Origin: Streptomyces fulvoviolaceus
GTDB lineage: Bacteria > Actinomycetota > Actinomycetes > Streptomycetales > Streptomycetaceae
Reading direction: 5' to 3'
Assembly (NCBI RefSeq): GCF_000718165.1
Contig: NZ_JOEY01000019.1
Location: 99,842-163,841 of the forward strand
Length of the DNA stretch: 64,000 nucleotides
Part shown: piece by piece, positions 1 through 64,000 of the stretch
How positions within the stretch are numbered: position 1 is the stretch's first letter
How the letters are laid out: every line of letters begins with the position of its first letter
The notes under the pieces: model-generated
Told to the model about the DNA's origin: nothing
The model's input: only the letters and a program-made list of their open reading frames with translations
Databases searched by the model: none
Position numbers and translations under genes: made by a program

Positions 1-1
1 C

Positions 2-385
2 GGTTCCTCCATCGTGAACGTCGGCTCGGTCGCCGCCCTCACGGCCCATCACGCGGTCGCGTACACGGCCAGCAAGTGGGCCTTGCGCGGCCTGTCGAAG
101 GTGGCGGCGCTGGAGCTGGCCCCGCACGGGATCCGTACGAACACCGTCCACCCCGGCTACATCGAGACCCCGCTGATGGCGTCCGCGAACCCGGTGTTCG
201 TCCAGGCGCATCTCGCGATGACGCCCCAGGGGCGTGCGGGCTCGGTCGACGAGGTGGCACCGCTGGTCGTCTATCTGCTGTCCGACGAGTCGTCGTACGT
301 GAACGGCGCGGAGATCACGGTCGACGGCGGCTACGCGGCGCACGGCGGGGTGAAGGCGATCACGAACGCACTCGACGCTTCGTGA
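2..385 (+). CDS. SDR family oxidoreductase, C-terminal part (5' end outside window)
   Basis: The reading frame is open from the first bases of the window, so the gene starts upstream; about 127 residues remain. They hold the active-site half of a classical short-chain dehydrogenase: a Ser-containing strand (SSIVNVGSV), the catalytic Tyr-x-x-x-Lys as YTASK, the segment RTNTVHPGYIETPL after the active site, and a C-terminal LLSDESSYVNGAEITVDGG typical of the family. It is an NAD(P)-dependent cytosolic oxidoreductase; the substrate cannot be named. Its 3' end overlaps the convergent MFS gene by 26 bp. Confidence 0.9.
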   Translation, partial: GSSIVNVGSVAALTAHHAVAYTASKWALRGLSKVAALELAPHGIRTNTVHPGYIETPLMASANPVFVQAHLAMTPQGRAGSVDEVAPLVVYLLSDESSYVNGAEITVDGGYAAHGGVKAITNALDAS

Positions 386-1799
386 CCACCGGTTCCGGTG
401 CGGGTGGCGTGGGCTGCCTGCGCGGCCCGCGCAGGAACACCAGCGCACAGGCCGTCCCGACGGCAGCGAGGACCAGGCACGCGGCGAACGCCGCCTGGTA
501 ACCCGCAGTCAGTGCCGCGAGCCGCTCCGGGCCACTCGTGTACGACACCACGACCGACGTGACGACGGCGACCCCGAAGGCTCCGCCGATCTGGAAGGCG
601 GCGGTGTTCATCCCGGAGGCGACCCCCGACTCCCGCTCCCCCACTCCGGTCAGGGCGGCGATGGATCCGGCGACCGCGCAGGCGCCGAGGCCCGGGCCGA
701 AGAGGAGGAGCCCCGGGAACAGGTCGCGGACGAAGCTGCCGTCCACCGGGATACCGGCCAGCAGCAGGCTGCCCACGCCGACCAACGCCAGGCCGCCGAC
801 CGCGACGGGGCACGCGCCGATCCGGGTGACCAGGGCCTGTCCGGCGTACGACCCGACGACGGCCCCGACCGGCATCACGACGTTGGCGAGGCCGAAGGCC
901 AGCGGCGAGTAGCCGAGTACGCCCTGTCCGTACTGGGACAGCGTGTACGACATCCCGAAGGCGCAGGCGCCGAGCAGGAACACCACCAGGTTGGCGCCGC
1001 TCACCGAACGGGAGCGCAGCAGACGCAGGGGGACGAGGGGTGCCGAGGACCGTGCCTCGATCCGGGTGAAGAGGAGAGCGAGGGCGACGGTTGCGACGAG
1101 CAGGCCGGTCGTCTGCGCCGAGAGCCAGCCGGCGCGGGGCGCCTCGACGACGGCGTACACGCAGGCGACGAGGGCGCCGGTGGCGGTGAGAGCGCCCGCT
1201 GGGTCGTAGGAGCGGGCGCGTTCCTCGGTGCGGCTCTCACGCAGCAGGATCGGACTCAGGACCAGCAGGAGCACGGAGACCGGCACGTTCAGGAAGAAGA
1301 TCCACTGCCAGCCGAGTGCCCCGGTCACGGGGCCGCCGATGAGCAGGGCGGCGGTGGCGCCGAAGCCGCCGCTGCCGGACCAGATGGCGAGGGCCTTGTT
1401 GCGTTCGTGGCCCTCCTCGAAGGTGTTCAGCAGGATCGAGAGGGCGGTCGGCGCCATGACAGCGGCCGAGACGCCCTGCACGGCGCGTGCCGCCACCAGG
1501 ATCCCGGCCGTCCAGGCGAACCCGCACAGCAACGAGGACAGCCCGAACAGCAGCGTGCCGGTCATGAAGACGCGGCGGCGGCCGAGCAGGTCGGCGGTGC
1601 GGCCGCCGAGGAGCAGCAGTCCGCCGAAGCTCAGCAGATAGGCGCTCATCACCCACTGGGCGCCGCTCGCCGAGAGGCCGAGGCCGTCTGCGATCGACGG
1701 CAGGGCGAGGAGGACGATCTGCGCATCGAGGATCACCATGAACCCGGCCACACAGAGCAGACCGAGGGCGTACCAGCGGCGGGAGTCGGTGGCGGTCAT
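360..1799 (-). CDS. MFS drug-efflux transporter, DHA2 (EmrB/QacA-like)
   Basis: This 479-residue hydrophobic protein has the layout of a 14-helix drug:proton antiporter. The loop between helices 2 and 3 carries the MFS motif A (GGRTADLLGRRRVF, about residues 65-78), and ARAVQGVSAAVMAPTALS matches the antiporter motif C region. It should export toxic compounds across the cytoplasmic membrane. The ATG at 1799 lies 3 bp after the stop of a 40-aa ORF whose last codons supply its GGAGG ribosome-binding site, so the two are probably translationally coupled. Both sit behind an ECF42-type promoter at 1961-1996, so the pump is probably an effector of the sigma factor. The 3' end overlaps the convergent SDR gene. 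Confidence 0.92.
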   Translation of the reverse strand: MTATDSRRWYALGLLCVAGFMVILDAQIVLLALPSIADGLGLSASGAQWVMSAYLLSFGGLLLLGGRTADLLGRRRVFMTGTLLFGLSSLLCGFAWTAGILVAARAVQGVSAAVMAPTALSILLNTFEEGHERNKALAIWSGSGGFGATAALLIGGPVTGALGWQWIFFLNVPVSVLLLVLSPILLRESRTEERARSYDPAGALTATGALVACVYAVVEAPRAGWLSAQTTGLLVATVALALLFTRIEARSSAPLVPLRLLRSRSVSGANLVVFLLGACAFGMSYTLSQYGQGVLGYSPLAFGLANVVMPVGAVVGSYAGQALVTRIGACPVAVGGLALVGVGSLLLAGIPVDGSFVRDLFPGLLLFGPGLGACAVAGSIAALTGVGERESGVASGMNTAAFQIGGAFGVAVVTSVVVSYTSGPERLAALTAGYQAAFAACLVLAAVGTACALVFLRGPRRQPTPPAPEPVVTKRRVRS

Positions 1800-1802
1800 C
1801 GG

Positions 1803-1925
1803 TCAGCCTCCGAGGCGCAGGCCGGCCAGCCAGACGTCCGGGGTGCCGGGACCGTCGGACAGGGGTACCCGGTGCGGCTTCGGGCCGAGCATCAGGCCGA
1901 GGAGCCGACGGATCGTGCGGGTCAT
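1803..1925 (-). CDS. 40-aa small ORF between ECF42-type promoter and MFS pump
   Basis: An ATG at 1925, preceded by GGAGGC at 6 bp spacing, opens a 40-codon frame that starts MTRTIRRLLGLMLGPKPHR and ends PDVWLAGLRLGG. The stop lies 3 bp before the MFS start, and the final Gly-Gly codons (GGAGGC) double as the MFS ribosome-binding site. The peptide has a basic amphipathic N-terminus and no recognised domain. It could be a leader whose translation gates the pump, or a small accessory protein of the ECF42 regulon. Real translation is inferred from the ribosome-binding site and the tight spacing only. Confidence 0.6.
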   Translation of the reverse strand: MTRTIRRLLGLMLGPKPHRVPLSDGPGTPDVWLAGLRLGG

Positions 1926-1960
1926 GGGAGCCTCCGGTGTCTGTCGTGGTCAACTGCTCT

Positions 1961-1996
1961 CACCCGACCGACGAACGACCCCTACGCGGATCGACA
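1961..1996 (-). promoter_or_regulatory. ECF42-type promoter for the 40-aa ORF and MFS pump
   Basis: On the minus strand TGTCGA (1996-1991) is followed after 17 bp by CGTC (1973-1970), within the block CGTTCGTCGGTCGGGTG (1977-1961). The same TGTCGA and the identical 17-bp block occur at the same spacing upstream of the DGPF operon (4347-4382). TGTCGA in the -35 region is the signature described for ECF42 sigma factors. The promoter overlaps the last codons of the sigma gene and lies 36 bp before the 40-aa ORF. Confidence 0.8.
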
Positions 1997-3247
1997 CTCC
2001 GCGAGCCGCCTTTCGAGGAACCTCCGCTCCGCGTCGTTCTCCACCAGCTCCAGGGCCCGCTCGTACGCCTCGGCCGCCTCCTTCGTACGACCGCTGCGGC
2101 GCAGCAGATCGGCGCGGGTGGCCGGCAGCAGGTGATACCCGGCCAGCTCGCCTTCCTGTTCCAACTCGGCCAGCAGGGCCAGGCCAGCCTCCGGGCCGTC
2201 GGCCACGCCGACCGCCACGGCCCGGTTGAGGCGGACCACGGCGGAGGGCACGAACCGCAGCAGTTCGCCGTACAGGGCGGCGATGTCCGCCCAGTCGGTC
2301 TCCTCGGCCGTGGCGGCGGTGGTGTGGCAGGCGGCGATGGCTGCCTGGATCTGGTACGGCCCCGGGCGGCCGCGGCGCAGCGCGGTCCGCAACAGGGCCT
2401 CACCCTCGTCGGCCTCGGCGTGGTTCCACGCCGTGCGGTCCTGGTCCTCCAGTGTCACCAGCTCGCCCGCCGCGTCCACGCGCGTGTCCCGGCGGGCGTC
2501 GTGCAGGAGCAGGAGTGCGAGCAGGCCCAGCGCCTCGGGCTCGTCGGGCATGAGACGGGCCAGCACGCGGGCGAGGCGGACGGCCTCAGCGCAGAGGTTC
2601 CGGCGGACGAGGTCGGCGCCGGAGGTGGCCGCGTATCCCTCGTTGAACAGGAGGTAGATCACGCCGAGCACCCCGGTCGTACGCTCGGGCAGCAGGTGCG
2701 CGGGCGGCACCCGGTACGGGATGCCGGCGTTGCGGATCTTCTTCTTGGCCCGCACCAGTCGCTGCGCCATGGTCGCCTCGGGGACGAGGAAGGCGCGGGC
2801 GATCTCCGGTGTGGTCAGCCCCGCGAGCGTGCGCAGGGTGAGGGCGACCCGGGCCTCGATGGGCAGGGCCGGGTGGCAGCAGGTGAAGATCAGCCGCAGC
2901 CGGTCGTCGTGGACACCGCTGTCGCCACTGTCGTCTTCGGATTCGTACGGCGGTTCGTCCCGTGCCAGCACCGCCACCTCCCGCAGTTTCGCCGCTCCCA
3001 CCGCCTCCCGGCGCAGTACGTCCAGGGCGCGGTGGCGGGCGGTCGTGGTCAGCCAGGCGCCGGGGCGGCGCGGGATCCCGTCGCGCCGCCACCGGTCCAG
3101 GGCCTGGGCGAAGGCGTCCTGCGCGCACTCCTCGGCGAGGTCCCAGTCGCCGGTCACCCGGATCAGGGTGGCGACGACCTGGCCCCACTCCTCGCGGAAC
3201 GCGGCGGCGACGGCCTCCTCCACCTCTTCTGCATCGAGTTCCGTCAT
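1982..3247 (-). CDS. RNA polymerase ECF sigma factor, ECF42 group
   Basis: This 421-residue protein has sigma region 2 near the N-terminus (GDWDLAEECAQDAFAQAL, region 2.2), region 4 with the helix-turn-helix around residues 130-175 (LAGLTTPEIARAFLVPEATMAQRLVRA) and a C-terminal extension of about 220 residues rich in short helices, as in ECF42 proteins, where it resembles TPR repeats and is needed for activity. RLIFTCCHPAL is characteristic of the group. ECF42 factors are normally encoded next to DGPF/YCII proteins and lack an anti-sigma factor, which is exactly the arrangement here. The start overlaps the stop of the DGPF gene (ATGA), making a three-gene operon. The likely targets are the two TGTCGA promoters in this locus. 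Confidence 0.93.
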   Translation of the reverse strand: MTELDAEEVEEAVAAAFREEWGQVVATLIRVTGDWDLAEECAQDAFAQALDRWRRDGIPRRPGAWLTTTARHRALDVLRREAVGAAKLREVAVLARDEPPYESEDDSGDSGVHDDRLRLIFTCCHPALPIEARVALTLRTLAGLTTPEIARAFLVPEATMAQRLVRAKKKIRNAGIPYRVPPAHLLPERTTGVLGVIYLLFNEGYAATSGADLVRRNLCAEAVRLARVLARLMPDEPEALGLLALLLLHDARRDTRVDAAGELVTLEDQDRTAWNHAEADEGEALLRTALRRGRPGPYQIQAAIAACHTTAATAEETDWADIAALYGELLRFVPSAVVRLNRAVAVGVADGPEAGLALLAELEQEGELAGYHLLPATRADLLRRSGRTKEAAEAYERALELVENDAERRFLERRLAECRSA

Positions 3248-3585
3248 TCCCAGACCGGCCGCACCTCGACCGAGCCGCCGGCCAGTGCGGCGGGATGCCG
3301 GGAGGCGAGCGAGATGGCCTCGTCCAGGTCGGCGACCTCGATGATGTCGATACCGGCGACGTACTCCTTGGATTCGATGAACGGCCCGTCGCTGAGCAGG
3401 ACTTCGTCGCCCTGGACGCGCACGGTGGTGGCGTCGGTGTGCGGGCGCAGACGCGCTCCGCCCTTCACGATGTCGCGGCTGCGGACCTCGTCGATGTACG
3501 AGGCGAAGCGCGGGTCCTCGGCGATCTCCGCGGGGCTGAGCTCCTCGCCGTCGACGGGGGTGCAGATGAACAGGACGTACTTCAT
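3244..3585 (-). CDS. DGPF/YCII-domain protein of the ECF42 locus
   Basis: A 113-residue single-domain YCII protein (ferredoxin-like fold). The start MKYVLFICTP and the motif SDGPFIESKEYVAGIDIIE (about residues 69-87) give the DGPF signature; VEVRPVWE closes the domain. The biochemical role of these proteins is unknown, but they are the standard genomic partners of ECF42 sigma factors. ATGA overlaps link it upstream to the DGPF-SnoaL gene and downstream to the sigma gene, so the three are translated from one message. Confidence 0.9.
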   Translation of the reverse strand: MKYVLFICTPVDGEELSPAEIAEDPRFASYIDEVRSRDIVKGGARLRPHTDATTVRVQGDEVLLSDGPFIESKEYVAGIDIIEVADLDEAISLASRHPAALAGGSVEVRPVWE

Positions 3586-4316
3586 GACAGCTCCTTCTCG
3601 ATTCCGGCGTCGAACGGGACTGACGCGTGCTGGTGGACGATCAGCCACCGATCGGCCGGCAGCCGGTAGCCGGTGGTCACCCGCACGGTGCTGTCCAGCG
3701 GCTCCCCCGTGGCCAGGGTGGCTCGCGTCCGCACGAGCGCGTGACTGAACGCGACGCTCTCGTCGACCCGGAGCCGGAACTCCAGCACCTCTCGCTCCAC
3801 CGGACCGGTCACCGTCGAGAACCACCACTCCTGGGCCTTGCGGAAGGCGTCGAGCCCCCGCTCCTCCAGGCCGGCCATGGGGTGGAACACCTCGACGTCC
3901 GGCGCGTAGTGGGCGAGCATCCCCTCGATGTCCCGGTCCCGGGCGGCGCGAGTGAGCTCCGCGTCGATACGGCGGATCTCCCCCTCGGCGTCCTCGTCCT
4001 CCCAGAACGGGCGCACCTCCATGGCCCCGATGCCGGCCACGGGATGCTTCGCGGCCGCCTCGATCGCCTCCTCCAGGCTGTCGCACTCGAGGATGTCGAA
4101 TCCGGCCACGTACTCCTTCGTCTCCGCGAAGGGGCCGTCCGTGCACAGCACCTCGCCGCCGCGCACCCGCACCGTGACGGCCTCGGCGGGCTGGGCGAGA
4201 CGGTGGCCGTGCAGGCGTACGTCGCGGTCCCCGAGCTCTTCCACCCAGGGCTCGACGGGTGCCATGCCCGAGGCGTCGGCGGTGTCGTCGCCGCAGACGA
4301 GCAGCATGTACTTCAT
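3582..4316 (-). CDS. DGPF/YCII and SnoaL-like domain fusion protein
   Basis: First gene of the ECF42 operon, 244 residues. Residues 1 to about 105 form a YCII domain (MKYMLLVCGDD, TDGPFAETKEYVAGFDILE, MEVRPFWE). After a short acidic linker, residues about 113-244 look like a SnoaL/ketosteroid-isomerase-type alpha+beta barrel (LTRAARDRDIEGMLAHYAPD at its start, WLIVHQHASVPF at its end). The ATG at 4316 is chosen because GGGAGG lies just upstream and it opens the conserved MKYM start; an upstream in-frame extension has no such support. Its substrate is unknown; the fusion suggests that the YCII and SnoaL domains work together. Confidence 0.88.
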   Translation of the reverse strand: MKYMLLVCGDDTADASGMAPVEPWVEELGDRDVRLHGHRLAQPAEAVTVRVRGGEVLCTDGPFAETKEYVAGFDILECDSLEEAIEAAAKHPVAGIGAMEVRPFWEDEDAEGEIRRIDAELTRAARDRDIEGMLAHYAPDVEVFHPMAGLEERGLDAFRKAQEWWFSTVTGPVEREVLEFRLRVDESVAFSHALVRTRATLATGEPLDSTVRVTTGYRLPADRWLIVHQHASVPFDAGIEKELS

Positions 4317-4346
4317 GGGTCCTCCCGGTCCTCTTGAGCTTCTTAC

Positions 4347-4382
4347 ACCCGACCGACGAACGGGACCGAGCCGAATCGACAC
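4347..4382 (-). promoter_or_regulatory. ECF42-type promoter for the DGPF-sigma operon
   Basis: On the minus strand TGTCGA (4382-4377), 17 bp, then CGTC (4359-4356). Positions 4363-4347 repeat, base for base, the 17-bp block found at 1977-1961, while the 13 bp between the two blocks differ almost completely. This conservation pattern marks a promoter rather than a chance repeat and predicts autoregulation of the sigma factor. The start codon follows 31 bp downstream. Confidence 0.8.
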
Positions 4383-4392
4383 CCTCACCCGA

Positions 4393-4428
4393 AACAAAAA
4401 AGAGGCCGGGGCACGGGCCCCGGCCTCT
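4393..4428 (-). terminator. intrinsic terminator after the second MFS gene
   Basis: An 11-bp perfect stem (GAGGCCGGGGC against GCCCCGGCCTC, 4403-4428) with a short loop is followed on the minus strand by TTTTTTGTTT. This is a rare clear Rho-independent terminator in such GC-rich DNA. It ends transcription of the SDR-VOC-MFS operon just before the DGPF promoter and so insulates the ECF42 regulon. Confidence 0.85.
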
Positions 4429-4445
4429 GGATGATCTACCGCCGA

Positions 4446-5963
4446 CTAGACGGAAGCAGGCTGCACCGCCGCCTCCACCGTCGAGCGCGCGGTGTTCTTG
4501 CGCACCAGGAACAGGGTGACCACCGCGCCGAGCAGGGAGGCACAGCCGCAGATCACCACACCGAGGGCCATGCCGTGGCCGAGGGCGGTCTGGGCGGCGG
4601 CCCTGGCGCTGTCGCTGCCGGCGTTGACGACCGCGAGGGGTCCGGCCGCGGCCTCCATGCCCGCGTCCGCCCCGCTGAGCTTGCCGACCAGCGCCGAGGA
4701 CGCGGCGCTCATGGCGATCGTGCTGATCACGGCCGGGCCGAGACCCTGGCCGAACTCGCGGACCAGGCTGGTGGCGCCGCTGGCCATGCCGGTCATGTGG
4801 ATCGGTACGGCGTTGACGGCCGCGGAGGTCAGCGAGGAGACGACGCAGATGAAGCCGATGCCGAGCAGCAGCACCGGGCCGATGAAGGCGGCCAGGGAGG
4901 TGGTGGTGATGGGCAGGGCGGCGATCCAGAACTGGCCCGCGGCCATGGGCAGCAGGCCGCCCATGAGGAGCCAGCGTGCGTCCACTCGGGTGAGCATCCT
5001 GCTCAGCACGGGTGCCAGCAGGAGCGGGACCAGCTGCAGGATCACGAACGGCATGCCGGCTCGCAGTGCGCTGAGGTGCATCACGGCGCCGAGCCGGATC
5101 GAGACGCAGTAGGCGGTGCCGATGAAGCCGAACATCCCCGCGAGCGCGACGACGGCCGCCGCGGCGAAGGACGGGATCTTCAGCAGGTCCAGGTTGAACA
5201 TGGGCGACACGGAACGCTTCTCGGCGACGACGAAGGCGACGAGGGCCACCACGGCCAGGGTCAGCGAGCCGACGATCGCGGGGCTGCTCCAGCCGCGCTC
5301 GCCGCCCTCGATGATGCCCCACAGCAGGGCGGTCAGGCCGACGGCGATGGTGATCTGACCGGGCCAGTCCAGGCTGCGGCCCTCGGGAGCCTTGGAGTCG
5401 GTGACCAGCTTCCAGCACGCGCCGGCGACCACGAGGCCCAGCACGACCGGCGGCACGAACGCCCAGCGGAAGTCGGCGACCGTGGCGAGCACACCGGAGG
5501 ACAGCGGGCCGAGGGCCGAGGCGAGGGAGATGCTGAGCGCCCAGGTGGAGACCGCCTTGGCGCGGTCCTTCCCGTCGGGCGTGGCAGCCGCGATCACCGC
5601 GAGGGAGCTGGGGAAGAGCGCGGCGGCACCGATGCCGGCCAGGGCCTGGCCGATCCACAGCATGGTGATGTTCTGCGAGGTGGCGTTGAGGAGTTCACCG
5701 AGCGCGAGCACCAGTCCGCCGAGCACCAGCAGGCGCTTACGGCCGAACAGGTCGCCCACCACACCGAAATTCAGCTCGAGAATCGCGGTGGGCAGAATGA
5801 AGGCGGAGGTGACCCACGCGACCTGGGAACCCGACGCACCGAATGCGGCCTGAATTTCCCCGTTGATCGGCGAGGGAACGGTAATACACAGCTGCGCGGC
5901 TGCAACTGCCAGACAGCAGGCTATGAGGGTGCCCCTGTCGAGTCTGTTGAGAACCTTCGTCAT
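4446..5963 (-). CDS. MFS transporter, multidrug-efflux type
   Basis: A 505-residue 14-helix-type major facilitator. Motif A appears as GVVGDLFGRKRLL after the second helix, and the N-terminal helix (LIACCLAVAAAQLCITV) is followed by a periplasmic loop and ITSAF-like helix 2. The start at 5963 is chosen because GGAG lies 6 bp upstream; an ATG four codons earlier (5975) lacks a good site. It is last in a minus-strand operon behind an SDR and a VOC protein, and an intrinsic terminator follows. Export of, or resistance to, the compound handled by the two enzymes is a reasonable inference. Confidence 0.9.
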   Translation of the reverse strand: MTKVLNRLDRGTLIACCLAVAAAQLCITVPSPINGEIQAAFGASGSQVAWVTSAFILPTAILELNFGVVGDLFGRKRLLVLGGLVLALGELLNATSQNITMLWIGQALAGIGAAALFPSSLAVIAAATPDGKDRAKAVSTWALSISLASALGPLSSGVLATVADFRWAFVPPVVLGLVVAGACWKLVTDSKAPEGRSLDWPGQITIAVGLTALLWGIIEGGERGWSSPAIVGSLTLAVVALVAFVVAEKRSVSPMFNLDLLKIPSFAAAAVVALAGMFGFIGTAYCVSIRLGAVMHLSALRAGMPFVILQLVPLLLAPVLSRMLTRVDARWLLMGGLLPMAAGQFWIAALPITTTSLAAFIGPVLLLGIGFICVVSSLTSAAVNAVPIHMTGMASGATSLVREFGQGLGPAVISTIAMSAASSALVGKLSGADAGMEAAAGPLAVVNAGSDSARAAAQTALGHGMALGVVICGCASLLGAVVTLFLVRKNTARSTVEAAVQPASV

Positions 5964-5976
5964 TCCGTACTCCATC

Positions 5977-6399
5977 TCACGCGGAAAGAGCGGTACTGCG
6001 TTCTATGAGTTCGATGAGATTTCCCTCGGGGTCGTTGACCCAGGCCATGCGCACTCCGGGCTCGGGGGACGGCCCGGGTTTCATGACCTCGCCCGCCCCG
6101 TGGGCCACCAAGGCCCCGTAGACGGGATCGAGTTCGGGGGTGGTGACCGCGAAGTGGCCGTATCCCTCGGTGAGGACGGCGGTCGGCGGGTCCGGCGCGC
6201 GCAGCCCCGGCGAGGAACCGGGCCTGGCGAGCAGTTCGATGCGCCAGCCGTGCGGATGCTCCAGTACGACGCCGCTGAGACCGAGCCCGTCGAGGCGGAA
6301 CTCGAAGACGGTCTTCAGCCCGAACGCGGCCTTGTACCAGGCGGTTTGGGCAGCCAGATCGCGTACGTTGACGCCCACGTGGTCGAGTCGGGTGGTCAC
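5977..6399 (-). CDS. VOC (glyoxalase/bleomycin resistance) family protein
   Basis: A 140-residue protein with one vicinal-oxygen-chelate module pair: LDHVGVNVRDLAAQTAWY at the start, GYGHFAVTTPELD at the second half and NDPEGNLIELIE at the end. His7, Glu in the ELLARPG strand, His in GYGHFAV and Glu in LIELIE fit the usual metal-ligand positions. It starts with GTG 6 bp after the SDR stop and 13 bp precede the MFS start, so all three are co-transcribed. It may be a dioxygenase/isomerase or a drug-binding protein; the sequence does not decide. Confidence 0.88.
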   Translation of the reverse strand: MTTRLDHVGVNVRDLAAQTAWYKAAFGLKTVFEFRLDGLGLSGVVLEHPHGWRIELLARPGSSPGLRAPDPPTAVLTEGYGHFAVTTPELDPVYGALVAHGAGEVMKPGPSPEPGVRMAWVNDPEGNLIELIERSTALSA

Positions 6400-6405
6400 G
6401 GTCGC

Positions 6406-7176
6406 TCAGCCCGCCATGGCACTGTCGCCGCCGTCGACCATGAGGTTGGCGCCGTTCACGAAGGCCGCCTCGTCGGAGCACAGGAAGGCCGCAGCGCGCG
6501 CGATGTCCTCGGGTTCACCGACGCGTCCGACGGGGATCCGCGCCTCCAGCTGGGCCTTCGGACCGTCCGGGTCGTCGAGGAAGGGCGCGGTGGCCGAGGT
6601 GCGGGTCATGCCGGGCGCGACGGTGTTGACGCGGATGTGGTGCGGGGCGCCGGCCGCGCACAAGTGCATGCTCATCGCCAGCACCCCGCCCTTGGCAGCA
6701 CCGTGCGGCACCATCGGCATGAAGGGAGCGCCCCGCACGGCGGCCACGGAGGCGACGTTGAGGACGGCGCCACCACCGCGGGCGATCAGGTGCGGCCAGG
6801 CCGCCTGCGTACAGAAGTACGGAATGTCCAGCTCGTTCTTGATGGTGAAGTACCAGTCCTCGGCGGGCATGCTCTCGAACGGGCCGTTCCGCAGCGCCGA
6901 CGCATTGTTGTAGAGGATGTCGATCCCGCCGAAGACCTCGATACCGGCCTCGATCCACTCCCGCGCTCCGGCTTCGGTGGACAGGTCGACGGGTGCGAGG
7001 GACCGCATGACTCCGCCGGCCTTCTCGACGAGTTCCACGGTCTCGGCCGAACTGCCCTCGTCGATGTCGCAGCCGAATACGGTGGCGCCTTCCGCGGCGA
7101 ATATCTGCGCGGCGGCCCGGCCTATTCCGGCTCCTGTTCCACTGATGAAGGCGATTTTTCCGGCCAGTCGACCCAT
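6406..7176 (-). CDS. SDR-family protein with His replacing the catalytic Tyr
   Basis: A 256-residue classical-length short-chain dehydrogenase. The cofactor motif GTGAGIG (residues 14-20), NNAS, the active-site Ser strand (VLNVASVAAV) and the C-terminal NGANLMVDGG are all present. Where YxxxK is expected the protein reads H-G-A-A-K, because the codon is CAC instead of TAC. The Lys and surrounding residues (AAKGGVLAMS) are kept. It is the first gene of the SDR-VOC-MFS operon. It may be an altered-chemistry or non-redox SDR, or recently inactivated. Confidence 0.88.
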   Translation of the reverse strand: MGRLAGKIAFISGTGAGIGRAAAQIFAAEGATVFGCDIDEGSSAETVELVEKAGGVMRSLAPVDLSTEAGAREWIEAGIEVFGGIDILYNNASALRNGPFESMPAEDWYFTIKNELDIPYFCTQAAWPHLIARGGGAVLNVASVAAVRGAPFMPMVPHGAAKGGVLAMSMHLCAAGAPHHIRVNTVAPGMTRTSATAPFLDDPDGPKAQLEARIPVGRVGEPEDIARAAAFLCSDEAAFVNGANLMVDGGDSAMAG

Positions 7177-7221
7177 GTTCGCGAAGTCCCTTGTCCCATG
7201 CCGCCGAAGTGCGGTGGTGGC

Positions 7222-7250
7222 AGCGTAGGGAGGGCCTTTCGCCGGAACAA
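7222..7250 (-). promoter_or_regulatory. putative promoter of the SDR-VOC-MFS operon
   Basis: On the minus strand TTGTTC (7250-7245) and TACGCT (7227-7222) are separated by 17 bp, close to the housekeeping consensus used by streptomycete principal sigma factors. The expected transcript start gives a leader of about 39 nt before the ATG at 7176. Confidence 0.5.
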
Positions 7251-7323
7251 GAAAAGCGTCAGCGATACGCCATCGGGGGTTCGTATGGCTGGTATGCGGC
7301 CAGGGGCGACCGTCGTCCCGCTG

Positions 7324-8244
7324 TCACTCGACGTCCAGCACCGCCTTGCCGCGCAGCCTGCGGCTGCCGAGGGCCTCCACCGCATCCGCGATCTTGCCCC
7401 ACGGCCCGCGCCAGCCGACCGGTACCCGCAGTTTCCCAGCGGCGGCCAGCGCGAGCAGTCGGTCCAGCTGGGCCTGCCGGTCGGTGAGCCCGCCACCGTT
7501 GTAGACCGAGACGATGGTCTTGGGCGTCCTGCTGCCCAGCGTGGACCCGACGGGCAGCACGGCCTCCCGCGCCGCGGCCCAGCCGACGCTCTGCAGACTG
7601 CCGCCCGGCGCCAACAGACTGTACGCGGCGACGAGTTGGTCGCCTCCCACGGTGTCGACCACGACGTCGACGGGTGACGTGACCCGATCGACGCCGGCCA
7701 CCGCCTCGTCCGCCCCGAGCTCCGTGACCCACCGGCGCCCGTCCTCCGAACCGGCCACCCCGATGACGTACGCCCCACCGAGCGCCGCGAGCTGTACCGC
7801 GAACCCGCCGACCCCGCCGGACGCCCCGGTCACCAGTACCCGGCGGCCGAGGAGCGGCCCCGCCTGTTCGAGGGCCCGCAGGGCGGTGCCCGCCGCGACC
7901 GGCAGGGCGGCGGCCTCCCCGAGGTCGACACCGGCCGGGACCACCGCGACGTCGGCCACATCCATGGCGCGCAGCGCGCCGAACCCGCCGCCCTCCCCGA
8001 ATCCGACGACCCGGCTTCCCACCGTGGGCCCGCTGCCGTCCGCCGCGGCGGCCACGATGATCCCGGCCGCGTCGAAGCCGATCACCTCGCCCGGCTCGGC
8101 GCGCTCCGCGAAGTACAGCTCAGCCGCGTTCAGCGAGGTGTGCCGGACCTCCACGAGGACCTGGCCGGGACCCGGTTCCGGGTCCGGAGCCTCCCCCGGG
8201 CTCAGCCGTCCGGGTGCCTCGGGGTTCACGATCAGTGCGCGCAT
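7324..8244 (-). CDS. zinc-independent quinone oxidoreductase-like MDR enzyme
   Basis: A 306-residue medium-chain dehydrogenase/reductase without the structural-zinc cysteine cluster. The N-terminal GroES-like part holds VRHTSLNAAELYF; the NADP-binding Rossmann motif is VLVTGASGGVGGFAVQLA (about residues 132-149). The start at 8244 (MRALIV) matches the usual family N-terminus; an in-frame upstream extension is not supported. It should reduce quinones or enones with NADPH. It is divergent from the methyltransferase with 100 bp between them. Confidence 0.87.
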   Translation of the reverse strand: MRALIVNPEAPGRLSPGEAPDPEPGPGQVLVEVRHTSLNAAELYFAERAEPGEVIGFDAAGIIVAAAADGSGPTVGSRVVGFGEGGGFGALRAMDVADVAVVPAGVDLGEAAALPVAAGTALRALEQAGPLLGRRVLVTGASGGVGGFAVQLAALGGAYVIGVAGSEDGRRWVTELGADEAVAGVDRVTSPVDVVVDTVGGDQLVAAYSLLAPGGSLQSVGWAAAREAVLPVGSTLGSRTPKTIVSVYNGGGLTDRQAQLDRLLALAAAGKLRVPVGWRGPWGKIADAVEALGSRRLRGKAVLDVE

Positions 8245-8281
8245 GGGCTTGCCCTTCTCGTCGTAGGCCGCTCGCCCCACG

Positions 8282-8336
8282 CCAACCGCGGCCGATCCGG
8301 ACTTCTTCCCGCCGCCGCGGTCCCGTTCGCGGTTGG
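8282..8336. promoter_or_regulatory. long-spaced inverted repeat in a divergent promoter region
   Basis: CCAACCGCG (8282-8290) is matched by its exact complement CGCGGTTGG (8328-8336), 37 bp apart, between the divergent quinone reductase and methyltransferase starts. It could be a paired operator for a regulator acting on both genes. No dedicated regulator is adjacent, so this is tentative. Confidence 0.35.
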
Positions 8337-8344
8337 ATGGCGTC

Positions 8345-9172
8345 ATGACCACCGACGAGCACGCACGGCTGATGCGGGCCAACCAGGCGAACTGGGACGC
8401 CCGCACACCCGTCCACCTCGCCAGCCGGTTCTACGGCCTCGATCAGGACCTCGACCCCGAGCGCTGGTTCGCCGCCTTCGAGTGGGAGGACCTCGGCGAC
8501 CTGGCCGGCCGCGACGTGCTCCATCTGCAGTGCCACCTCGGCACCGAGACGATCGCCCTCGCCCGGCGCGGGGCCCGCGCCGTCGGCCTCGACTTCTCCG
8601 AGGCGTCGGTGGCGGCCGCGACCGACATCGCGGCGAAGGCGGACGTGGACGTCGACTACGTACAGGCCAATGTGTACGACGCCGTCGAGGCCCTGGGAGG
8701 GCGGCGGTTCGACGTTGTCTACACCGGCAAGGGCGCCCTGTGTTACCTGCCCGACCTCGAACGCTGGGCCGGCGTGGTGTCCCAACTCCTGCGTCCGGGC
8801 GGCCTGTTGTACGTGGTCGAGTTCCATCCGCTGCTCAACTCGCTGGGCCCGAAGCCCACTCCGGGCGAGGGTCCGGAGCTTCTGCTGCGCCACGACTACC
8901 TGGGCGGCGACGGCCCCGTGCACCGGGACGCGACCCACACCTACACCGACGGCCCGGCGGTGGCGGGCGCCACGGAAAGCTACGAGTGGATGCACGGAAT
9001 AGGAGAGGTCGTGAGCGCGTTGACGGGGGCAGGACTCACCGTCCGGCGCCTTCGCGAGAGCGACGAGCTTCCCTGGCCGCGCTGGCCGCAGATGACGCGG
9101 ACGCCGTCCGGCTGGTGGCGGCTTCCCGAGCCGCGCATCCCACTCCTGTACGGCCTCCTGGCCGGCCGCTGA
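8345..9172 (+). CDS. class I SAM-dependent methyltransferase
   Basis: A 275-residue protein with a Rossmann-type methyltransferase core: the SAM-binding motif I region is DVLHLQCHLGTETIALARRG (about residues 55-74), followed by VGLDFSEASV (motif II acidic end) and FDVVYTGKGAL (motif IV-V), with LRPGGLLYVVEFHP after the fifth strand. The start at 8345 follows the divergent intergenic region and has no clear ribosome-binding site, so it may be leaderless. The substrate is unknown; the family resembles small-molecule and ubiquinone/menaquinone-type methyltransferases. Confidence 0.87.
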   Translation: MTTDEHARLMRANQANWDARTPVHLASRFYGLDQDLDPERWFAAFEWEDLGDLAGRDVLHLQCHLGTETIALARRGARAVGLDFSEASVAAATDIAAKADVDVDYVQANVYDAVEALGGRRFDVVYTGKGALCYLPDLERWAGVVSQLLRPGGLLYVVEFHPLLNSLGPKPTPGEGPELLLRHDYLGGDGPVHRDATHTYTDGPAVAGATESYEWMHGIGEVVSALTGAGLTVRRLRESDELPWPRWPQMTRTPSGWWRLPEPRIPLLYGLLAGR

Positions 9173-9353
9173 GCCGTATCTCACAGACGTGGCCGGACAC
9201 CCCGTGCTACTGTGCGACTAGCACTCGTGTACGCCCCGTTTCGGGCGCCGGTGCCAGTTCCTCCTCAGTTGGCTGACCCGTCCGTCGCTCTGCGACCGGC
9301 ACACCAGCATCCCAGCACCACCTCGTGAGCAGGGCCTTTCGTCGTACCCGAGG

Positions 9354-9452
9354 TGTTGTTTTCCCCGCCGCCCGAAGGCGCACTGTCCGCCTTCCCCGCG
9401 CGACTTCTCCCCCTTCCTTCGCATGCCTCATGCCTTCCGTCCTTGAAAGGAC
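9354..9452 (+). promoter_or_regulatory. C-rich, G-poor leader before the rho-like gene (candidate rut)
   Basis: The last ~100 nt of the ~288-nt gap before rho are strongly pyrimidine-rich in the transcript sense, with runs such as TTCTCCCCCTTCCTTCGC and CCTTCCGTCCTT, unlike the surrounding GC-balanced DNA. Rho binds C-rich, unstructured RNA, and rho genes in other bacteria are autoregulated through their leaders. Autogenous termination here is an inference. The ribosome-binding site GAAAGGA follows at 9446-9452. Confidence 0.4.
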
Positions 9453-9460
9453 ACACCATC

Positions 9461-10603
9461 ATGACCACCACACTCGAACACCCCCCTGTACAGCAGCAGA
9501 CCCCCGCCCGGGTCGCCACCGGTGTCCTCGACATCGACGCGAACGGGAAGGGGCATCTGCGCGCCGAGAGCCTGCTGCCCTCGTCCTCCGACCTCCAGGT
9601 CGCCCCCGCACTGATCCGCAAGTACGGCCTGCGCAAGGGCGACCGCGTCGACGGCGTGCGCGGCACCCAGCGCGCTCTGACCGAGGTCGCCCGGGTCAAC
9701 GGGCGCAAGCCCGAAGAACTGCGCGGCCGCCGCCACTTCCAGGACCTGACGCCGCTGCACCCCAACGAGCGGCTCCGCCTCGAACACCCGGCGGCCGGGC
9801 TGACGGGGCGCGTCCTCGACCTGCTCGCACCCGTCGGCAAGGGCCAGCGCGGGCTCATCGTGGCCCCGCCCAAGACCGGAAAGACCGTCATCCTCCAGCA
9901 GATCGCGGCCGCCGTCGCCGGCAACCACCCCGACAGCCGCCTGATGGTGGTGCTGCTCGACGAGCGGCCCGAGGAGGTCACCGACATGCGGCGCTCCGTG
10001 CGCGGCGAGGTGTACGCCTCGACCTTCGACCAGGGTCCGAAGCAGCACATCGCGCTCGCCGAGCTCGTGATCGAGCGGGCCAAACGGTTCGTCGAGGCGG
10101 GCGAGGACGTCGTGATCCTCCTCGACTCCCTGACCCGGCTGTGCCGGGCCCACAACAACGCGGCCTCCTCCAGCGGCCGGACGCTCAGCGGCGGTGTGGA
10201 CGCGGGCGCGCTGCTCGGGCCCAAGCGGTTCTTCGGCGCCGCCCGCCTGGCCGAGGAGGGCGGCTCGCTCACGATCCTCGCCACCGCACTGGTGGAGACG
10301 GGCTCCCGTGCCGACGACTTCTTCTTCGAGGAGCTCAAGGGCACCGGCAACATGGAGCTGCGGCTGAGCCGCGACCCGGCGTCCCGCCGCGTCTTCCCTG
10401 CCGTCGACATCAACCCTTCCGGCACCCGCCGCGAGGAACTCCTGCTCTCCCCGGCCGAGTTGACCGCCGTACGCGGCCTGCGCCGGGCCCTGCACACCCG
10501 CGACGGCCAGACCAACCTGGAGACCCTTCTGGAGCGCATGCGCGCGACCCCGGACAACGCGACGTTCCTGCGCCGCATCCAGCCGACGCTGCCCACCGGC
10601 TGA
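9461..10603 (+). CDS. short Rho-type transcription termination factor (second Rho)
   Basis: A 380-residue RecA-fold hexameric helicase/ATPase. A cold-shock-like RNA-binding segment is near the start (VLDIDANGKGHLRAESLLPS), Walker A is APPKTGKT (about residues 147-154), Walker B is VVILLDSLTRLCRAHN, the Q-loop is SGRTLSGGVDAGAL, and the R-loop region KRFFGAARLAEEGG is conserved. The principal Rho of streptomycetes is far longer, with a basic N-terminal insertion; this protein lacks that domain, so it is probably a paralogue. The start at 9461 has GAAAGGA upstream and opens MTTTLEH. It may terminate a subset of transcripts. No recognisable partner gene is adjacent. Confidence 0.85.
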   Translation: MTTTLEHPPVQQQTPARVATGVLDIDANGKGHLRAESLLPSSSDLQVAPALIRKYGLRKGDRVDGVRGTQRALTEVARVNGRKPEELRGRRHFQDLTPLHPNERLRLEHPAAGLTGRVLDLLAPVGKGQRGLIVAPPKTGKTVILQQIAAAVAGNHPDSRLMVVLLDERPEEVTDMRRSVRGEVYASTFDQGPKQHIALAELVIERAKRFVEAGEDVVILLDSLTRLCRAHNNAASSSGRTLSGGVDAGALLGPKRFFGAARLAEEGGSLTILATALVETGSRADDFFFEELKGTGNMELRLSRDPASRRVFPAVDINPSGTRREELLLSPAELTAVRGLRRALHTRDGQTNLETLLERMRATPDNATFLRRIQPTLPTG

Positions 10604-10684
10604 CGGGTCGTTCGCGCATCCCCCGTCCGGGTGTTCACGGGCTTCGTTCGGCCGGGGCAGCGCGGTGTACGGCGAGTCCGTTCC

Positions 10685-10690
10685 TACGTT
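10685..10690 (+). promoter_or_regulatory. putative -10 box giving a leaderless carboxypeptidase mRNA
   Basis: TACGTT lies 6 bp before the ATG at 10697, which would place the transcript start at or next to the start codon. No Shine-Dalgarno sequence precedes the gene. A convincing -35 box is not visible. Confidence 0.4.
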
Positions 10691-10696
10691 TGCGAT

Positions 10697-11869
10697 ATGA
10701 CAATCGGATTGACTTCCCGGGCTGCCGTGTCAACCTGCGCTCTCTGCGTGGCCGGCCTGCTGGCGCTCGCGCCCGCCACGGCGGTGGCCGGGACCGGTAC
10801 CGATCCGGGTGCGGCCGGTGGACCGCGGGCGGCGACTGCACAACCCTCCCTGCTGTACCGGTCCGGCACGCACGTCCGGCCGCGCCCCGGAGCGCCCGAG
10901 GTCCCCGACGTCTCCGCGCGGTCGTGGGTCGTCGCCGACGCACGCACCGGCGAGGTGCTCGCCGCGCACAACGCCCACCGCAAGCTGCCGCCCGCGAGCA
11001 CCTTGAAGACCCTGTTCGCCCTGACGGTGCTGCCGGCACTCCCGGGCGGCATCCGGCACAAGGTGAAAGAGGCCGAACTGGCGGACATCGGTCCGGGCAG
11101 CAGCCTGGTCGGGGTCGCCGAGGGGCGTACGTACCGGGTCGCCGATCTGTGGCGCGGGGTCTTCCTCAACTCCGGCAACGACGCCGTGCACGTGCTGGCC
11201 CGGCTGAGCGGCGGCTGGCGCAACGCGGCCACGCGCATGCAGGCCAAGGCCCGGGCCCTGGGCGCCCACGACACGCACGTGCTGTCGCCCGACGGCTACG
11301 ACACACCGGGCCAGGTGTCGTCGGCGTACGACCTCGCCGTGTTCGGCCGGGCGGGGCTGCGCAACGCCGACTTCGCGCGCTACTGCGGCACCGTCGATGC
11401 CAAGTTCCCGGGCGGCGGCGGATGGTCGTACGAGATCCAGAACACCAACCGGCTGCTGACCGGCGAGGACGGCGTGCAGCGGTACCCGGGGCTGATCGGG
11501 ATCAAGAACGGCTACACCAGCAACGCCGGCAACACGCTTGTCGCCGCCGCCCGCCGGGGCGGGCGCACCCTCGTCGTCACGGTGATGAACCCTCAGTCGG
11601 GCGGCGGCTTCGCCGTGTACGAGGAGGCGCGCGAGCTGCTCGACTGGGGGTTCGGCGCCGCCGGGCGGGTGGATCCGGTGGGGTCGCTCGACGCCCTGCG
11701 TGTGAGGCCTCGGTCGGGGCCCGAAGTCGTGCCCGCTGCGGCAGCCGTGACGCGGGACGACGGGTCCGGCTGGTCCGAGACCGGGGCGATCGCCGGAGCC
11801 GCCGGGCTGGGCGCGGGCGCCGTCGCACTGGTCCTGCGGTACAGGATCGGCCGGCCGACGCGGGGCTGA
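10697..11869 (+). CDS. D-alanyl-D-alanine carboxypeptidase (peptidase S11)
   Basis: A 390-residue exported penicillin-binding protein of low molecular mass. A signal peptide (LCVAGLLALAPATAVAG) is followed by the catalytic motifs SxxK (STLK, in PASTLKTLFAL), SxN (SGN, in NSGNDAVH) and a KTG-box variant KNG (IKNGYTSNAGNTL), then a C-terminal hydrophobic anchor (AIAGAAGLGAGAVALVL) and basic tail. It trims peptidoglycan pentapeptides outside the membrane. There is no ribosome-binding site; TACGTT ends 6 bp before the ATG, so the message is probably leaderless. The 3' end lies over the convergent mannosyltransferase frame. Confidence 0.92.
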   Translation: MTIGLTSRAAVSTCALCVAGLLALAPATAVAGTGTDPGAAGGPRAATAQPSLLYRSGTHVRPRPGAPEVPDVSARSWVVADARTGEVLAAHNAHRKLPPASTLKTLFALTVLPALPGGIRHKVKEAELADIGPGSSLVGVAEGRTYRVADLWRGVFLNSGNDAVHVLARLSGGWRNAATRMQAKARALGAHDTHVLSPDGYDTPGQVSSAYDLAVFGRAGLRNADFARYCGTVDAKFPGGGGWSYEIQNTNRLLTGEDGVQRYPGLIGIKNGYTSNAGNTLVAAARRGGRTLVVTVMNPQSGGGFAVYEEARELLDWGFGAAGRVDPVGSLDALRVRPRSGPEVVPAAAAVTRDDGSGWSETGAIAGAAGLGAGAVALVLRYRIGRPTRG

Positions 11870-12969
11870 CCGACCGGCAGCCACAGCAGCAGGCCGAGGG
11901 TGATCCAGGTGTAGATGTTGCTGCCCAGGAAGCCGTCGACGCCGGACGCGTCGTGGAACCACAGCCACACCACGCTGGTGCACAGCACGGCGTACAGGGC
12001 GCCCGCGATCCGCGGGTGCCCGGCGCGGACCAGGACGGTGAAGGACGGCAGCAGCCAGACCAGGTGGTGCACCCAGGTGATCGGGCTGACCAGGCAGGCG
12101 GTCAGCCCGGTGAGCGCGAACGCGGCGGTCCAGTCCCCCGCCGCGGCGGCCCGGCGGGCGCGCCCCGCCCAGACGCACAGGACGAGAAGCACCGCCACCG
12201 CCCACACCGCGCGGTCCGGTGCGCCCAGCCGGGCCAGGACTCCTTGCAGGGACTGGTTCGAGACGTAGTCCAGGCGGCCCACCCTGGTCGTGTCCCACAT
12301 CGCCTCGGTCCAGTAGAAGCGCGAGGCGTCCGGGGCCGCGACGGCCGCGAGTGCCGTGGCCGCTCCGGCCACCGCCGTCGCGGTCGCGGCCGCCCGCCAT
12401 CGCCGGGTGACCAGCAGCAGGCCGATGAAGAGGGCCGGCGTGAGTTTGATCGCGGAGGCGAGACCGATCCCGATCCCCGCCCGGCGTCCACGGCCGCCGG
12501 CGAGCAGCCACGCATCGCCGAGCACGAGGGCCAGCAGCAGGACGTTCACCTGACCGAAGCTGAAGGTGTCGCGAAGCGGTTCGAACAGTGCCAGCAGACA
12601 CGCCCCGAGAGCACAGCCGTACCAGCCGTACCGGCGCCAGGCCGGTCCGATGAGGATGCGCAGCACCACGACCAGCGCCGCCAGGTTGAGCAGCAGGGCC
12701 ATGGCGATCGCGGTGTGCAGGCCGAGCAGTGCCATCGGCAGCATGGCGACGGCCGCGAACGGCGGATAGGTGAAGCCGTACGCCGTCCCGGGCACCCGGT
12801 AGTCGTAGAGCCGTCCGCCGTGATGGACCCAGCTGTCGACGGCACCGTAGTAGACACGCAGGTCGAACCAGTCGCGCAGCAACGGCACGGTCGCCGTGAA
12901 GACGGTGACGGCGGCAGCCAGGGCGAGCACCAGGAGCAGCCGCCCGCGGTCGGTGTCGGGCAGTCTCAT
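11593..12969 (-). CDS. GT87-type polyprenol-phosphate mannosyltransferase with antisense tail
   Basis: A 458-residue GT-C membrane glycosyltransferase of the GT87 (DUF2029) family. The first loop has the expected acidic motif (DWFDLRVYYGAVDSW), followed by about ten hydrophobic segments and the conserved SFGQVNVLLLAL and SPITWVHHLVWLLP loops. Such enzymes use polyprenyl-phosphate mannose outside the membrane to extend mannolipids or related glycans. The start overlaps the upstream mannosyltransferase stop (ATGA). The last ~90 codons lie antisense to the carboxypeptidase gene (277-bp overlap) and read as Ser/Pro/Arg-rich low complexity; the functional protein probably ends near residue 370. 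Confidence 0.85.
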   Translation of the reverse strand: MRLPDTDRGRLLLVLALAAAVTVFTATVPLLRDWFDLRVYYGAVDSWVHHGGRLYDYRVPGTAYGFTYPPFAAVAMLPMALLGLHTAIAMALLLNLAALVVVLRILIGPAWRRYGWYGCALGACLLALFEPLRDTFSFGQVNVLLLALVLGDAWLLAGGRGRRAGIGIGLASAIKLTPALFIGLLLVTRRWRAAATATAVAGAATALAAVAAPDASRFYWTEAMWDTTRVGRLDYVSNQSLQGVLARLGAPDRAVWAVAVLLVLCVWAGRARRAAAAGDWTAAFALTGLTACLVSPITWVHHLVWLLPSFTVLVRAGHPRIAGALYAVLCTSVVWLWFHDASGVDGFLGSNIYTWITLGLLLWLPVGQPRVGRPILYRRTSATAPAPSPAAPAIAPVSDQPDPSSRVTAAAAGTTSGPDRGLTRRASSDPTGSTRPAAPNPQSSSSRASSYTAKPPPD

Positions 12970-14360
12970 GCCGTACGTCCCAACTCCGGGGCCTGTGCCG
13001 TCTGGTGGGCCTGTATCAGCACGACCAGGGCGAGCGCGCCGCCGGAGACGGCCAGGACCAGTTGCCCGATGTCCGCGGGGCCACCGCTCGGCAGGACGGA
13101 GAGCGCCAGTACTCCCGTCACGGCGGCCACCCGGTGCCGTACCGAGGTGCTGGGTGCCGCCGCGGCGATGAGGAACAGTCCCCACAGGGCGTACCAGGGG
13201 CGGATCGCCGGGCCGAGGGCGGCCACCGCGGCGAGGCTCAGGCCGAGCGCGTAGACCGGTCGCGGGCGCAGGCGCAGCCATATGAAGAGGACGGCGACGA
13301 CGGCTGCGAGGACCCCGACTGCGTGCCAGGCCGGTATGGCCAGGGGCGCCAGGTCGCTGCCGAGGCGTTCCAGCAGGGCTCGGGTGGCGCGGCCGAGGAG
13401 GCTGGTGAGGGCCCAGTTGTGGGGTGACACGGGGGTGTTCAGGGCGCCTATCCAGCCGTAGCCCGTGCCGGCGACGGCCGTTGCCGCGACGGTGGTGGCG
13501 GCGGCTGCGGCGGCGGTCGTCACGACGGCCTTCACCGGAGGGTGGCCGCCCCGCATCCGCAGGACGACGATCGCGGCGAGGCCCAGCGCTGCGGGCGCCT
13601 TGACCAGGGCGGCGAGGGTGACCAGTACGGCGCCCAGAATCGGCCACCGGCCCAGTGCCGCGACCAGGCCGAGGCCGAGCAGACCGAGCATGATGGCGTC
13701 GTTGTGGGCGCCCGCGACCAGGTGGAGCAGCACGAGCGGATTGAGGGCGCCGAGCCAGAGGGCGGCGGCCGGATCGGCGCCGCTGTGGCGGGCGAGGCTG
13801 GGCAGAGCGGCCGCCATGAGCGCCACGCCGAGCAGGGCGACGAGCCGCATCCCGAAGAGGCCGGCGGGGAGTTCGCCACGAGTGAGGCCGGCCAGTGCGG
13901 AGGCGACGGCGAGGAACACCGGGCCGTACGGGGCGCCGGTGTGCTGCCACACGGGGGCGACCTCGTCGGCAAGCGGGCCGCCGAGCTGGGCGGGGCCATG
14001 TGCGTACACGTCCATGTGCGCGTCGACCATGGCGCCCTGGGCGAGGTAGCTGTACACGTCCCGGCTGAACAGCGGCGGAGCGAGCAGCAAGGGGGTCGCC
14101 CAGATCACCAGGACCGCCATCAGCGCGCGCGGGCTCGGGGGCTCGGGGCTGTGCACCAATCGCCCGAGCAGGGCCCAGGCCGCTATCAGCAGGACGACGC
14201 CGAAGTAGACGCCGACCAGGCCTAGTGCGGCTTGTGCGGAGGCGGGGGTGAACAGCTCCCGTACGGGCAGGGCGCCGGCTGTTTCGCCGCCTGCGGCGAG
14301 GACGGCGGTGCCGGCCAGGCCGAGTATCTGGCAGCGGCGGATATCGATGGGGAAAGCCAT
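12966..14360 (-). CDS. polyprenol-phosphate-mannose alpha-1,6-mannosyltransferase, MptB-like
   Basis: A 464-residue multi-pass GT-C enzyme. Conserved features include the first-loop acidic motif FSRDVYSYLAQG (about residues 105-116), APYGPVFLAVASA, LGALNPLVLLHLVAGAHNDA and LSLAAVAALGPAIRPWYALW. In actinobacteria this family elongates alpha-1,6 mannan chains from polyprenyl-phosphate mannose. It is coupled to the GT87 gene by an ATGA overlap, so the two probably build one glycan. The start is uncertain: no ribosome-binding site precedes 14360, and the frame stays open upstream to about 14495 into a dispersed repeat, which I judge non-coding. Confidence 0.85.
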   Translation of the reverse strand: MAFPIDIRRCQILGLAGTAVLAAGGETAGALPVRELFTPASAQAALGLVGVYFGVVLLIAAWALLGRLVHSPEPPSPRALMAVLVIWATPLLLAPPLFSRDVYSYLAQGAMVDAHMDVYAHGPAQLGGPLADEVAPVWQHTGAPYGPVFLAVASALAGLTRGELPAGLFGMRLVALLGVALMAAALPSLARHSGADPAAALWLGALNPLVLLHLVAGAHNDAIMLGLLGLGLVAALGRWPILGAVLVTLAALVKAPAALGLAAIVVLRMRGGHPPVKAVVTTAAAAAATTVAATAVAGTGYGWIGALNTPVSPHNWALTSLLGRATRALLERLGSDLAPLAIPAWHAVGVLAAVVAVLFIWLRLRPRPVYALGLSLAAVAALGPAIRPWYALWGLFLIAAAAPSTSVRHRVAAVTGVLALSVLPSGGPADIGQLVLAVSGGALALVVLIQAHQTAQAPELGRTA

Positions 14361-14477
14361 GGCCAACACTTGGGTAGCGTGGCAATTTCGGGTGGCCGGA
14401 AAGCGACGCGGTGCCTTCCAGGTGGGGGCTGCCATGTGACTGGGTGGTGGGGGTGGTTCGCCGGCTGCGGGTCCGTG

Positions 14478-14531
14478 GGGGCTGGTCGCGCCCACGCGGC
14501 GGAGCCGTAAATTGATACAGCCCCGCGCCCC
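14478..14531 (+). repeat. dispersed palindromic intergenic repeat, copy 1
   Basis: About 54 bp beginning GGGGCTGGTCGCGCCCACG and ending CAGCCCCGCGCCCC. The inner part GCGGCGGAGCCG forms a hairpin, and the outer arms GGGGCTG and CAGCCCC pair, giving a double stem. Nearly the same sequence recurs at 17044-17095 (inverted) and 34558-34612. It lies between the mannosyltransferase start and the glutaminase stop. Translated in one frame it gives the GLYQFTAPPRGRDQP-type string that often appears as spurious short proteins. Confidence 0.8.
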
Positions 14532-14568
14532 TGGGTGGGTTGGCCGCGTCCCTCCTCGACAAGTTCCG

Positions 14569-15498
14569 TCAGAACACTGACAGCCCGGTCAGTGTCGTGA
14601 AGCGCTCGAGGGCCGCCACCCCCGCCACCGAATTCCCCCGCTCGTCCAGCCCCGGACTCCACACGCACAGCGTGCAACGGCCCGGCACCACGGCGATGAT
14701 GCCGCCCCCGACCCCGCTCTTGCCGGGCAGGCCCACCCGGTACGCGAACTCTCCCGCCGCGTCGTACGTCCCGCAGGTCAGCATCACCGCGTTGACCTGT
14801 TTGGCCTGGCTCTGGGTGAGGAGGCGGGTGCCGTCGGCGCGGATGCCGTGGCGGGCGAGGAAGGTGGTGGCGAGGGCGAGGTCGGCGCAGGACGCCATGA
14901 GGGAGCAATGGCGGAAGTACTGGTCGAGGAGCATCGGCACCGGGTTGTCGATGTTGCCGTACGACGCCATGAAGTGGGCCAGGGCGGCGTTGCGGTCGCC
15001 GTGTGCGGACTCCGAGGCGGCGACGTCCTTGTCGAAGTCGAGGGCAGGATTGCCGCTCTCGGTGCGGAGGAAGGACAGGAGTTCCCCCGCGGCGTCGCCC
15101 GTACGGGTCTGGAGGCGGTCGGTGACGACCAGCGCGCCCGCGTTGATGAACGGGTTGCGCGGGATGCCGTTCTCGTACTCGAGCTGGATGAGGGAGTTGA
15201 AGGGGTTGCCGGAGGGCTCGCGGCCCACGTGCTCCCAGAGTTCGTCGCCCTCGCGGGCCAGGTCGAGCGCGAGGGTGAAGACCTTGGTGATGGACTGCGT
15301 GGAGAACGGCTCACGCCAGTCCCCCACGCCGTACACCGTGCCGTCCAGCTCCGCGACGGCCATGCCGAAACTGCGCGGGTCACAGGCGGCGAGCGCCGGG
15401 ATGTAGTCGGCGCACCGGCCGCGGCCGGGCGTCCGCTCCATCTCGGCGGCGATGCGCTCCAGGACCGGCGCGAAGGTCTGGGACGAGGTCATGATCAC
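14569..15498 (-). CDS. glsA: glutaminase (serine-dependent, GlsA type)
   Basis: A 309-residue beta-lactamase-fold glutaminase that hydrolyses glutamine to glutamate and ammonia in the cytosol. The catalytic SxxK is in FSTQSITKVFTLAL (about residues 65-78); NPFINAGALVVTD, ESGNPALDFDKDVAASE and GGGIIAVVPGR are all conserved family segments. The start is taken as GTG at 15498 because GGAGG lies 7 bp upstream; an ATG two codons later is the alternative. It follows aspA on the same strand by 39 bp and fits an amide/amino-acid use locus. Confidence 0.93.
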   Translation of the reverse strand: MIMTSSQTFAPVLERIAAEMERTPGRGRCADYIPALAACDPRSFGMAVAELDGTVYGVGDWREPFSTQSITKVFTLALDLAREGDELWEHVGREPSGNPFNSLIQLEYENGIPRNPFINAGALVVTDRLQTRTGDAAGELLSFLRTESGNPALDFDKDVAASESAHGDRNAALAHFMASYGNIDNPVPMLLDQYFRHCSLMASCADLALATTFLARHGIRADGTRLLTQSQAKQVNAVMLTCGTYDAAGEFAYRVGLPGKSGVGGGIIAVVPGRCTLCVWSPGLDERGNSVAGVAALERFTTLTGLSVF

Positions 15499-15537
15499 TA
15501 TTGTGCCTCCGGGCCGGTCCTGGTGCGCATCCGCTGC

Positions 15538-16947
15538 TCAGGCCGACGGCGAGCCCGAACCCGCGACGACCTCCGGCCGCAGCAGGTCGGCGAGGGTCTC
15601 GGCGGGCAACAGGCCCTTCTCCAGGACGAGTTCGGCCACACCGCGTCCGGTGGTGAGAGCCTCCTTGGCGATGTCCGTGGCCGCCGTGTAGCCGATGTGC
15701 GGGTTGAGGGCGGTGACCAGGCCGATGGAGTTCTCGACGCTCGCCCGCAGCGCCTCGGTGTTGGCGGTGATGCCGTCCACGCAGCGCTCCGCGAGGGTCA
15801 GGCAGGCGGCCCGCAGATGGGTGATGGACTCCGAGAGGGAGTGCAGGATGATCGGCTCGAAGGCGTTGAGCTGGAGCTGTCCGGCCTCGGCGGCCATGGT
15901 GATGGTGACGTCGTTGCCGATCACCTCGAAGGCGACCTGGTTGACGACCTCGGGGATCACCGGGTTGACCTTGCCGGGCATGATGCTCGAACCGGCCTGC
16001 ACCGGGGGCAGGTTGATCTCGCCGAGGCCCGCGCGCGGCCCGGAGGACAGCAGGCGCAGGTCGTTGCAGCTCTTGGAGAGCTTGACCGCGATCCGCTTGA
16101 GCACGCCGGACATCTGGACGAACGCCCCGCAGTCCTGGGTCGCTTCGACCAGGTTGGCGGCGGTGACCAGCGGCAGCCCGGTGATGTCGGAGAGGTGGCG
16201 GCGGGCCGACTCGGCGTATCCGGCGGGGGCGTTGAGACCCGTGCCGATCGCCGTGGCGCCCAGGTTGATCTCATGGATCAACTCGACGGCCTCGTCAAGA
16301 CGGCTGCGGTCCTCGTCAATCATGACGGCGTATGCGGAGAACTCCTGCCCCAGCGTCATGGGCACCGCGTCCTGCAACTGTGTACGGCCCATCTTGAGCA
16401 CGTCGCGGAACTCGACGGCCTTGCGGGCGAAGGCGTCCTGCAGTACGGACATCGCCTTGAGCAGTCCATGCACCGCGAAGACCGTCGCGATCTTGACCGC
16501 GGTCGGGTAGACGTCATTGGTCGACTGCCCGAGGTTGACGTCCTCGTTGGGGTGCAGGTGCTGGTACTGCCCCTTCTCGAACCTCAGCAGCTCCAACGCC
16601 CGGTTCGCGACGACCTCGTTGGCGTTCATGTTGGTCGAGGTACCGGCGCCGCCCTGGATCACGTCGACGACGAACTGGTCGTGCAGCTTGCCGTCGCGTA
16701 TCTCGCGGCAGGCCTCCACGATCGCGGCGGCCTTCCGGGGCTCCAGCAGCCCGAGCTCCTCATTCGCGAGGGCGGCGGCCTCCTTGACGGCGGCGAGGGC
16801 CTCGATCAGGTGCGGATAGGCGGAGATCGTGGTGCCGGTGATGGGGAAGTTCTCGGTGGCGCGCAGGGTGTGGACGCCCCAGTAGGCGTCGGCGGGAACG
16901 TCCCGGTAGCCGAGCAGGTCGTGTTCGCTGCGGGTGAGGGCGGTCAT
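15538..16947 (-). CDS. aspA: aspartate ammonia-lyase
   Basis: A 469-residue member of the fumarase/aspartase superfamily. The signature loop GSSIMPGKVNP (about residues 317-327) is present, as are GGAGTSTNMNANEVVANRA and GQSTNDVYPTA from the active site. It converts aspartate to fumarate and ammonia, feeding the citric-acid cycle. The start MTALTRSEHDLLG is chosen over an upstream in-frame extension because AGAGGA lies before it. The fit to aspartase rather than fumarase rests on the asparaginase/permease context and on SSxxxPxKxN-loop neighbours; fumarase is less likely but not excluded. Confidence 0.9.
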   Translation of the reverse strand: MTALTRSEHDLLGYRDVPADAYWGVHTLRATENFPITGTTISAYPHLIEALAAVKEAAALANEELGLLEPRKAAAIVEACREIRDGKLHDQFVVDVIQGGAGTSTNMNANEVVANRALELLRFEKGQYQHLHPNEDVNLGQSTNDVYPTAVKIATVFAVHGLLKAMSVLQDAFARKAVEFRDVLKMGRTQLQDAVPMTLGQEFSAYAVMIDEDRSRLDEAVELIHEINLGATAIGTGLNAPAGYAESARRHLSDITGLPLVTAANLVEATQDCGAFVQMSGVLKRIAVKLSKSCNDLRLLSSGPRAGLGEINLPPVQAGSSIMPGKVNPVIPEVVNQVAFEVIGNDVTITMAAEAGQLQLNAFEPIILHSLSESITHLRAACLTLAERCVDGITANTEALRASVENSIGLVTALNPHIGYTAATDIAKEALTTGRGVAELVLEKGLLPAETLADLLRPEVVAGSGSPSA

Positions 16948-17043
16948 GAGGGTGCGGGTCCTCTTTCTGAGGGGGAGGGTGAACGAGCGGATGGAGCAGG
17001 AGGAGGGCGAGCGATACGACACCGGCGGCGTCCGGCATACCTA

Positions 17044-17095
17044 GAGGCGCGGGGCTGTATCAATATGCGGCTCCGCCGCGTGGGCGCGACCAGCC
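17044..17095 (-). repeat. dispersed palindromic intergenic repeat, copy 2 (inverted)
   Basis: On the minus strand this reads GGCTGGTCGCGCCCACG, then GCGGAGCCGCATATTG, then ATACAGCCCCGCGCC, differing from copy 1 at only a few positions and keeping both stems. It lies in the 206-bp gap between the asparaginase stop and the aspA start, so it is probably transcribed with the operon. Confidence 0.8.
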
Positions 17096-17153
17096 ACGAC
17101 GCCGCCGCAGCCGGCCGAACACAACAGCCCCTACGTCGTCGACCGGCATGCCG

Positions 17154-18170
17154 TCAGACGCAGGCCGACAGAGCGACCGGGTCCAGGGCCCGTACAGGGC
17201 GCACGCACCCAACCGGTTCCCCGCCACCGAGCAGTGGCTCCCCCGCGAACTCGGTGAGCAGCGACGGATCGACGCCGGCCCAGGCAAGGGCAGCCGCAGC
17301 CACCGGCACCCGCGCCCGGTTCGCCCCGTCGGCGATCTTCACGGCGACGGCCCGGCCGTCCGGGAGAGCGGCGACCTGAACGCCCTCGAAGCCGTCCTTG
17401 GCGAGCAGCCCCGGCACGGCTCGCATCAGCGCGGCCACGTCCCGGCCGGAGCCGGACGCCATCTCGGCGTGGTCGCGCATGGCGTCGGCGACTCGCGCCT
17501 CGGGGGTGCCCGTCGGGGCCGTGGTGATCCGGGCCCCGGCCCGCGCCAGACCGTGCAGGGACACGGAGAACAGGGGTGCGCCGCAGCCGTCGACGGTCAC
17601 CTGGGCGATGCGCTGCCCGGTGAGGTCCTCGACGATCTCCGCGATCGCCTGCTGGAGAGGGTGGCCGGGGTCGAGGTAGTCGTCCAGGGACCAGCCGTTG
17701 AGTCGGCAGGTGTAGAGCATGGCCGCGTGCTTGCCCGAGCAGTTCTGGGCGAGCCGGGAGGCCGGGCGGCCCTCGCGGATCCAGTTGTCCCGGACGACCG
17801 GGTCGAACGGCATGTCCGTGACGTTGCGCAGATGGTCCTCGGTGAGCCCGGCGAGCTCGAGGATGCGCCGGGTGCCGGCGAGGTGGCGTTCCTCGCCGGA
17901 GTGGCTCGCCGCGGTGAGCGACAGGAGCTCGCCGTCGAGCGGGAGCCCTGCCCGCACCAGGGCGACCGCCTGGACGGGCTTGAGCGCCGAGCGCGGGTAG
18001 AAGGCGGCCTCTATGTCGCCGATCTGGAGCTGGACGTGTCCGTCGGTGTCGAGGACGACGACGGAGCCGTAGTGGATGCCCTCGACGACCCCGCCGCGTA
18101 TCAGGTGGGCGACGGGGGCGTGGAGGGGCTCGCGGATAAGGGGTGGGTCCGCGACGAGACTGCTGTACAT
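17154..18170 (-). CDS. ansA: asparaginase, Rhizobium-type (Asparaginase_II family)
   Basis: A 338-residue asparaginase of the PF06089 family, which is unrelated to the E. coli enzymes and has a serine-beta-lactamase-like catalytic layout. The SxxK motif is in YPRSALKPVQA (about residues 58-68), and the Cys/Lys motif is NCSGKHAAML. Substrate-side motifs VDGCGAPLF and MASGSGRDV are also conserved. It yields aspartate and ammonia from asparagine, supplying the aspartase. ATG at 18170 has AGAGG 5 bp upstream; a GTG one codon earlier would be too close. The permease stop lies 31 bp upstream. Confidence 0.9.
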   Translation of the reverse strand: MYSSLVADPPLIREPLHAPVAHLIRGGVVEGIHYGSVVVLDTDGHVQLQIGDIEAAFYPRSALKPVQAVALVRAGLPLDGELLSLTAASHSGEERHLAGTRRILELAGLTEDHLRNVTDMPFDPVVRDNWIREGRPASRLAQNCSGKHAAMLYTCRLNGWSLDDYLDPGHPLQQAIAEIVEDLTGQRIAQVTVDGCGAPLFSVSLHGLARAGARITTAPTGTPEARVADAMRDHAEMASGSGRDVAALMRAVPGLLAKDGFEGVQVAALPDGRAVAVKIADGANRARVPVAAAALAWAGVDPSLLTEFAGEPLLGGGEPVGCVRPVRALDPVALSACV

Positions 18171-18201
18171 CACTGCCTCTTGTCAGGGAGCGGTGCGTGG
18201 G

Positions 18202-19656
18202 TCACGCATCGGCTCCGGTGGATTCGTTCTGGATGGACTTGCGTGCGACCCGGCCGCGGACGGCGAACCATCCGGCGACCAGGGCTCCGACGATCAGCGG
18301 CAGACACAGCACGGTGGTGCGGCCGGCGCCGCCGTCGGCGTACATGAGGACCAGGACGGTGGCGAGGAAGACCAGCGTCACGAGTTCGGTCCAGGGGGAT
18401 CCCGGCAACCGGTAGCTGGGGCGGTCGAGTTCGCCCTTCTCGGTCTTCTGCCAGAAGAGCAGATGACAGACCATGATCATGCCCCAGGTGGACAGGATGC
18501 CGATCGCGGCGAAGTTGAGCACGATCTCGAACGCGTCGGCGGGCACCACGAAGTTGAGGCCGACGCCGAGGACGCAGATGCCGCTGGTGAGCAGGATGCC
18601 GCCGTACGGAACCTGGCTTCGGCTCATGACCGAGGTGAACTTCGGCGCCGAGCCGGACATCGCCATGGAGCGCAGGATGCGGCCGGTGGAGTACAGGCCG
18701 GAGTTGAGCGAGGACATGGCCGCGGTGAGGACGACGAGGTTCATCACGCCGCCGGCTGCCGGGATGCCGATGTTGGACAGCACGGTCACGAAGGGGCTCT
18801 GGCCGGACGTGTACTTGTTCCAGGGCAGCAGCATCGACAGCAGGACCACCGAGCCGACGTAGAACAGGCCGACGCGCCACATGATCGAGTTGATCGCCTT
18901 CGGCATGATCTTCTCGGGGTTCTCGGTCTCGCCCGCGGCGACGCCGACCAGTTCGACGGAGGCGTAGGCGAAGACGACGCCCTGGATGATCAGCAGCATG
19001 GGCAGCAGGCCGTTGGGGAAGACGCCGCCGTTGTCGGTGATCAGGGACGGGCCTGGGGTGGTGTCGCCGACCTCGTGCTGGGTGACCAGCAGGAAGATGC
19101 CGATCAACATGAACGCCACGAGCGCGCCCACCTTGATGATGGCGAACCAGAACTCCAGCTCGCCGAACATCTTCACCGAGATGAGGTTCACGGTGAGGAC
19201 GACGGCGAGCGCGATGAGCGCGATCACCCACTGCGGGATGTCGGAGAACATGCCCCAGTAGTGCGTGTAGACGGCCACCGCGGTGATGTCGGCGATGCCG
19301 GTGGTGGCCCAGTTCAGGAAGTACATCCAGCCCGCGACGTAGGCGCCCTTCTCGCCGAGGAACTCCCGGGCGTACGACACGAACGCACCGGACGAGGGCC
19401 GGTACAGGACGAGTTCGCCGAGGGCGCGGACCACGAGGAAGGCGAAGATTCCGCAGACCGCGTAGGCGATGAAGAGGGAGGGGCCGGCGTCGGCGAGGCG
19501 GCCGCCGGCGCCGAGGAAGAGGCCGGTGCCTATCGCGCCGCCGATGGCGATCATGTTGACGTGGCGGGACTTGAGGGACTTGCTGTAGCCCGCGTCGCCT
19601 GCGTCGACGTGTACGGACCGTTTTTCTGCGGATTCCTGCAGGGACTGCTCGCTCAC
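18202..19656 (-). CDS. amino acid permease, probable asparagine transporter (AnsP-like)
   Basis: A 484-residue 12-helix APC-superfamily permease. The amino acid transporter signature is at the first helices: [20 protein letters not shown] (about residues 28-47), with [12 protein letters not shown] and [17 protein letters not shown] following. It imports amino acids by proton symport across the cytoplasmic membrane; asparagine is inferred from the downstream asparaginase and aspartase. The GTG start overlaps the regulator stop (GTGA), so expression is coupled to that gene. Confidence 0.88.
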
Positions 19657-20384
19657 GCCTCGGGTCCGCCTTCCGTGGGGGTGTCCGTGCGCGGGGGACG
19701 CACGATGTCGGTGAGGGTGGTCTCGACGCGGTCGAGGTGGTGGGACATGGCCTCCACCGCGTCGGTTTCGGAACCGTCGATCAGCGCCTCGACGATGGCC
19801 CGGTGCTCGCGGTTGGACTGCTCGCGACGGCCGCCCAGCTCGTTGAGGAACGCGGACTGGCGGGCCAGCGCGTCGCGGATCTCCTCGATGACCCGGCGGA
19901 AGACCGGGTTCTGGGCGGCTTCGGCGACGGCGAGGTGGAAGAGCGTGTCCATCGCGACCCACGCGGTGGTGTCCGTCTCCCGTTCCATCCGGTCGAGGAT
20001 GTGGGCCAGGTGGTCGAGGTTCTCCGGGGTACGGCGCACTGCCGCATACCCGGCGACCGGGATCTCGACGTGCCGGCGCACCTCCAGCAGGTCACTGGCC
20101 GCGTAGTCGCCGAAGGTGGGGTCCTCCACCGCGTTGGCGACGACGAAGGTGCCCTTGCCGGTCTTGGAGACGGTCAGGCCCATGGTCTGCAGGGCCCTGA
20201 GGGCCTCGCGCAGCACAGGCCGGCTGACCTCCAGGGCGCGGCAGAGCTCCGCCTCGGAGGGGAGCTTGTCGCCGATGGCGTACTCACCGCGCTCGATGGC
20301 GTCGCGGAGGTGGGCGAGCACCGCTTCCATGGCGCTGATGCGCCGCGGAGGCTGTCCGGCTGTCCGGCTGTCTGACAGGTTCAC
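19653..20384 (-). CDS. GntR/FCD-family transcriptional regulator
   Basis: A 243-residue repressor-type regulator. The winged helix occupies residues about 15-85 ([20 protein letters not shown] then [13 protein letters not shown] and TGKGTFVVA), and an all-helical FCD ligand-binding domain follows, with probable metal ligands in [15 protein letters not shown] and [13 protein letters not shown]. It heads the permease-asparaginase-aspartase operon and probably represses it until an amino acid or dicarboxylate binds. The GTG start has GGAG 10 bp upstream. A perfect CTGTC-A-GACAG palindrome lies within its first codons. Confidence 0.9.
20354..20378. promoter_or_regulatory. candidate FCD-regulator operator with GGCTGTC direct repeats
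   Basis: CTGTCTGACAG (20368-20378) is a perfect 5-1-5 palindrome resembling the TGTC-N-GACA sites bound by several FCD regulators. It abuts two further TGTCCGGC units at 8-bp steps. It lies inside the first codons of the regulator gene, which would suit autorepression by a roadblock. The overlap with coding sequence weakens the case. Confidence 0.4.
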
Positions 20385-20391
20385 GGGAGTG

Positions 20392-20421
20392 ATACTCCGG
20401 GTGAGCGGGAGGGACTGTCAA
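20392..20421 (-). promoter_or_regulatory. putative promoter of the asparagine-use operon
   Basis: A consensus TTGACA (20421-20416, minus strand) is followed after 18 bp by GAGTAT (20397-20392). The transcript start would fall next to the GTG at 20384. The -10 box is a weak match. Confidence 0.4.
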
Positions 20422-20586
20422 GGCGCGGACGGATGCCGCCCCGGGTGGATCCACAAGGAAACGCGACGGAAATACGCGAGCCCGGAAAACAATCGCCGAG
20501 TTTTCAGAACATTACGTCTCAATCACCCAGGCCGATGTTCCACATCTGCTTGAAGGGGTGTGAAGCAGCACTGCATCTCCCCCCTC

Positions 20587-20616
20587 TTGTTCCCGTTGGA
20601 CACCACGTCCTACAAA
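20587..20616 (+). promoter_or_regulatory. putative promoter for the FAD oxidase operon
   Basis: TTGTTC (20587-20592) and TACAAA (20611-20616) are 18 bp apart in an unusually AT-rich intergenic stretch. The transcript start would be near 20623, about 34 nt before the TTG start codon and ahead of its AGGAGG. Confidence 0.45.
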
Positions 20617-20656
20617 AGACCACGTCGGTACCCGCATTCCCTCCAGGAGGCCCTCA

Positions 20657-21820
20657 TTGCGCCGGGAAACCCTGAACGGTGGACGTGTCGTCGTGGTCGG
20701 TGGCGGCGTGATCGGCACCTCGATCGCATTCCACCTCGGCGAACGCGGCTATCGTGACATCACCGTGATCGAGCGCGGCCTGCCCGGGGAGGGAACGACG
20801 GCGGACGCGACCGGAGGAATCCGGCAGCAGTTCTCGACCCGAGTGAATATCGAACTGGCCCGGCGTTCACTGCCGTTCTGGCGGCACTTCGAGGAGCGGA
20901 CCGGGGCGCCGATGGATTTCCGGCAGCACGGCTACCTTTTCCTCATCTCCGACCCGGACACCCTCGACGTATTCGAGCGAAACGCGGAGCTTCAGCGTTC
21001 CCTCGACGTGGACGTACAGGTACTCGACCCGCAACAGGCCGCCGACGTCCACCCCGGCGTGCGGACCGACGATCTCCTCGGCGCCACGTACTCGGCCGAG
21101 GACGGGTCGGCCTCCCCCGCCGACGCCGTCGCCGGCTATCTGCGCGGCGCGGCCGGACGCGGAGTCGAGGTGCGCCGCAACACCGAGTTCCTGGGCCTGG
21201 TGACGGACGCGGAGGGCGCGGTGCGCGCTGTCCGCACCAGCGCGGGCACCCTGGACGCCGAGTTGGTGGTGCTGGCCGCCGGGCCCCAGGTGCGGGCCGT
21301 GGGCCGGCTGTGCGGGGTGGACATCCCCGTCGACCCGCACCCCCGGCAGGCGTTCGCCACCGCGCCCCTGCCGGAACTGCACGGAGGGCTGCCGCTCGCC
21401 GTCGACATGGCCAGCGGCGCGTACGTCCACCCGGAGGCGTCCGGTACGGCGATCATCGGCGGCAACGACCGGGATGCCCCCAGCAGCGACCGTGCCGCCG
21501 TGGACTGGTCCCGGGTCGAGTCCCTCGCCGCCGCGCTGACGCACCGCTTCCCCCGTCTGGAGGGGCTGGAGGTCACGCGTGGTTGGGCAGGCCTGCGCGA
21601 GATGACCGCCGACGACCACGCCATCGTGGGCCCCGTCGACGAGGTGCCCGGGCTGTGGGTCGCGGCCGGGTTCTCCGGGCACGGCTTCATGCAGTCTCCG
21701 GCGGTGGGCGAAACGCTCGCCGAATGGTGGCTGACCGGCGCCCCTCCCCTGGACCTCTCCGCGCTGCGCCTGTCGCGGTTCGCCGACCAATCGCTCGAAC
21801 TCGAGACCGCGGTCTTCTGA
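20657..21820 (+). CDS. FAD-dependent amine/D-amino acid oxidase family protein
   Basis: A 387-residue DAO-fold flavoprotein. The dinucleotide motif VVVVGGGVIGTSIAFHLGERG is at residues 11-31, with ATGGIRQQFSTRVN next to the flavin and GWAGLREMTADDHAIVG plus GFSGHGFMQSPAVGE at the C-terminus, as in sarcosine oxidase beta-like enzymes. It should oxidise an amine or amino acid to an imine/keto acid using oxygen. The start is TTG at 20657, supported by AGGAGG 6 bp upstream. The downstream transporter and racemase-like gene suggest catabolism of an imported amino acid. Confidence 0.88.
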   Translation: MRRETLNGGRVVVVGGGVIGTSIAFHLGERGYRDITVIERGLPGEGTTADATGGIRQQFSTRVNIELARRSLPFWRHFEERTGAPMDFRQHGYLFLISDPDTLDVFERNAELQRSLDVDVQVLDPQQAADVHPGVRTDDLLGATYSAEDGSASPADAVAGYLRGAAGRGVEVRRNTEFLGLVTDAEGAVRAVRTSAGTLDAELVVLAAGPQVRAVGRLCGVDIPVDPHPRQAFATAPLPELHGGLPLAVDMASGAYVHPEASGTAIIGGNDRDAPSSDRAAVDWSRVESLAAALTHRFPRLEGLEVTRGWAGLREMTADDHAIVGPVDEVPGLWVAAGFSGHGFMQSPAVGETLAEWWLTGAPPLDLSALRLSRFADQSLELETAVF

Positions 21821-21836
21821 GCGGAAGGGCCCTCCC

Positions 21837-22274
21837 GTGACCTCCGAGACCACCGCCTCCTGTCCCAAAGGTGCCGAAGTCCTCGTCGACACGCTCGTCT
21901 CGCACGGCGTCGACACCGTCTTCGGCGTTCCCGGCGACACCGGCGTCATCCTCGCCCTCCCCATCACCTTCGTGGTGCTGGACAACACCTCCACGGGCTG
22001 GATCAAGACGCTTCAGCACCTCTACCTGGAGCAGCGCTGCTTCGGGGTCGACCCCGGCCCCGTCGACGCCGTGCTCCTGGCCACCGGCATGGGCATCCCC
22101 GGCGCGCGGGCCACCACGCTCGACCAGCTGGAACTGCTGGTCGAGGGATCCATGGACCACGACGGCCCCGCGGTGATCCACGTCCCCGTTCCCGAACAGA
22201 AGGACGCCTCGCCCCCGGTCGCGCCCTGGCCGGCCGCCCTGGCCGGCCGGACCACCACCCGCCCGGTCCACTGA
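21837..22274 (+). pseudogene. internally deleted ThDP-dependent (acetolactate synthase-like) enzyme
   Basis: A 145-residue frame joins two distant parts of a family that normally has about 550 residues. Residues 9-32 (GAEVLVDTLVSHGVDTVFGVPGDT) are the classic extreme N-terminus; from about residue 38 the sequence is the C-terminal ThDP domain end (FVVLDNTSTGWIKTLQHLY, then DHDGPAVIHVPVPEQ). The catalytic Glu region, the whole central domain and the GDG start of the ThDP-binding motif are missing, so it cannot be an active enzyme of this type. The frame is intact with a GTG start and GGAAGG, and it lies within the oxidase operon. Confidence 0.8.
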
Positions 22275-22328
22275 CCCATCCCCCACTCGCCCCTCCCCGC
22301 TCGCGCAGGTTCCCGGAAGGATCCGCTC

Positions 22329-23657
22329 ATGGAGGCTCAGGCCATACGGCCCACACCACCGGCCCCCACCCCACCCGTCATCGACCACGGCACCGCCATG
22401 CGGGCAGCCCGCGCGAGCTTCGCCGGCACCGCCATCGAGTGGTACGACTACTTCCTGTACGGCAGTGCGGCCGCCCTGGTGTTCCCGAAGGTCTTCTTCG
22501 ACGACCTGGGAACCACCGCGGGCACGCTCACCTCGCTGGCCACCTTCGGCGTCGCCTTCTTCTTCCGCCCCCTCGGCGGCCTCGTGTTCGGCCACTTCGG
22601 CGACCGGCTCAGCCGTAAGCAGGCCCTGGTGACCACCCTGCTGATCATGGGGCTCAGCACCTTCGCGATCGGGTTGCTGCCGACGGTCGGACAGGTCGGC
22701 GTACTGGCTCCGGTGCTGCTGATCCTGCTGCGCATGTTCCAGGGCATCGGGCTCGGCGGCGAGTGGGGCGGTGCGGCGCTGCTGATCGTGGAGAGCGCCC
22801 CGGCCGAGCGCCGAGGGCTGTACGCCTCCGCGTGCCAACTCGGCGTACCAGCGGGGCAGTTGGCCTCCGCCGGCCTGGTGACGCTGTTCTCCCTCCTGCC
22901 GGAGGACCAGTTCCTCAGCTGGGGCTGGCGGATCCCGTTCCTCTTCAGCGCCGTCCTCGTCACGTTCGGCCTGTACCTGCGCACGCGACTGCCGGAGCCG
23001 CCCGAGTTCCAGGCGCTCAAGGACGCCCAGCAGCGTCCGAAGCTGCCCATCGCGGAGGTGCTGCGGCACGCGAAGAAGCCGACGGTCCTGCTGATCTTCG
23101 TCCAGGCGGCCGCCACGATCGGCTACTACCTCTTCACCGTGTACTCGCTGTCGTACGTCGAGAGCGACCTCGGGAAGCCGAAGTCCTGGGCCCTGACCGG
23201 CGTGCTCGTCGGCGCCGCGCTCCTGCTGGTCGCGATGCCGCTGTACGCCGCCCTGTCGGACCGGATCGGCCGCCGTCCCGTGTACTTCGGCGGCACCCTG
23301 TTCATCGCCGTGTTCGCGATCCCGTTCTTCTGGATGCTCGACACCGGCAACCGGTATCTGATCCCACTGGCGATCATCCTCGCGCTGGTCTTCGGGTACG
23401 GTCCGACCGGGGCGCTGAACAGCGTCCTCTACGCGGAGCAGTACCCGACCCGGTACCGGTACACGGGTGCCTCGGTGTCGTACCAGATGTCGAGTGTCGT
23501 CGCGGGCGCCCCGGCGCCGCTGGTCGCCGCGGCGCTGGTCTCGGCGACCGGTTCGAGTCTCGCCGTCTCCTGGTACGTGATCGGAGCGGCGGTCGTGTCA
23601 CTGATCTGCATCGCGGCGCTGACGGAGACGCATCGCACGCAACTCACCATGGAGTAA
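22329..23657 (+). CDS. MFS transporter, metabolite:H+ symporter (MHS) family
   Basis: A 442-residue 12-helix transporter. The MHS hallmarks are FAGTAIEWYDYFLYGSAAAL at the first helix, GVAFFFRPLGGLVFGHFGDR (motif A) and RMFQGIGLGGEWGGAALL. Relatives import dicarboxylates, betaines, shikimate or aromatic acids with protons. It lies between the ThDP remnant and the racemase-like gene in a plus-strand operon and probably brings in the substrate of the oxidase. GGAAGG precedes the ATG. Confidence 0.9.
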   Translation: MEAQAIRPTPPAPTPPVIDHGTAMRAARASFAGTAIEWYDYFLYGSAAALVFPKVFFDDLGTTAGTLTSLATFGVAFFFRPLGGLVFGHFGDRLSRKQALVTTLLIMGLSTFAIGLLPTVGQVGVLAPVLLILLRMFQGIGLGGEWGGAALLIVESAPAERRGLYASACQLGVPAGQLASAGLVTLFSLLPEDQFLSWGWRIPFLFSAVLVTFGLYLRTRLPEPPEFQALKDAQQRPKLPIAEVLRHAKKPTVLLIFVQAAATIGYYLFTVYSLSYVESDLGKPKSWALTGVLVGAALLLVAMPLYAALSDRIGRRPVYFGGTLFIAVFAIPFFWMLDTGNRYLIPLAIILALVFGYGPTGALNSVLYAEQYPTRYRYTGASVSYQMSSVVAGAPAPLVAAALVSATGSSLAVSWYVIGAAVVSLICIAALTETHRTQLTME

Positions 23658-23667
23658 GGGGTAGCGG

Positions 23668-24348
23668 ATGGCGGAGATCGGGATCGTCATGCTGGACAAC
23701 CGGATCCCCCGCCCCGTGGGGGACGTCGGCAATCCGGCCAGCTTCGACTTCCCCGTGGCCATGGCGGTCGCCGCGGGCGCGGACACCCGGCAGGTGGTGG
23801 AGCACTCGGCGGCCGGTCTGCTGCCCACCGTCACGGAAGCCGCCACCGCACTGCAGAAGGACGGCGCGGCCGCGGTGACCACCTGCTGCGGCTTCCTCGC
23901 GGTCTACCAGCGCGAACTCGCTGACGAGCTGGACGTGCCGGTCGCCACCTCCAGCCTCCTGCAGGTCCCTCTCGTCCTGCGGACCCTGCGCCGGGACCAG
24001 TCGGTGTGCGTGCTCACCGCCAACGCGAGCACGCTCACCGACGCCCATCTGGAGGCCGTGGGGATCGGACCCTCGATGCGTCCCCGGGTCCGTCTGACGG
24101 GCCTGGAGCACACCGAGCACTTCTTCCCCGTCGTCACCGGCGACGGCGCGTCCCTCGACGTCGGGCGCGCGGAGGCCGAGGTGGTGGCCGTGGCACGAGC
24201 CGCGGTCGCCACGCACCCCGACATCGGCGCGTTCGTCCTCGAGTGCACCAACCTTCCGCCCTACTCGGGCGCCGTGAAGGCCGCCACCGGCCGCCCCGTC
24301 TGGGATGCGCTCACCCTCATCGGATGGCTTCGGGGCGGGACATCCTGA
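23668..24348 (+). CDS. aspartate/glutamate racemase superfamily protein
   Basis: A 226-residue protein with the two catalytic cysteines of the Asp/Glu/hydantoin racemase fold: TTCCGFLAV (Cys in the first domain, about residue 71) and LECTNLPPYSG (second Cys, about residue 191). The family includes racemases, maleate isomerase and arylmalonate decarboxylase, so the reaction is not fixed. With the flavin oxidase and MHS importer it could racemise an amino acid before oxidation. It starts 11 bp after the transporter, and the LysR gene follows immediately. Confidence 0.85.
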   Translation: MAEIGIVMLDNRIPRPVGDVGNPASFDFPVAMAVAAGADTRQVVEHSAAGLLPTVTEAATALQKDGAAAVTTCCGFLAVYQRELADELDVPVATSSLLQVPLVLRTLRRDQSVCVLTANASTLTDAHLEAVGIGPSMRPRVRLTGLEHTEHFFPVVTGDGASLDVGRAEAEVVAVARAAVATHPDIGAFVLECTNLPPYSGAVKAATGRPVWDALTLIGWLRGGTS

Positions 24349-24349
24349 C

Positions 24350-25324
24350 GTGTTGAACCTGGTGCACCTCCAGACCCTCCAGGCCGTCCTCCGCACGGGC
24401 TCACTGAGCGGGGCCGCCAAGGAGCTCGGCTACACCACGTCGGCGGTCTCCCAGCAGATCGCCGCCCTGGAACGCGCGCTCGGGGTGCAGCTCTTCGAAC
24501 GCGGCCCGCGCAACCTCTGGCCGACACCGGCGGCCGTGCAGATGGGCCGCCACGCGGCGGTCGTACTCTCCAGGCTGGAGGAGGCCGAGGAGGAACTACG
24601 GGCCTTCGCCGAGGGCAAGCAGGGCCGCCTCAGGGTGGCGGCGTTCGCCACCGTCAGCGCGCAACTGCTCCCCAAGGCGCTGGGGAGGCTGGTCGCCCGC
24701 TTCCCGCAGGCCGAACTGTCCTTCCAGGACGACGGGGGCGACCCCGCCGCAGTGGCCCGGGCCGTGTGCGAGGGACGGGCGGACCTCGGGCTGGTCTACG
24801 AGTACGACCTCGTCCCCCAGGCGTGGCCGGACGAACTCCGGCTGTGCCGGGTCCTCCAGGAGGAGCTGGTCGTCCTGTGCGGGCAGAAACAGCTCACCGA
24901 GGACCCGGTCCACACGGATCTGCGGGAGCTGTCCGGGGCGATCTGGGTGGCCAACCGCGAGGACACCGCGGGCCACCACAACCTCCTGCGGCTGTGCGCC
25001 CAGGCCGGCTTCCAGCCCGAAGTGCGCTTCACCAGCGACGACTTCGACGTGATCCGCGGCATCGTACGGGAGAACCTCGGTGTCGCCCTGGTCCCCGCCC
25101 TCTCGCTGGGCATCGACCGCACGATCACGATGCGCCGCCTGCGTTCGCGCGGCCCGCGCCGGACGGTCCTCGCCGTCCATCGGGCGACCGACCCCAACCC
25201 CCTGATCCCGGCGGCCGTCGAGGCCATCCGCGCGGCGGCGGCGGAGTTCGTCGTCTGGACGACCGGGGCGTTCGGCGTACAGGTGGACTCGCCTCTCGCC
25301 TCGACCCCCGGCCTCAGCTGTTGA
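24350..25324 (+). CDS. LysR-type transcriptional regulator
   Basis: A 324-residue LTTR. The winged helix is at residues 1-60 (LQTLQAVLRTGSLSGAAKEL then TTSAVSQQIAALERALGVQLFER) and the periplasmic-binding-protein-like effector domain fills the rest (GRLRVAAFATVSAQLLPKAL; IVRENLGVALVPAL). The likely start is GTG at 24350, right after the racemase-like stop, so it is co-transcribed with the genes it probably controls rather than divergent. Its 3' end overlaps the convergent uppP gene by 11 bp. Confidence 0.88.
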   Translation: MLNLVHLQTLQAVLRTGSLSGAAKELGYTTSAVSQQIAALERALGVQLFERGPRNLWPTPAAVQMGRHAAVVLSRLEEAEEELRAFAEGKQGRLRVAAFATVSAQLLPKALGRLVARFPQAELSFQDDGGDPAAVARAVCEGRADLGLVYEYDLVPQAWPDELRLCRVLQEELVVLCGQKQLTEDPVHTDLRELSGAIWVANREDTAGHHNLLRLCAQAGFQPEVRFTSDDFDVIRGIVRENLGVALVPALSLGIDRTITMRRLRSRGPRRTVLAVHRATDPNPLIPAAVEAIRAAAAEFVVWTTGAFGVQVDSPLASTPGLSC

Positions 25325-26150
25325 GCGTTCCCGTGGCCAACAGGCCGAAGAGCAGCAGGCCCACGACGATCCGGTAGACCACGAAGGCGTTGAAGGAGTG
25401 CTTGGCGACGAACTTCAGCAGCCAGGCGATGGAGGCGTAGGCGACGACGAAGGAGACGACCGTGCCGACGGCGAGCGGGGCAGCGCCCGCGCCGGTGCCC
25501 AGCGCGTCCTTGAGTTCGTAGATGCCGGCGCCGGTCAGGGCGGGGATGCCCAGGAAGAAGGAGAGGCGGGTGGCGGCCACGCGGTCGAGGTCGAGGATCA
25601 GGGCCGTGGACATGGTGGCGCCGGAGCGCGAGAAGCCGGGGAAGAGCAGGGCGAGGATCTGCGAACTGCCGACCAGCATCGCGTCCTTGAACGTGGTGTC
25701 GTCCTCACCGCGCTTGTGCCGGCCCATCTGGTCCGCCGCCCACATCACACCGCTGCCGACGATCAGCGAACCCGCGACCACCCACAGCGAGGCGAGCGGG
25801 CCCTGGATGAGGGGCTTTGCGGCCAGGCCCACCGCGACGATCGGGATCGTCGCGCAGATCACCCACCACGCGAACTTGTAGTCGTGGTGGTAGCGCTCCT
25901 CCTTGTCCCGCAGACCACGGCCCCACGCCGAGACGATCCGCACGATGTCCTTGAAGAAGTACACGAGCACGGCGGCGATCGCGCCGACCTGGATCACGGC
26001 CGAGAACCCCACGACGGCGTCGTCGTCGACGGGGATGCCCATCAGCCCCTCGACGATCTTCAGATGGCCGGTGGAGGAGACGGGCAGGAACTCGGTCACC
26101 CCCTCGACGGCTCCGAGGACGACGGCCTGACCGACGCTGATGACACTCAT
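25314..26150 (-). CDS. uppP: undecaprenyl-diphosphatase
   Basis: A 278-residue polytopic membrane protein of the UppP/BacA family. The catalytic region EGVTEFLPVSSTGHLKIVE (about residues 16-34) and the second conserved segment LFPGFSRSGATMSTALILDL (about residues 164-183) are intact. It dephosphorylates undecaprenyl diphosphate to recycle the lipid carrier of peptidoglycan synthesis, and its overexpression gives bacitracin resistance. It appears monocistronic. The 87-bp region upstream holds nothing clear apart from AT-rich TAGTAAGAC on the minus strand. Confidence 0.93.
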   Translation of the reverse strand: MSVISVGQAVVLGAVEGVTEFLPVSSTGHLKIVEGLMGIPVDDDAVVGFSAVIQVGAIAAVLVYFFKDIVRIVSAWGRGLRDKEERYHHDYKFAWWVICATIPIVAVGLAAKPLIQGPLASLWVVAGSLIVGSGVMWAADQMGRHKRGEDDTTFKDAMLVGSSQILALLFPGFSRSGATMSTALILDLDRVAATRLSFFLGIPALTGAGIYELKDALGTGAGAAPLAVGTVVSFVVAYASIAWLLKFVAKHSFNAFVVYRIVVGLLLFGLLATGTLNS

Positions 26151-26236
26151 GGGATCCAGTTCTTCTGCAGGGAGTTCTCAGGGGAAGGCGGGTGCGGCGG
26201 GGACAGTCTTACTACACGCGCACATGTCCCGAGGTC

Positions 26237-26611
26237 TTACGCCCACACCGCCTGCGCCAGCGCCACGCCCGCGAACGCCGCCCCCAGACCGGCCACCACG
26301 CTCGCGACCACGTTGACCGCCGCGTACAAGCGGGCCCCGGTCTCGGTCAGTCGGAGGGTCTCGTAGGAGAAGGTCGAGTACGTCGTCAGCGCCCCGCACA
26401 GGCCGGTCCCGATGAGCAGTTGGAGGCGGGATCCGGCGGCTCCCGCGGCCACGGCGCCGGTGAGCAGGCCGAGGATCAGGCAGCCGGCGACGTTCACCGC
26501 GAAGGTTCCCCAGGGGAAGACCGAGTCGTGGCGGGACTGCACCGCCCGGTCGGTGAGGTAGCGGAGCGGGGCGCCGACCATGGCACCCGTCACGACGAGC
26601 AGCCAGTTCAC
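26237..26611 (-). CDS. crcB: CrcB/Fluc fluoride channel subunit (second)
   Basis: A 124-residue four-helix protein of the Fluc/CrcB family. The pore motif [18 protein letters not shown] and PLRYLTDR and [14 protein letters not shown] segments are all typical. Fluc channels are dimers in antiparallel orientation that let fluoride leave the cell. The GTG start overlaps the DUF190 stop (GTGA). With the first CrcB it probably makes a heterodimer of oppositely oriented subunits, as in other Gram-positive paired crcB loci. Confidence 0.92.
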
Positions 26612-26988
26612 AACGACTTCTTACCCTTCACGCCCGCTTTGTCCGGGCTCGCGTCGCGACCCACGTACCGGATGACCTCGCAGTCGTCGAGGATCACGAG
26701 GCCCTCGGTGACGAGCTCGTCGAGCTGCGGCAGGAACGTCCGTACGCGTTCCTCGGTGTCGACGATCACGACCGCGACCGGCAGGTCCTCACTCAGGGAG
26801 AGCAGTCGCGAGGTGTGGATCAGGGAGGAGGCACCGAAGCCCTCGATGCCACGGAAGACGCTGGCGCCCGCCAGGCCCGCGGTGAGGGCCCGGTGCACGA
26901 TCTCGGTGTAGAGGGGCTTGTGGTGCCAGGTGTCGTTCTCGCCGACGAAGACGGTCACGCGCAGGGCGGTGCCGGTCAGCCTCGTCAT
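26608..26988 (-). CDS. DUF190 (PII-like fold) protein between two fluoride channels
   Basis: A 126-residue DUF190 protein (PF02641). Family features are [19 protein letters not shown] at the start, [18 protein letters not shown], and [14 protein letters not shown]. The fold is related to PII signal proteins, which suggests ligand sensing rather than transport. It is locked between the two crcB genes by ATGA and GTGA overlaps. DUF190 genes often accompany crcB, but the function is not established. The start at 26988 is fixed by the overlap. Confidence 0.9.
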
Positions 26989-27446
26989 GGCTGCCTCCAC
27001 TTCAGGACGCGGCGGGCCGCCGTGACCGCGAGCCACACCGCTGTGAGGGCCGCGAGCAGGGTCGCGGCGAGGTAGGCCAGCCCGGTGCCCGGGTGGCCGG
27101 AGTCGACCAGCTTCTGGATGTCGACGGCATAGGTCGAGAAGGTGGTGAAGCCGCCGAGCACGCCGGTGCCGAAAAAGGGCCGGACGAGCCGGTGGGCGGC
27201 CCACACATCGGTGATGACCACCATGAAGACGCCGATCACGGCGCAGCCGACGACATTGGTCCAGAAGGTCGCCCAGGGGAATCCGCCCGGCTGCACGGGC
27301 CACCACAGGGAGGCGGCGTACCGGGCGCTCGCGCCGAGGGCGCCACCGAGAGCGACCACCGCGACCACCGGCGCCTGGCCTCGCCGGACGGAGGGGCGTG
27401 GGGTGCGGCCGGGGGCGCGGAGGCTCTCGGCTTCCGGGGCTGTCAT
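26985..27446 (-). CDS. crcB: CrcB/Fluc fluoride channel subunit (first)
   Basis: A 153-residue Fluc protein with a ~25-residue charged N-terminal extension before the first helix. The diagnostic [18 protein letters not shown] and [14 protein letters not shown] and [15 protein letters not shown] motifs are present. The ATG at 27446 is chosen because AGGAGAGG lies 8 bp upstream. It is the first gene of the crcB-DUF190-crcB operon, which sits behind a fluoride-riboswitch-like leader. Confidence 0.92.
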
Positions 27447-27500
27447 GGGTCGTGCCTCTCCTACTCGCCGGGGCCCGGGTATGCGGGCGCGCTCCATCGC

Positions 27501-27558
27501 AAGTAGGGACCGTTGGCGGCACCTGCCGCGGTTGGGTACGGCGGGCCCCACCGCCGCG
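27501..27558 (-). promoter_or_regulatory. fluoride (crcB motif) riboswitch-like leader
   Basis: On the minus strand the leader of the crcB operon folds as the fluoride aptamer does. A stem CGGCGG (27556-27551) with CCGCCG (27544-27539) closes the loop TGGGGC. A second stem GCGGCA (27529-27524) with TGCCGC (27521-27516) follows the conserved AACC. The loop GGGGC can then pair with GTCCC of the 3' GGTCCCTAC (27511-27503), giving the pseudoknot. The 3' CCTAC and the GG-G-TGGGG pattern fit the crcB consensus. The bases after stem 2 (CAACGG) depart from the usual CTGATG, so this is a variant. Confidence 0.7.
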
Positions 27559-27585
27559 CCGCGAGGGTGATCGCGACCGGTGAAC

Positions 27586-27614
27586 AGCGTAACTCCGGGC
27601 GTACGCCCGGGTCA
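27586..27614 (-). promoter_or_regulatory. putative promoter of the crcB operon with palindromic spacer
   Basis: TGACCC (27614-27609) and TACGCT (27591-27586) are 17 bp apart on the minus strand, placing the transcript start about 20 nt before the riboswitch. The spacer contains the 16-bp perfect palindrome CCGGGCGTACGCCCGG (27595-27610). The -35 box overlaps the stop codon of the SMP-30 gene upstream. The palindrome could serve as a repressor site or as a loop-less terminator for SMP-30. Confidence 0.5.
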
Positions 27615-28574
27615 CTTCGTGGCGGGCGGCTCGCACAGCGCGATGCCCTGCTCCCACAGGCTGCCGAGGACCAGGTGCCCGGAGGCCTCGCAGACGCTGG
27701 TGACGAAGCGGAAGCCGGAGCGGCGGCGGGCGAGGTGGTGGACGGTCTCACCGTCGTCGTCGAACGCGAGGACTCCGATGGCGCCCATGGGGCGGAAGGG
27801 AGCGCGCACGGTCACGCGGGCGGCGGCGCGGCGGACGAACGGGGCGCTGCGGTGCAGCAGGTCGAGCGCGGGGACGCGGGGTCCGGCGAGCGACACCCAG
27901 ATCGGGCCGTCGGGTCCGCCGCGCCAGATGTTGTCGGGCATGCCCGGCAGGTGCTCGGCGAACGGCTCGGCGCGGCCGGCCTTCGGCCCGGTGAGCCGGT
28001 AGCGGGTGAGCCGGCAGGCGCCGGTCTCGGCGACGACCAGGAAGGACTCGTCACGGCTCGGGGCCAGACCGTTGGCGAACTGGAGGCCCTCCAGCAGGAC
28101 TTCGGGGGTGTCGCTGCCGGGGGCCAGGCGCAGGAGCCGGCCTGTTCCAATGTGTTCGACCAGGTCGCCGATCCACTGCTCCAGGGGGTAGCGGCGGCTG
28201 GAGACGGTGAAGTACACGCTGCCGTCGGAGAGGGCGACCACATTGCTGCAGAAGCGCAGCTTCTCCCCCGCCACCGAGTCGGCGAGGATGCGCACGGTGC
28301 CGTCGGTGAGGTCGACGCGCAGCAGTCCGCGTTCGGCGTCGCACACCAACAGGGCGCCGTCCGGGAGGAGTTCGAGGCCGAGTGGGCGGCCGCCGGTCTC
28401 CGCGAGCGTCTCGACCCGCGCGGATTCGGGGTCGGTCAGGCCGTCGAGGCGCAGGATGCGGCCGTCCTCCACGCCGGTCAGGACGCGGCCCCGGGCGTCG
28501 GCCACGACGTCCTCGGGTCCACGGCCCCCGATCGCGATGCAGTGGCGTGGGACGAGTGCGGTGGGACGGCTCAT
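27612..28574 (-). CDS. SMP-30/gluconolactonase-family beta-propeller protein
   Basis: A 320-residue six-bladed propeller of the SMP-30/gluconolactonase/LRE family. Blade motifs include [62 protein letters not shown] and [17 protein letters not shown]; the Asn-Gly and Asp positions in the latter two are the usual calcium ligands. No export signal is seen. It likely hydrolyses a lactone or ester. It is 46 bp downstream of a small winged-helix gene and probably co-transcribed with it. Confidence 0.88.
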
Positions 28575-28620
28575 GTCTGCCTGCTCTTCCCGTGGGTCGT
28601 GCGCCAGGCCTGCCCTGTCC

Positions 28621-28908
28621 CTACCAGCCCTTCTCGAACATGCGCGCCACCTCGGCGATCCGCATCTCGTCGCGCCGGTAGTAGGTGCGCCACCGGATCT
28701 TCTTGGTGCGCAGCAGACCGATGTCAGCGAGCAGGTTGAGGTGGGTGTCCGCGACCGAGCGGGACACGCCGAGCTTGTCGGCGACGGCCTCGGCGGTGAC
28801 CCCGTCCTCGACGAGGTCGGCGTGGCGCTGCCGCGGGAAGTGCACGGCCGGGTCCTTCAGCCACTCCAGGATGTCCAGGCGCCTCTCGCCGGTGGGAGTC
28901 CTCAGCAT
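28621..28908 (-). CDS. small winged-helix (ArsR-like) DNA-binding protein
   Basis: A 95-residue protein consisting of a single winged helix-turn-helix: RRLDILEWLKDP, then GVTAEAVADKLGVSRSVADT as the helix-turn-helix and HLNLLADIGLLRTKKIRWRTYYRRDE as recognition helix and wing. No metal-binding Cys pair is visible. The ATG at 28908 has GGAGGGG 7 bp upstream. It probably regulates itself and the SMP-30 gene. Two copies of CCGGACAAG, 22 bp apart, lie upstream at about 28981-29013 and are candidate sites. Confidence 0.85.
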   Translation of the reverse strand: MLRTPTGERRLDILEWLKDPAVHFPRQRHADLVEDGVTAEAVADKLGVSRSVADTHLNLLADIGLLRTKKIRWRTYYRRDEMRIAEVARMFEKGW

Positions 28909-29095
28909 CTCGTTCCCCTCCGTCCCCTCCTTCTGAGCGACCTCGTATCGCGTGTGCCCACTGTCCCGCAGTCGACGCCACCTTGTCCGGGAGTCACCAA
29001 GCTTGTCCGGTATCGAACTCCTCTGCGACGAAGAGCTGCTCAGCCTGTACATCAGTCGGGAGGGCAGGAGTACGTCCGCCGGGAGACGGGAGAAG

Positions 29096-29136
29096 CCCCT
29101 CCGCCCGCGGCTGGTGCGCTCGCACGGGCGGAGGGG
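29096..29136 (-). terminator. terminator-like hairpin after the beta-galactosidase gene
   Basis: Perfect 12-bp arms CCCCTCCGCCCG (29096-29107) and CGGGCGGAGGGG (29125-29136) flank a 17-nt loop, 18 bp past the GH42 stop. No U-run follows, as is common in streptomycete terminators. The rest of the 245-bp gap up to the winged-helix gene holds only the CCGGACAAG direct repeats. Confidence 0.6.
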
Positions 29137-29153
29137 AGCGGAGGGGTGTCGGC

Positions 29154-31175
29154 TCAGCCGTCGAGTCGTACGACCCGGACGGCTCCCGCGGGGACCGCGA
29201 GGCGGCCCGCGGCGCGCTCGCCGGTCAGCAGCTCGGTGCCCTCGGCCTCCAGGGTCACCTTGGCCTCCGACGCCGTGTGGTTGACGACGAACACGAACGT
29301 GCCCGACTCGCCGGCGCGCCGCACCACCTCGACATCGCGGGGCAGGTCGGCGCGCGGGGCGATCCGCGCGTCCTCGACGGCCCAGCCCAGCAGCGCGTCG
29401 AGGCCCTGTGCGGCCAGGCGCGTGGAGACGTACCAGGCGGTGCCCTCGCCGAGGCGGTGCCGGGTGACGGCCGGGTGGCCGGCGGTCAGGCCGTCGGCGT
29501 AGGTCCACACGGTCTCGGCGCCGCGCGGCACCACGAACTCGGTCCACACGTCGCCGGTGAGTTCCGAGCCGTCGGGGCCGGTGATCCGCACCAGCTGGTC
29601 GCTCAGCAGCGGCGAGAACTCCTCGACGGTCAGGCCTAGCACGTCACGCAGCGCGCCCGGGTGGGCGCCCTCGTGCACGGCGTCGTGCTCGTCGACGATG
29701 CCGGAGAAGTACGACACGACGAGCGTGCCGCCGTTCTCGACGTACTCCCTGAGGTTGTTCCCGGCCGCCTCCGTCATCAGGTACAGCGCGGGGACGACGA
29801 CAAGGGGATAGGCCGACAAGTCGGCTTCCGGGTGGGCGAAGTCGACCGTGAGGTGGCGGTCGTAGAGGGCCTCGTAGAAGGCGTCGGCGCGCTCGCGGGC
29901 GTCATGGTCCTCGCTGGGGCGCCACTGGAGGTTCTGGGCCCACCAGGAGTGCCAGTCCCACAGGACGGCGACGTCAGCCCGGGTGCGGGTGCCGCGGATC
30001 GGGCTCAACGCGTCGAGGGAGGCGCCCAGTTCGACGACCTCGCGCCACACACGCGTGTCCGTGCCGCCGTGCGGGACCATCGCCGAGTGGAACTTCTCGG
30101 CGCCGCGCCGGGACTGCCGCCACTGGAAGAACATCGCACCCTCGGAGCCGCGGGCGACGTGTGCGAGGGAGTTGCGGGCCATCTGACCGGGGGCCTTGGC
30201 AGGGTTGCGGGCCTGCCAGTTGACGCCCGAGGTGGAGTGCTCGAGGAGCAGCCAAGGGGCGCCGCCGGCGACGGAGCGGGTGAGGTCGGCGGCCATCGCG
30301 AGGTTGACGTGGGTGCGGCGGCCGTCGGTGATGAGGTAGTGGTCGTTGGTGACGATGTCGACCTCGCGGCCCCAGGCCCAGTAGTCGACGGAGTCGCACT
30401 GGCTGAGGGCGGTCATGAAGTTGGTCGTGACCGGGATGCCCGGCGAGAGGTGGTGCAGGATGTCCCGTTCCGCCACGAAGTTCTCGCGCATGGTGGCGTC
30501 GGCGAACCGCTTGTAGTCCAGCGCCTGGCCCGGGTTGCCGACCGTGGGCGCGGTGCGCGGCGGGTTGATCTGCTCGAAGCCGGTGTAGCGCTGGCCCCAG
30601 AAGGCGGTGCCCCAGGCCTCGTTGACCGCCTCGACCGTGCCGTACGTCGTCTGCAGCCAGCGGCGGAAGTGTGCGGCGCAGGAGTCGCAGTAGCAGGCGG
30701 AGACGGGGACGCCGTACTCGTTGTGCACGTGCCACATCGCGAGGGCCGGGTGCCCGGCGTAGCGCTCGGCGAGCTGGGTGGTGATGTCGGCGGCGGCGAA
30801 CCGGTAGTCGGCGTTGCTGTGACAGATGGCGCCGCGCGAGCCGAACTCGTGGCGGATGCCGTCGGCCGTCACGGGCAGTGCCTCGGGGTGGGCGCGGTAG
30901 AACCAGACGGGCGGGACCACCGTGGGCGTGCCGAGGTCGACGCGGATGCCGTTCTCCTGGAGCAGATCCAGGAGGCGGTCCAGCCAACCGAAGTCATGGA
31001 TGCCCGGTTCCGGCTCCAGGAGCGCCCAGGAGAAGATCCCTACGCTCACCATGGTGACGCCGGCCTCGCGCATCAGCCGTACGTCCTCGTCCCAGACGCT
31101 CTCCGGCCACTGCTCCGGGTTGTAGTCCCCGCCGAAGGCAAGCCTGGTGAGGCCCCTGGGGGTGGTCTCCGGCAT
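29154..31175 (-). CDS. beta-galactosidase, glycoside hydrolase family 42
   Basis: A 673-residue cytosolic GH42 enzyme. The TIM barrel begins LAFGGDYNPEQWPESVWDED; the acid/base Glu is in HVHNEYGV (about residue 151), followed by a zinc-site-like Cys cluster (ACYCDSCAAHF); the nucleophile Glu is in WLLLEHSTSGVNW (about residue 314). Trimerisation and C-terminal beta domains follow. It releases galactose from beta-galactosides. The ATG at 31175 has GGGAGAG upstream. The divergent LacI-family gene is the probable repressor. Confidence 0.92.
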   Translation of the reverse strand: MPETTPRGLTRLAFGGDYNPEQWPESVWDEDVRLMREAGVTMVSVGIFSWALLEPEPGIHDFGWLDRLLDLLQENGIRVDLGTPTVVPPVWFYRAHPEALPVTADGIRHEFGSRGAICHSNADYRFAAADITTQLAERYAGHPALAMWHVHNEYGVPVSACYCDSCAAHFRRWLQTTYGTVEAVNEAWGTAFWGQRYTGFEQINPPRTAPTVGNPGQALDYKRFADATMRENFVAERDILHHLSPGIPVTTNFMTALSQCDSVDYWAWGREVDIVTNDHYLITDGRRTHVNLAMAADLTRSVAGGAPWLLLEHSTSGVNWQARNPAKAPGQMARNSLAHVARGSEGAMFFQWRQSRRGAEKFHSAMVPHGGTDTRVWREVVELGASLDALSPIRGTRTRADVAVLWDWHSWWAQNLQWRPSEDHDARERADAFYEALYDRHLTVDFAHPEADLSAYPLVVVPALYLMTEAAGNNLREYVENGGTLVVSYFSGIVDEHDAVHEGAHPGALRDVLGLTVEEFSPLLSDQLVRITGPDGSELTGDVWTEFVVPRGAETVWTYADGLTAGHPAVTRHRLGEGTAWYVSTRLAAQGLDALLGWAVEDARIAPRADLPRDVEVVRRAGESGTFVFVVNHTASEAKVTLEAEGTELLTGERAAGRLAVPAGAVRVVRLDG

Positions 31176-31285
31176 GGGTCTCTCCCGATTCCAGTTGTTG
31201 GGAACGTGCACACACAGCTTAGACAGCGCGCGGCCCAAGATAACCGCATGAAGGTGAGGCTTGCCAAGTGCCGCGATGCAGGGTT

Positions 31286-31305
31286 TGCTGTGCACGATCA
31301 CAGCA
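31286..31305. promoter_or_regulatory. inverted repeat between beta-galactosidase and LacI genes
   Basis: TGCTGTG and CACAGCA form perfect 7-bp arms around CACGAT. The core GTG-N6-CAC also fits the site described for the streptomycete cAMP receptor protein. A related GTGTGTGCACG lies nearer the GH42 start. It is the best operator candidate in the 204-bp divergent region; binding by LacI or by Crp cannot be told apart here. Confidence 0.5.
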
Positions 31306-31379
31306 TGGCGGGCCCGGCCGGTGTCATCCCGCGTTCCAGGCGGCCACCATCCGCCCTCCGGGGCCGTAAAGTCGTGACC

Positions 31380-32405
31380 ATGAACAATGCGGGGGGCCGG
31401 CGCCGACCACCGACGATCCACGACGTCGCCCGCGAGGCGGGCGTCTCTCGCGGCACCGTCTCACGTGTGCTCAACGGCGGGCACTACGTCAGCCCCGCCG
31501 CCGCCGAGGCGGTCAACGCCGCCATCCGCAAGACCGGATACGTCGTCAACCGGCACGCCCGTTCGCTGATCACCGGGCGTTCCGACTCGGTCGGCTTCCT
31601 GCTGACGGAGCCGCAGGAGAGGTTCTTCGAGGACCCCAACTTCAACGTCCTGTTGCGCGGCTGCACCCAGGCGCTGGCCACGCACGACATCCCGCTCCTG
31701 CTGATGCTGGCCGGCACCGAGGACGAACGGCGGCGCATCACGCGGTACATCACGGCCGGCCACGTCGACGGGGTGCTGCTGGTCTCCAGCCACTCCGGCG
31801 ACCCGATCGCCGAGGAGCTGCGCGAGGCGGGCGTGCCGCTGGTCGCGTGCGGCAAGCCGATCGGGCTGGGTTCCCGGGTGAGCTACGTGGCGGCGGACGA
31901 CCGGGACGGCGCCCGGGACATGGTGCGCCATCTGCTGTCCCTGGGCCGGCGCCGCATCGGCGTGGTCACCGGCCCGCTGGACACCCCGGGCGGTGTCGAG
32001 CGTCTCGCCGGCTACAAGGAGGTGCTCGCGGAGGCGGGCGTCGAGGTCGACGAGCGGCTCGTCGTCTCCGGCGACTACAGCCGGGCGAGCGGCGAGGCGG
32101 GCGCCGACCGGCTGCTCGCGCAGGCACCCGACATGGATGCCGTGTTCGTCGCCTCCGACCTGATGGCGCAGGGCGTGCTGACGGCTCTGGAGCGGGCCGG
32201 GCGACGGATCCCCGAGGACGTCGCGGTCGGCGGGTTCGACGACTCCCCCGCCGCGCTCGCCGCCCGCCCCGAACTCACCACCATCCGGCAGCCCTGGGAC
32301 CGCATCAGCGCGGAGATGGTGCGGGTGCTGCTGGCCCAGATCGGGGGCGAGGATCCGGCGGCGGTGATCCTGCCGACGGAGCTGGTCAAGCGGGAGTCGA
32401 CGTAG
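31380..32405 (+). CDS. LacI-family transcriptional regulator
   Basis: A 341-residue repressor. The helix-turn-helix and hinge are PTIHDVAREAGVSRGTVSRV then LNGGHYVSPAAAEAVNAAI (residues 11-50), followed by a periplasmic-binding-protein-like sugar domain (DSVGFLLTEPQERFFEDPNF; VAVGGFDDSPAALAARPELT). It probably represses the divergent GH42 gene in the absence of a galactoside. There is no strong ribosome-binding site. The 3' end overlaps the convergent methyltransferase by 20 bp. Confidence 0.9.
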   Translation: MNNAGGRRRPPTIHDVAREAGVSRGTVSRVLNGGHYVSPAAAEAVNAAIRKTGYVVNRHARSLITGRSDSVGFLLTEPQERFFEDPNFNVLLRGCTQALATHDIPLLLMLAGTEDERRRITRYITAGHVDGVLLVSSHSGDPIAEELREAGVPLVACGKPIGLGSRVSYVAADDRDGARDMVRHLLSLGRRRIGVVTGPLDTPGGVERLAGYKEVLAEAGVEVDERLVVSGDYSRASGEAGADRLLAQAPDMDAVFVASDLMAQGVLTALERAGRRIPEDVAVGGFDDSPAALAARPELTTIRQPWDRISAEMVRVLLAQIGGEDPAAVILPTELVKREST

Positions 32406-33156
32406 GCACGGTGCGGTACGGGCTCGTGGCCGACGCCACGAACATCGGCAGCGCCAGGAACAGCCGGTCCCGCTCCGCCCGCGCGCGCTGCCCGGCGATC
32501 CAGTCGTCGGCGCGCCCTCGGTCTGCCGACGCCTCGGCCAGACCCACGAGCAGCGGCAGTGTCTCCGGCCCCGTGAGCACCGCCGTACGGATCTCGACCT
32601 CCACGTCCTCGAAGCCCGCATCGAGCAGCAGGTTGCGGTAGGCCCGTGCGGCGCGGGGCGCGGTGACCAGGTCGGCGCGGGCCTGCACGATCGCGCGGGT
32701 GAAGCTGGGGTCGTCCGAGTCGATGACGAGGGTGTCCCAGTCCTGGCCGACGAGCACGACGCGTCCGCCGGGCACGAGGACGCGCCGGGCCTCCGCCAAC
32801 GCGCGTGCGGGGTCGGCGAGTTCGTGGAAGACCTTGTCGGCGCGGCAGCCCTGTGTCGAGTGGTCCGGCAGGGGCAGGGCGTACGCGTCCGCGCGACGGA
32901 AGTCGGCATGGGGCCACCGGGTCCGGGCGATCGCGATCATCCGCTCGTCGGGGTCGACACCCACGGCCTCGACGCCGCGGTCGGTCAGCTCGGCGACGGC
33001 CCGGCCCGCGCCGCATCCGACGTCCACGACCGAAGAGACGTCGCCTAGCAACTCGTAGGAGAGTTCCCGGAGTTCACGTGCGCCCGGCAGGCTGTCCGCG
33101 GCGTCGAGTCCGGCGATCAGGTCGTCGGTTTCGGTGCGTGTACGGCTCTTGGTCAT
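32386..33156 (-). CDS. class I SAM-dependent methyltransferase (UbiE-like)
   Basis: A 256-residue methyltransferase. Motif I is SSVVDVGCGAGRAVAELTDRG (about residues 41-61), then VGVDPDERMIAIARTRWP, ADAYALPLPDHS and RRVLVPGGRVVLVGQDWDT. The target is unknown. The start at 33156 leaves 28 bp to the divergent MerR gene, so both genes share one promoter region and the MerR protein probably controls the methyltransferase. Confidence 0.88.
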   Translation of the reverse strand: MTKSRTRTETDDLIAGLDAADSLPGARELRELSYELLGDVSSVVDVGCGAGRAVAELTDRGVEAVGVDPDERMIAIARTRWPHADFRRADAYALPLPDHSTQGCRADKVFHELADPARALAEARRVLVPGGRVVLVGQDWDTLVIDSDDPSFTRAIVQARADLVTAPRAARAYRNLLLDAGFEDVEVEIRTAVLTGPETLPLLVGLAEASADRGRADDWIAGQRARAERDRLFLALPMFVASATSPYRTVPTSTPA

Positions 33157-33179
33157 GGGCCTCAGGCTGCGACTTAATG
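33149..33179 (+). promoter_or_regulatory. putative MerR-type promoter with long spacer
   Basis: TTGGTC (33149-33154) and TTAATG (33174-33179) are separated by 19 bp, the extended spacing typical of promoters activated by MerR proteins. The transcript would begin at or near the ATG at 33185, and there is no ribosome-binding site, so it is probably leaderless. Confidence 0.45.
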
Positions 33180-33184
33180 TCGGC

Positions 33185-33619
33185 ATGAGGTCAAGCGAGC
33201 AGAGCGAAGCAGTCGGCATCGGCGCTCTCGCGGAGCGCTTCGGTCTGGCACCGCACGTGCTGCGGCACTGGGAGTCGGTGGGGCTGCTGGCCCCCGGCCG
33301 CGACACGGCAGGCCGCCGCCGGTACGGCGCCGCCGACGAGGTGCGGGTGGCCGTCATCCTGCGCGGCAAGGAGGCGGGACTGTCCCTCGAAGCCATCCGG
33401 ACCATGACGGTGGGCGACGCCGACACGCGCCGGGCGGTGCTGCGCCGGGAGGCCGAGGCCCTGCGTGCCCGTATCGCCGCGGCGCAGGCCTCTCTCGACC
33501 TCGTCGAGTGTGCGCTGAGCTGTGCTCACGAGGACCTCGCCGGATGTCCCCACTTCCGACGGGCGGTCGTCCGGCAACCGGTCAGGATCGGAGAAGCCAC
33601 ACCCCGCTCCCCGGCCTAG
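33185..33619 (+). CDS. MerR-family transcriptional regulator
   Basis: A 144-residue MerR protein. The winged helix begins VGIGALAERFGLAPHVLRHW and ESVGLLAPGRDTAGRRRYG (residues 10-48), followed by a dimerisation coiled coil (RRAVLRREAEALRARIAAAQ) and a short C-terminal segment with Cys residues (ECALSCAHEDLAGCPHF) that might bind metal or sense thiols. The first Met is chosen because the DNA-binding domain starts directly after it. The VOC protein gene follows 51 bp downstream. Confidence 0.88.
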   Translation: MRSSEQSEAVGIGALAERFGLAPHVLRHWESVGLLAPGRDTAGRRRYGAADEVRVAVILRGKEAGLSLEAIRTMTVGDADTRRAVLRREAEALRARIAAAQASLDLVECALSCAHEDLAGCPHFRRAVVRQPVRIGEATPRSPA

Positions 33620-33670
33620 CGTGAAACCAGCGACGAAAACCGTCGACACCGACTCACCGAGGAGCACCCC

Positions 33671-34021
33671 ATGACCGCCGGCCTGAACACGATCATCTAC
33701 CCCGTCAAGGACCTCGCCCGGGCGAAGGCTCTGTTCAGCGCCCTGCTGGGCGTGGAGCCGTACGCCGACGAGCCGTACTACGTCGGGTTCAAGGACTCGG
33801 GACAGGACGTCGGCCTGGACCCCAACGGACACGCGAAGGGCATGACCGGTCCCGTCCCCTACTGGACCGTGACCGACATCAGGTCGACCCTCGACGCCCT
33901 GCTGACCGCCGGTGCGGAACCGCTCCAGGACGTCCAGGACGTCGGCGGCGGCAAGCTGATCGCCTTCGTGAAGGACGCGGACGGCAACCTGATCGGCCTG
34001 ACGCAGGATCCGACCGCCTAG
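33671..34021 (+). CDS. VOC-family protein (short glyoxalase-like)
   Basis: A 116-residue single VOC protein: NTIIYPVKDLARAKALFSALL at the start, VPYWTVTDIRSTLDALLTAG in the middle, KDADGNLIGLTQDP at the end. The usual first His metal ligand is absent (Ile-Ile-Tyr there), so metal-dependent catalysis is doubtful. GAGGAG lies 7-8 bp before the ATG. It may be co-transcribed with the MerR gene. Confidence 0.85.
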   Translation: MTAGLNTIIYPVKDLARAKALFSALLGVEPYADEPYYVGFKDSGQDVGLDPNGHAKGMTGPVPYWTVTDIRSTLDALLTAGAEPLQDVQDVGGGKLIAFVKDADGNLIGLTQDPTA

Positions 34022-34061
34022 ACGTCTCGCCGGCCGGGCGAGCGGGCCCTCCGGGAACGTC

Positions 34062-34088
34062 GCACTACTTGCAAGCGCACTAATTGCA
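34062..34088. promoter_or_regulatory. 12-bp direct repeats upstream of the MarR gene
   Basis: GCACTACTTGCA (34062-34073) and GCACTAATTGCA (34077-34088) differ at one base and begin 15 bp apart; inside them TGCAA and TTGCA also form an inverted pair. The block is AT-rich against its surroundings and lies 38 bp before the MarR start. It is a good candidate for the MarR protein's own operator. Confidence 0.55.
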
Positions 34089-34126
34089 CACTCAATGAAT
34101 GGCCGGATCGGTGTTACCGTGCCGGT

Positions 34127-34516
34127 ATGGCAGTGAACACGGTCGAGGCCGGCCTCGAGGAACGGTGGCGGGACATCCTGTCGGTGCACGCGCGCACGAT
34201 GTGCGAGATCGACCGCGTGCTGCACCCGCACGGGCTGGGCGCGAGCGACTTCGAGGTGCTCGACATCCTGGCCGCGGAGTCCCCCGCCGAGGGCGACCTG
34301 TGCCGGGTCCAGAACCTCGTCGGACGGGTGCATCTCAGCCAGAGCGCGCTGTCCCGGCTCATCGGCCGACTGGAGAAGGACGGTCTGGTCGAGCGCTCCG
34401 TGTGCGCGGAGGACCGACGGGGTGTGTGGGTCGCCCTCACCCAGAAGGGCCGCGATCTGCACGCCGAGGTACTGCCGCTGCAACGCGACGTACTGGCCCG
34501 CATGCTGGGGGCCTAG
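34127..34516 (+). CDS. MarR-family transcriptional regulator
   Basis: A 129-residue winged-helix regulator: LHPHGLGASDFEVLDILA at helices 1-2, NLVGRVHLSQSALSRLIGRL as the recognition helix and VCAEDRRGVWVALTQKGRDL as the wing. No ribosome-binding site precedes the ATG, and TTACCG (34114-34119) lies 7 bp upstream, so a leaderless message is likely. The effector and any target besides its own gene are unknown. Confidence 0.88.
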   Translation: MAVNTVEAGLEERWRDILSVHARTMCEIDRVLHPHGLGASDFEVLDILAAESPAEGDLCRVQNLVGRVHLSQSALSRLIGRLEKDGLVERSVCAEDRRGVWVALTQKGRDLHAEVLPLQRDVLARMLGA

Positions 34517-34557
34517 GCGCTCGGCCGGAAGCGCGGGGACGAATCCGCGGCCCGGTG

Positions 34558-34612
34558 GGGGGCTGGTCGCGCCCCCGCGGCGGAGCCGCATATCGGTACA
34601 GCCACGCGCCCC
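34558..34612 (+). repeat. dispersed palindromic intergenic repeat, copy 3
   Basis: About 55 bp reading GGGCTGGTCGCGCCCCCG, then CGGCGGAGCCGCATATCG and GTACAGCCACGCGCCCC. It keeps the inner GCGGCGGAGCCGC hairpin but has one changed base in an outer arm compared with copies 1 and 2. It lies between the convergent MarR and LysR genes. Confidence 0.8.
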
Positions 34613-34642
34613 TCACCAAGGCCGCTCAGGACCTCATCGGCG

Positions 34643-35491
34643 TCAGCGCAGCAGATCCCGTACGGCGGTGAACGCGGCCTCGACCGTCGCCGGGTCCGCG
34701 CCGGGGCGGGCGAGGGCGCTCATCGGGATGGGGGTGACCCCGGGCAGGCCGCCGTACGGGGTCAGCCCGTCGGGGGCGGGGCCGACCGCCGCGAGGAGTG
34801 CCACGCCCTGGCCCGTGCGGGCGATGTCCAGAACGCCCGCGAGATATCCCGCGTCGCCGACGACCGCGGCCGGCACCCCACGTGCGGCCAGGGTCGCGAT
34901 GGCCCGGCGGCGGATCGCGCACGGGTCCTCGATGGCCACCAGCGGCACGGGCGCCGGGGCGGTCGGCGGCACCCAGCCGGGCACGGCGTGCCAGGTGAGC
35001 GGGAGGCCGCCGACGGGGGTGCCCTCGGTGGCGGCGGCCTCGGTGACGTACACCGCGACGTCGACGCTGCCGCGCTCCACGGCCTCGACGAGCCGGGCGG
35101 AGCGGTCGATGCGGAAGCGGACCCGGCAGCCGGGGCGCACCTCCTGGACGGCGGCGGTCAGCCGGGGCAGGAACTGGTCGGCGGCGTGTTCGGTGGAGCC
35201 GATGGTCACGATGTCGCCGTCCGCGCCGAGGAGCGTGCGTACGGCCTCGTCGTGGACGGCGAGGATCCGGCGGGCCTGCTCGAGCAGCAGGCGGCCCTCG
35301 GGGGTGAACCGGGTGCCGCGCCCCTCACGCTCGACGACGGGCCGCCCCAGGATCTTCTCCAGTTTGCGCACATGCTGGCTGACCGCGGACTGGCTCAGGG
35401 TCAGCGCCTGGGCGGCGCGATGGAAGCCGCCGCAGTCCGCTATCGCGGTCAGGCTGCGCAGGGCCACGATGTCGAGGACGGGTTGGGGCAT
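34643..35491 (-). CDS. LysR-type regulator divergent from the organosulfur operon
   Basis: A 282-residue LTTR. The helix-turn-helix is in RSLTAIADCGGFHRAAQALT then LSQSAVSQHVRKLEKILGRP (residues 12-51); the effector domain follows (VTIGSTEHAADQFLPRLTAA; GYLAGVLDIARTGQGVALLA). It is transcribed away from the leader peptide and the sulfur operon, the usual layout for an LTTR activator, and is likely the operon's CysB/Cbl-like regulator. A 7-4-7 inverted repeat lies 22 bp before its start. Confidence 0.88.
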   Translation of the reverse strand: MPQPVLDIVALRSLTAIADCGGFHRAAQALTLSQSAVSQHVRKLEKILGRPVVEREGRGTRFTPEGRLLLEQARRILAVHDEAVRTLLGADGDIVTIGSTEHAADQFLPRLTAAVQEVRPGCRVRFRIDRSARLVEAVERGSVDVAVYVTEAAATEGTPVGGLPLTWHAVPGWVPPTAPAPVPLVAIEDPCAIRRRAIATLAARGVPAAVVGDAGYLAGVLDIARTGQGVALLAAVGPAPDGLTPYGGLPGVTPIPMSALARPGADPATVEAAFTAVRDLLR

Positions 35492-35513
35492 GCCGCGACA
35501 GTAGCCGCTGAAG

Positions 35514-35531
35514 GGGATCGATCGCGATCCC
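35514..35531. promoter_or_regulatory. inverted repeat in the LysR/sulfur-operon divergent region
   Basis: GGGATCG-ATCG-CGATCCC has perfect 7-bp arms. It lies between the divergent LysR start (35491) and the leader-peptide start (35595), where an LTTR would bind to control both directions. Confidence 0.5.
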
Positions 35532-35557
35532 TGATCGGTTTCGATGCGGAATCGTCG

Positions 35558-35588
35558 TTGGACGTGGTCCGCCGCGGCCCGTCATGAT
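35558..35588 (+). promoter_or_regulatory. putative promoter of the leader peptide and sulfur operon
   Basis: TTGGAC (35558-35563) and CATGAT (35583-35588) are 19 bp apart, with the -10 box 6 bp before the leader ATG. This would give a leaderless transcript, as reported for Cys-rich attenuator leaders in mycobacteria. The long spacer fits a promoter that needs an activator. Confidence 0.4.
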
Positions 35589-35594
35589 GAACGC

Positions 35595-35681
35595 ATGTTG
35601 CACGCGACCGCTTCTGCTGCCCTTCTGACGCAGCGCCGAGTCATCGACTTCGGCGTGGCGTGCAGCGCGCGCTGTCGCTGA
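35595..35681 (+). CDS. 28-aa Cys-containing leader peptide of a sulfur operon
   Basis: ATG at 35595 opens a 28-codon frame ending VIDFGVACSARCR then TGA. Short peptides ending in an R-V-D-(L/F)-G... C-x-x-x-C-R pattern are found before sulfur and sulfonate operons in streptomycetes and related actinobacteria, where Cys codons near the stop are thought to sense cysteinyl-tRNA supply. The location, 132 bp before a nine-gene organosulfur operon and after a divergent LysR gene, fits. A near-palindrome GCTGACACGTGACAGC lies between the leader and the first gene (35739-35754). Confidence 0.75.
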   Translation: MLHATASAALLTQRRVIDFGVACSARCR

Positions 35682-35813
35682 TCCTCCGCCGCACACCGGC
35701 CCCCTCTTCGCAGTCCGAGTCGCGTAAGCCTCCTGCTCGCTGACACGTGACAGCCGCTTTCCGCTGCCCTTTTCCCTGGATTCCCCCTGCCCCGAAACGG
35801 GAGTTGCCCCCTC

Positions 35814-36500
35814 ATGTCCTCATCCTTCGCCTGGGACGAACCCGAAGGCCTCGCCGCGCGCGGCACGCTGATCGTGCTGGCCGGGCGGGGCGAACACGGC
35901 GGTGTGTACGAGCGGTTCGGCCGTCGGCTCGCCTTCGACGCCTACCGGGTCCGCGCCCTCGGCGACCCGTCCGCCGACCCGACCGTGCTCGACGAGGCCG
36001 CCAAGCTCCTCGCCGACGAGTCGCTGCCCGGCCCGAAGGTGCTGGTCGGTTCGGACACGGGCGCGCTGTACGCCGCCCAGCTGGCCGCAGAGCGGGGTGC
36101 GGGTGTCGACGCCCTGATCCTGGCCGGTCTGCCCACCTCACCCTGGACGTCCGGGAGTTGGGAGGCCGAGGCCGAGGCCCGCACCGGCTGCCCCACGCAT
36201 CAGGGGCGGCTGACGAACGACCCGGACTTCCGGCGGGACGCGCTGGCCGTTCTGCCCGACCTCCAACTGGCCGACGTGGATGTCCCCGTCCTGGCCCTGC
36301 ACGGCAAGGACGACGCGGTCAGTCCGGTCGACGAGGCTCTCCGCGCCTACGGCGAGGTGCCGACGGTGCTCTTCAACGGCGGCCGGCACGACGTCCTCAA
36401 CGACGCCCTGCACCGCACCGCTGCCGCCACGGTCGTGCTCTTCCTGGAGCGGCTGCGCCTGTCCCCCGAGCTGACGCCGATCGCCGAGGAGCGGGCATGA
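35814..36500 (+). CDS. alpha/beta-hydrolase family protein, first gene of sulfur operon
   Basis: A 228-residue protein with an alpha/beta-hydrolase order of strands: LIVLAGRGEHGGVYERFGRR near the start, VLVGSDTGALYAAQLAAERG at the nucleophile elbow and VPVLALHGKDDAVSPVDEAL plus NGGRHDVLNDAL near the acid and His. The elbow reads G-S-D-T-G, so the residue at the nucleophile position is Asp rather than Ser, as in some haloalkane or C-C hydrolases. The role in organosulfur use is unknown. The stop overlaps the sulfurtransferase start (ATGA). Confidence 0.82.
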   Translation: MSSSFAWDEPEGLAARGTLIVLAGRGEHGGVYERFGRRLAFDAYRVRALGDPSADPTVLDEAAKLLADESLPGPKVLVGSDTGALYAAQLAAERGAGVDALILAGLPTSPWTSGSWEAEAEARTGCPTHQGRLTNDPDFRRDALAVLPDLQLADVDVPVLALHGKDDAVSPVDEALRAYGEVPTVLFNGGRHDVLNDALHRTAAATVVLFLERLRLSPELTPIAEERA

Positions 36501-37336
36501 CCGTCACGACCACCGTCGCGGAGCTCCGTGAGCTGCTCGCCTCCGACGCTCCCCCGGCCGTGCTCGACGTCCGCTGGGCGCTGGGCGATCCGCACGGCCG
36601 CGAGCACTACGCCGAGGGCCACATCCCGGGCGCGGTGTACGTCGACCTGGACACCGAACTGGCCGCGCCGCCGAGCCCCGAGGGAGGCCGACACCCGCTG
36701 CCGGCGATCGCGGAGCTCCAGGACGCGGCACGCAGGTGGGGACTCCGGCAGGGCCAACCCGTCGTCGTCCACGACGACTTGGGCAACACCGCCGCGGCGC
36801 GGGCCTGGTGGTTGCTGCGGTACGCGGGGCTGGAACGGGTGACCCTGCTCGACGGTGCGCTCGGTGCCTGGCGTTCGGCCGGACTGCCCCTGGAGTCGGG
36901 GCTTCCCGACGCCCCGCCGCCGGGCGACGTCGTCCTGCGCGAAGGCGCACTGCCGATCACCGATGCCGACGGCGCCGCCGAACTCGCCGCCTTCGCACTG
37001 CTGTTGGACGCGCGGGCCGCCGAGCGGTACCGCGGCGAGGTGGAACCGGTCGACCCCCGGGCGGGCCACATCCCGGGGGCGGTCTCCGCGCCGACCGGCG
37101 AGAACCTCACGGCGGACGGGACCTTCCTGTCGGCCGACCTGCTGCGCAAGCGGTTCGAGGAGAAGGGTGCCGGATCAGCCGCACGGATCGGCGTCTACTG
37201 CGGCTCCGGCGTCACCGCCGCCCACCAGATCGCCGCGCTGGAGATCGCCGGGTTCGAGGCGGTGCTCTTCCCGGGTTCCTGGTCGGCCTGGTCCACAGAC
37301 CCGTCCCGCCCTGCCGCGAAGGGAAGCCGGCCATGA
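36497..37336 (+). CDS. thiosulfate/3-mercaptopyruvate sulfurtransferase (tandem rhodanese)
   Basis: A 279-residue two-domain rhodanese. The N-terminal inactive domain includes VLDVRWALGDPHGREHYAEG and HIPGAVYVDLD; the C-terminal domain carries the catalytic Cys in GVYCGSGVTAAHQ (about residue 235). The CGSGVT loop is typical of mercaptopyruvate sulfurtransferases. It would handle sulfane sulfur released in the pathway. ATGA overlaps join it to both neighbours. Confidence 0.9.
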   Translation: MTVTTTVAELRELLASDAPPAVLDVRWALGDPHGREHYAEGHIPGAVYVDLDTELAAPPSPEGGRHPLPAIAELQDAARRWGLRQGQPVVVHDDLGNTAAARAWWLLRYAGLERVTLLDGALGAWRSAGLPLESGLPDAPPPGDVVLREGALPITDADGAAELAAFALLLDARAAERYRGEVEPVDPRAGHIPGAVSAPTGENLTADGTFLSADLLRKRFEEKGAGSAARIGVYCGSGVTAAHQIAALEIAGFEAVLFPGSWSAWSTDPSRPAAKGSRP

Positions 37337-38190
37337 CGACGACATCTCTGGACGCGGTGATTCCGACCGAACAGGCACCCGCGCGCATCACCATCCGCGG
37401 CACCGCCAAGACCGGCCGCCGCTTCTCCGTCCCGCGTTCCGTTCGCCGGGCCGCGGGGCCCGTGGGACTCGTCCTCCTGTGGTTCCTCACCTCGGCCACC
37501 GGCGTCCTCCCGGAATCCGTGCTGGCCTCTCCCGTGGACGTCATCCAGCAGGCCGTCGAGCTCACCAAGAACGGCGAACTCCCCAGCGCCATCGCCGCGT
37601 CGGGCCGCCGGGCCGCCACCGGCTTTCTGATCGGGGCGACCGTCGCGCTGAGCCTGTCCCTGCTGGCCGGGCTGTTCCGGCTCGGCGAGGACGTCATCGA
37701 CTCCTCGATGGGCATGTTCCGGGCGATCCCCTGGGTGGGCCTGATCCCGCTGTTCATCGTCTGGTTCGGCATCGAGGAGACGCCGAAGATCGCGCTGGTC
37801 GCGCTCGGTGTGACGTATCCGCTGTACTTCAACATCTACGGCGGCATCCGCTCCACCGACTCCCAACTCGTCGAAGCCGCACGGATGATGGGGCTCGGCC
37901 GGCTCGGGCTCATCAAGTACGTGATCCTGCCGAGCGCGCTGCCCGGCGCCCTCGTGGGGCTCCGGTACGCGCTGTCCACCGCCTGGCTGGCCCTGGTCTT
38001 CGCCGAGCAGATCAACGCGGACGCCGGGCTCGGCTATCTGATGAGCAACGCCCAGCAGTACTTCCGCACGGACGTCATCGTGCTCTGCCTCGCCGTGTAC
38101 GCGCTGCTCGGTCTCGCCTGCGACTTCGCCGTACGGATCCTTTCGCGCCGCCTGCTGACCTGGCGGGCCAACTTCGAGGGCGAGGCGTGA
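37333..38190 (+). CDS. ABC transporter permease, sulfonate/nitrate/taurine type
   Basis: A 285-residue permease with a ~45-residue cytosolic N-terminus and about six membrane helices. The ATPase-docking EAA loop is EAARMMGLGRLGLIKYVILPSALP (about residues 182-205). Together with the next gene and the two lipoproteins it forms a sulfonate-type importer in the cytoplasmic membrane. The start is fixed by overlap with the sulfurtransferase stop. Confidence 0.9.
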   Translation: MTTTSLDAVIPTEQAPARITIRGTAKTGRRFSVPRSVRRAAGPVGLVLLWFLTSATGVLPESVLASPVDVIQQAVELTKNGELPSAIAASGRRAATGFLIGATVALSLSLLAGLFRLGEDVIDSSMGMFRAIPWVGLIPLFIVWFGIEETPKIALVALGVTYPLYFNIYGGIRSTDSQLVEAARMMGLGRLGLIKYVILPSALPGALVGLRYALSTAWLALVFAEQINADAGLGYLMSNAQQYFRTDVIVLCLAVYALLGLACDFAVRILSRRLLTWRANFEGEA

Positions 38191-38912
38191 GCGTCATGGC
38201 CAACAGCGTGGAAATACGGGGGCTTTCGAGGGCCTTCGACGGACACACCGTCCTGCACGAGCTCGATCTCGACATCCGTGAGGGCGAGTTCGTGGCGCTG
38301 CTCGGGCACAGCGGCTGCGGCAAGTCGACGCTGCTGCGGATCCTGGCCGGGCTGGACGAGGAGATCGGCGGCGAGGTCACCGTCCCCGCGCGGCGCAGTG
38401 CCGCGTTCCAGTCGCCGCGACTGCTGCCCTGGCTGAAGGTGTGGCGCAATGTCGTCCTCGGGTTGCCCGGGCGACCCGACAAGGCGCTCGCTCTCCGAGC
38501 TCTCGACGAGGTCGGGATCGCGGACCGCGCGACCGTCTGGCCCAAGACGCTCTCCGGCGGCCAGGCCCAGCGCGTCTCCCTGGCCCGCGCTCTGGTGCGC
38601 GAGCCCGAACTGCTGCTCCTGGACGAGCCGTTCGGCGCACTGGACGCCCTCACCCGGGGCAAGGTGCAGCAGCTGGTCGCCGAACTGTGGCAGCGGCACG
38701 GCTGCGCGATCCTCCTGGTCACCCATGACGTGGAGGAGGCGCTCCTGCTCGCCGACCGCGTCCTGGTGATGGACGAGGGCCGCATCGCCCACGAGCTCAC
38801 CGTCGACCTGCCCCGCTCCCGCGATCTCACGGCCCCCGAGTTCGTGACCCTGCGCGCCCGCCTCCTGAACTGGCTGGGCGTGACCCGCACCCTGGAAGGA
38901 ACCCCGTCGTGA
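38187..38912 (+). CDS. ABC transporter ATP-binding protein, SsuB/TauB type
   Basis: A 241-residue nucleotide-binding subunit. Walker A is GHSGCGKST (about residues 40-48), the Q-loop Gln is in AAFQSPRLLPWL, the signature is LSGGQAQR, Walker B is LLLLDEPFGALD and the switch His is in LVTHDVEEA. The short length matches SsuB/TauB. The start is taken as GTG at 38187, overlapping the permease stop; an ATG at 38196 is also possible. Confidence 0.92.
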   Translation: MSVMANSVEIRGLSRAFDGHTVLHELDLDIREGEFVALLGHSGCGKSTLLRILAGLDEEIGGEVTVPARRSAAFQSPRLLPWLKVWRNVVLGLPGRPDKALALRALDEVGIADRATVWPKTLSGGQAQRVSLARALVREPELLLLDEPFGALDALTRGKVQQLVAELWQRHGCAILLVTHDVEEALLLADRVLVMDEGRIAHELTVDLPRSRDLTAPEFVTLRARLLNWLGVTRTLEGTPS

Positions 38913-39874
38913 TACGCAGAATCGCAGCCGCCGCACTGAGCCTGACCTCCCTGCTGGCGCTGACCGCCTGCGGCGCGGACTCCTCGGCGGACGCCTCCTC
39001 GAAACAGGTCACGCTCACCATCGGCGACCAGGCGAAGACCCTCCAGACGATCGTCGCCGCGTCGGATGCCCTCAAGGGCGCCAAGTACAAGGTGAAGTGG
39101 GCCGAGTTCGAGGGCGCTGCCCCGCTCTACCAGGCCGTGCAGGCGGGCGCCGCCGACACCGGCTACTCCGCGGACCTGCCGGCGCTGCAGGCACTCAGCG
39201 GCGGCGTGCAGATCAAGAACGTCGCCGCTCTGAAGAACGACGGCACGCACGTCGGCATCGTCGTCCGCAAGGACTCCGGCATCGACAGCGTCAAGGACCT
39301 CAAGGGCCAGAAGGTCGTGGTCTCCTCGGCCAAGGGCAGCGTCTCGGAGTACCTGCTGGCCAACGTGCTCAAGCAGAACGGGCTCAACTACAAGGACGTC
39401 AAGGTGCAGTACCTGCTGCCGACCGACGCACAGGCCGCGTTCGCCTCCGGGAAGATCAAGACCTGGGCGATCTTCGGCGTCTACCAGGCCGTGGCCCTGG
39501 AGCAGGGCGGCAAGCTCCTCGTGGACGGCGGGGACGGCCGGGTCAGCGGCCTCGGCTTCATCAACGCCTCCGACAAGGCCCTCGCCGACTCCTCGAAGAA
39601 GGCCGCGCTCGCCGACTTCCTGAAGCGCCTCGGTACGGCCCTGAAGTGGACCAGCACCCACAAGGACGCCTATGCCAAGGCCATCGTCGAGCGCAACGGC
39701 GCCGACGCCTCCGTGGCGAAGACGCTGGCCTCGGCGGCGTACGGCAAGGTCCTGCCGATCACTTCCGACGTGGACACGACCGTCCAGGGCGTGGCCGACC
39801 TCATGAACAGCATCGGTGTCCTGGACCCGAACGTCGACGTGGCGAAGTCGTCCGACACGTCTCTTCTCAAGTGA
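38909..39874 (+). CDS. ABC transporter substrate-binding lipoprotein (sulfonate type), first
   Basis: A 321-residue exported lipoprotein. The signal peptide ends in the lipobox LTAC (Cys21), followed by a flexible Ser/Asp-rich linker and a two-lobe binding protein of the SsuA/NMT1 family (TIGDQAKTLQTIVAASDALK; GSVSEYLLANVLKQNGLNYK; VQYLLPTDAQAAFASGKI). It captures an organosulfur compound outside the membrane. It starts with GTG overlapping the ATPase stop. Confidence 0.9.
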   Translation: MIRRIAAAALSLTSLLALTACGADSSADASSKQVTLTIGDQAKTLQTIVAASDALKGAKYKVKWAEFEGAAPLYQAVQAGAADTGYSADLPALQALSGGVQIKNVAALKNDGTHVGIVVRKDSGIDSVKDLKGQKVVVSSAKGSVSEYLLANVLKQNGLNYKDVKVQYLLPTDAQAAFASGKIKTWAIFGVYQAVALEQGGKLLVDGGDGRVSGLGFINASDKALADSSKKAALADFLKRLGTALKWTSTHKDAYAKAIVERNGADASVAKTLASAAYGKVLPITSDVDTTVQGVADLMNSIGVLDPNVDVAKSSDTSLLK

Positions 39875-39897
39875 CCTTTTCCGAAGAGGAGTTGCCC

Positions 39898-40998
39898 ATG
39901 CCTGTCGAGTTCATCAGCGCCGTCCACACCGACTCCGGGGCCTCGGGTCCCGCCGCCGCCGGCCGCACCGGCTTCGACCCGGCCTATCTCCGCAAGTACG
40001 CCCGCGCGCTGGACGACGGCGGCTTCGATCACACTCTGGTCGCCTACCACTCGGCCTCGCCGGACGCCTTCCAGGTCGCCCAGTTCGTCGCCACCCACAC
40101 CGAACGCGTCAGCCCGATCCTGGCGCACCGGCCGGGCGTCATCTTCCCCACGCACGCGGCCCGCGCTCTCGCGACCCTGGACCAGATCAGCGACGGCCGG
40201 CTCGCGCTGCACATCATCTCCGGCGGCAGTGACGAGGAGCAGCACCGCGAGGGCGACTACCTCAACAAGGCCGAGCGGTACGAGCGTTCGGACGAGTACA
40301 TCCAGATCCTGCGGAAGGTATGGCAGGCCGACGGGCCGGTGTCGCACGAGGGCAAGTACTTCAGGTTCGAGGGCTATTACTCGGACGTGAAGCCCGTGAA
40401 CGGGCTCGTGCCGATCTCCGTCGGCGGCTCCTCGCAGGACGCGTACCGGGTCGGCGGTCAGCAGGGCGACATCTTCGGTCTGTGGGGCGAGCCGCTGAAG
40501 GAGACGGCCGAGCAGATCGCCGCCGTGAACGCGGTCGCGGATGCCGCCGGGCGCCCGCGTCCCCGTATCTGGGTGTCGTTCCGCCCGATCATCGCGCCCA
40601 CCGACGAACTGGCGTGGGAGAAGGCACACCGCACGCTGGGCGTGCTCAAGGACCAGGCTCAGAACACCGAGTTGCTCCGCCACTACCGCACCACGGGCCG
40701 CCCGGCGAACGTCGGCTCGCAACGGCTGCTCGACATCGCCGAGCGGGGCGAGGTCCACGACCGCTGCCTGTGGACCGCCCCGGCGGTCGCCACCAACGCC
40801 GCCGGCGCCTCGACCGCCCTGGTCGGCTCCCCCGAGACGGTCGCGAAGGCCCTGCTCGACTACGTCGACATCGGCTGCGACCTGCTGTCGATCCGCGGCT
40901 ACGACCCGCTGAACGACGCCATCGACTACGCCCGTCACGTTCTGCCGCTGGTCCGGCAGGAGCTCGCCCACCGCGCCACCACCGCCCAAGCCGCCTGA
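39898..40998 (+). CDS. FMNH2-dependent alkanesulfonate monooxygenase-like (LLM class)
   Basis: A 366-residue luciferase-like monooxygenase closely resembling SsuD. Features are FISAVHTDSG at the start, HPGV-like RPGVIFPTHAARALATLDQI, GRLALHIISGGSDEEQHREG and YERSDEYIQILRKVW, the usual flavin and sulfonate pocket segments. Using reduced FMN and oxygen it should cleave the C-S bond of a sulfonate to sulfite and aldehyde. No NAD(P)H:FMN reductase is encoded beside it. GAAGAGGAG precedes the ATG. Confidence 0.9.
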   Translation: MPVEFISAVHTDSGASGPAAAGRTGFDPAYLRKYARALDDGGFDHTLVAYHSASPDAFQVAQFVATHTERVSPILAHRPGVIFPTHAARALATLDQISDGRLALHIISGGSDEEQHREGDYLNKAERYERSDEYIQILRKVWQADGPVSHEGKYFRFEGYYSDVKPVNGLVPISVGGSSQDAYRVGGQQGDIFGLWGEPLKETAEQIAAVNAVADAAGRPRPRIWVSFRPIIAPTDELAWEKAHRTLGVLKDQAQNTELLRHYRTTGRPANVGSQRLLDIAERGEVHDRCLWTAPAVATNAAGASTALVGSPETVAKALLDYVDIGCDLLSIRGYDPLNDAIDYARHVLPLVRQELAHRATTAQAA

Positions 40999-41008
40999 TG
41001 GAGACCCC

Positions 41009-42007
41009 GTGTTGTTCCGCCGTACCCTGCGCTCGTCCGCCGCCCTGCTCGCCCTGCTGTTGCCGTTCGCCGCGGCCTGCGGGGGTGACGCGGAAGCCGA
41101 CTCCCAGGCCGACGTCACCCTCAGAGTCGGCGCGACCGGCTGGAAGACCGAGGAGGCGATCCTCAAGTACGCCGACCTCGACGACACCCCGTACAAGGTC
41201 AAGTGGAGTCTCTTCCAGGGCGGCGACCAGCAGCTCCAGGCGATCCGCGCCGGAGCGCTCGACCTCGCCTCCTCCAGCGAGATACCGCCGATCTTCGCCG
41301 CCGCCGACGGCAGCCCCAACTTCAAGGTCGTCGCCGTACAGAAGGGCGCGACATTGAACCAGGAGGTCGTCGTCCCCAAGGGCTCGAAGGTGACCGACAT
41401 CGCCGGCCTCAAGGGCAAGAAGGTCGGCTACGTCCAGAACACCACCGCCCACTACTTCCTGTACGAGCTCCTCAAGCAGGCGGGCCTGAAGTGGTCCGAC
41501 GTCGACGCCAAGCCGCTGCTGCCCAACGACGGGCTGGCCGCCCTGAACGGCGGCAGCATCGATGCCTTCGCCTCCTACGGCACCTCGATCATCACCGCCC
41601 ACCAGCAGGGCGCCACGACGGTCGGCTCGGGCAAGGACATCCTGTCCGGCAACTTCCTCTGGTCGGCGCGGGACAACGTCCTCGACAGCCCGGCACAGAA
41701 GGCGGCGGCCGCCGATCTGATCGCGCGGATCACCAAGGCGTACGCCTACGTCCGCGACGGACACGAGGACGGCTTCGCCAAGGTCACCGCCGACGCCACC
41801 CACCAGCCGCTCGCCCAGGCGAAGAAGGACCTCGTCGCCGCACAGGCCCAGCGCCCGACCGAGGCCCGCACGGTCGGCGACGACACCATCGCCTCCCAGC
41901 AGAAGGTCGCCGACGTGTTCACCGAACTCGGGGCGCTGAAGGAGCACTTGGACGTGAAGTCGTTCTGGACCACCGACCTCAACGCCGAGCTGAAGAAGGC
42001 GCTGTGA
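41009..42007 (+). CDS. ABC transporter substrate-binding lipoprotein (sulfonate type), second
   Basis: A second, divergent SsuA-like binding lipoprotein of 332 residues. The signal peptide ends in a lipobox AAAC (Cys24); the body includes LRVGATGWKTEEAILKYADL, LFQGGDQQLQAIRAGALDLA and NTTAHYFLYELLKQAGLKW. Only one permease/ATPase pair is present, so both lipoproteins probably serve the same channel with different ligands. The start is GTG, 11 bp after the monooxygenase stop. Confidence 0.9.
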   Translation: MLFRRTLRSSAALLALLLPFAAACGGDAEADSQADVTLRVGATGWKTEEAILKYADLDDTPYKVKWSLFQGGDQQLQAIRAGALDLASSSEIPPIFAAADGSPNFKVVAVQKGATLNQEVVVPKGSKVTDIAGLKGKKVGYVQNTTAHYFLYELLKQAGLKWSDVDAKPLLPNDGLAALNGGSIDAFASYGTSIITAHQQGATTVGSGKDILSGNFLWSARDNVLDSPAQKAAAADLIARITKAYAYVRDGHEDGFAKVTADATHQPLAQAKKDLVAAQAQRPTEARTVGDDTIASQQKVADVFTELGALKEHLDVKSFWTTDLNAELKKAL

Positions 42008-43125
42008 CCGAAAGCGCGGTGACCGGCCGCATCGCGGAACTGGCCGCCGGCTACGACCGATCGGGCGCCTTCCCCGCCGAGCCCCTGCGGATCGCCCACG
42101 AGGCCGGCCTGCTCACCGCCACGATCGGGAAGCAGTACGGCGGCCGGGGCGCGGGTGTCGAGGAGACCGCACGCATCCTGCACTCCCTGGGGCAGGGCGA
42201 CCCGTCCGTCGCCCTGATCGCGGCGATGACCCTCAACACCCACGCCCGGCAGGCCGCCGAGCCGCACTGGCCGGAGGAGCTGTACGCGCGCGTGCTCAAG
42301 GAGTCGTTCGCGCGGCCCGTGCTCATCAACCACGCGCGCGTGGAACCCGAACTGGGCTCCCCCGCGCGGGGCGGGCTGCCCGCCACCCGGGCGCGGCGCA
42401 CTGCCGACGGCTGGTCCGTCAGCGGCACCAAGCGGTTCGTGACGGGTGCCGACGGGCTCGACTGGTTCCTGGTGTGGGCGACCACGGACGAGGCAGAGCC
42501 TCGCGTGGGAACCTTCCTGGTGCCCGGCGGCTCGCCCGGCATCGAGATCACGGGCCGCTGGGACCAGTTGGGGCTGCGGGCCAGCGGCAGCCACGACGTG
42601 ACGTTCCGGGATGTGGAGATCCCCTACGAGTACGTCATCGGCATCGGCCCGCACGGCCCGGCCGCCGAGCAGGACAACCGGGCGGGCGCTGCCCTCCATC
42701 TCCCGCTCGCCGCCCTCTACTTGGGCGTCGCCCGGGCCGCGCAGGCGTTCTTCCACACCTTCGCCCACGCGCGCGTGCCCGCCAACCTCGGTCACCCGGT
42801 GGCCCGTACGGAACGCTTCCGGCGCACGGCCGGGGAGATCGAGGTGCTGCTCGCCGCCGCCGAGCAGCTGGTGTTCGACGGTGCCGCCCGGGTGGACGCG
42901 CGGGACCCGAAGTACACCCCCGAACAGGCCCTCGGCGCCCGCGTCCTGGCCGACCGGCACGGTGTACGGGCCGTGGAGCTGGCCGTACGGCTGCTGGGCA
43001 ACCCGGGGCTGTCCCGGGGCAACCCGCTGGAGCGGCACTTCCGGGACATCCAGTGCTCGCCCGTGCACGCGCCCCAGGAGGACATCTCCCTGCTCGCGAT
43101 CGGAACGAAGGCGTTGAACCCGTGA
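42004..43125 (+). CDS. acyl-CoA dehydrogenase-fold flavoprotein (SfnC/DszC-like)
   Basis: A 373-residue protein of the acyl-CoA dehydrogenase fold, with GLLTATIGKQYGGRGAGVEE, SGTKRFVTGADGLDWFLVWA in the middle beta domain and RDIQCSPVHAPQEDISLLAI at the C-terminus. Relatives in sulfur operons are flavin-dependent monooxygenases acting on organosulfur compounds (the DszC and SfnC groups). No catalytic base typical of true acyl-CoA dehydrogenases is evident, which supports the oxygenase reading. GTGA overlaps join it to both neighbours. Confidence 0.85.
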   Translation: MTESAVTGRIAELAAGYDRSGAFPAEPLRIAHEAGLLTATIGKQYGGRGAGVEETARILHSLGQGDPSVALIAAMTLNTHARQAAEPHWPEELYARVLKESFARPVLINHARVEPELGSPARGGLPATRARRTADGWSVSGTKRFVTGADGLDWFLVWATTDEAEPRVGTFLVPGGSPGIEITGRWDQLGLRASGSHDVTFRDVEIPYEYVIGIGPHGPAAEQDNRAGAALHLPLAALYLGVARAAQAFFHTFAHARVPANLGHPVARTERFRRTAGEIEVLLAAAEQLVFDGAARVDARDPKYTPEQALGARVLADRHGVRAVELAVRLLGNPGLSRGNPLERHFRDIQCSPVHAPQEDISLLAIGTKALNP

Positions 43126-44498
43126 CAGCAGCACCGGAAACGACCGTGTCCGCGCAGTTCCTGGGCCTGCTCGCCCGCGATCTCCCGCCCGACCGGCTGA
43201 CCACCGACCCGGCCACACTCGCCGCGCACGCCACCGACCGCTCGGGCACGCGGCCCGGCGGCGAACCCCTCGCGGTCGTGCACGCCCGTCGCACCGAGGA
43301 CGTGACCGTCACACTCCGCCACGCCGACGCCCTGGGCGTGCCGGTCGTGCCGCGCGGGGCGGGCACCGGCCTGTCGGGCGGGGCGACGGCCGACGAGGGC
43401 TCCCTGGTGCTGGACCTGTCCGGGATGAACCGCATCCTCGACCTGTCGGCCGACGACCAGCTCGCCGTCGTCGAACCGGGCGTGATCACCGCCGAGTTGG
43501 ACCGGGCGGCGGGCGCGCACGGTCTGCGGTACGCGCCGGATCCGGCGAGCGCGGCCCTGTCCACCATCGGCGGGAACATCGCGACCAACGCGGGCGGGCT
43601 GCGGTGCGCGAAGTACGGGGTGACCCGGGACAGCGTGCTGGGCCTGGAGGCGGTCCTCGCCGACGGCACGGTGGTGCGCACGGGCCGCCGTACGGTCAAG
43701 GGCGTCACCGGCTACGACCTCACCGCACTCCTCACCGGCTCGGAGGGCACCCTCGCGGTCATCACCTCGGCGACCCTGCGGCTCCGCCCGATCCCGGTGG
43801 CCACGGCCACACTCGCCGCGTACTTCCCCTCCTTCGAGGCGGCCGCCGAGGCGTCGTACGCCATCAGCCGGGCCGGGGTCGAGCCCGCGCTGGCGGAGCT
43901 CGTCGACGGGCCCGTGCTGCAGGCGATCGATCCGGCGCTGCGGGAGCGGGGCGCCGCGCTGCTGGTGGTGCAGTGCGACGGCGCGGGTGCGGCACTCGAG
44001 GCGGCGGAGGTCGCCCGGCTGCTCGCTCCCCTCGCCTCGACCGTGGAGACGACGCAGGATCCCGCCGAGGCCGAGGCGCTGCTGGCCGCCCGGCGCCTCG
44101 CGCTGCCCGCGCTGGAGCGGCTGGGCCGGCCGCTGATCGAGGACATCGTGGTCCCGCGGTCCCGGCTGGCGGAAGCGGCGCGCGAGATCCGGGCGATCTC
44201 CGCACGCCATGACGTGCCCGTGTTCACCATCGCGCACGCGGCGGACGGGAACCTCCACCCGATCATCGTCGTGGACCCGCGGCTGGACGGGCTGCCCGAC
44301 GCGGCGTGGGAGGCGGCCGGCGAGATCTTCGCGCTGGCGCTGCGGCTCGGCGGGACGATCACCGGCGAGCACGGGGTGGGCACGCTGAAGCGGCAGTGGG
44401 TCGCCGAGGAACTCGGGCCCGCCGCCCATGGACTGCAGCGGCGACTCAAGGAGGTGTTCGACCCTCACGGGATCCTCAATCCTGGGAAAAGCCTGTGA
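43122..44498 (+). CDS. FAD-linked oxidase, GlcD/D-lactate dehydrogenase type
   Basis: A 458-residue flavoprotein with the FAD_binding_4 domain (VPRGAGTGLSGGATADEGSL at residues 74-93, and TIGGNIATNAGGLRCAKYGV) and the FAD-oxidase C-terminal domain (FTIAHAADGNLHP; TGEHGVGTLKRQW). It oxidises a 2-hydroxy acid such as glycolate, lactate or a sulfur-bearing analogue. As the last gene of the operon it could process the carbon skeleton left after C-S cleavage. The GTG start overlaps the previous stop. Confidence 0.9.
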   Translation: MTAAPETTVSAQFLGLLARDLPPDRLTTDPATLAAHATDRSGTRPGGEPLAVVHARRTEDVTVTLRHADALGVPVVPRGAGTGLSGGATADEGSLVLDLSGMNRILDLSADDQLAVVEPGVITAELDRAAGAHGLRYAPDPASAALSTIGGNIATNAGGLRCAKYGVTRDSVLGLEAVLADGTVVRTGRRTVKGVTGYDLTALLTGSEGTLAVITSATLRLRPIPVATATLAAYFPSFEAAAEASYAISRAGVEPALAELVDGPVLQAIDPALRERGAALLVVQCDGAGAALEAAEVARLLAPLASTVETTQDPAEAEALLAARRLALPALERLGRPLIEDIVVPRSRLAEAAREIRAISARHDVPVFTIAHAADGNLHPIIVVDPRLDGLPDAAWEAAGEIFALALRLGGTITGEHGVGTLKRQWVAEELGPAAHGLQRRLKEVFDPHGILNPGKSL

Positions 44499-44585
44499 GA
44501 ACCCCCTAGAAAGTAAGGCCTCCCCGGCCGCTCGCGGTGCCATGCTGAACAAAAAACACCGCGCAGGGGACGGAGAGACAACGCC

Positions 44586-45590
44586 TTGTCCATGGAAGCC
44601 GTGGAAGCCGTGGGAGAGGACCGGGTCGCCGAGTTCAGCCTCTATACGACGCGCTCCCTGGAGGAGTCCCGCGCCGCGATCGCGGCCCACTACTACGACC
44701 TGCGCCTCGAAGTGGCGGGCGCGACCGCGGACTTCTCCACCAACATGACCGTCGTCGACCTCGGCGCGCTGACGGTGGGCGACGTCAGCTTCGGCACGGA
44801 GATCCGGATGGGTTTCGGCGAGCCTGGCTTCTACCACGTGGGTGTTCCCCTGGAGGGTTGCTGCAGCGTCCAACAGGGGCGAGGGGACGCTGTGTTCGGC
44901 ACGACCCGGCGCGCCCTCTTCTTCGATCCGGAGCGGGACATCCGGGTCGACGCCTGGTCCGCCGACTGCCACGTCCTCACCGTGAAGATCGACAAGGCGG
45001 CCGTGCACCATCAGCTGGAGCTGCTGCTGGGCAGACCGGTGCCGCGGTCGCCGTCCTTCGAACCGTGCTTCGACGTCACCCGGGGGCCCGGCCGCAGCTG
45101 GGCTCGGCTGGCTCACTGGAGTCTGCTGGAGCGGGACGTCTCGCACGGGCTGCTGCGCAGCCCGCTGATCCGCGGCCGCCTCGAACAGACCCTGCTCGAA
45201 GGCGTGTTGCTGGCGGCCGACCACTCCTGTCGCGAGGAGCTGGCAGCCCCTCCGCCACCGATGCGCCCGGCCTCCGTCAAACGGGTCATGGACGTCGTGC
45301 AGGAACGTCCCGCCGAGCCGTACGACGCCGCCCGCCTCGCCGAGATCGCCCAGGTCAGTGTGCGTACCCTGCAGGAAGCGTTCCGCAGGCACGTCGGTAT
45401 GTCGCCGATGGCGTACGTCAACGAGGTGCGCCTGCAGCGGGTCCGCGGCCAGTTGCGGGCCTCGGCACCGGGGACGACGACCGTCTCGGACGTGGCCTAC
45501 CAGTGGGGGTTCGCCCATCTCGGCCGGTTCGCTCGGCGCTATCGGGAGCGGTTCGGGGAGTCGCCCTCGCAGACACTGCGGGCCGCCTGA
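44586..45590 (+). CDS. AraC-family transcriptional regulator
   Basis: A 334-residue regulator with an AraC-binding-like sensory N-terminus (cupin-like; TVVDLGALTVGDVSFGTE) and a C-terminal double helix-turn-helix (DAARLAEIAQVSVRTLQEAF, then TTVSDVAYQWGFAHLGRFAR). The start is taken as TTG at 44586 with GGAGAG about 8 bp upstream; ATG at 44592 is the alternative. It follows the sulfur operon by 87 bp but has no evident tie to it; such proteins often control aromatic-compound genes. Confidence 0.87.
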   Translation: MSMEAVEAVGEDRVAEFSLYTTRSLEESRAAIAAHYYDLRLEVAGATADFSTNMTVVDLGALTVGDVSFGTEIRMGFGEPGFYHVGVPLEGCCSVQQGRGDAVFGTTRRALFFDPERDIRVDAWSADCHVLTVKIDKAAVHHQLELLLGRPVPRSPSFEPCFDVTRGPGRSWARLAHWSLLERDVSHGLLRSPLIRGRLEQTLLEGVLLAADHSCREELAAPPPPMRPASVKRVMDVVQERPAEPYDAARLAEIAQVSVRTLQEAFRRHVGMSPMAYVNEVRLQRVRGQLRASAPGTTTVSDVAYQWGFAHLGRFARRYRERFGESPSQTLRAA

Positions 45591-45779
45591 TGCCATCTGC
45601 CGCGATCCGCCGCGTTTTGCGGACAGTTTCCGCGCTTGCCGGAGCGACGGGACGACGGGTGCGGGCCTATGTTCGGGGCACGGTAATCGCGGGCAGCCGA
45701 GGAAGGGCGGAGTCGGCGCCGCTCATCCCGGGCGCCGACGAGAACCCGGGTGCGGGAGCGGGAGACGGCCCGCGCCCGC

Positions 45780-45822
45780 GGGCCCGGCCGCTCCCCATCC
45801 GTGAGTCACGGTGGCCGGGCCC
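45780..45822. terminator. bidirectional terminator-like hairpin
   Basis: Perfect 10-bp arms GGGCCCGGCC (45780-45789) and GGCCGGGCCC (45813-45822) enclose a 23-nt loop between the convergent AraC and SseB-like genes. No U-run is visible. The rest of this 256-bp gap contains no supported gene. Confidence 0.5.
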
Positions 45823-45846
45823 CACTGCATTGCGGGTCGCTCAGCC

Positions 45847-46236
45847 CTACGGCCGGGCCAGCAGCGTGCGCACGCCCTCCGACGTGAGGGTCAGCGGATG
45901 CGTCGAGCTGCCGTCGATGGTGAGCGAGAGGTCACCATCCGGCCACTGCGCGGCGAGCGCGCCCAGCGGCACCAGGCGGTAGCGGGAGACGAACGGCAGC
46001 AGCTCGGCCATCTCGACTTCCGAGGTGAACACGGGCACCACCGGAGCACCGTCCTGCTGCTCCAGCACGGGCAGCGCCACGGCGACGTCCTCGTCGGCGG
46101 CGTCGTCGGGCACAGGGACGAGCACCTCACTGGTCGCGAGGGTGTCGAGCGCCGCGATGTCCTCGGTGTTCTGCGTCAGCGCGTCCAGCGCCCGCTGGGC
46201 CGGGGTGGCGGTGTGGTCGTTGGCGGGTATGTCCAT
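45847..46236 (-). CDS. SseB-domain protein
   Basis: A 129-residue acidic protein with an SseB-type N-terminal domain: ALDTLATSEVLVPVPDD, VVPVFTSEVEMAELLPFV, then RLVPLGALAAQWPDGDLSLT. Similar proteins are widespread in actinobacteria without known function; the name comes from a type III secretion protein, but no such system is present. The ATG at 46236 is chosen for the AGGGGA 7 bp upstream. Confidence 0.8.
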   Translation of the reverse strand: MDIPANDHTATPAQRALDALTQNTEDIAALDTLATSEVLVPVPDDAADEDVAVALPVLEQQDGAPVVPVFTSEVEMAELLPFVSRYRLVPLGALAAQWPDGDLSLTIDGSSTHPLTLTSEGVRTLLARP

Positions 46237-46342
46237 GGCAGATCCCCTGGTAGCGGCGGTCGTACGTGCCGCCCGGGGCAAGATCTCCCCGGGTACGGTC
46301 CTGCTCGCGTACCCGACCGCGCCCGGAGCATTCCTCCGGCGC

Positions 46343-47584
46343 TCACGGAATCAGGGGAATGTGCTCCGAGGGCAGCCCCAGGCGGTCGCAGCCGACCCGG
46401 CGCACGAGAGGCTCCGCCATGCTCGCCCCGACGTGCGTCCAGTACGTGGCCGCGTCCCGGAAGTAGCGCTGCATCCGCTCACCGTCGCGGGCGTACCGGG
46501 AGCCCGCCGTACGGAACAGGATCCCCTGCAGCACGTCCCAGGCCATGCGTCCGGCGTTCAGGAACATCAGGGCCAACCGGTTGTCCTCCACGATCGTGAA
46601 GGGGGATTCCCCGGCCACGTTGCGGCGGCAGGTCTCCATCCAGTCCTCGGCGGTCTGCCGCAGCGCCGCCTCGGCGGTGTGGATCAGGCCCAGCGCCTCG
46701 CCGAGGTGCCGCTGGTAGTCGTGCAGCTCGGCGCGAGTGCGGTCCGGCTCCAGGGCCAGCGGGCGCGCGGCGACGATCCGGGCGTACTCGTCGGCGGCGG
46801 CGTACGCGGTGCCGATCATGATGGCGGCCAGCTCGCCGTGGAAGAAGCTGGGTGCCCGCCCCGCGTACATCGGATTGCCGTGCAGTGCGGAGCCGACGCT
46901 GCCGCCCACTGTCGGCAGGTCGAGCAGGCTCACCTCACGGGTGAAGTACGCCGGGATGCGGGCTTGCTCCATGTGGATGCTGTTGGAGCCGGTGCCGCGC
47001 AGACCGAGCACGCCGTGCCAGTCGTCGAGCACCGTCCACACCGAGCGCGGGGCGACGAACAGCACCGGCGGTCCCGGCGGATCGCCGGGCCGGTCGGGGG
47101 CGCGCAGGGTCTGGCCGACGTAGTGCGTGGAGTAGGGGGCGCCCGAGGAGTACGGCCAGGTGCCGTCCAGGACGACGTGGTCGTCGCCGTCGGGCTGGGC
47201 GACGCCGATCGGCAGGACCGTGGACGCTGCCCGGAAGTCGCCGTCGGTGCCGAAGAACTCGTCCTGCGCCTTCTCCTCGAAGACCCCGGCGGCCTGGAGC
47301 ACATGGGCCGCGGTCAGGGACAGGGCCCAGCCGGTGGAGGGGCAGCCGCGCGCGATCTCCACGACCACGCGGTAGAAGACGGGCAGGCCGAACTCGTAGC
47401 CGCCGTAACGCCGCGGCTGGAGGATCCGGTAGAAGCCGGCGCGCAGGAAGTCGTCGTGGGTGTCCTTGGGGTAGTGCGTGAGCCGTTCGGTCTCCGGCTG
47501 GCGTTCGAGCAGGGCGGGCCTGAGGGCCACGGCCCGTTCGACGATCTCGCGCTCGGTCAGACCGGGTTCGGGTACGGCGATCAC
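46343..47584 (-). CDS. flavin-dependent monooxygenase, HpaB/HsaA/DszC-like
   Basis: A 413-residue protein with the acyl-CoA-dehydrogenase fold used by two-component flavin monooxygenases. AGFYRILQPRRYGGYEFGLP and VEIARGCPSTGWALSLTAAH in the N-terminal helical domain, GTGSNSIHMEQARIP in the beta domain and FRDAATYWTHVGASM near the end are the recognisable parts. A separate reductase would supply reduced flavin; none is adjacent. It starts with GTG, with AGGAGG 4 bp upstream, 106 bp after the cysteine hydrolase, and may belong to the permease operon. Confidence 0.85.
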   Translation of the reverse strand: MIAVPEPGLTEREIVERAVALRPALLERQPETERLTHYPKDTHDDFLRAGFYRILQPRRYGGYEFGLPVFYRVVVEIARGCPSTGWALSLTAAHVLQAAGVFEEKAQDEFFGTDGDFRAASTVLPIGVAQPDGDDHVVLDGTWPYSSGAPYSTHYVGQTLRAPDRPGDPPGPPVLFVAPRSVWTVLDDWHGVLGLRGTGSNSIHMEQARIPAYFTREVSLLDLPTVGGSVGSALHGNPMYAGRAPSFFHGELAAIMIGTAYAAADEYARIVAARPLALEPDRTRAELHDYQRHLGEALGLIHTAEAALRQTAEDWMETCRRNVAGESPFTIVEDNRLALMFLNAGRMAWDVLQGILFRTAGSRYARDGERMQRYFRDAATYWTHVGASMAEPLVRRVGCDRLGLPSEHIPLIP

Positions 47585-47690
47585 GATGCCTCCTGACGTG
47601 TGGGGCCGTCCGTTCGTGATGCGATACGAGTGATTGAACACGGCAAGCGCTTCCGGGTACCGACCGGATAAGGCCAATACCGCCTCGGAT

Positions 47691-48227
47691 TCAGAGCAGT
47701 TCGGCCACCGTGACCACCCGGATCAGTGGCTGGTACAGATCCATCACGTGCAGCGCCCTGGCATGCGAGTCGTCGTCCGCCCCCGCACACGCGTCGGCCG
47801 CCACGAGAACCTCGACCCCCGCGTCGGCAGCGGCCAGGGCGGTGGACAGCACACAGCAGTCGGTGCTCACACCGGCCAGGACCAGACGGCCCTCCAGGCC
47901 GACGCGGGCGGCGAGTTCCGGGGTCCACTTGCCGAAGGTGGTGGCGTCCAGCACATGCGGGGCACGGCCCGCAAACTCCTCGGTCAGATCCCACAGTTGG
48001 GCGTCCGGCGGCTGGAGCGCGAAAGGCCACTGCTCGTAGTAGGCCCGCCAGGCTCCGACGGGCTTGTCGGGCGCCAGGAAGCGGGTGAACGTCACCCTGT
48101 CGCCGAACGCCGGCAGCAGTTGTCGTACACCTGCCGCCGCCTCGGCGAAACGAGGGGCGGCCCATGGGCTGTCGGGCTCGGCGAAGACGCGCTGCATGTC
48201 GATGACGGCGAGCAACCCGGTGGTCAT
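47691..48227 (-). CDS. isochorismatase-family cysteine hydrolase
   Basis: A 178-residue hydrolase of the isochorismatase/nicotinamidase fold with all three catalytic residues: Asp10 in AVIDMQRVFA, Lys in TTFGKWTPEL (about residue 100) and Cys in AGVSTDCCVLSTALAA (about residue 124). Relatives hydrolyse amides (nicotinamide, ureidoacrylate, N-carbamoyl compounds). The ATGA overlap with the permease gene shows it acts on the imported compound or a derivative. Confidence 0.9.
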   Translation of the reverse strand: MTTGLLAVIDMQRVFAEPDSPWAAPRFAEAAAGVRQLLPAFGDRVTFTRFLAPDKPVGAWRAYYEQWPFALQPPDAQLWDLTEEFAGRAPHVLDATTFGKWTPELAARVGLEGRLVLAGVSTDCCVLSTALAAADAGVEVLVAADACAGADDDSHARALHVMDLYQPLIRVVTVAELL

Positions 48228-49756
48228 ACGATCGCTCCCTCGTCCACCGTGGGGCTCGGCGCCTGGGCCTCCTGCTCGCGGACGCGCCCGCGCCGCAGGG
48301 CGAGGGTGCCGAGGAAGCCGAGCGCGAGGGCGGCCAGGACGCCGAGGTTGGCGTACGCCCAGGCGCCGGTCTTGCCGCCGAGGCCGAACGGGCCGAGCAG
48401 ATAGCCCTGCCACTCCAGCCAGCTCGCGGCCGAGTTGGTGACCATGCCCCAGCCGAGGGCGGTGGCGGCGAGGGTGAGCAGCAGCGGGGTGGGCGGTACG
48501 TCGCCGTAGCGGCCGCGTGGGCGGTAGAGGTCGGCCTCGTCGTAGTCGCGGCGGCGCAGGGCCAGGTCGGCGAGCATGATGCCGCACCAGGCGGCGATGG
48601 GGACGCCGAGGGTGGTCAGGAAGCCCATGAACTGGCCGAGGAAGTCGTCGGCGACGAACACGATGTAGATCGAGCCCGCGATCATCAGGACGCCGTCGAC
48701 GAGTGCGGCCAGGTAGCGGGGAATGCGCAGGCCGGCGGAGAGCAGGGCGAGTCCGGAGGAGTAGATGTCGAGGACGGCTCCGCCGACCAGGCCGAGGACC
48801 GCGACCACGGCGAACGGGACCAGGAACCAGGTGGGCAGGATCGTGGTGAGCGCGCCGATCGGGTCGGCGGCGACGGCCGCGTTGAGCTTGCTGGACGAGC
48901 CGGCCAGCAGCAGTCCGAAGACCAGCAGGAGCAGGGGTGCCACGGAGGCGCCGAAGGCGGTCCAGCCGACCACGCCCCGGCCGGACGAGGTGCGCGGCAG
49001 ATAGCGGGAGTAGTCGGCGGCGGCGTTGACCCAGCCGAGGCCGAAGCCGGTCATCATGAAGACCAGCGCGCCGATGAACTCCTGGGCGGAGCCCGCCGGG
49101 AGGGCGCTGACGGTGCTCCAGTGGATGTGGTCGGCGACGAGCGCGATGTAGACCACGGTGAGCACGCCCGTCACCACGGTGATCACGGTCTGCAGGCGCA
49201 TGATCAGGTCGAAGCCCATCACGCCGCCGACGACGGTGAGCCCGGCGACCACGATCAGGGCGACCACCTGGGTCCCGGTACCGCCGCCCCAGCCGAGCCG
49301 GCCGAACACGGTCGCGGTGGCCATGGTGGCGAGGGCACACAGCACGGTCTCCCAGCCGACGGTGAGGACCCAGGAGACCACCGACGGGAGGCGGTTGCCG
49401 CGCACGCCGTAGGCGGCGCGGCTGAGCACCATCGTCGGCGCCGAGCCGCGCTTGCCGGCGACCGCGACGAAACCGCACAACAGGAACGAGAAGACGATGC
49501 CGATCACTCCGGCGACCAGCGCCTGCCAGAAGGAGATCCCGAACCCGAGCGCGAAGGCCCCGTAACTCAGGCCGAGGATCGAGACGTTGGCCCCGAACCA
49601 CGGCCAGAACAGCGTCCGCGGGGTGCCCTTGCGCTCGGCGTCACCGATCACGTCGAGCCCGTGCGTCTCCAACTGGAGCTGCCGGCCCGCGGATCTGCCG
49701 TCCTGGGAATGCGAAGAGTCCGCTGTCGAAGAGTCCGATGTCGAGGAGTCCACCAT
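48224..49756 (-). CDS. NCS1-family permease (purine/cytosine/thiamine type)
   Basis: A 510-residue 12-helix permease of the NCS1 family. Hallmarks are PRTLFWPWFGANVSILGLSY at helix 1, SRAAYGVRGNRLPSVVSWVL and FGLGWVNAAADYSRYLPR. The extreme N-terminus is Asp/Ser/Thr-rich (MVDSSTSDSSTADSS), encoded by three tandem 15-bp units. NCS1 carriers import nucleobases and related N-heterocycles. With the downstream amidase-type hydrolase and flavin monooxygenase this suggests breakdown of an unnamed heterocycle. Confidence 0.88.
   Translation of the reverse strand: MVDSSTSDSSTADSSHSQDGRSAGRQLQLETHGLDVIGDAERKGTPRTLFWPWFGANVSILGLSYGAFALGFGISFWQALVAGVIGIVFSFLLCGFVAVAGKRGSAPTMVLSRAAYGVRGNRLPSVVSWVLTVGWETVLCALATMATATVFGRLGWGGGTGTQVVALIVVAGLTVVGGVMGFDLIMRLQTVITVVTGVLTVVYIALVADHIHWSTVSALPAGSAQEFIGALVFMMTGFGLGWVNAAADYSRYLPRTSSGRGVVGWTAFGASVAPLLLLVFGLLLAGSSSKLNAAVAADPIGALTTILPTWFLVPFAVVAVLGLVGGAVLDIYSSGLALLSAGLRIPRYLAALVDGVLMIAGSIYIVFVADDFLGQFMGFLTTLGVPIAAWCGIMLADLALRRRDYDEADLYRPRGRYGDVPPTPLLLTLAATALGWGMVTNSAASWLEWQGYLLGPFGLGGKTGAWAYANLGVLAALALGFLGTLALRRGRVREQEAQAPSPTVDEGAIV
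49705..49753. repeat. tandem 15-bp repeats in the permease N-terminus
   Basis: Three units of roughly GTCGAAGAGTCCGCT (second GTCGAAGAGTCCGAT, third GTCGAGGAGTCCACC) follow each other in frame and encode the repeated D-S-S-T/S-x tail. The copies are nearly identical at wobble positions, so they look like recent slippage; unit number may vary between strains. Confidence 0.7.
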
Positions 49757-49828
49757 CGCCTGCCTGCCTGTCCGGAGGTGTCCGCTCGAAGCTAGGCAGA
49801 GCGCGGTGGGACGTCAAGAAACGACAGG

Positions 49829-50260
49829 TCAGCGCGCCCAGAACGGCAGCGGCGGACAGCTGTTGGCGCACGTGTAGGTGCCGGGCATCAGCAGGCCGGC
49901 GGCGTCCTCGTTGTTGTCGCCGCCCGCGAAGTGGACCTCCGGCACCCAGCCCCACCTGCCGTTGTCCGCCATCGTGCTGCCCCACCAGTAGTTCTCGGCG
50001 GCACCGTCCCGGTAGGTCTCGCCCTTCATCTCCGTGACGAACCACTTGGCGGCACCGCCCTGTTCGAGATGCCCAACCCCGCGGGTGAGGTTGCAGTACC
50101 TGACCTCGGTGTCCGGCCATGCCCGACCGGTGCTGGGGTCGGTCGGGTTCCTCTGGGTGGGGCTGTGGCAGGGGACGTTGTCGGTGGCGGGGGCCACGAG
50201 GCCTCAGATGACAGCGACCGCTACGGCGGCCGTGGCGAGTCCACGCTTGATGTGGATCAT
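49829..50260 (-). pseudogene. small secreted protein with an in-frame stop inside its signal peptide
   Basis: From ATG at 50260 the frame encodes MIHIKRGLATAAVAVAVI, a textbook signal-peptide start, then TGA at 50206-50204, then in the same frame GLVAPATDNVPCHS and about 115 further residues to 49829. Removing the stop gives an uninterrupted ~142-residue exported protein with a signal-peptidase-like VAPA site; the mature part has two likely disulphide Cys pairs and aromatic-rich segments (KWFVTEMKG, ENYWWGST, RWGWVPEVHF) reminiscent of SH3-like secreted proteins. The downstream part could only start at GTG 50197 without a signal. Nonsense mutation or a sequencing error are the two explanations. 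Confidence 0.72.
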
Positions 50261-50341
50261 GCCCTCGCCAACGGCCGCTTTCAGCGGGTGGTCACGGCCG
50301 GTGATACCGAATGCGGTGATGCGGATGCCCGGTCCACCTAT

Positions 50342-50376
50342 TACAGAGTCTTGACGGTACGGCGAAGAGTTGTAGA
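50342..50376 (+). promoter_or_regulatory. promoter/operator of the liv-type importer, motif shared with box operon
   Basis: TACAGA (50342-50347), 3 bp, TTGACG (50351-50356), 14 bp, TGTAGA (50371-50376). The outer arms TACA and TGTA are complementary. The identical arrangement TACAGA-N3-TTGACG-N14-TGTAGA occurs at 56614-56648 before boxC. TTGACG is a good -35 box, and TAGATT 16 bp later could be the -10 box. Confidence 0.75.
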
Positions 50377-50420
50377 TTCTGGCGGCATCCTGCACACCCC
50401 GGCCCACCTCAGGAGCTGTC

Positions 50421-51620
50421 ATGGGTGCTGTCTCTGCCTTCTCTCTGAACAGAACGATCGCCGGACTCGCCCTGGGTGCCCTCCTGCTGACGGGTTGTGG
50501 GTCGAGCCTCGACGAGAACGGCGGGAACGGGTCCGGAGACGGCCGGTCCGACGGCACGGTCAAGATCGGGCTGCTGGTACCGCTGTCGGGCGTCTACGCA
50601 CCGATCGGCGAAGACCTGCGCGACGGCTTTCAGCTCTACCTCGACGAGCACGACGGCAAGCTCGGCGGGCGCGACGTCGAACTCGTGACCGCCGACGAGG
50701 GCGAGGGTCCGCAGACCGGCGTGCCCGCCGCTCAGAAACTCGTCACCCAGGACCGGGTCACCGCGGTCGCCGGGGTGGTCAACTCGGCCACCGCACTGGG
50801 TCTGCGCGACTTCTTCGACGAGTCCGAGAAGCCGTTGCTGATCGCCAACGCCGGAGCCGACGACATCACCGGGACCCGCAAGTCCGACTACGTGTGGCGT
50901 ACGAGTTTCAGCAACGGCAAGGTGTCCGCCGCACTGGGCCCGACCGTCGCCGAGGAGGCCGAGGGAAGCGTCTACCTCATCGCCGCCGACTACGCCGCCG
51001 GCAAGGAGATGGTCGCGGGGTTCCGCAAGACCTTCGAGGCCGCCGGCGGCAAGGTCGCGGGTGAGAAGTACACCCCCTTCGGTACGACCCAGGACTTCCA
51101 GCCCTACCTGTCGGCCATCCGCAAGTCCGGCGCAAAGGCCGTGTTCGCCTTCTACGCCGGCGCCGAGGCGGTGAGCTTCGTCAAGCAGTACAAGCAGTTC
51201 GGGCTCGCCGGCCGGACACCGCTGTACGGCACCGGTTTCCTCACCGAGGGCGGGGTGCTCGCCGCACAGGGCACGGCCGCGGTCGGCGTGAAGACCTCCC
51301 TGCACTACTCGACCCAACTGGACAGCGCACGGAACAAGGAGTTCGTGGACGCCTACACCGAGAAGGCCGGGAAGTCACCGACGGTCTACGCCGTGCAGGG
51401 GTACGACACCGCCGGAGTCCTCGACACGGCGCTGGCCGAGGCGAGTGGCGACAGCGGTAAGGCACTGGTCGAGGCACTGAGGGGCATCGGTTCGATCAAC
51501 AGCCCCCGGGGCACCTGGAAGTTCGACGCCGACCACAACGCGGAGCAGACGTACTACCTGCGCGAGGTCCGTGCCGAGGCGGGCACGGCCGTCAACACGG
51601 TGCTCGGCGAGCTGGGCTGA
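50421..51620 (+). CDS. branched-chain-type ABC transporter substrate-binding lipoprotein
   Basis: A 399-residue LivK-family lipoprotein: signal peptide with lipobox LTGC (Cys26), Gly/Ser/Asp linker, then a two-lobe type I binding fold (VKIGLLVPLSGVYAPIGED; VTAVAGVVNSATALGLRDFF; AVYAVQGYDTAGVLDTALAE). Several such importers carry aromatic acids rather than amino acids; the promoter shared with the box operon suggests an aromatic ligand here. It is the first gene of a six-gene operon. Confidence 0.9.
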   Translation: MGAVSAFSLNRTIAGLALGALLLTGCGSSLDENGGNGSGDGRSDGTVKIGLLVPLSGVYAPIGEDLRDGFQLYLDEHDGKLGGRDVELVTADEGEGPQTGVPAAQKLVTQDRVTAVAGVVNSATALGLRDFFDESEKPLLIANAGADDITGTRKSDYVWRTSFSNGKVSAALGPTVAEEAEGSVYLIAADYAAGKEMVAGFRKTFEAAGGKVAGEKYTPFGTTQDFQPYLSAIRKSGAKAVFAFYAGAEAVSFVKQYKQFGLAGRTPLYGTGFLTEGGVLAAQGTAAVGVKTSLHYSTQLDSARNKEFVDAYTEKAGKSPTVYAVQGYDTAGVLDTALAEASGDSGKALVEALRGIGSINSPRGTWKFDADHNAEQTYYLREVRAEAGTAVNTVLGELG

Positions 51621-51630
51621 GCGGGCCGGG

Positions 51631-52503
51631 ATGACTACCTATCTGGTGAGCGTCCTCAACGGGCTGGCGATGGGCTCCCTGTTGTTCGCGATCGCGCTGG
51701 GCCTGTCCCTGGTGTTCGGCATGATGGACGTGCTGAACCTCGCCCATGGCGCGGTCTACCTGGTCGGTGCCTATGTCGCGGTGGCACTGGTCGGAGACGG
51801 TGCGGGGGTGGCGCCCTTCGTCCTGTCCGTGCTGGCCGCCGCCGTGGCCGGGGCCCTGCTCGGCGGCCTGCTGGCCACGTTGACGCGGGCCACGCCCCAC
51901 CACCTCGACCAGGCCCTGCTCACGCTCGGCGTGGCCCTGGTGGTCGCCGAAGTACTGTCGGCGGCCTTCGGCAACGACGTGCACTCCATCGCCGCCCCCG
52001 CGCCGGTCGGCGGCGGCGTCACGGTGCTCGGCGAGACGTACCCGGTCTACCGGTTGCTGGTGATCGGGTTCGGCGCCGTGCTCGCGGTGGCCGTGTACGT
52101 CCTGGTGGAGCGCAGCCCGCTGGGCTCGCTCATCCGCGCCACCGTCGCCGACCGCGCCATGGTCGCCGCGCTCGGCGTCAACACCGGCCGGGTGCTGGTC
52201 GGGGTCTTCGCGGCGGGGGCGGCGCTGGCCGCGGTCGGCGGCGTCCTGGCCGGCCCGATCCTGGGCGCCCAGCCCGGCCTGGACGAGAAGGTGCTGCTGC
52301 TCGCGCTGGTCGTGGTGGTGATCGGCGGCCTGGGCTCGGTCCGTGGCGCGCTGCTCGGCGCCGTACTGATCGGACAGGTGCAGGCGCTCGGGACCGCACT
52401 GCTGCCGGAGTACGCGCCGTTCCTCGTCTTCGCGGCGATGGCCCTGGTCCTCCTGCTGCGGCCGGCGGGTCTGCTCCCCGCGCGGTCGGCGGTGCACGCG
52501 TGA
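51631..52503 (+). CDS. branched-chain-type ABC permease, LivH-like
   Basis: A 290-residue permease with about eight hydrophobic helices. The LivH hallmarks are GLSLVFGMMDVLNLAHGAVY near the N-terminus and RATVADRAMVAALGVNTGRV (EAA-like loop, about residues 168-187), and GGLGSVRGALLGAVLIG near the end. It forms the membrane channel with the next gene, which overlaps its stop (GTGA). Confidence 0.92.
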   Translation: MTTYLVSVLNGLAMGSLLFAIALGLSLVFGMMDVLNLAHGAVYLVGAYVAVALVGDGAGVAPFVLSVLAAAVAGALLGGLLATLTRATPHHLDQALLTLGVALVVAEVLSAAFGNDVHSIAAPAPVGGGVTVLGETYPVYRLLVIGFGAVLAVAVYVLVERSPLGSLIRATVADRAMVAALGVNTGRVLVGVFAAGAALAAVGGVLAGPILGAQPGLDEKVLLLALVVVVIGGLGSVRGALLGAVLIGQVQALGTALLPEYAPFLVFAAMALVLLLRPAGLLPARSAVHA

Positions 52504-53543
52504 AGGCGGCCAAGGCGATGCTCGACGGCACAACACCCGCCGTGGAACCCCTGCGGACCGGCACCGCCGACGGCGCCGACCGGCCGGGGCGCCGACGGGC
52601 CGTGGTCACCGTCGCGGTCGTCGCGCTGCTGGCGGCGACCCCGCTGTTCCTCGGCCCGTATCCGGTGACGGCGATGACCCGGATGCTCGCGTTCGCGGTG
52701 CTCGTGCTCGGCGTCGACCTGCTGACCGGTGTCACCGGGCTGCCTTCGCTGGGGCAGGCGGCGTACTTCGGTGTCGGCGCCTACACGGCGGTGCTGATCG
52801 GGATCCACCTCACGCCGGACGCGATGGTGCAGGCGCTGGGGGGCCTCGTCATGGGCCTGGTGGCGGCCGCGGTCACCGGATGGGTCGCCGTACGCGCCCG
52901 CGGCATCGTGTTCCTCATGCTCACCCTGGCGATCGGCGAGTCGGTGCACCAGCTGGCCGGCACCTGGTCGACCGTGGGCGGCAGCAACGGGCTTGCCGGG
53001 ATGCCCCCGATCAGCCTGTTCGGGGGTCCACCGCTGACGGCCGCGGGGTTCGTGTACTGGTGGGTGCTCGCCGTGGCGGTCCTGGTGTTCGCGGGGGTGG
53101 CGCTGGTCGTCCGTTCCCCGTACGGCAGGACGCTGCGCGGAATCCGCGACAACGAGGCCCGGATGCGGGCGCTCGGCTACCGCCCGGCACTCGCGAGGTA
53201 CGGCGTCTTCTGTCTGGCCGGTGCCGTCGCGGGAGCGGGCGGTGCCCTGTGGGCGCAGCAGGCCCGGTTCGTCTCGCCCGGTGACATGGGGTTCGAGGTC
53301 GCGGCACTGGCACTGCTCAGCGTGGTCGTCGGAGGTCCGGGCAGCCTGTGGGGGCCCTGTCTGGGCGCGGCGCTCGTCCTGCTCGTCCGCGACAACCTCT
53401 CCCCCTCGATCGGCGGCCACGGCCCACTGGTGCTGGGCACGGTGTTCATCGCCGTGGTCCTGCTGGCGCCGCGCGGCCTGGCCGGCCTCACGGGTGCCCG
53501 CATCCTCGCCGCCGCGCGCCGCCGTAAGGAGAACCCCTCATGA
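52500..53543 (+). CDS. branched-chain-type ABC permease, LivM-like
   Basis: A 347-residue permease with an extra ~35-residue cytosolic N-terminus. LivM features are GVTGLPSLGQAAYFGVGAYT, RARGIVFLMLTLAIGESVHQ and RTLRGIRDNEARMRALGYRP (coupling loop). It starts with GTG overlapping livH and overlaps livG by 4 bp. Confidence 0.92.
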   Translation: MKAAKAMLDGTTPAVEPLRTGTADGADRPGRRRAVVTVAVVALLAATPLFLGPYPVTAMTRMLAFAVLVLGVDLLTGVTGLPSLGQAAYFGVGAYTAVLIGIHLTPDAMVQALGGLVMGLVAAAVTGWVAVRARGIVFLMLTLAIGESVHQLAGTWSTVGGSNGLAGMPPISLFGGPPLTAAGFVYWWVLAVAVLVFAGVALVVRSPYGRTLRGIRDNEARMRALGYRPALARYGVFCLAGAVAGAGGALWAQQARFVSPGDMGFEVAALALLSVVVGGPGSLWGPCLGAALVLLVRDNLSPSIGGHGPLVLGTVFIAVVLLAPRGLAGLTGARILAAARRRKENPS

Positions 53544-54318
53544 CTCCCCTTCTGGAACTACGGGGGCTGACCCGCTCCTACGGCTCGCTCACGGCCGTCG
53601 ATCAGGTGGACCTGGCGATCACCCGGGGCGAGCGGCACGCGCTGATCGGGCCCAATGGAGCCGGGAAGTCGACCCTGTTCGCCACCGTGGCCGGAACGCT
53701 CCGCGCTTCGGGCGGGAGCATCCTGCTGAACGGGCAGGACGTCACCGCACTGCCGGAGGCGGAGCGGGCCCGGCGCGGCATGGTTCGCACCTACCAGCAC
53801 TCCAGCCTGTTCCTCGACTGCTCCGTACTGGACAACGTCGCGCTCGCCGTCCAGCGCGTCCATCGGGTGGCCCATCGCTGCGACCGCGCGGCACGGCGCT
53901 TTCGGCGCACCGAGGCCGAGGCGCGCCGCCATCTGGACTCGGTCGGGCTGTCCGGACGTACCCGGGACAAGGCGGCCGCGCTGTCCCACGGCGAGCGGCG
54001 GCAGCTCGAGGTCGCGATGGTGCTCGCCGCCGAACCCGCCCTGGTGATGTTCGACGAGCCCACCGCGGGGATGTCCGCCGCCGAGACCGAGCGGTTCGTG
54101 GCCCTGCTGGAACGTCTCCCCGAGGAGCTGACCGTCCTCGTCGTCGAGCACGACCTGGATGTGGTGTTCCGCCTCGCCCGCCGGGTCACGGTGCTGCACC
54201 TGGGCCGGGTCCTCGCCTCCGGACCGCCGCAGGAGATCCGGGCCGACGAGGAGGTCCGGCGGGCCTATCTCGGCGCGGCCAGGACCGAGGACCTGTTCAC
54301 CGAGGCCGGAGGACCAGG

Positions 54319-54322
<4 letters not shown>
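53540..54322 (+). CDS. branched-chain-type ABC ATPase, LivG-like
   Basis: A 260-residue ATPase: Walker A GPNGAGKST (about residues 37-45), the LivG-type Q-loop MVRTYQHSSLF, signature LSHGERRQL, Walker B LVMFDEPTAGMS and switch His in VVEHDLDVV. LSHGE in place of LSGGQ is common in LivG. It energises uptake together with the next gene. Confidence 0.93.
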
Positions 54323-55029
<707 letters not shown>

Positions 55030-55098
55030 CCCGGACGTACGAGCCGTGGTCGGAGATGTGCCCCTGCCCACGGTCCGCCGAGAGAGGGAGCAGAGTCG

Positions 55099-56610
55099 AT
55101 GCAACCGTCCCGTTCGTGGTGTGCCGTCCTGTCCGGCCTCGTCCTCACGATCGGCCTGACCGTCCTGGCCCCGGCAAGTCGTGCCGTCTCGGCGCCCGGT
55201 GATCCGGTCAGATCCTGCGCGAGCCTGACCGAGCTGACCTTCTCCGACGGCACCCGGGTCACCGGCGCCGAGGAGACGGCCGCGATCTGCCACGTACGGC
55301 TGCTCGTACCCGGCAGCATCAACATCGCGGTCTCCCTGCCGAGGCACGACTGGAACGGACGTTTCCAGGGCGTCGGAGGCGGCGGTTACGCGGGCGTCCT
55401 CACGCCACCCGACGACGCCGCGGCAGCGGGTTACGCCGCGGCGGCCACGGACACCGGCCACACCGGATCCCCGCTGTCCGGCGCCTGGGCATGGTCGCCG
55501 ACCGGGATGAAGCAGGACCTGATCACCGACTTCGCCCGGCGTTCGGTCCACGAGATGACCCTCAAGGGCAAGACGGTGACCCGGGCCTACTACGGCCGCC
55601 CGGCCGCCCACTCCTACTGGAACGGCTGCTCCACCGGCGGCAGGCAGGGCCTGATGGAGGCCCAGCGCCACCCGGAGGACTACGACGGCATCCTCTCCGC
55701 GGCACCCGCCATCAACTGGGACCGGTTCATCCCCTCGGAGTTGTGGCCGCAGATCGTGATGCGGGAGAGCGGCCACGTGGTCGCCCCATGCGTCTTCGAG
55801 GCGGTCGAGGAAGCGGTCGTCGCCGCCTGCGACGCCAAGGACGGCGTGCCGGACGGAATCGTGGATCCCCGGACCTGCCGCTTCGATCCCTCGGTGCTGA
55901 TCGGCAAGGAGACACCCTGCGGCACCATCACCGCCGAGGACGCGGCCGTCGTCGAGAAGATCTGGCAGGGACCGCGTCGACAGGACGGCTCCTTCCTCTG
56001 GTACGGCCTGGAGCCGGGCGCCCCGTTCACCGGACTCGCCGGCAGCACCTCCGCGCTGGAACCCGAACCCTTCCCGATCACGGCCGACTGGTTCCGCTGG
56101 TGGCTGGCCAAGGACCCGGACTTCGACTGGCGTACCGTCACCACGGCCGACTTCGCCGACTATTTCGACCGGTCCCGGGCCGAGTACCACGACGTTCTCG
56201 GCACCGACGACCCCGACCTCGGCGCCTTCCGGAACGGTGGCGGCAAGCTGATCCTCTGGCACGGGTGGGCCGACGAGCTGATCTTCCCGCAGGGCACCAT
56301 CGACTACTACCAGCGTCTGACCTCCGCGATGGGCGGGCCGCACCGCACCGAGCAGTTCGCCCGGCTGTTCATGGCGCCCGGCGTCGAGCACTGCAACGGC
56401 GGCCCCGGCGCCGCTCCCGTCGATCCGCTCGCCGCGCTGGTGAAGTGGGTCGAGGACGGCAAGGCCCCGAAGACCCTGGCCGGCCGGAACGGGGACCTCA
56501 CCCGGCCGCTGTGCCTCTGGCCCACCGTCCCCCGCTACACCGGTCACGGAAGTACGGACGACGCAACGAACTTCCGCTGCGCCGCGACCTATGGCCCACA
56601 GCGCCAATAG
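55099..56610 (+). CDS. secreted tannase/feruloyl esterase family protein
   Basis: A 503-residue exported hydrolase with a signal peptide (LVLTIGLTVLAPASRAVSA). The nucleophile Ser is in WNGCSTGGRQGLME (about residue 178), the acid Asp in LWHGWADELIFPQ (about residue 392) and the His in MAPGVEHCNGG (about residue 436); the adjacent Cys residues (GCS and HCN) fit the paired Cys of fungal tannase-like enzymes. It would release aromatic acids from plant esters outside the cell, supplying the adjacent importer and box pathway. GGGAG precedes the ATG. Confidence 0.9.
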   Translation: MQPSRSWCAVLSGLVLTIGLTVLAPASRAVSAPGDPVRSCASLTELTFSDGTRVTGAEETAAICHVRLLVPGSINIAVSLPRHDWNGRFQGVGGGGYAGVLTPPDDAAAAGYAAAATDTGHTGSPLSGAWAWSPTGMKQDLITDFARRSVHEMTLKGKTVTRAYYGRPAAHSYWNGCSTGGRQGLMEAQRHPEDYDGILSAAPAINWDRFIPSELWPQIVMRESGHVVAPCVFEAVEEAVVAACDAKDGVPDGIVDPRTCRFDPSVLIGKETPCGTITAEDAAVVEKIWQGPRRQDGSFLWYGLEPGAPFTGLAGSTSALEPEPFPITADWFRWWLAKDPDFDWRTVTTADFADYFDRSRAEYHDVLGTDDPDLGAFRNGGGKLILWHGWADELIFPQGTIDYYQRLTSAMGGPHRTEQFARLFMAPGVEHCNGGPGAAPVDPLAALVKWVEDGKAPKTLAGRNGDLTRPLCLWPTVPRYTGHGSTDDATNFRCAATYGPQRQ

Positions 56611-56613
56611 TTC

Positions 56614-56648
56614 TACAGAACCTTGACGCACAACGGAAACCCTGTAGA
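56614..56648 (+). promoter_or_regulatory. promoter/operator of the box operon, motif shared with liv importer
   Basis: TACAGA (56614-56619), 3 bp, TTGACG (56623-56628), 14 bp, TGTAGA (56643-56648), with the flanks CTACAG and CTGTAG fully complementary. Spacing is the same to the base as at 50342-50376, while the intervening bases mostly differ. It starts 3 bp after the esterase stop and lies 45 bp before boxC. Confidence 0.75.
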
Positions 56649-56693
56649 GGATGCCTGTATCGGTACCCGTGCTAGCGCGAGGAGGCGCTCGTC

Positions 56694-58346
56694 ATGGTGG
56701 TGGTGTCGTTCGACCGGAGCCCGGACGCATACCGGCACTGGAAGCTCAGCACGGACGGACCGGTGGCCTGGCTGGAGCTGGACGTCGACGAGCAGGGCGG
56801 CCTGGTGCCGGGCTACGAGCTGAAGCTCAACTCCTACGACCTGGGCGTGGACATCGAGTTGTACGACGCCCTGCAGCGCCTGCGGTTCGAGCATCCCGAG
56901 GTGCGGTCGGTGGTGGTGACCAGCGCCAAGGACAAGGTCTTCTGCGCCGGGGCCAACATCCGCATGCTGGCGGCCTCCGAGCACCACTGGAAGGTGAACT
57001 TCTGCAAGTTCACCAACGAGACCCGCAACAGCATGGAGGACGCCTCCGAGCACTCGGGGATCACCTTCATCGCCGCGGTCAACGGCTCCTGCGCGGGCGG
57101 CGGTTACGAGCTGGCGCTCGCCTGCGACCGCATCCTGCTGGTCGACGACAACTCCTCTTCGGTGGCCCTGCCCGAAGTCCCTCTGCTCGGCGTCCTGCCG
57201 GGCACCGGCGGGCTGACCCGCGTGGTCGACAAGCGCCGCGTCCGCAAGGACCTGGCCGACCTCTTCGCCACCCGCAGCGACGGCGTGCGGGGCAAGACGG
57301 CGGTGGACTGGCGGCTGGTCGACGAGGTCGTGCCGCGCCGGGAGTTCCGGGCGGTGGTCGAGCAGCGGGCCCTCGAGGCGGCCTCGGGGAGCACACGTCC
57401 GGCGGACGCCCGGGGTGTTCAACTGCCTCCACTGGAGCGGGAGATCAGCGAGGCGGGCATCGCCTACACATACGTACGCGCCGAGTACGACCGTCCGCTG
57501 AGCCTGGTCCGCATCACCGTACGAGGGCCCGACGAGGACGCCCCGTCCTCCCTGCACGCCCAGGGCGCCGACGGCTGGCTGCTGGCCATGACCCGCGAAC
57601 TGGACGACCTGATCCTGCGGCTGAGGACCAACGAGACCGAAATGGGCACCTGGGTGCTGCGCACGGAGGGCGACTCCGCACGCGTACTGGCCCACGAGCA
57701 GGCCCTGTTGAGCCCACAGGGCGACTGGTTCTCCAACGAGATCCTGCACTACTACAAACGCACGCTGAAACGCCTCGACGTCACCAGCCGCAGCCTCATC
57801 GCCCTGATAGAACCGGGAAGTTGCTTCGCGGGACTGCTGCTGGAGCTGGCCCTGGCCTGCGATCTGCAGTACATGCTGGACGGTCCGCCTATCGAGGACC
57901 CCGACAGCGACCTGCGCGCCCACCTCGCCCTCTCCGAGGCGAACTTCGGAGCCTTCCCGATGGGGAACGGCCTGACCCGCCTCCAGTCCCGCTTCTATCA
58001 GCAGGACGACCACCTCGACTGGCTGCGCCGCGAGGCCGGGCAGCCCCTGAGCCCCGCCCAGGCCCGCGAACTCGGCCTCGTCACCGACGCACCCGACGAC
58101 ATCGACTGGGAGGACGAGATCCGCATCGTCCTCGAAGGCCGGGCGGCGTTGAGCCCGGACGCCCTCACCGGCATGGAGGCCAATCACCGGTTCGTCGGCC
58201 CGGAGACCATCGAGACCAAGATCTTCGGCCGGCTCAGCGCCTGGCAGAACTGGATCTTCATACGCCCCAACGCCTCCGGCCCGGAAGGCGCGTTGCGCCG
58301 CTACGGCACCGGACAGAAGGCGGTCCACGACCGGAAGCGAGTGTGA
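56694..58346 (+). CDS. boxC: 2,3-epoxybenzoyl-CoA dihydrolase (BoxC)
   Basis: A 550-residue protein made of two crotonase-like halves. The N-terminal half carries the acyl-CoA oxyanion segments VFCAGANIRMLAASEHHWK and GSCAGGGYELALACDRILL; the second half contains EPGSCFAGLLLELALACDLQ and FGAFPMGNGLTRLQSRFYQQ. BoxC hydrolyses and ring-opens 2,3-epoxybenzoyl-CoA to the C6 semialdehyde plus formate. Length and layout match BoxC. The ATG has GAGGAGG 7 bp upstream, and boxB follows after 4 bp. Confidence 0.92.
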   Translation: MVVVSFDRSPDAYRHWKLSTDGPVAWLELDVDEQGGLVPGYELKLNSYDLGVDIELYDALQRLRFEHPEVRSVVVTSAKDKVFCAGANIRMLAASEHHWKVNFCKFTNETRNSMEDASEHSGITFIAAVNGSCAGGGYELALACDRILLVDDNSSSVALPEVPLLGVLPGTGGLTRVVDKRRVRKDLADLFATRSDGVRGKTAVDWRLVDEVVPRREFRAVVEQRALEAASGSTRPADARGVQLPPLEREISEAGIAYTYVRAEYDRPLSLVRITVRGPDEDAPSSLHAQGADGWLLAMTRELDDLILRLRTNETEMGTWVLRTEGDSARVLAHEQALLSPQGDWFSNEILHYYKRTLKRLDVTSRSLIALIEPGSCFAGLLLELALACDLQYMLDGPPIEDPDSDLRAHLALSEANFGAFPMGNGLTRLQSRFYQQDDHLDWLRREAGQPLSPAQARELGLVTDAPDDIDWEDEIRIVLEGRAALSPDALTGMEANHRFVGPETIETKIFGRLSAWQNWIFIRPNASGPEGALRRYGTGQKAVHDRKRV

Positions 58347-58350
58347 GCCG

Positions 58351-59772
58351 ATGCCCACGAAGATCGACTACGACTCGAGGATCCCCAACAACGTCGACCT
58401 CGCCGACGACCGCCGACTGCAGCGGGCCCTTGAGGGCTGGCAGCCGAAGTTCCTCAACTGGTGGGGCGAGATGGGCCCTTCACTGGAGAACCGGGGCGTC
58501 TACCTGCGCACCGCCGTGTCGGTGGGCCGCGACGGCTGGGCCCACTTCGACCACGTCAACCCGCCCGACTACCGCTGGGGCATCTTCCTGGCCGAGCCCA
58601 CCCCCGACCGGCGTGTCGCCTTCGGTGAGCACAAGGGCGAGCCGGTGTGGCAGCAGATACCCGGCGAGTACCGCGCCGACCTGCAGCGGCTGATCGTCAT
58701 ACAGGGCGACACCGAGCCGGCCTCCGTCGAACAGCAGCGCCTGCTGGGCCTGTCCGCGCCGAGCCTGTACGACCTGCGCAACCTCTTCCAGGTCAACGTG
58801 GAGGAGGGCCGGCATCTGTGGGCGATGGTCTACCTGCTGCACGCCTACTTCGGCCGGGAGGGCCGCGAGGAGGCCGAGGCGCTGCTCTACCGCAACTCCG
58901 GCAGCCCCGACTCGCCGCGCATCCTGGGCGCGTTCAACGAGGAGACCGCCGACTGGCTGGCCTTCTACATGTTCACGTACTTCACCGACCGGGACGGCAA
59001 GTACCAGCTCGGTTCACTCAAGGAGAGCGCCTTCGACCCGCTGTCGCGCACCTGCACCTTCATGCTGAAGGAGGAGGCGCACCACATGATGGTGGGCACG
59101 ACGGGTGTCGACCGGGTGGTGACCCGGAGCGCCCAACTCATCGGCGAGCACGACACGTTGGACATCGCGGCCTGCGGCGGCATCCCGCTGGACATCATCC
59201 AGAAGTACATCAACTTCCACTACACGGTCTCCCTCGACCTCTTCGGCGGCGAGACCTCCACCAACGCGGCCAACTACTACACCGCCGGGCTCAAGGGCCG
59301 CTGGCAGGAGGAGCGCCGGGGGGACGACCACCGGCTCACCGAGGACGGCGTCCGGTTGGACAAGCCGGGCGAGGACGGCGCCTGGGCGGTCGACGAGGTC
59401 CCCGCACTGCTCGCCCTCAACCTGGACCTGCGCGACGAGTACATCGCCGACTGCCAGACCGGCGTCAAGCGCTGGAACCGGATCCTGGACGAGCACGGCA
59501 TCGACATCCGGCTGAAGCTCCCGCACCCCGCTTTCAACCGCCACGTCGGCCTGGCCGCCGGTCACCACGTGACCCCTGAGGGCACGATCCTCGACGAGGA
59601 GACCTGGGAGGCGAGCCGCCGACGCTGGCTCCCGACCGCCGAGGACCTGGCCTTCGTACGGTCGTTGATGCAGCCGGTGTACGAGCGAGGGAAGATCGCG
59701 AGCTGGGTGGCACCGCCGGTCAACGGCATCAACGGCAAACCGTTCGACTACGAGTACGTCCGACTGGTGTGA
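58351..59772 (+). CDS. boxB: benzoyl-CoA 2,3-epoxidase, oxygenase subunit (BoxB)
   Basis: A 473-residue diiron protein. Probable iron ligands are the Glu/His pairs in VEEGRHLWAMVYLLHAYFG, FNEETADWLAFYMF and LKEEAHHMMVG. It opens with KIDYDSRIPNNVDLADDRRL, typical of BoxB. It epoxidises benzoyl-CoA using electrons from BoxA, an NADPH-dependent reductase. No boxA gene is visible in the window, so the electron donor must be encoded elsewhere. BoxC, BoxB and the ligase are consecutive, probably on one message. Confidence 0.93.
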   Translation: MPTKIDYDSRIPNNVDLADDRRLQRALEGWQPKFLNWWGEMGPSLENRGVYLRTAVSVGRDGWAHFDHVNPPDYRWGIFLAEPTPDRRVAFGEHKGEPVWQQIPGEYRADLQRLIVIQGDTEPASVEQQRLLGLSAPSLYDLRNLFQVNVEEGRHLWAMVYLLHAYFGREGREEAEALLYRNSGSPDSPRILGAFNEETADWLAFYMFTYFTDRDGKYQLGSLKESAFDPLSRTCTFMLKEEAHHMMVGTTGVDRVVTRSAQLIGEHDTLDIAACGGIPLDIIQKYINFHYTVSLDLFGGETSTNAANYYTAGLKGRWQEERRGDDHRLTEDGVRLDKPGEDGAWAVDEVPALLALNLDLRDEYIADCQTGVKRWNRILDEHGIDIRLKLPHPAFNRHVGLAAGHHVTPEGTILDEETWEASRRRWLPTAEDLAFVRSLMQPVYERGKIASWVAPPVNGINGKPFDYEYVRLV

Positions 59773-59782
59773 GGCGGTCCGG

Positions 59783-61318
59783 ATGCCCGAGGTGTTCAAC
59801 GCGGCGGAGTGGCTGGTCGACCGGCATCCGAGAGAGGGCAACGGCGCCCGTACGGCCGTGGTCACTCCTACTCGGAGCCTGTCCTACGAGGAACTGTCCG
59901 GCGAGGTCCGCCGGGTGGCCGCCGGACTGCGTGCCCTCGGTGTGCGGCCGGAGGAGCGCGTCCTGTTCTGCATGGCGGACGACATCGAGCTGTTCACCGG
60001 CATCCTCGCCGCCTTCCGCATCGGCGCGGTGGCCGTGCCCGCCTCGACCATGCTCACCGGGGCGGAACTGGGCAGCCTGATCGCGGACTGCCGTAGCCGA
60101 GTGGTGCTGGGGTCGGCGGAGTTCGTCTCGGTGGTGCGGACGGCCGTGCAGCAGGCCCCGGAGGTCGAGCACCTCGTGCTGGGCGGCGACTGGCGGCGAC
60201 TGCTGGACGCGGGCACCGACGAGGAGCCGTATCCCACCTGGCCGGACTCCCCCGCCCTGTGGCTGTACACCTCCGGCACCACGGGCACACCCAAGGCGGC
60301 GATGCACCGGCACGCCGACGTCAGGTTCGTGGCGGAGACCTACGGCCGGCAGGTGCTCGGCATCGGTCCCGAGGACCGCTGCCTGTCCGTCGCCAAGCTC
60401 TTCTTCGCCTACGGCCTCGGCAACTCGATGTTCTTCCCGCTGGCGGTGGGCGGGACGGCCGTACTGGAGCCCGCCCGCCCCTCCCCCGCGCTGTTCGCCA
60501 AGCGGGCGGCGACCGACCGGGCCACCGTCCTGTTCGGCGTGCCCGGGTTCCTCGGGGCGCTGCTCGCGAGCCTCGACGTGCCGGACGACGCGTTCGCGAC
60601 CGTACGCCTCGGTGTCTCGGCCGGTGAGGCGCTGCCGGCGCGGATCTACCGGGGGATGCTGGAGCGGTTCGGAGTCGAGGTGCTGGACGGCATCGGGTCG
60701 ACCGAGATGCTGCACATCTTCATGTCCAACCGGCAGGGGCAGGTCCATCCGGGCTCCTCCGGCGCACCTGTTCCGGGGTACACCGTGGAGTTGCGGGACG
60801 TCGAGGGCCGCATCGTGGAGGGCGACGGCGTGCCTGGCGAGCTCTACGTGCGCGGGGAGTCCGCCGCCGTCGGATACTGGTGCCGGGCCGAGACCAGCCG
60901 TCAGGTCTTCCTGGGCGACTGGGTGCGCACCGGAGACACCTACGTCCGCAACGGCGACGGCACCTACACCTGCATGGGCCGCACCAACGACCTGCTCAAG
61001 GCGGGCGGCATCTGGGTCTCGCCCGCCGAGGTCGAGGAGCGGCTGCTGGCCCATCCGGACGTGGCCGAGGTCGCCGTGGTGGGTGCGCGGGACGCGGACG
61101 GCCTGGACAAGCCGGTCGCCTGCGTGGTGCCGAGCCCCGGCCACGAGGTCGACCCGGACGCCCTGGTCGCCTGGTGCCGCGAAGGCCTGGCCGCCTTCAA
61201 GCGCCCGCGCGCGGTCATCGGGCTGCCCGAGCTGCCCCGTACGGCCACCGGCAAGATCCGCCGCAATGTGCTGCGCGCGATGGTCCGCGACGGTTCCTGG
61301 GCGGAGGAGGCGCGGTGA
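59783..61318 (+). CDS. benzoate-CoA ligase
   Basis: A 511-residue adenylate-forming ligase of the benzoate-CoA ligase family. Core motifs are LWLYTSGTTGTPKAAMHRH (about residues 160-178), AKLFFAYGLGNSMFFPL, DGIGSTEMLHIFMSN, GDWVRTGDTYVRN and the C-terminal catalytic Lys in RTATGKIRRNVL. It activates benzoate (or a hydroxy- or aminobenzoate) to the CoA ester, the entry step of the box pathway. The stop overlaps the amidohydrolase start. Confidence 0.91.
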   Translation: MPEVFNAAEWLVDRHPREGNGARTAVVTPTRSLSYEELSGEVRRVAAGLRALGVRPEERVLFCMADDIELFTGILAAFRIGAVAVPASTMLTGAELGSLIADCRSRVVLGSAEFVSVVRTAVQQAPEVEHLVLGGDWRRLLDAGTDEEPYPTWPDSPALWLYTSGTTGTPKAAMHRHADVRFVAETYGRQVLGIGPEDRCLSVAKLFFAYGLGNSMFFPLAVGGTAVLEPARPSPALFAKRAATDRATVLFGVPGFLGALLASLDVPDDAFATVRLGVSAGEALPARIYRGMLERFGVEVLDGIGSTEMLHIFMSNRQGQVHPGSSGAPVPGYTVELRDVEGRIVEGDGVPGELYVRGESAAVGYWCRAETSRQVFLGDWVRTGDTYVRNGDGTYTCMGRTNDLLKAGGIWVSPAEVEERLLAHPDVAEVAVVGARDADGLDKPVACVVPSPGHEVDPDALVAWCREGLAAFKRPRAVIGLPELPRTATGKIRRNVLRAMVRDGSWAEEAR

Positions 61319-62172
61319 TCGACAGCGAGACCGTGGTCGACGCGCACGTCCACGTCCCGCGGCTGTCCACACTCAAGCCGGACTGGTTCGAGTGGGCGCA
61401 GACCTTCTCCCGGGGCTATCCGTGGCGCGACGCCTACGACTCGCGGGGCGACCCCGTGCCCGAGCGGCTGGACGCCCTGCTGGAGTCGGAGGGCGTGGAC
61501 CGCGCGCTGCTGTTCTGCGAGTACAGTCCGCGCGTCACCGGCATCCAGCCGATCGAGGACCTGCTGCCGATCGTCGCGTACAACCCGGTCCGCTTCCGCC
61601 TGGTGGCGAACATCAATCCGCACCTGCACCACCCGGTGGTGGCGGAGGCCGAACGGCAACTGGACCTGGGCGCGGTCGCCGTCAAACTCCACCCGGTGCA
61701 CGGCGGGTTCGATCCCGCCGACAAGGAGTTGTACCCGCTGTACGCACGGTGTGCCGAGCGCGGTGTGCCGGTGATCGTGCACTCCGGCACGTCCAGCTTC
61801 CCCGGTGCCAGGGCCCGGTTCGGCGATCCGCAGCTGCTGCTCGACGCCGTGGAGGACTTCCCGGACGTGCAGTTCGTCTTCGCGCACGGCGGGCGGGGCT
61901 GGTGGTACGACACCGCGGCCTTCCTCGCCCTGACCCGGCCGAACGTCTGGCTGGACCTCGCAGGACTGCCACCGCGCAAACTGCCCGAGTACTACGCCCG
62001 TTTCGACCTGCCGAGGCTGGCCACCCGGTGGATCTTCGGCACCGACTGGCCGGGCGTCCCGGGTACGTCCCGCAACGTCGCCGCGCTGCGGGAACTGGGG
62101 CTGCCCGAGGAGACGTTGTGTGCGGTGTTGTCGGGCAACGCGGCCAAGGTGTTTCCCGGGTTGGGTGTCTAA
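61315..62172 (+). CDS. amidohydrolase-family protein (amidohydrolase_2, ACMSD-like)
   Basis: A 285-residue TIM-barrel metal-dependent hydrolase. Metal-site motifs are VVDAHVHVPRL (HxH), VAVKLHPVHGG, VPVIVHSGTSS and RWIFGTDWPGVPGT (Asp). Relatives include ACMSD-type decarboxylases and lactone hydrolases. It is coupled to the ligase (GTGA), so it should act on an aromatic acid or a ring-cleavage product, but it is not part of the known box pathway; a decarboxylase or amide/ester hydrolase supplying benzoate is possible. Confidence 0.85.
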   Translation: MIDSETVVDAHVHVPRLSTLKPDWFEWAQTFSRGYPWRDAYDSRGDPVPERLDALLESEGVDRALLFCEYSPRVTGIQPIEDLLPIVAYNPVRFRLVANINPHLHHPVVAEAERQLDLGAVAVKLHPVHGGFDPADKELYPLYARCAERGVPVIVHSGTSSFPGARARFGDPQLLLDAVEDFPDVQFVFAHGGRGWWYDTAAFLALTRPNVWLDLAGLPPRKLPEYYARFDLPRLATRWIFGTDWPGVPGTSRNVAALRELGLPEETLCAVLSGNAAKVFPGLGV

Positions 62173-63008
62173 CCCTCCAGTTGTTCCCAGCGCCGCTGGG
62201 CCGCCGTACTCCACTCGGCGTGCCTGCTGTGGAAGAGGCCGGCCGCCTTGGCGCCGCTCCAGCCCGGGGGCAGCAGCTTGGGCGGCAGCCGTGGGTCGAG
62301 GAACGGGAAGCGGCGCCACTCGTGCACCAGCATGGTCTGAGCCTGCAGGACGGCGTCACCGTCCGGCGGGCGCAGTCCGGTGAACTCGTCGATGAACGCC
62401 TCGTAGCGGTCCTCCACCTCGCTGAGGTCCCACGCGCGGGTCACCATCGCCGCCTCGCTGCCCACGGCGCCGTAGGTGGCGGTGAAGGACATCGCGTCGT
62501 CGGCGAGCCCGAGTTCCTTCAGGACGCCGAGGGCCTCCGCCTCGCGATCGGCGTGGGGCGTGATCCAGACGCCGGGCTCCGGGGAGCCGAAGCCGGCCCA
62601 GGTGAGGCGCGTGCGGACGCGGTGGCGCAGATCCCTCTTGGACTCGGGCACCGAGACCAGGACCACCAACCACGTTCCGTCCCAGGCGCGTTCGCCACTG
62701 CCGAAGTCGTATATGCGCTGCGCGCCCTCGGTCAGCAGCCGCCGCCCCGGCGGCGTGAGCACCCAGCGCACCCGGCGGCCCACCCGCTCCGAGGCCAGCC
62801 ACCCTTCCGCGGCGGTCCGGGCCAGCGCCTGCCGGGCCGACTTCTCCTCGACACCGAACATCGCCAACGCGTCCACCAGCGCCGAGGTCCACACCGGGGT
62901 GCCCTGGGGCAGTACGTACTCACCGAGCATCGTCGTCAGCAGCGACCGCGCGCTGACGTCACCGAGCTCCCGGCGCCTGCTGACCACCGGCCGCACACTC
63001 TCCGCCAT
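62169..63008 (-). CDS. PaaX-family transcriptional regulator
   Basis: A 279-residue regulator of the PaaX family: an N-terminal winged helix (ARSLLTTMLGEYVLPQGTPV; SARQALARTAAEGWLASERV), a central domain (AWDGTWLVVLVSVPESKRDL; VWITPHADREAEALGVLKEL) and a helical C-terminus (MLVHEWRRFPFLDPRLPP). PaaX proteins respond to aryl-CoA esters, usually phenylacetyl-CoA. Its position convergent to the box operon (4-bp overlap) makes benzoyl-CoA a natural effector here. ATG at 63008 is preferred; a TTG 39 bp upstream is possible. Confidence 0.88.
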   Translation of the reverse strand: MAESVRPVVSRRRELGDVSARSLLTTMLGEYVLPQGTPVWTSALVDALAMFGVEEKSARQALARTAAEGWLASERVGRRVRWVLTPPGRRLLTEGAQRIYDFGSGERAWDGTWLVVLVSVPESKRDLRHRVRTRLTWAGFGSPEPGVWITPHADREAEALGVLKELGLADDAMSFTATYGAVGSEAAMVTRAWDLSEVEDRYEAFIDEFTGLRPPDGDAVLQAQTMLVHEWRRFPFLDPRLPPKLLPPGWSGAKAAGLFHSRHAEWSTAAQRRWEQLEG

Positions 63009-63116
63009 GGCCTTCACTTCCCTCGCCGACCACTTCTCATTGAACAATATCTTTTGGGAACGGAAAGCATAAGTAGAGTGTTTGGCCCGGCCTATGGGGC
63101 CCGGGCCGCGGCGGCG

Positions 63117-63719
63117 TCAGACGGTCTCGTGGGCGAGCCGGTCGAAGGTGTCCCGCAGGTCGTCCGCGCCGGTGAACAGCACCGCCCGCATGCCGGCGTC
63201 CTTCGCGCCCGCCACGTTCGCGGGCTTGTCGTCCACGAACAGGCACTCCCCGGGCGGCACTTCGAGCCGCCCGGCCGTCCTGACGTAGATGTCGGGATCC
63301 GGCTTGCTGATGCCTTCCTCCGCGGACACGACGACCAGGTCCACGAGTTCGACGGCACCGAGGCGCGTCAGTTCGGCGCGACGGCCCGCACCGGCGTTGG
63401 CCAGGATGGCGGTGCGGTAGCGGGGCCGCAGCCTCCGAAGGAACCCCACGAGGCCCGGATCCAGGACCTCGTGGGCGCCCAACACGTCCAACAGGGACGG
63501 GAGTTCGGCCGCCGGGAGGCCTGTGAGCGACAGCAGTGCGCCATGGATCGCGTCCAACGAGCGGCCGCCTTCCCAACCGGCACCGATCGCGCGGCCCAGC
63601 GCCTCGGTCAGGAACCCGGGCGGCCTGCCGTGATCCGTCTCCCAGTCCGCCCGGGCGTGCATGGGTCCCTGGCGCACCAGGACACCACCCGCGTCCAGCA
63701 CCAACGCGGCGATCGCCAT
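63117..63719 (-). CDS. HAD-superfamily hydrolase, subfamily IA
   Basis: A 200-residue HAD protein: motif I LVLDAGGVLVRQ (nucleophile Asp about residue 8), motif II ILANAGAG, motif III Lys in GISKPDPDIY and motif IV FVDDKPANVAGA. The DxGGV form of motif I is typical of the epoxide-hydrolase-N-domain-like group rather than classical DxDxT phosphatases. It probably removes phosphate from a small metabolite. GGGAGG precedes the ATG at 63719. Confidence 0.87.
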   Translation of the reverse strand: MAIAALVLDAGGVLVRQGPMHARADWETDHGRPPGFLTEALGRAIGAGWEGGRSLDAIHGALLSLTGLPAAELPSLLDVLGAHEVLDPGLVGFLRRLRPRYRTAILANAGAGRRAELTRLGAVELVDLVVVSAEEGISKPDPDIYVRTAGRLEVPPGECLFVDDKPANVAGAKDAGMRAVLFTGADDLRDTFDRLAHETV

Positions 63720-63777
63720 CTCTGCCTCCCGTCCGTCGTACCCATGCAGCGTGGCATCAGGCCGGCGGGCGACGCAC

Positions 63778-63805
63778 CCCATGGTGGAGCGGGCTGCACC
63801 ATGGG
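63778..63805. promoter_or_regulatory. perfect 9-bp-arm palindrome in a divergent promoter
   Basis: CCCATGGTG (63778-63786) and CACCATGGG (63797-63805) are exact complements 10 bp apart, between the divergent HAD gene and the last gene of the window. Arms and spacing suit a dimeric repressor site spanning two helical turns; a stem-loop in the HAD leader is another option. Confidence 0.55.
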
Positions 63806-63906
63806 TTCGGGAGGACGGTCCCTCGTGGCGGCGGGCGGGCGACGGGATCGTGGTGGACAGAGATCGAAAGAGACCCACGCGTCCCCCACCCCGAAGGAAA
63901 GAACCC

Positions 63907-64000
63907 GTGAAGTCGCTGCTCGCCACCGTGAAGTCGGTCGTCGCCAACCTGCTGCTCTGGTCGTTCTTCGTGGGCGGCCTCGTCGCGAGCACCGCCTCCG
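63907..64000 (+). CDS. small membrane or secreted protein, N-terminal part (runs off window)
   Basis: GTG at 63907, with AAGGAAAG about 7 bp upstream, opens a frame that reaches the window end. The 31 visible residues begin MKSLLATVKSVVANLLLWSF and continue with a hydrophobic FVGGLVAS, an N-terminal membrane or signal segment. Nothing else can be said about its function. Confidence 0.55.
   Translation, partial: MKSLLATVKSVVANLLLWSFFVGGLVASTAS

Follow-up and report, generated by a model that had tools for sequence, protein, structure and literature searches.

The PaaX protein of Escherichia coli acts as a repressor, competing with polymerase at the Px and Pz promoters, and its described operator consists of two inverted half-sites, TGATTC-N27-GAATCA, that lie about three turns apart (PMC9493321). 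When the E. coli paa intergenic regions were scanned, a single TGATTC-N27-GAATCG was found near paaA, and no perfect copy. In Betaproteobacteria, the box pathway is repressed by BoxR and the bzd pathway by BzdR, and a putative benzoate ABC transporter belongs to most BoxR regulons (PMC6449761). No description of the regulon considered below was found in literature searches.

The window analysed here, a stretch of 64,000 nucleotides from Streptomyces fulvoviolaceus, carries a box pathway next to a liv-type importer (Table 1). The earlier note had drawn attention to TACAGA-N3-TTGACG-N14-TGTAGA before both the importer and boxC. The two copies (50342-50376 and 56614-56648) are indeed present without a mismatch, and their spacing is identical to the base. 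They are the only matches at up to three mismatches, both in the window (mean of 0.00 in 100 shuffles) and in the 11.6 Mb genome (two forward, none reverse, none for a reversed-pattern control). Both copies are likely operators of one small regulon under a dedicated PaaX-family repressor, here called box-PaaX, which would be released by an aryl-CoA.

Table 1. Features of the importer and box region, with candidate operators and promoter elements.
Feature	Position	Strand	Sequence, domains or basis
Operator before importer operon	50339-50377	+	TATTACA-N25-TGTAGAT; sequence scans, genome scan
Importer promoter -35 box	50351-50356	+	TTGACG; sequence
Importer promoter -10, candidate alternatives	50373-50378 or 50375-50380	+	TAGATT (spacing 16) or GATTCT (spacing 18)
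livK-type substrate-binding protein	50421-51620	+	PF13458
livH-type permease	51571-52503	+	PF02653
livM-type permease	52500-53543	+	PF02653
livG-type ATPase	53540-54322	+	PF00005, PF12399
livF-type ATPase	54319-55029	+	PF00005
Tannase/feruloyl-esterase-family gene	55099-56610	+	PF07519; signal-peptide-like N terminus by eye
Operator before boxC	56611-56649	+	TTCTACA-N25-TGTAGAG; sequence scans, genome scan, conservation across loci
boxC promoter -35 box	56623-56628	+	TTGACG; sequence
boxC promoter -10, candidate alternatives	56645-56650 or 56647-56652	+	TAGAGG (spacing 16) or GAGGAT (spacing 18)
boxC, 2,3-epoxybenzoyl-CoA dihydrolase	56694-58346	+	TIGR03222, 870.9 bits (cut-off 712.3)
boxB, benzoyl-CoA 2,3-epoxidase subunit	58351-59772	+	TIGR03225, 753 bits (cut-off 499.1)
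bclA, benzoate-CoA ligase family	59783-61318	+	TIGR02262, 526.9 bits (cut-off 375.25)
Amidohydrolase-family gene after bclA	61315-62172	+	PF04909 on scanned 61318-62172; GTG at 61315 is the probable start
box-PaaX, PaaX-family regulator	62169-63008	-	PF07848, PF20803, PF08223; ATG at 63008 is the probable start (ORF caller start 63047)
Degraded operator upstream of paaX	63040-63078	-	CTCTACT-N25-TGTTCAA; 10 of 14

The arms are mutually complementary, as had been claimed, but the palindrome is wider than first described, with the core TTCTACA-N25-TGTAGAA. It was also said that the arms flank the -35 box. More precisely, the left arm lies 5 bp before that box and the right arm on top of the -10 region, and the pair thus encloses the core promoter. 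An exact match to both 6-bp arms (TCTACA/TGTAGA) is found in the boxC copy alone, as the left arm of the liv copy deviates at two positions. Reduced to its arms, TCTACA-N25-TGTAGA is unspecific at up to two mismatches (57 matches per strand in the genome vs 62 for the control), and further targets therefore cannot be named by the arms alone. Arm-arm covariation was not used as evidence, since the observed symmetry was little above that of shuffled pairings, and a reading of the palindrome as an RNA structure was set aside because the transcript start is expected downstream of the right arm.

Three proteins of the box pathway, BoxC, BoxB and a benzoate-CoA ligase, all score above their TIGR cut-offs. 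A BoxD-type protein from locus L005, used as a query, had no match in this genome at E<=1e-40, an empty result that is by itself weakly informative. The amidohydrolase family of the gene after bclA is present in 18 of 51 boxC loci. Import, ester cleavage and benzoyl-CoA epoxidation had been tied into one regulon: the importer and the box operon do share the site, but the esterase has no site of its own and is the weakest link. It is probably co-transcribed with the liv genes by read-through from livF; in L005, it is missing from the corresponding place while the rest of the arrangement is kept.

Conservation of the site was followed in 51 boxC loci, 50 of them actinobacterial by title and one from a 'Chloroflexi' MAG. 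A site with a gap of 24-26 bp and a score of at least 11 of 14 precedes boxC in 47 of these. At a score of at least 12 of 14 and with any gap of 18-32 bp, the count is 44/51, vs 2/1020 shuffles; none of 29 further boxC loci, in whose fetched flanks no PaaX orthologue lies, has a site at this score. Loci L182-L211 all have the site before boxC (30/30). Each of 12 Amycolatopsis genomes has one site with no more than one mismatch, identical in sequence to the boxC site, and no further target was found in these 12, where the remaining matches, with 2-3 mismatches, resemble those of the control.

The two copies could also resemble each other simply as two good promoters, with TTGAC and a -10 element at a fixed spacing, plus chance. 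TTGACG and TAGA are promoter-like, and in other genomes the motif at 2-3 mismatches occurs at about the reversed-control rate (any match in 31 of 150 genomes). Conservation before boxC already disfavours this explanation, and in 13 boxC loci the arms and gap are kept without TTGAC (nine N25, four N26), which points to an operator and not to common promoter letters. Chance likeness of promoters is thus highly improbable. The claim that the importer and the box operon share a repressor site laid over a promoter is favoured by the conservation before boxC and by livK sites in other genomes.

The regulator acting at these operators is most likely, judging from gene content and distribution, the PaaX-family protein encoded beside the box genes, the candidate favoured in the earlier note. 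All three of its PaaX domains (N-terminal, central and C-terminal) score above the Pfam cut-offs. In the scan of the protein from 62169 to 63047, these were the only domains found, and the XRE plus shikimate-kinase-like combination of BoxR was absent. In a tree, box-linked PaaX sequences form one group (98/94), within which four sequences labelled as paralogues nest. The box-linked sequences have EK-ARQA in common in what is likely the recognition helix.

PaaX is the regulator that recurs across families in boxC loci (ORFs of at least 150 aa). An orthologue is linked to boxC in 22 of the 51 loci, and PaaX is counted in 21 of 51 when ORFs of at least 150 aa are considered. For the remaining 29 of the 51, 24 genomes were searched and 23 of them have an orthologue at another place; one MAG (G170, locus L035) has the site and no PaaX match. 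In Streptomyces, the same three genomes out of 150 contain boxC, box-PaaX and sites with at most one mismatch, a profile that partly reflects hitch-hiking, since paaX and boxC are neighbours there. Of 80 genomes from another genus, the same 73 have both genes and the same seven lack both, and no more than eight have box-PaaX at 10 kb or less from boxC; the seven may be related, so this match does not amount to 80 independent trials.

A different regulator might occupy the operator, for example the MarR-like protein encoded beside Amycolatopsis bclA or the AraC-type protein encoded in the window at 44586-45590, 5 kb from livK. A MarR-like ORF is found in 9 of 51 boxC loci, all of them from Amycolatopsis; among ORFs of at least 150 aa, the MarR, TetR-like and HxlR-like families are confined to the loci of this genus, whereas the site spans families and PaaX tracks boxC even where unlinked. 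The usual binding sites of MarR proteins are short, compact palindromes. Another regulator is therefore unlikely.

We infer that box-PaaX, probably as a dimer, would bind a pair of CTACA half-sites whose centres are separated by 31 bp, or about three helical turns. The first half-site lies immediately upstream of the -35 box, and the second covers the -10. Bound there, it would keep RNA polymerase off the core promoters of the importer operon and of boxC-boxB-bclA. If E. coli PaaX and its response to phenylacetyl-CoA are a guide, the repressor would be released by an aryl-CoA that the pathway produces, with benzoyl-CoA as the likeliest candidate. The sequence does not by itself dictate whether regulation is negative or positive, and box-PaaX might instead bind as an activator or dual regulator. 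This is very unlikely, as E. coli PaaX is a repressor (PMC9493321) and the position of the arms, immediately before the -35 and over the -10, should exclude polymerase.

The proposed repressor resembles E. coli PaaX in its protein family and in the kind of pathway, an aerobic aryl-CoA epoxidation pathway. It differs in serving box and not paa, in scoring below the phenylacetate repressor equivalog (TIGR02277, 183.5 bits vs a cut-off of 264.55) and in its separate placement in the tree. The operators have only the long-gap inverted layout in common: the half-sites here are TTCTACA/TGTAGAA with a CTACA core, the gap is 24-26 bp instead of 27 bp, and the sites are not of the E. coli type. BoxR and BzdR repress box and bzd pathways, and the BoxR regulons mostly include a putative transporter, as the importer would be here. 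However, BoxR is an XRE-type regulator that also has a shikimate-kinase-like domain and recognises TGCA repeats, in contrast to the PaaX-family protein and the different site described here.

It seems rather probable that Actinobacteria have their own PaaX-type benzoyl-CoA repressor of the box pathway, unrelated to BoxR, of which a single dimer clamps the core promoter, and that the gap has drifted between 24, 25 and 26 bp among lineages around a constant CTACA core. The actinobacterial box pathway thereby gains a concrete candidate regulator and operator that are open to testing. This suggests that one pathway has recruited repressors from two families, BoxR and PaaX, that are unrelated to each other. 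The gap series is a natural experiment on DNA spanning by PaaX proteins, and the short DNA signature allows the regulon to be predicted in Streptomyces, Amycolatopsis, Pseudonocardia and Geodermatophilaceae.

Other genomes also have the site before livK (L005, L006, G108, L011, L031, L048 and L049), that of L031 being weak by its arms. The region upstream of paaX had been said to lack the motif, which is true of the strict form, but a degraded N25 copy is present there. Unlinked paaX genes of Amycolatopsis show nothing convincing in their upstream regions, where those tested had a match of 9 of 14 at best. Four other Streptomyces-type sequences (L004, L005, L007 and L118) carry weak sites upstream of paaX that are in register with the degraded copy; with scores of 9-11 lying near background, it is the conserved position and not the score that supports these sites.

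The motif TACAGA-N3-TTGACG-N14-TGTAGA occurs exactly at the two positions that the earlier note gave (see table). The genome scan proposed there, run at up to three mismatches, returned only these two copies, both in the window, from 11.6 Mb, and none for the reversed-pattern control. One copy precedes a branched-chain-type ABC importer, with a tannase/feruloyl-esterase-family gene after it; the other precedes boxC-boxB-bclA and an amidohydrolase-family gene. A scan of the opposite-strand region adjoining the importer found no motif site before either of its two genes.

Features of the window around the shared motif
Feature	Position	Strand or orientation	Detail
Flavin monooxygenase-like (HsaA-related) gene and NCS1-type transporter	46343-49756	opposite to importer	adjoin the importer
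Full motif	50342-50376		5' of importer
Full motif	56614-56648		5' of boxC
PaaX-family gene	62169-63008	minus, convergent	candidate regulator
Weak site CTCTACT-N25-TGTTCAA	63040-63078	minus	5' of paaX; 10/14
HAD-type hydrolase gene	63117-63992

The best 80 of 582 boxC loci were taken, and about 300 bp 5' of boxC was searched in 51 of them (L003-L052 and L067; by title, 50 actinobacterial and one 'Chloroflexi' MAG, L040) for the best pair of the arms TTCTACA/TGTAGAA, allowing a gap of 18-32 bp. Arms scoring at least 12/14 were found in 44 of the 51 loci, compared with 2 of 1020 shuffled regions; the remaining 29 loci (L053-L066, L068-L082) gave none, with a top score of 11. At a threshold of 11/14 and gaps of 24-26 bp, 47 of the 51 carry a site (27 N25, 16 N24 and 4 N26, after the gap in bp). 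The best arm pairs of L029, L031, L039 and L047 fall outside these limits, and these loci were assigned to N25 from weaker motif matches for the site comparison. Among the 51 loci, N24 is confined to Amycolatopsis (L014, from the same genus, is N25) and N26 to Geodermatophilaceae. L017, titled Amycolatopsis sp., belongs to genome G157; in the genus of G157, all 30 boxC loci L182-L211 have a site (28 N24, 2 N25), five of them repeating first-set loci (genomes G155, G157, G159, G160, G161). In Pseudonocardia kunmingensis, bclA lies 5' of boxC and has its own motif copy with two mismatches (L032:7152-7186).

TTGAC is found at a fixed position in 23 of 33 N25 sites, counting both of those in the window, in 16/16 N24 sites and in 0/4 N26 sites. 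Thirteen of the 14 sites without it (nine N25, four N26) retain arms scoring 11-14; in the remaining one, L029, the arms are weak. L032 and L050 have the one-letter variants TTGCC and TAGAC. Judged from sequence, the arms are a putative operator distinct from the promoter letters, since they are retained in loci without TTGAC. In the aligned sites, the half-site extends to approximately ATnTTCTACA, with CTACA nearly invariant, and the half-sites are 31 bp apart at N25 (30 at N24, 32 at N26), or roughly three turns of the helix. The left arm stops 5 bp short of the -35, and the right arm overlaps the -10, which reads either TAGATT/TAGAGG (spacing 16) or GANNNT (spacing 18); the sequence fits both. 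A protein bound to both arms would thus cover the core promoter.

The proposal that import and the box pathway form one regulon is supported, the esterase being its least secure member. Sites precede livK, the first importer gene, in loci L005 and L006 and genome G108, and twice in L031 (12/14 by arms, two mismatches to the full motif). Between paaX and livK, L011 has two sites, one with both arms perfect, and L048 and L049 have an N26 site (11/14). The importer link therefore exists in several families. In both L006 and G108 the esterase gene separates livF from boxC, but it is absent from that position in L005. G108 carries the box cluster twice (C1:3039270-3054902, 3203073-3211267), with two boxC, two box-PaaX (orthologues of the window's PaaX-family gene) and three operator sites.

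The neighbouring PaaX gene, named earlier as the candidate regulator, is favoured by its recurrence across families in boxC loci and by its shared distribution with boxC. A census of ORFs of at least 150 aa, in which families in fewer than five loci are hardly covered, placed PaaX in 21 of 51 boxC loci from several families; tblastn linked it in 22. The other recurrent regulators, all in Amycolatopsis, are MarR-like (nine loci) and TetR-like and HxlR-like (five each, named by eye). The MarR-like gene lies near the box genes in L034 (14679-15140) and eight other loci. A whole-genome search covered 24 genomes from the 29 unlinked loci (all except L036, L037, L050, L051 and L052) plus those of L048 and L049. 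A close orthologue was found elsewhere in 23 of the 24, and none in the MAG G170 (L035). Best matches scored 295-572 bits across the 25 genomes that gave one, and the best clear paralogue 222.

Among 150 Streptomyces genomes, sites with at most one mismatch, boxC and box-PaaX (E<=1e-70) occur in the same three; this co-occurrence is partly hitch-hiking, because the two genes lie next to each other in Streptomyces. Across 80 genomes of the G157 genus, the distributions of boxC and box-PaaX coincide: 73 genomes have both and seven have neither. Were the genomes independent, which they are not, this match of the seven absences would have a chance of 1 in 3.2 billion (80 choose 7). Judged from the coordinates, boxC and paaX are no more than 10 kb apart in eight of the 73 (G179, G185, G199, G203, G219, G223, G225, G228); in the rest, they sit on different contigs or over 0.5 Mb apart. 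G185 has a second boxC (C1:8403566-8405217), which looks broken, since it matches as two fragments lying in different open frames.

Of 54 PaaX rows placed in a tree, all 42 box-associated ones form one supported group (98/94), within which four rows labelled paralogues nest; E. coli PaaX and the own genome's five paralogues fall outside. The likely recognition helix of box-PaaX conserves EK-ARQA, with K69 in 40/42 box rows versus 0/12 others, and the solved PaaX repressor structure 8a39 is related by sequence (E 2.4e-32). One paralogue (L116, G000:C22:155749-156501) comes after a gene with 38% identity to bclA and possibly serves another aryl-CoA regulon.

According to one study, E. coli PaaX binds TGATTC-N27-GAATCA, responds to phenylacetyl-CoA and competes with polymerase at two promoters (PMC9493321); a sequence check found one near match to this operator at E. 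coli paaA. BoxR and BzdR are described as XRE plus shikimate-kinase-like repressors (PMC6449761), and another paper discusses PaaX with phenylacetate genes (PMC13186573). A literature search, with most subscription journals outside its scope, found no box-pathway regulator of the PaaX type in any title or abstract. The sequence comparisons indicate a conserved operator, for which the PaaX-family protein is very probably the repressor.

The full motif is indeed absent upstream of paaX at up to three mismatches, as the earlier note held, but a weak site is present there, in register at N25 and matching weak sites 5' of paaX in L004, L005, L007 and L118. In L005, genes for a BoxD-type dehydrogenase and a PaaY-like protein are divergent from paaX; the window has the HAD-type hydrolase gene in their place, and a search of the own genome with the L005 BoxD-type protein found no BoxD at E<=1e-40. 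We infer that the weak site is what remains of an operator-promoter that decayed once the boxD side had been lost. In five loci (L039, L040, L045, L047 and L067), boxC and paaX point away from each other and have the boxC operator in common.
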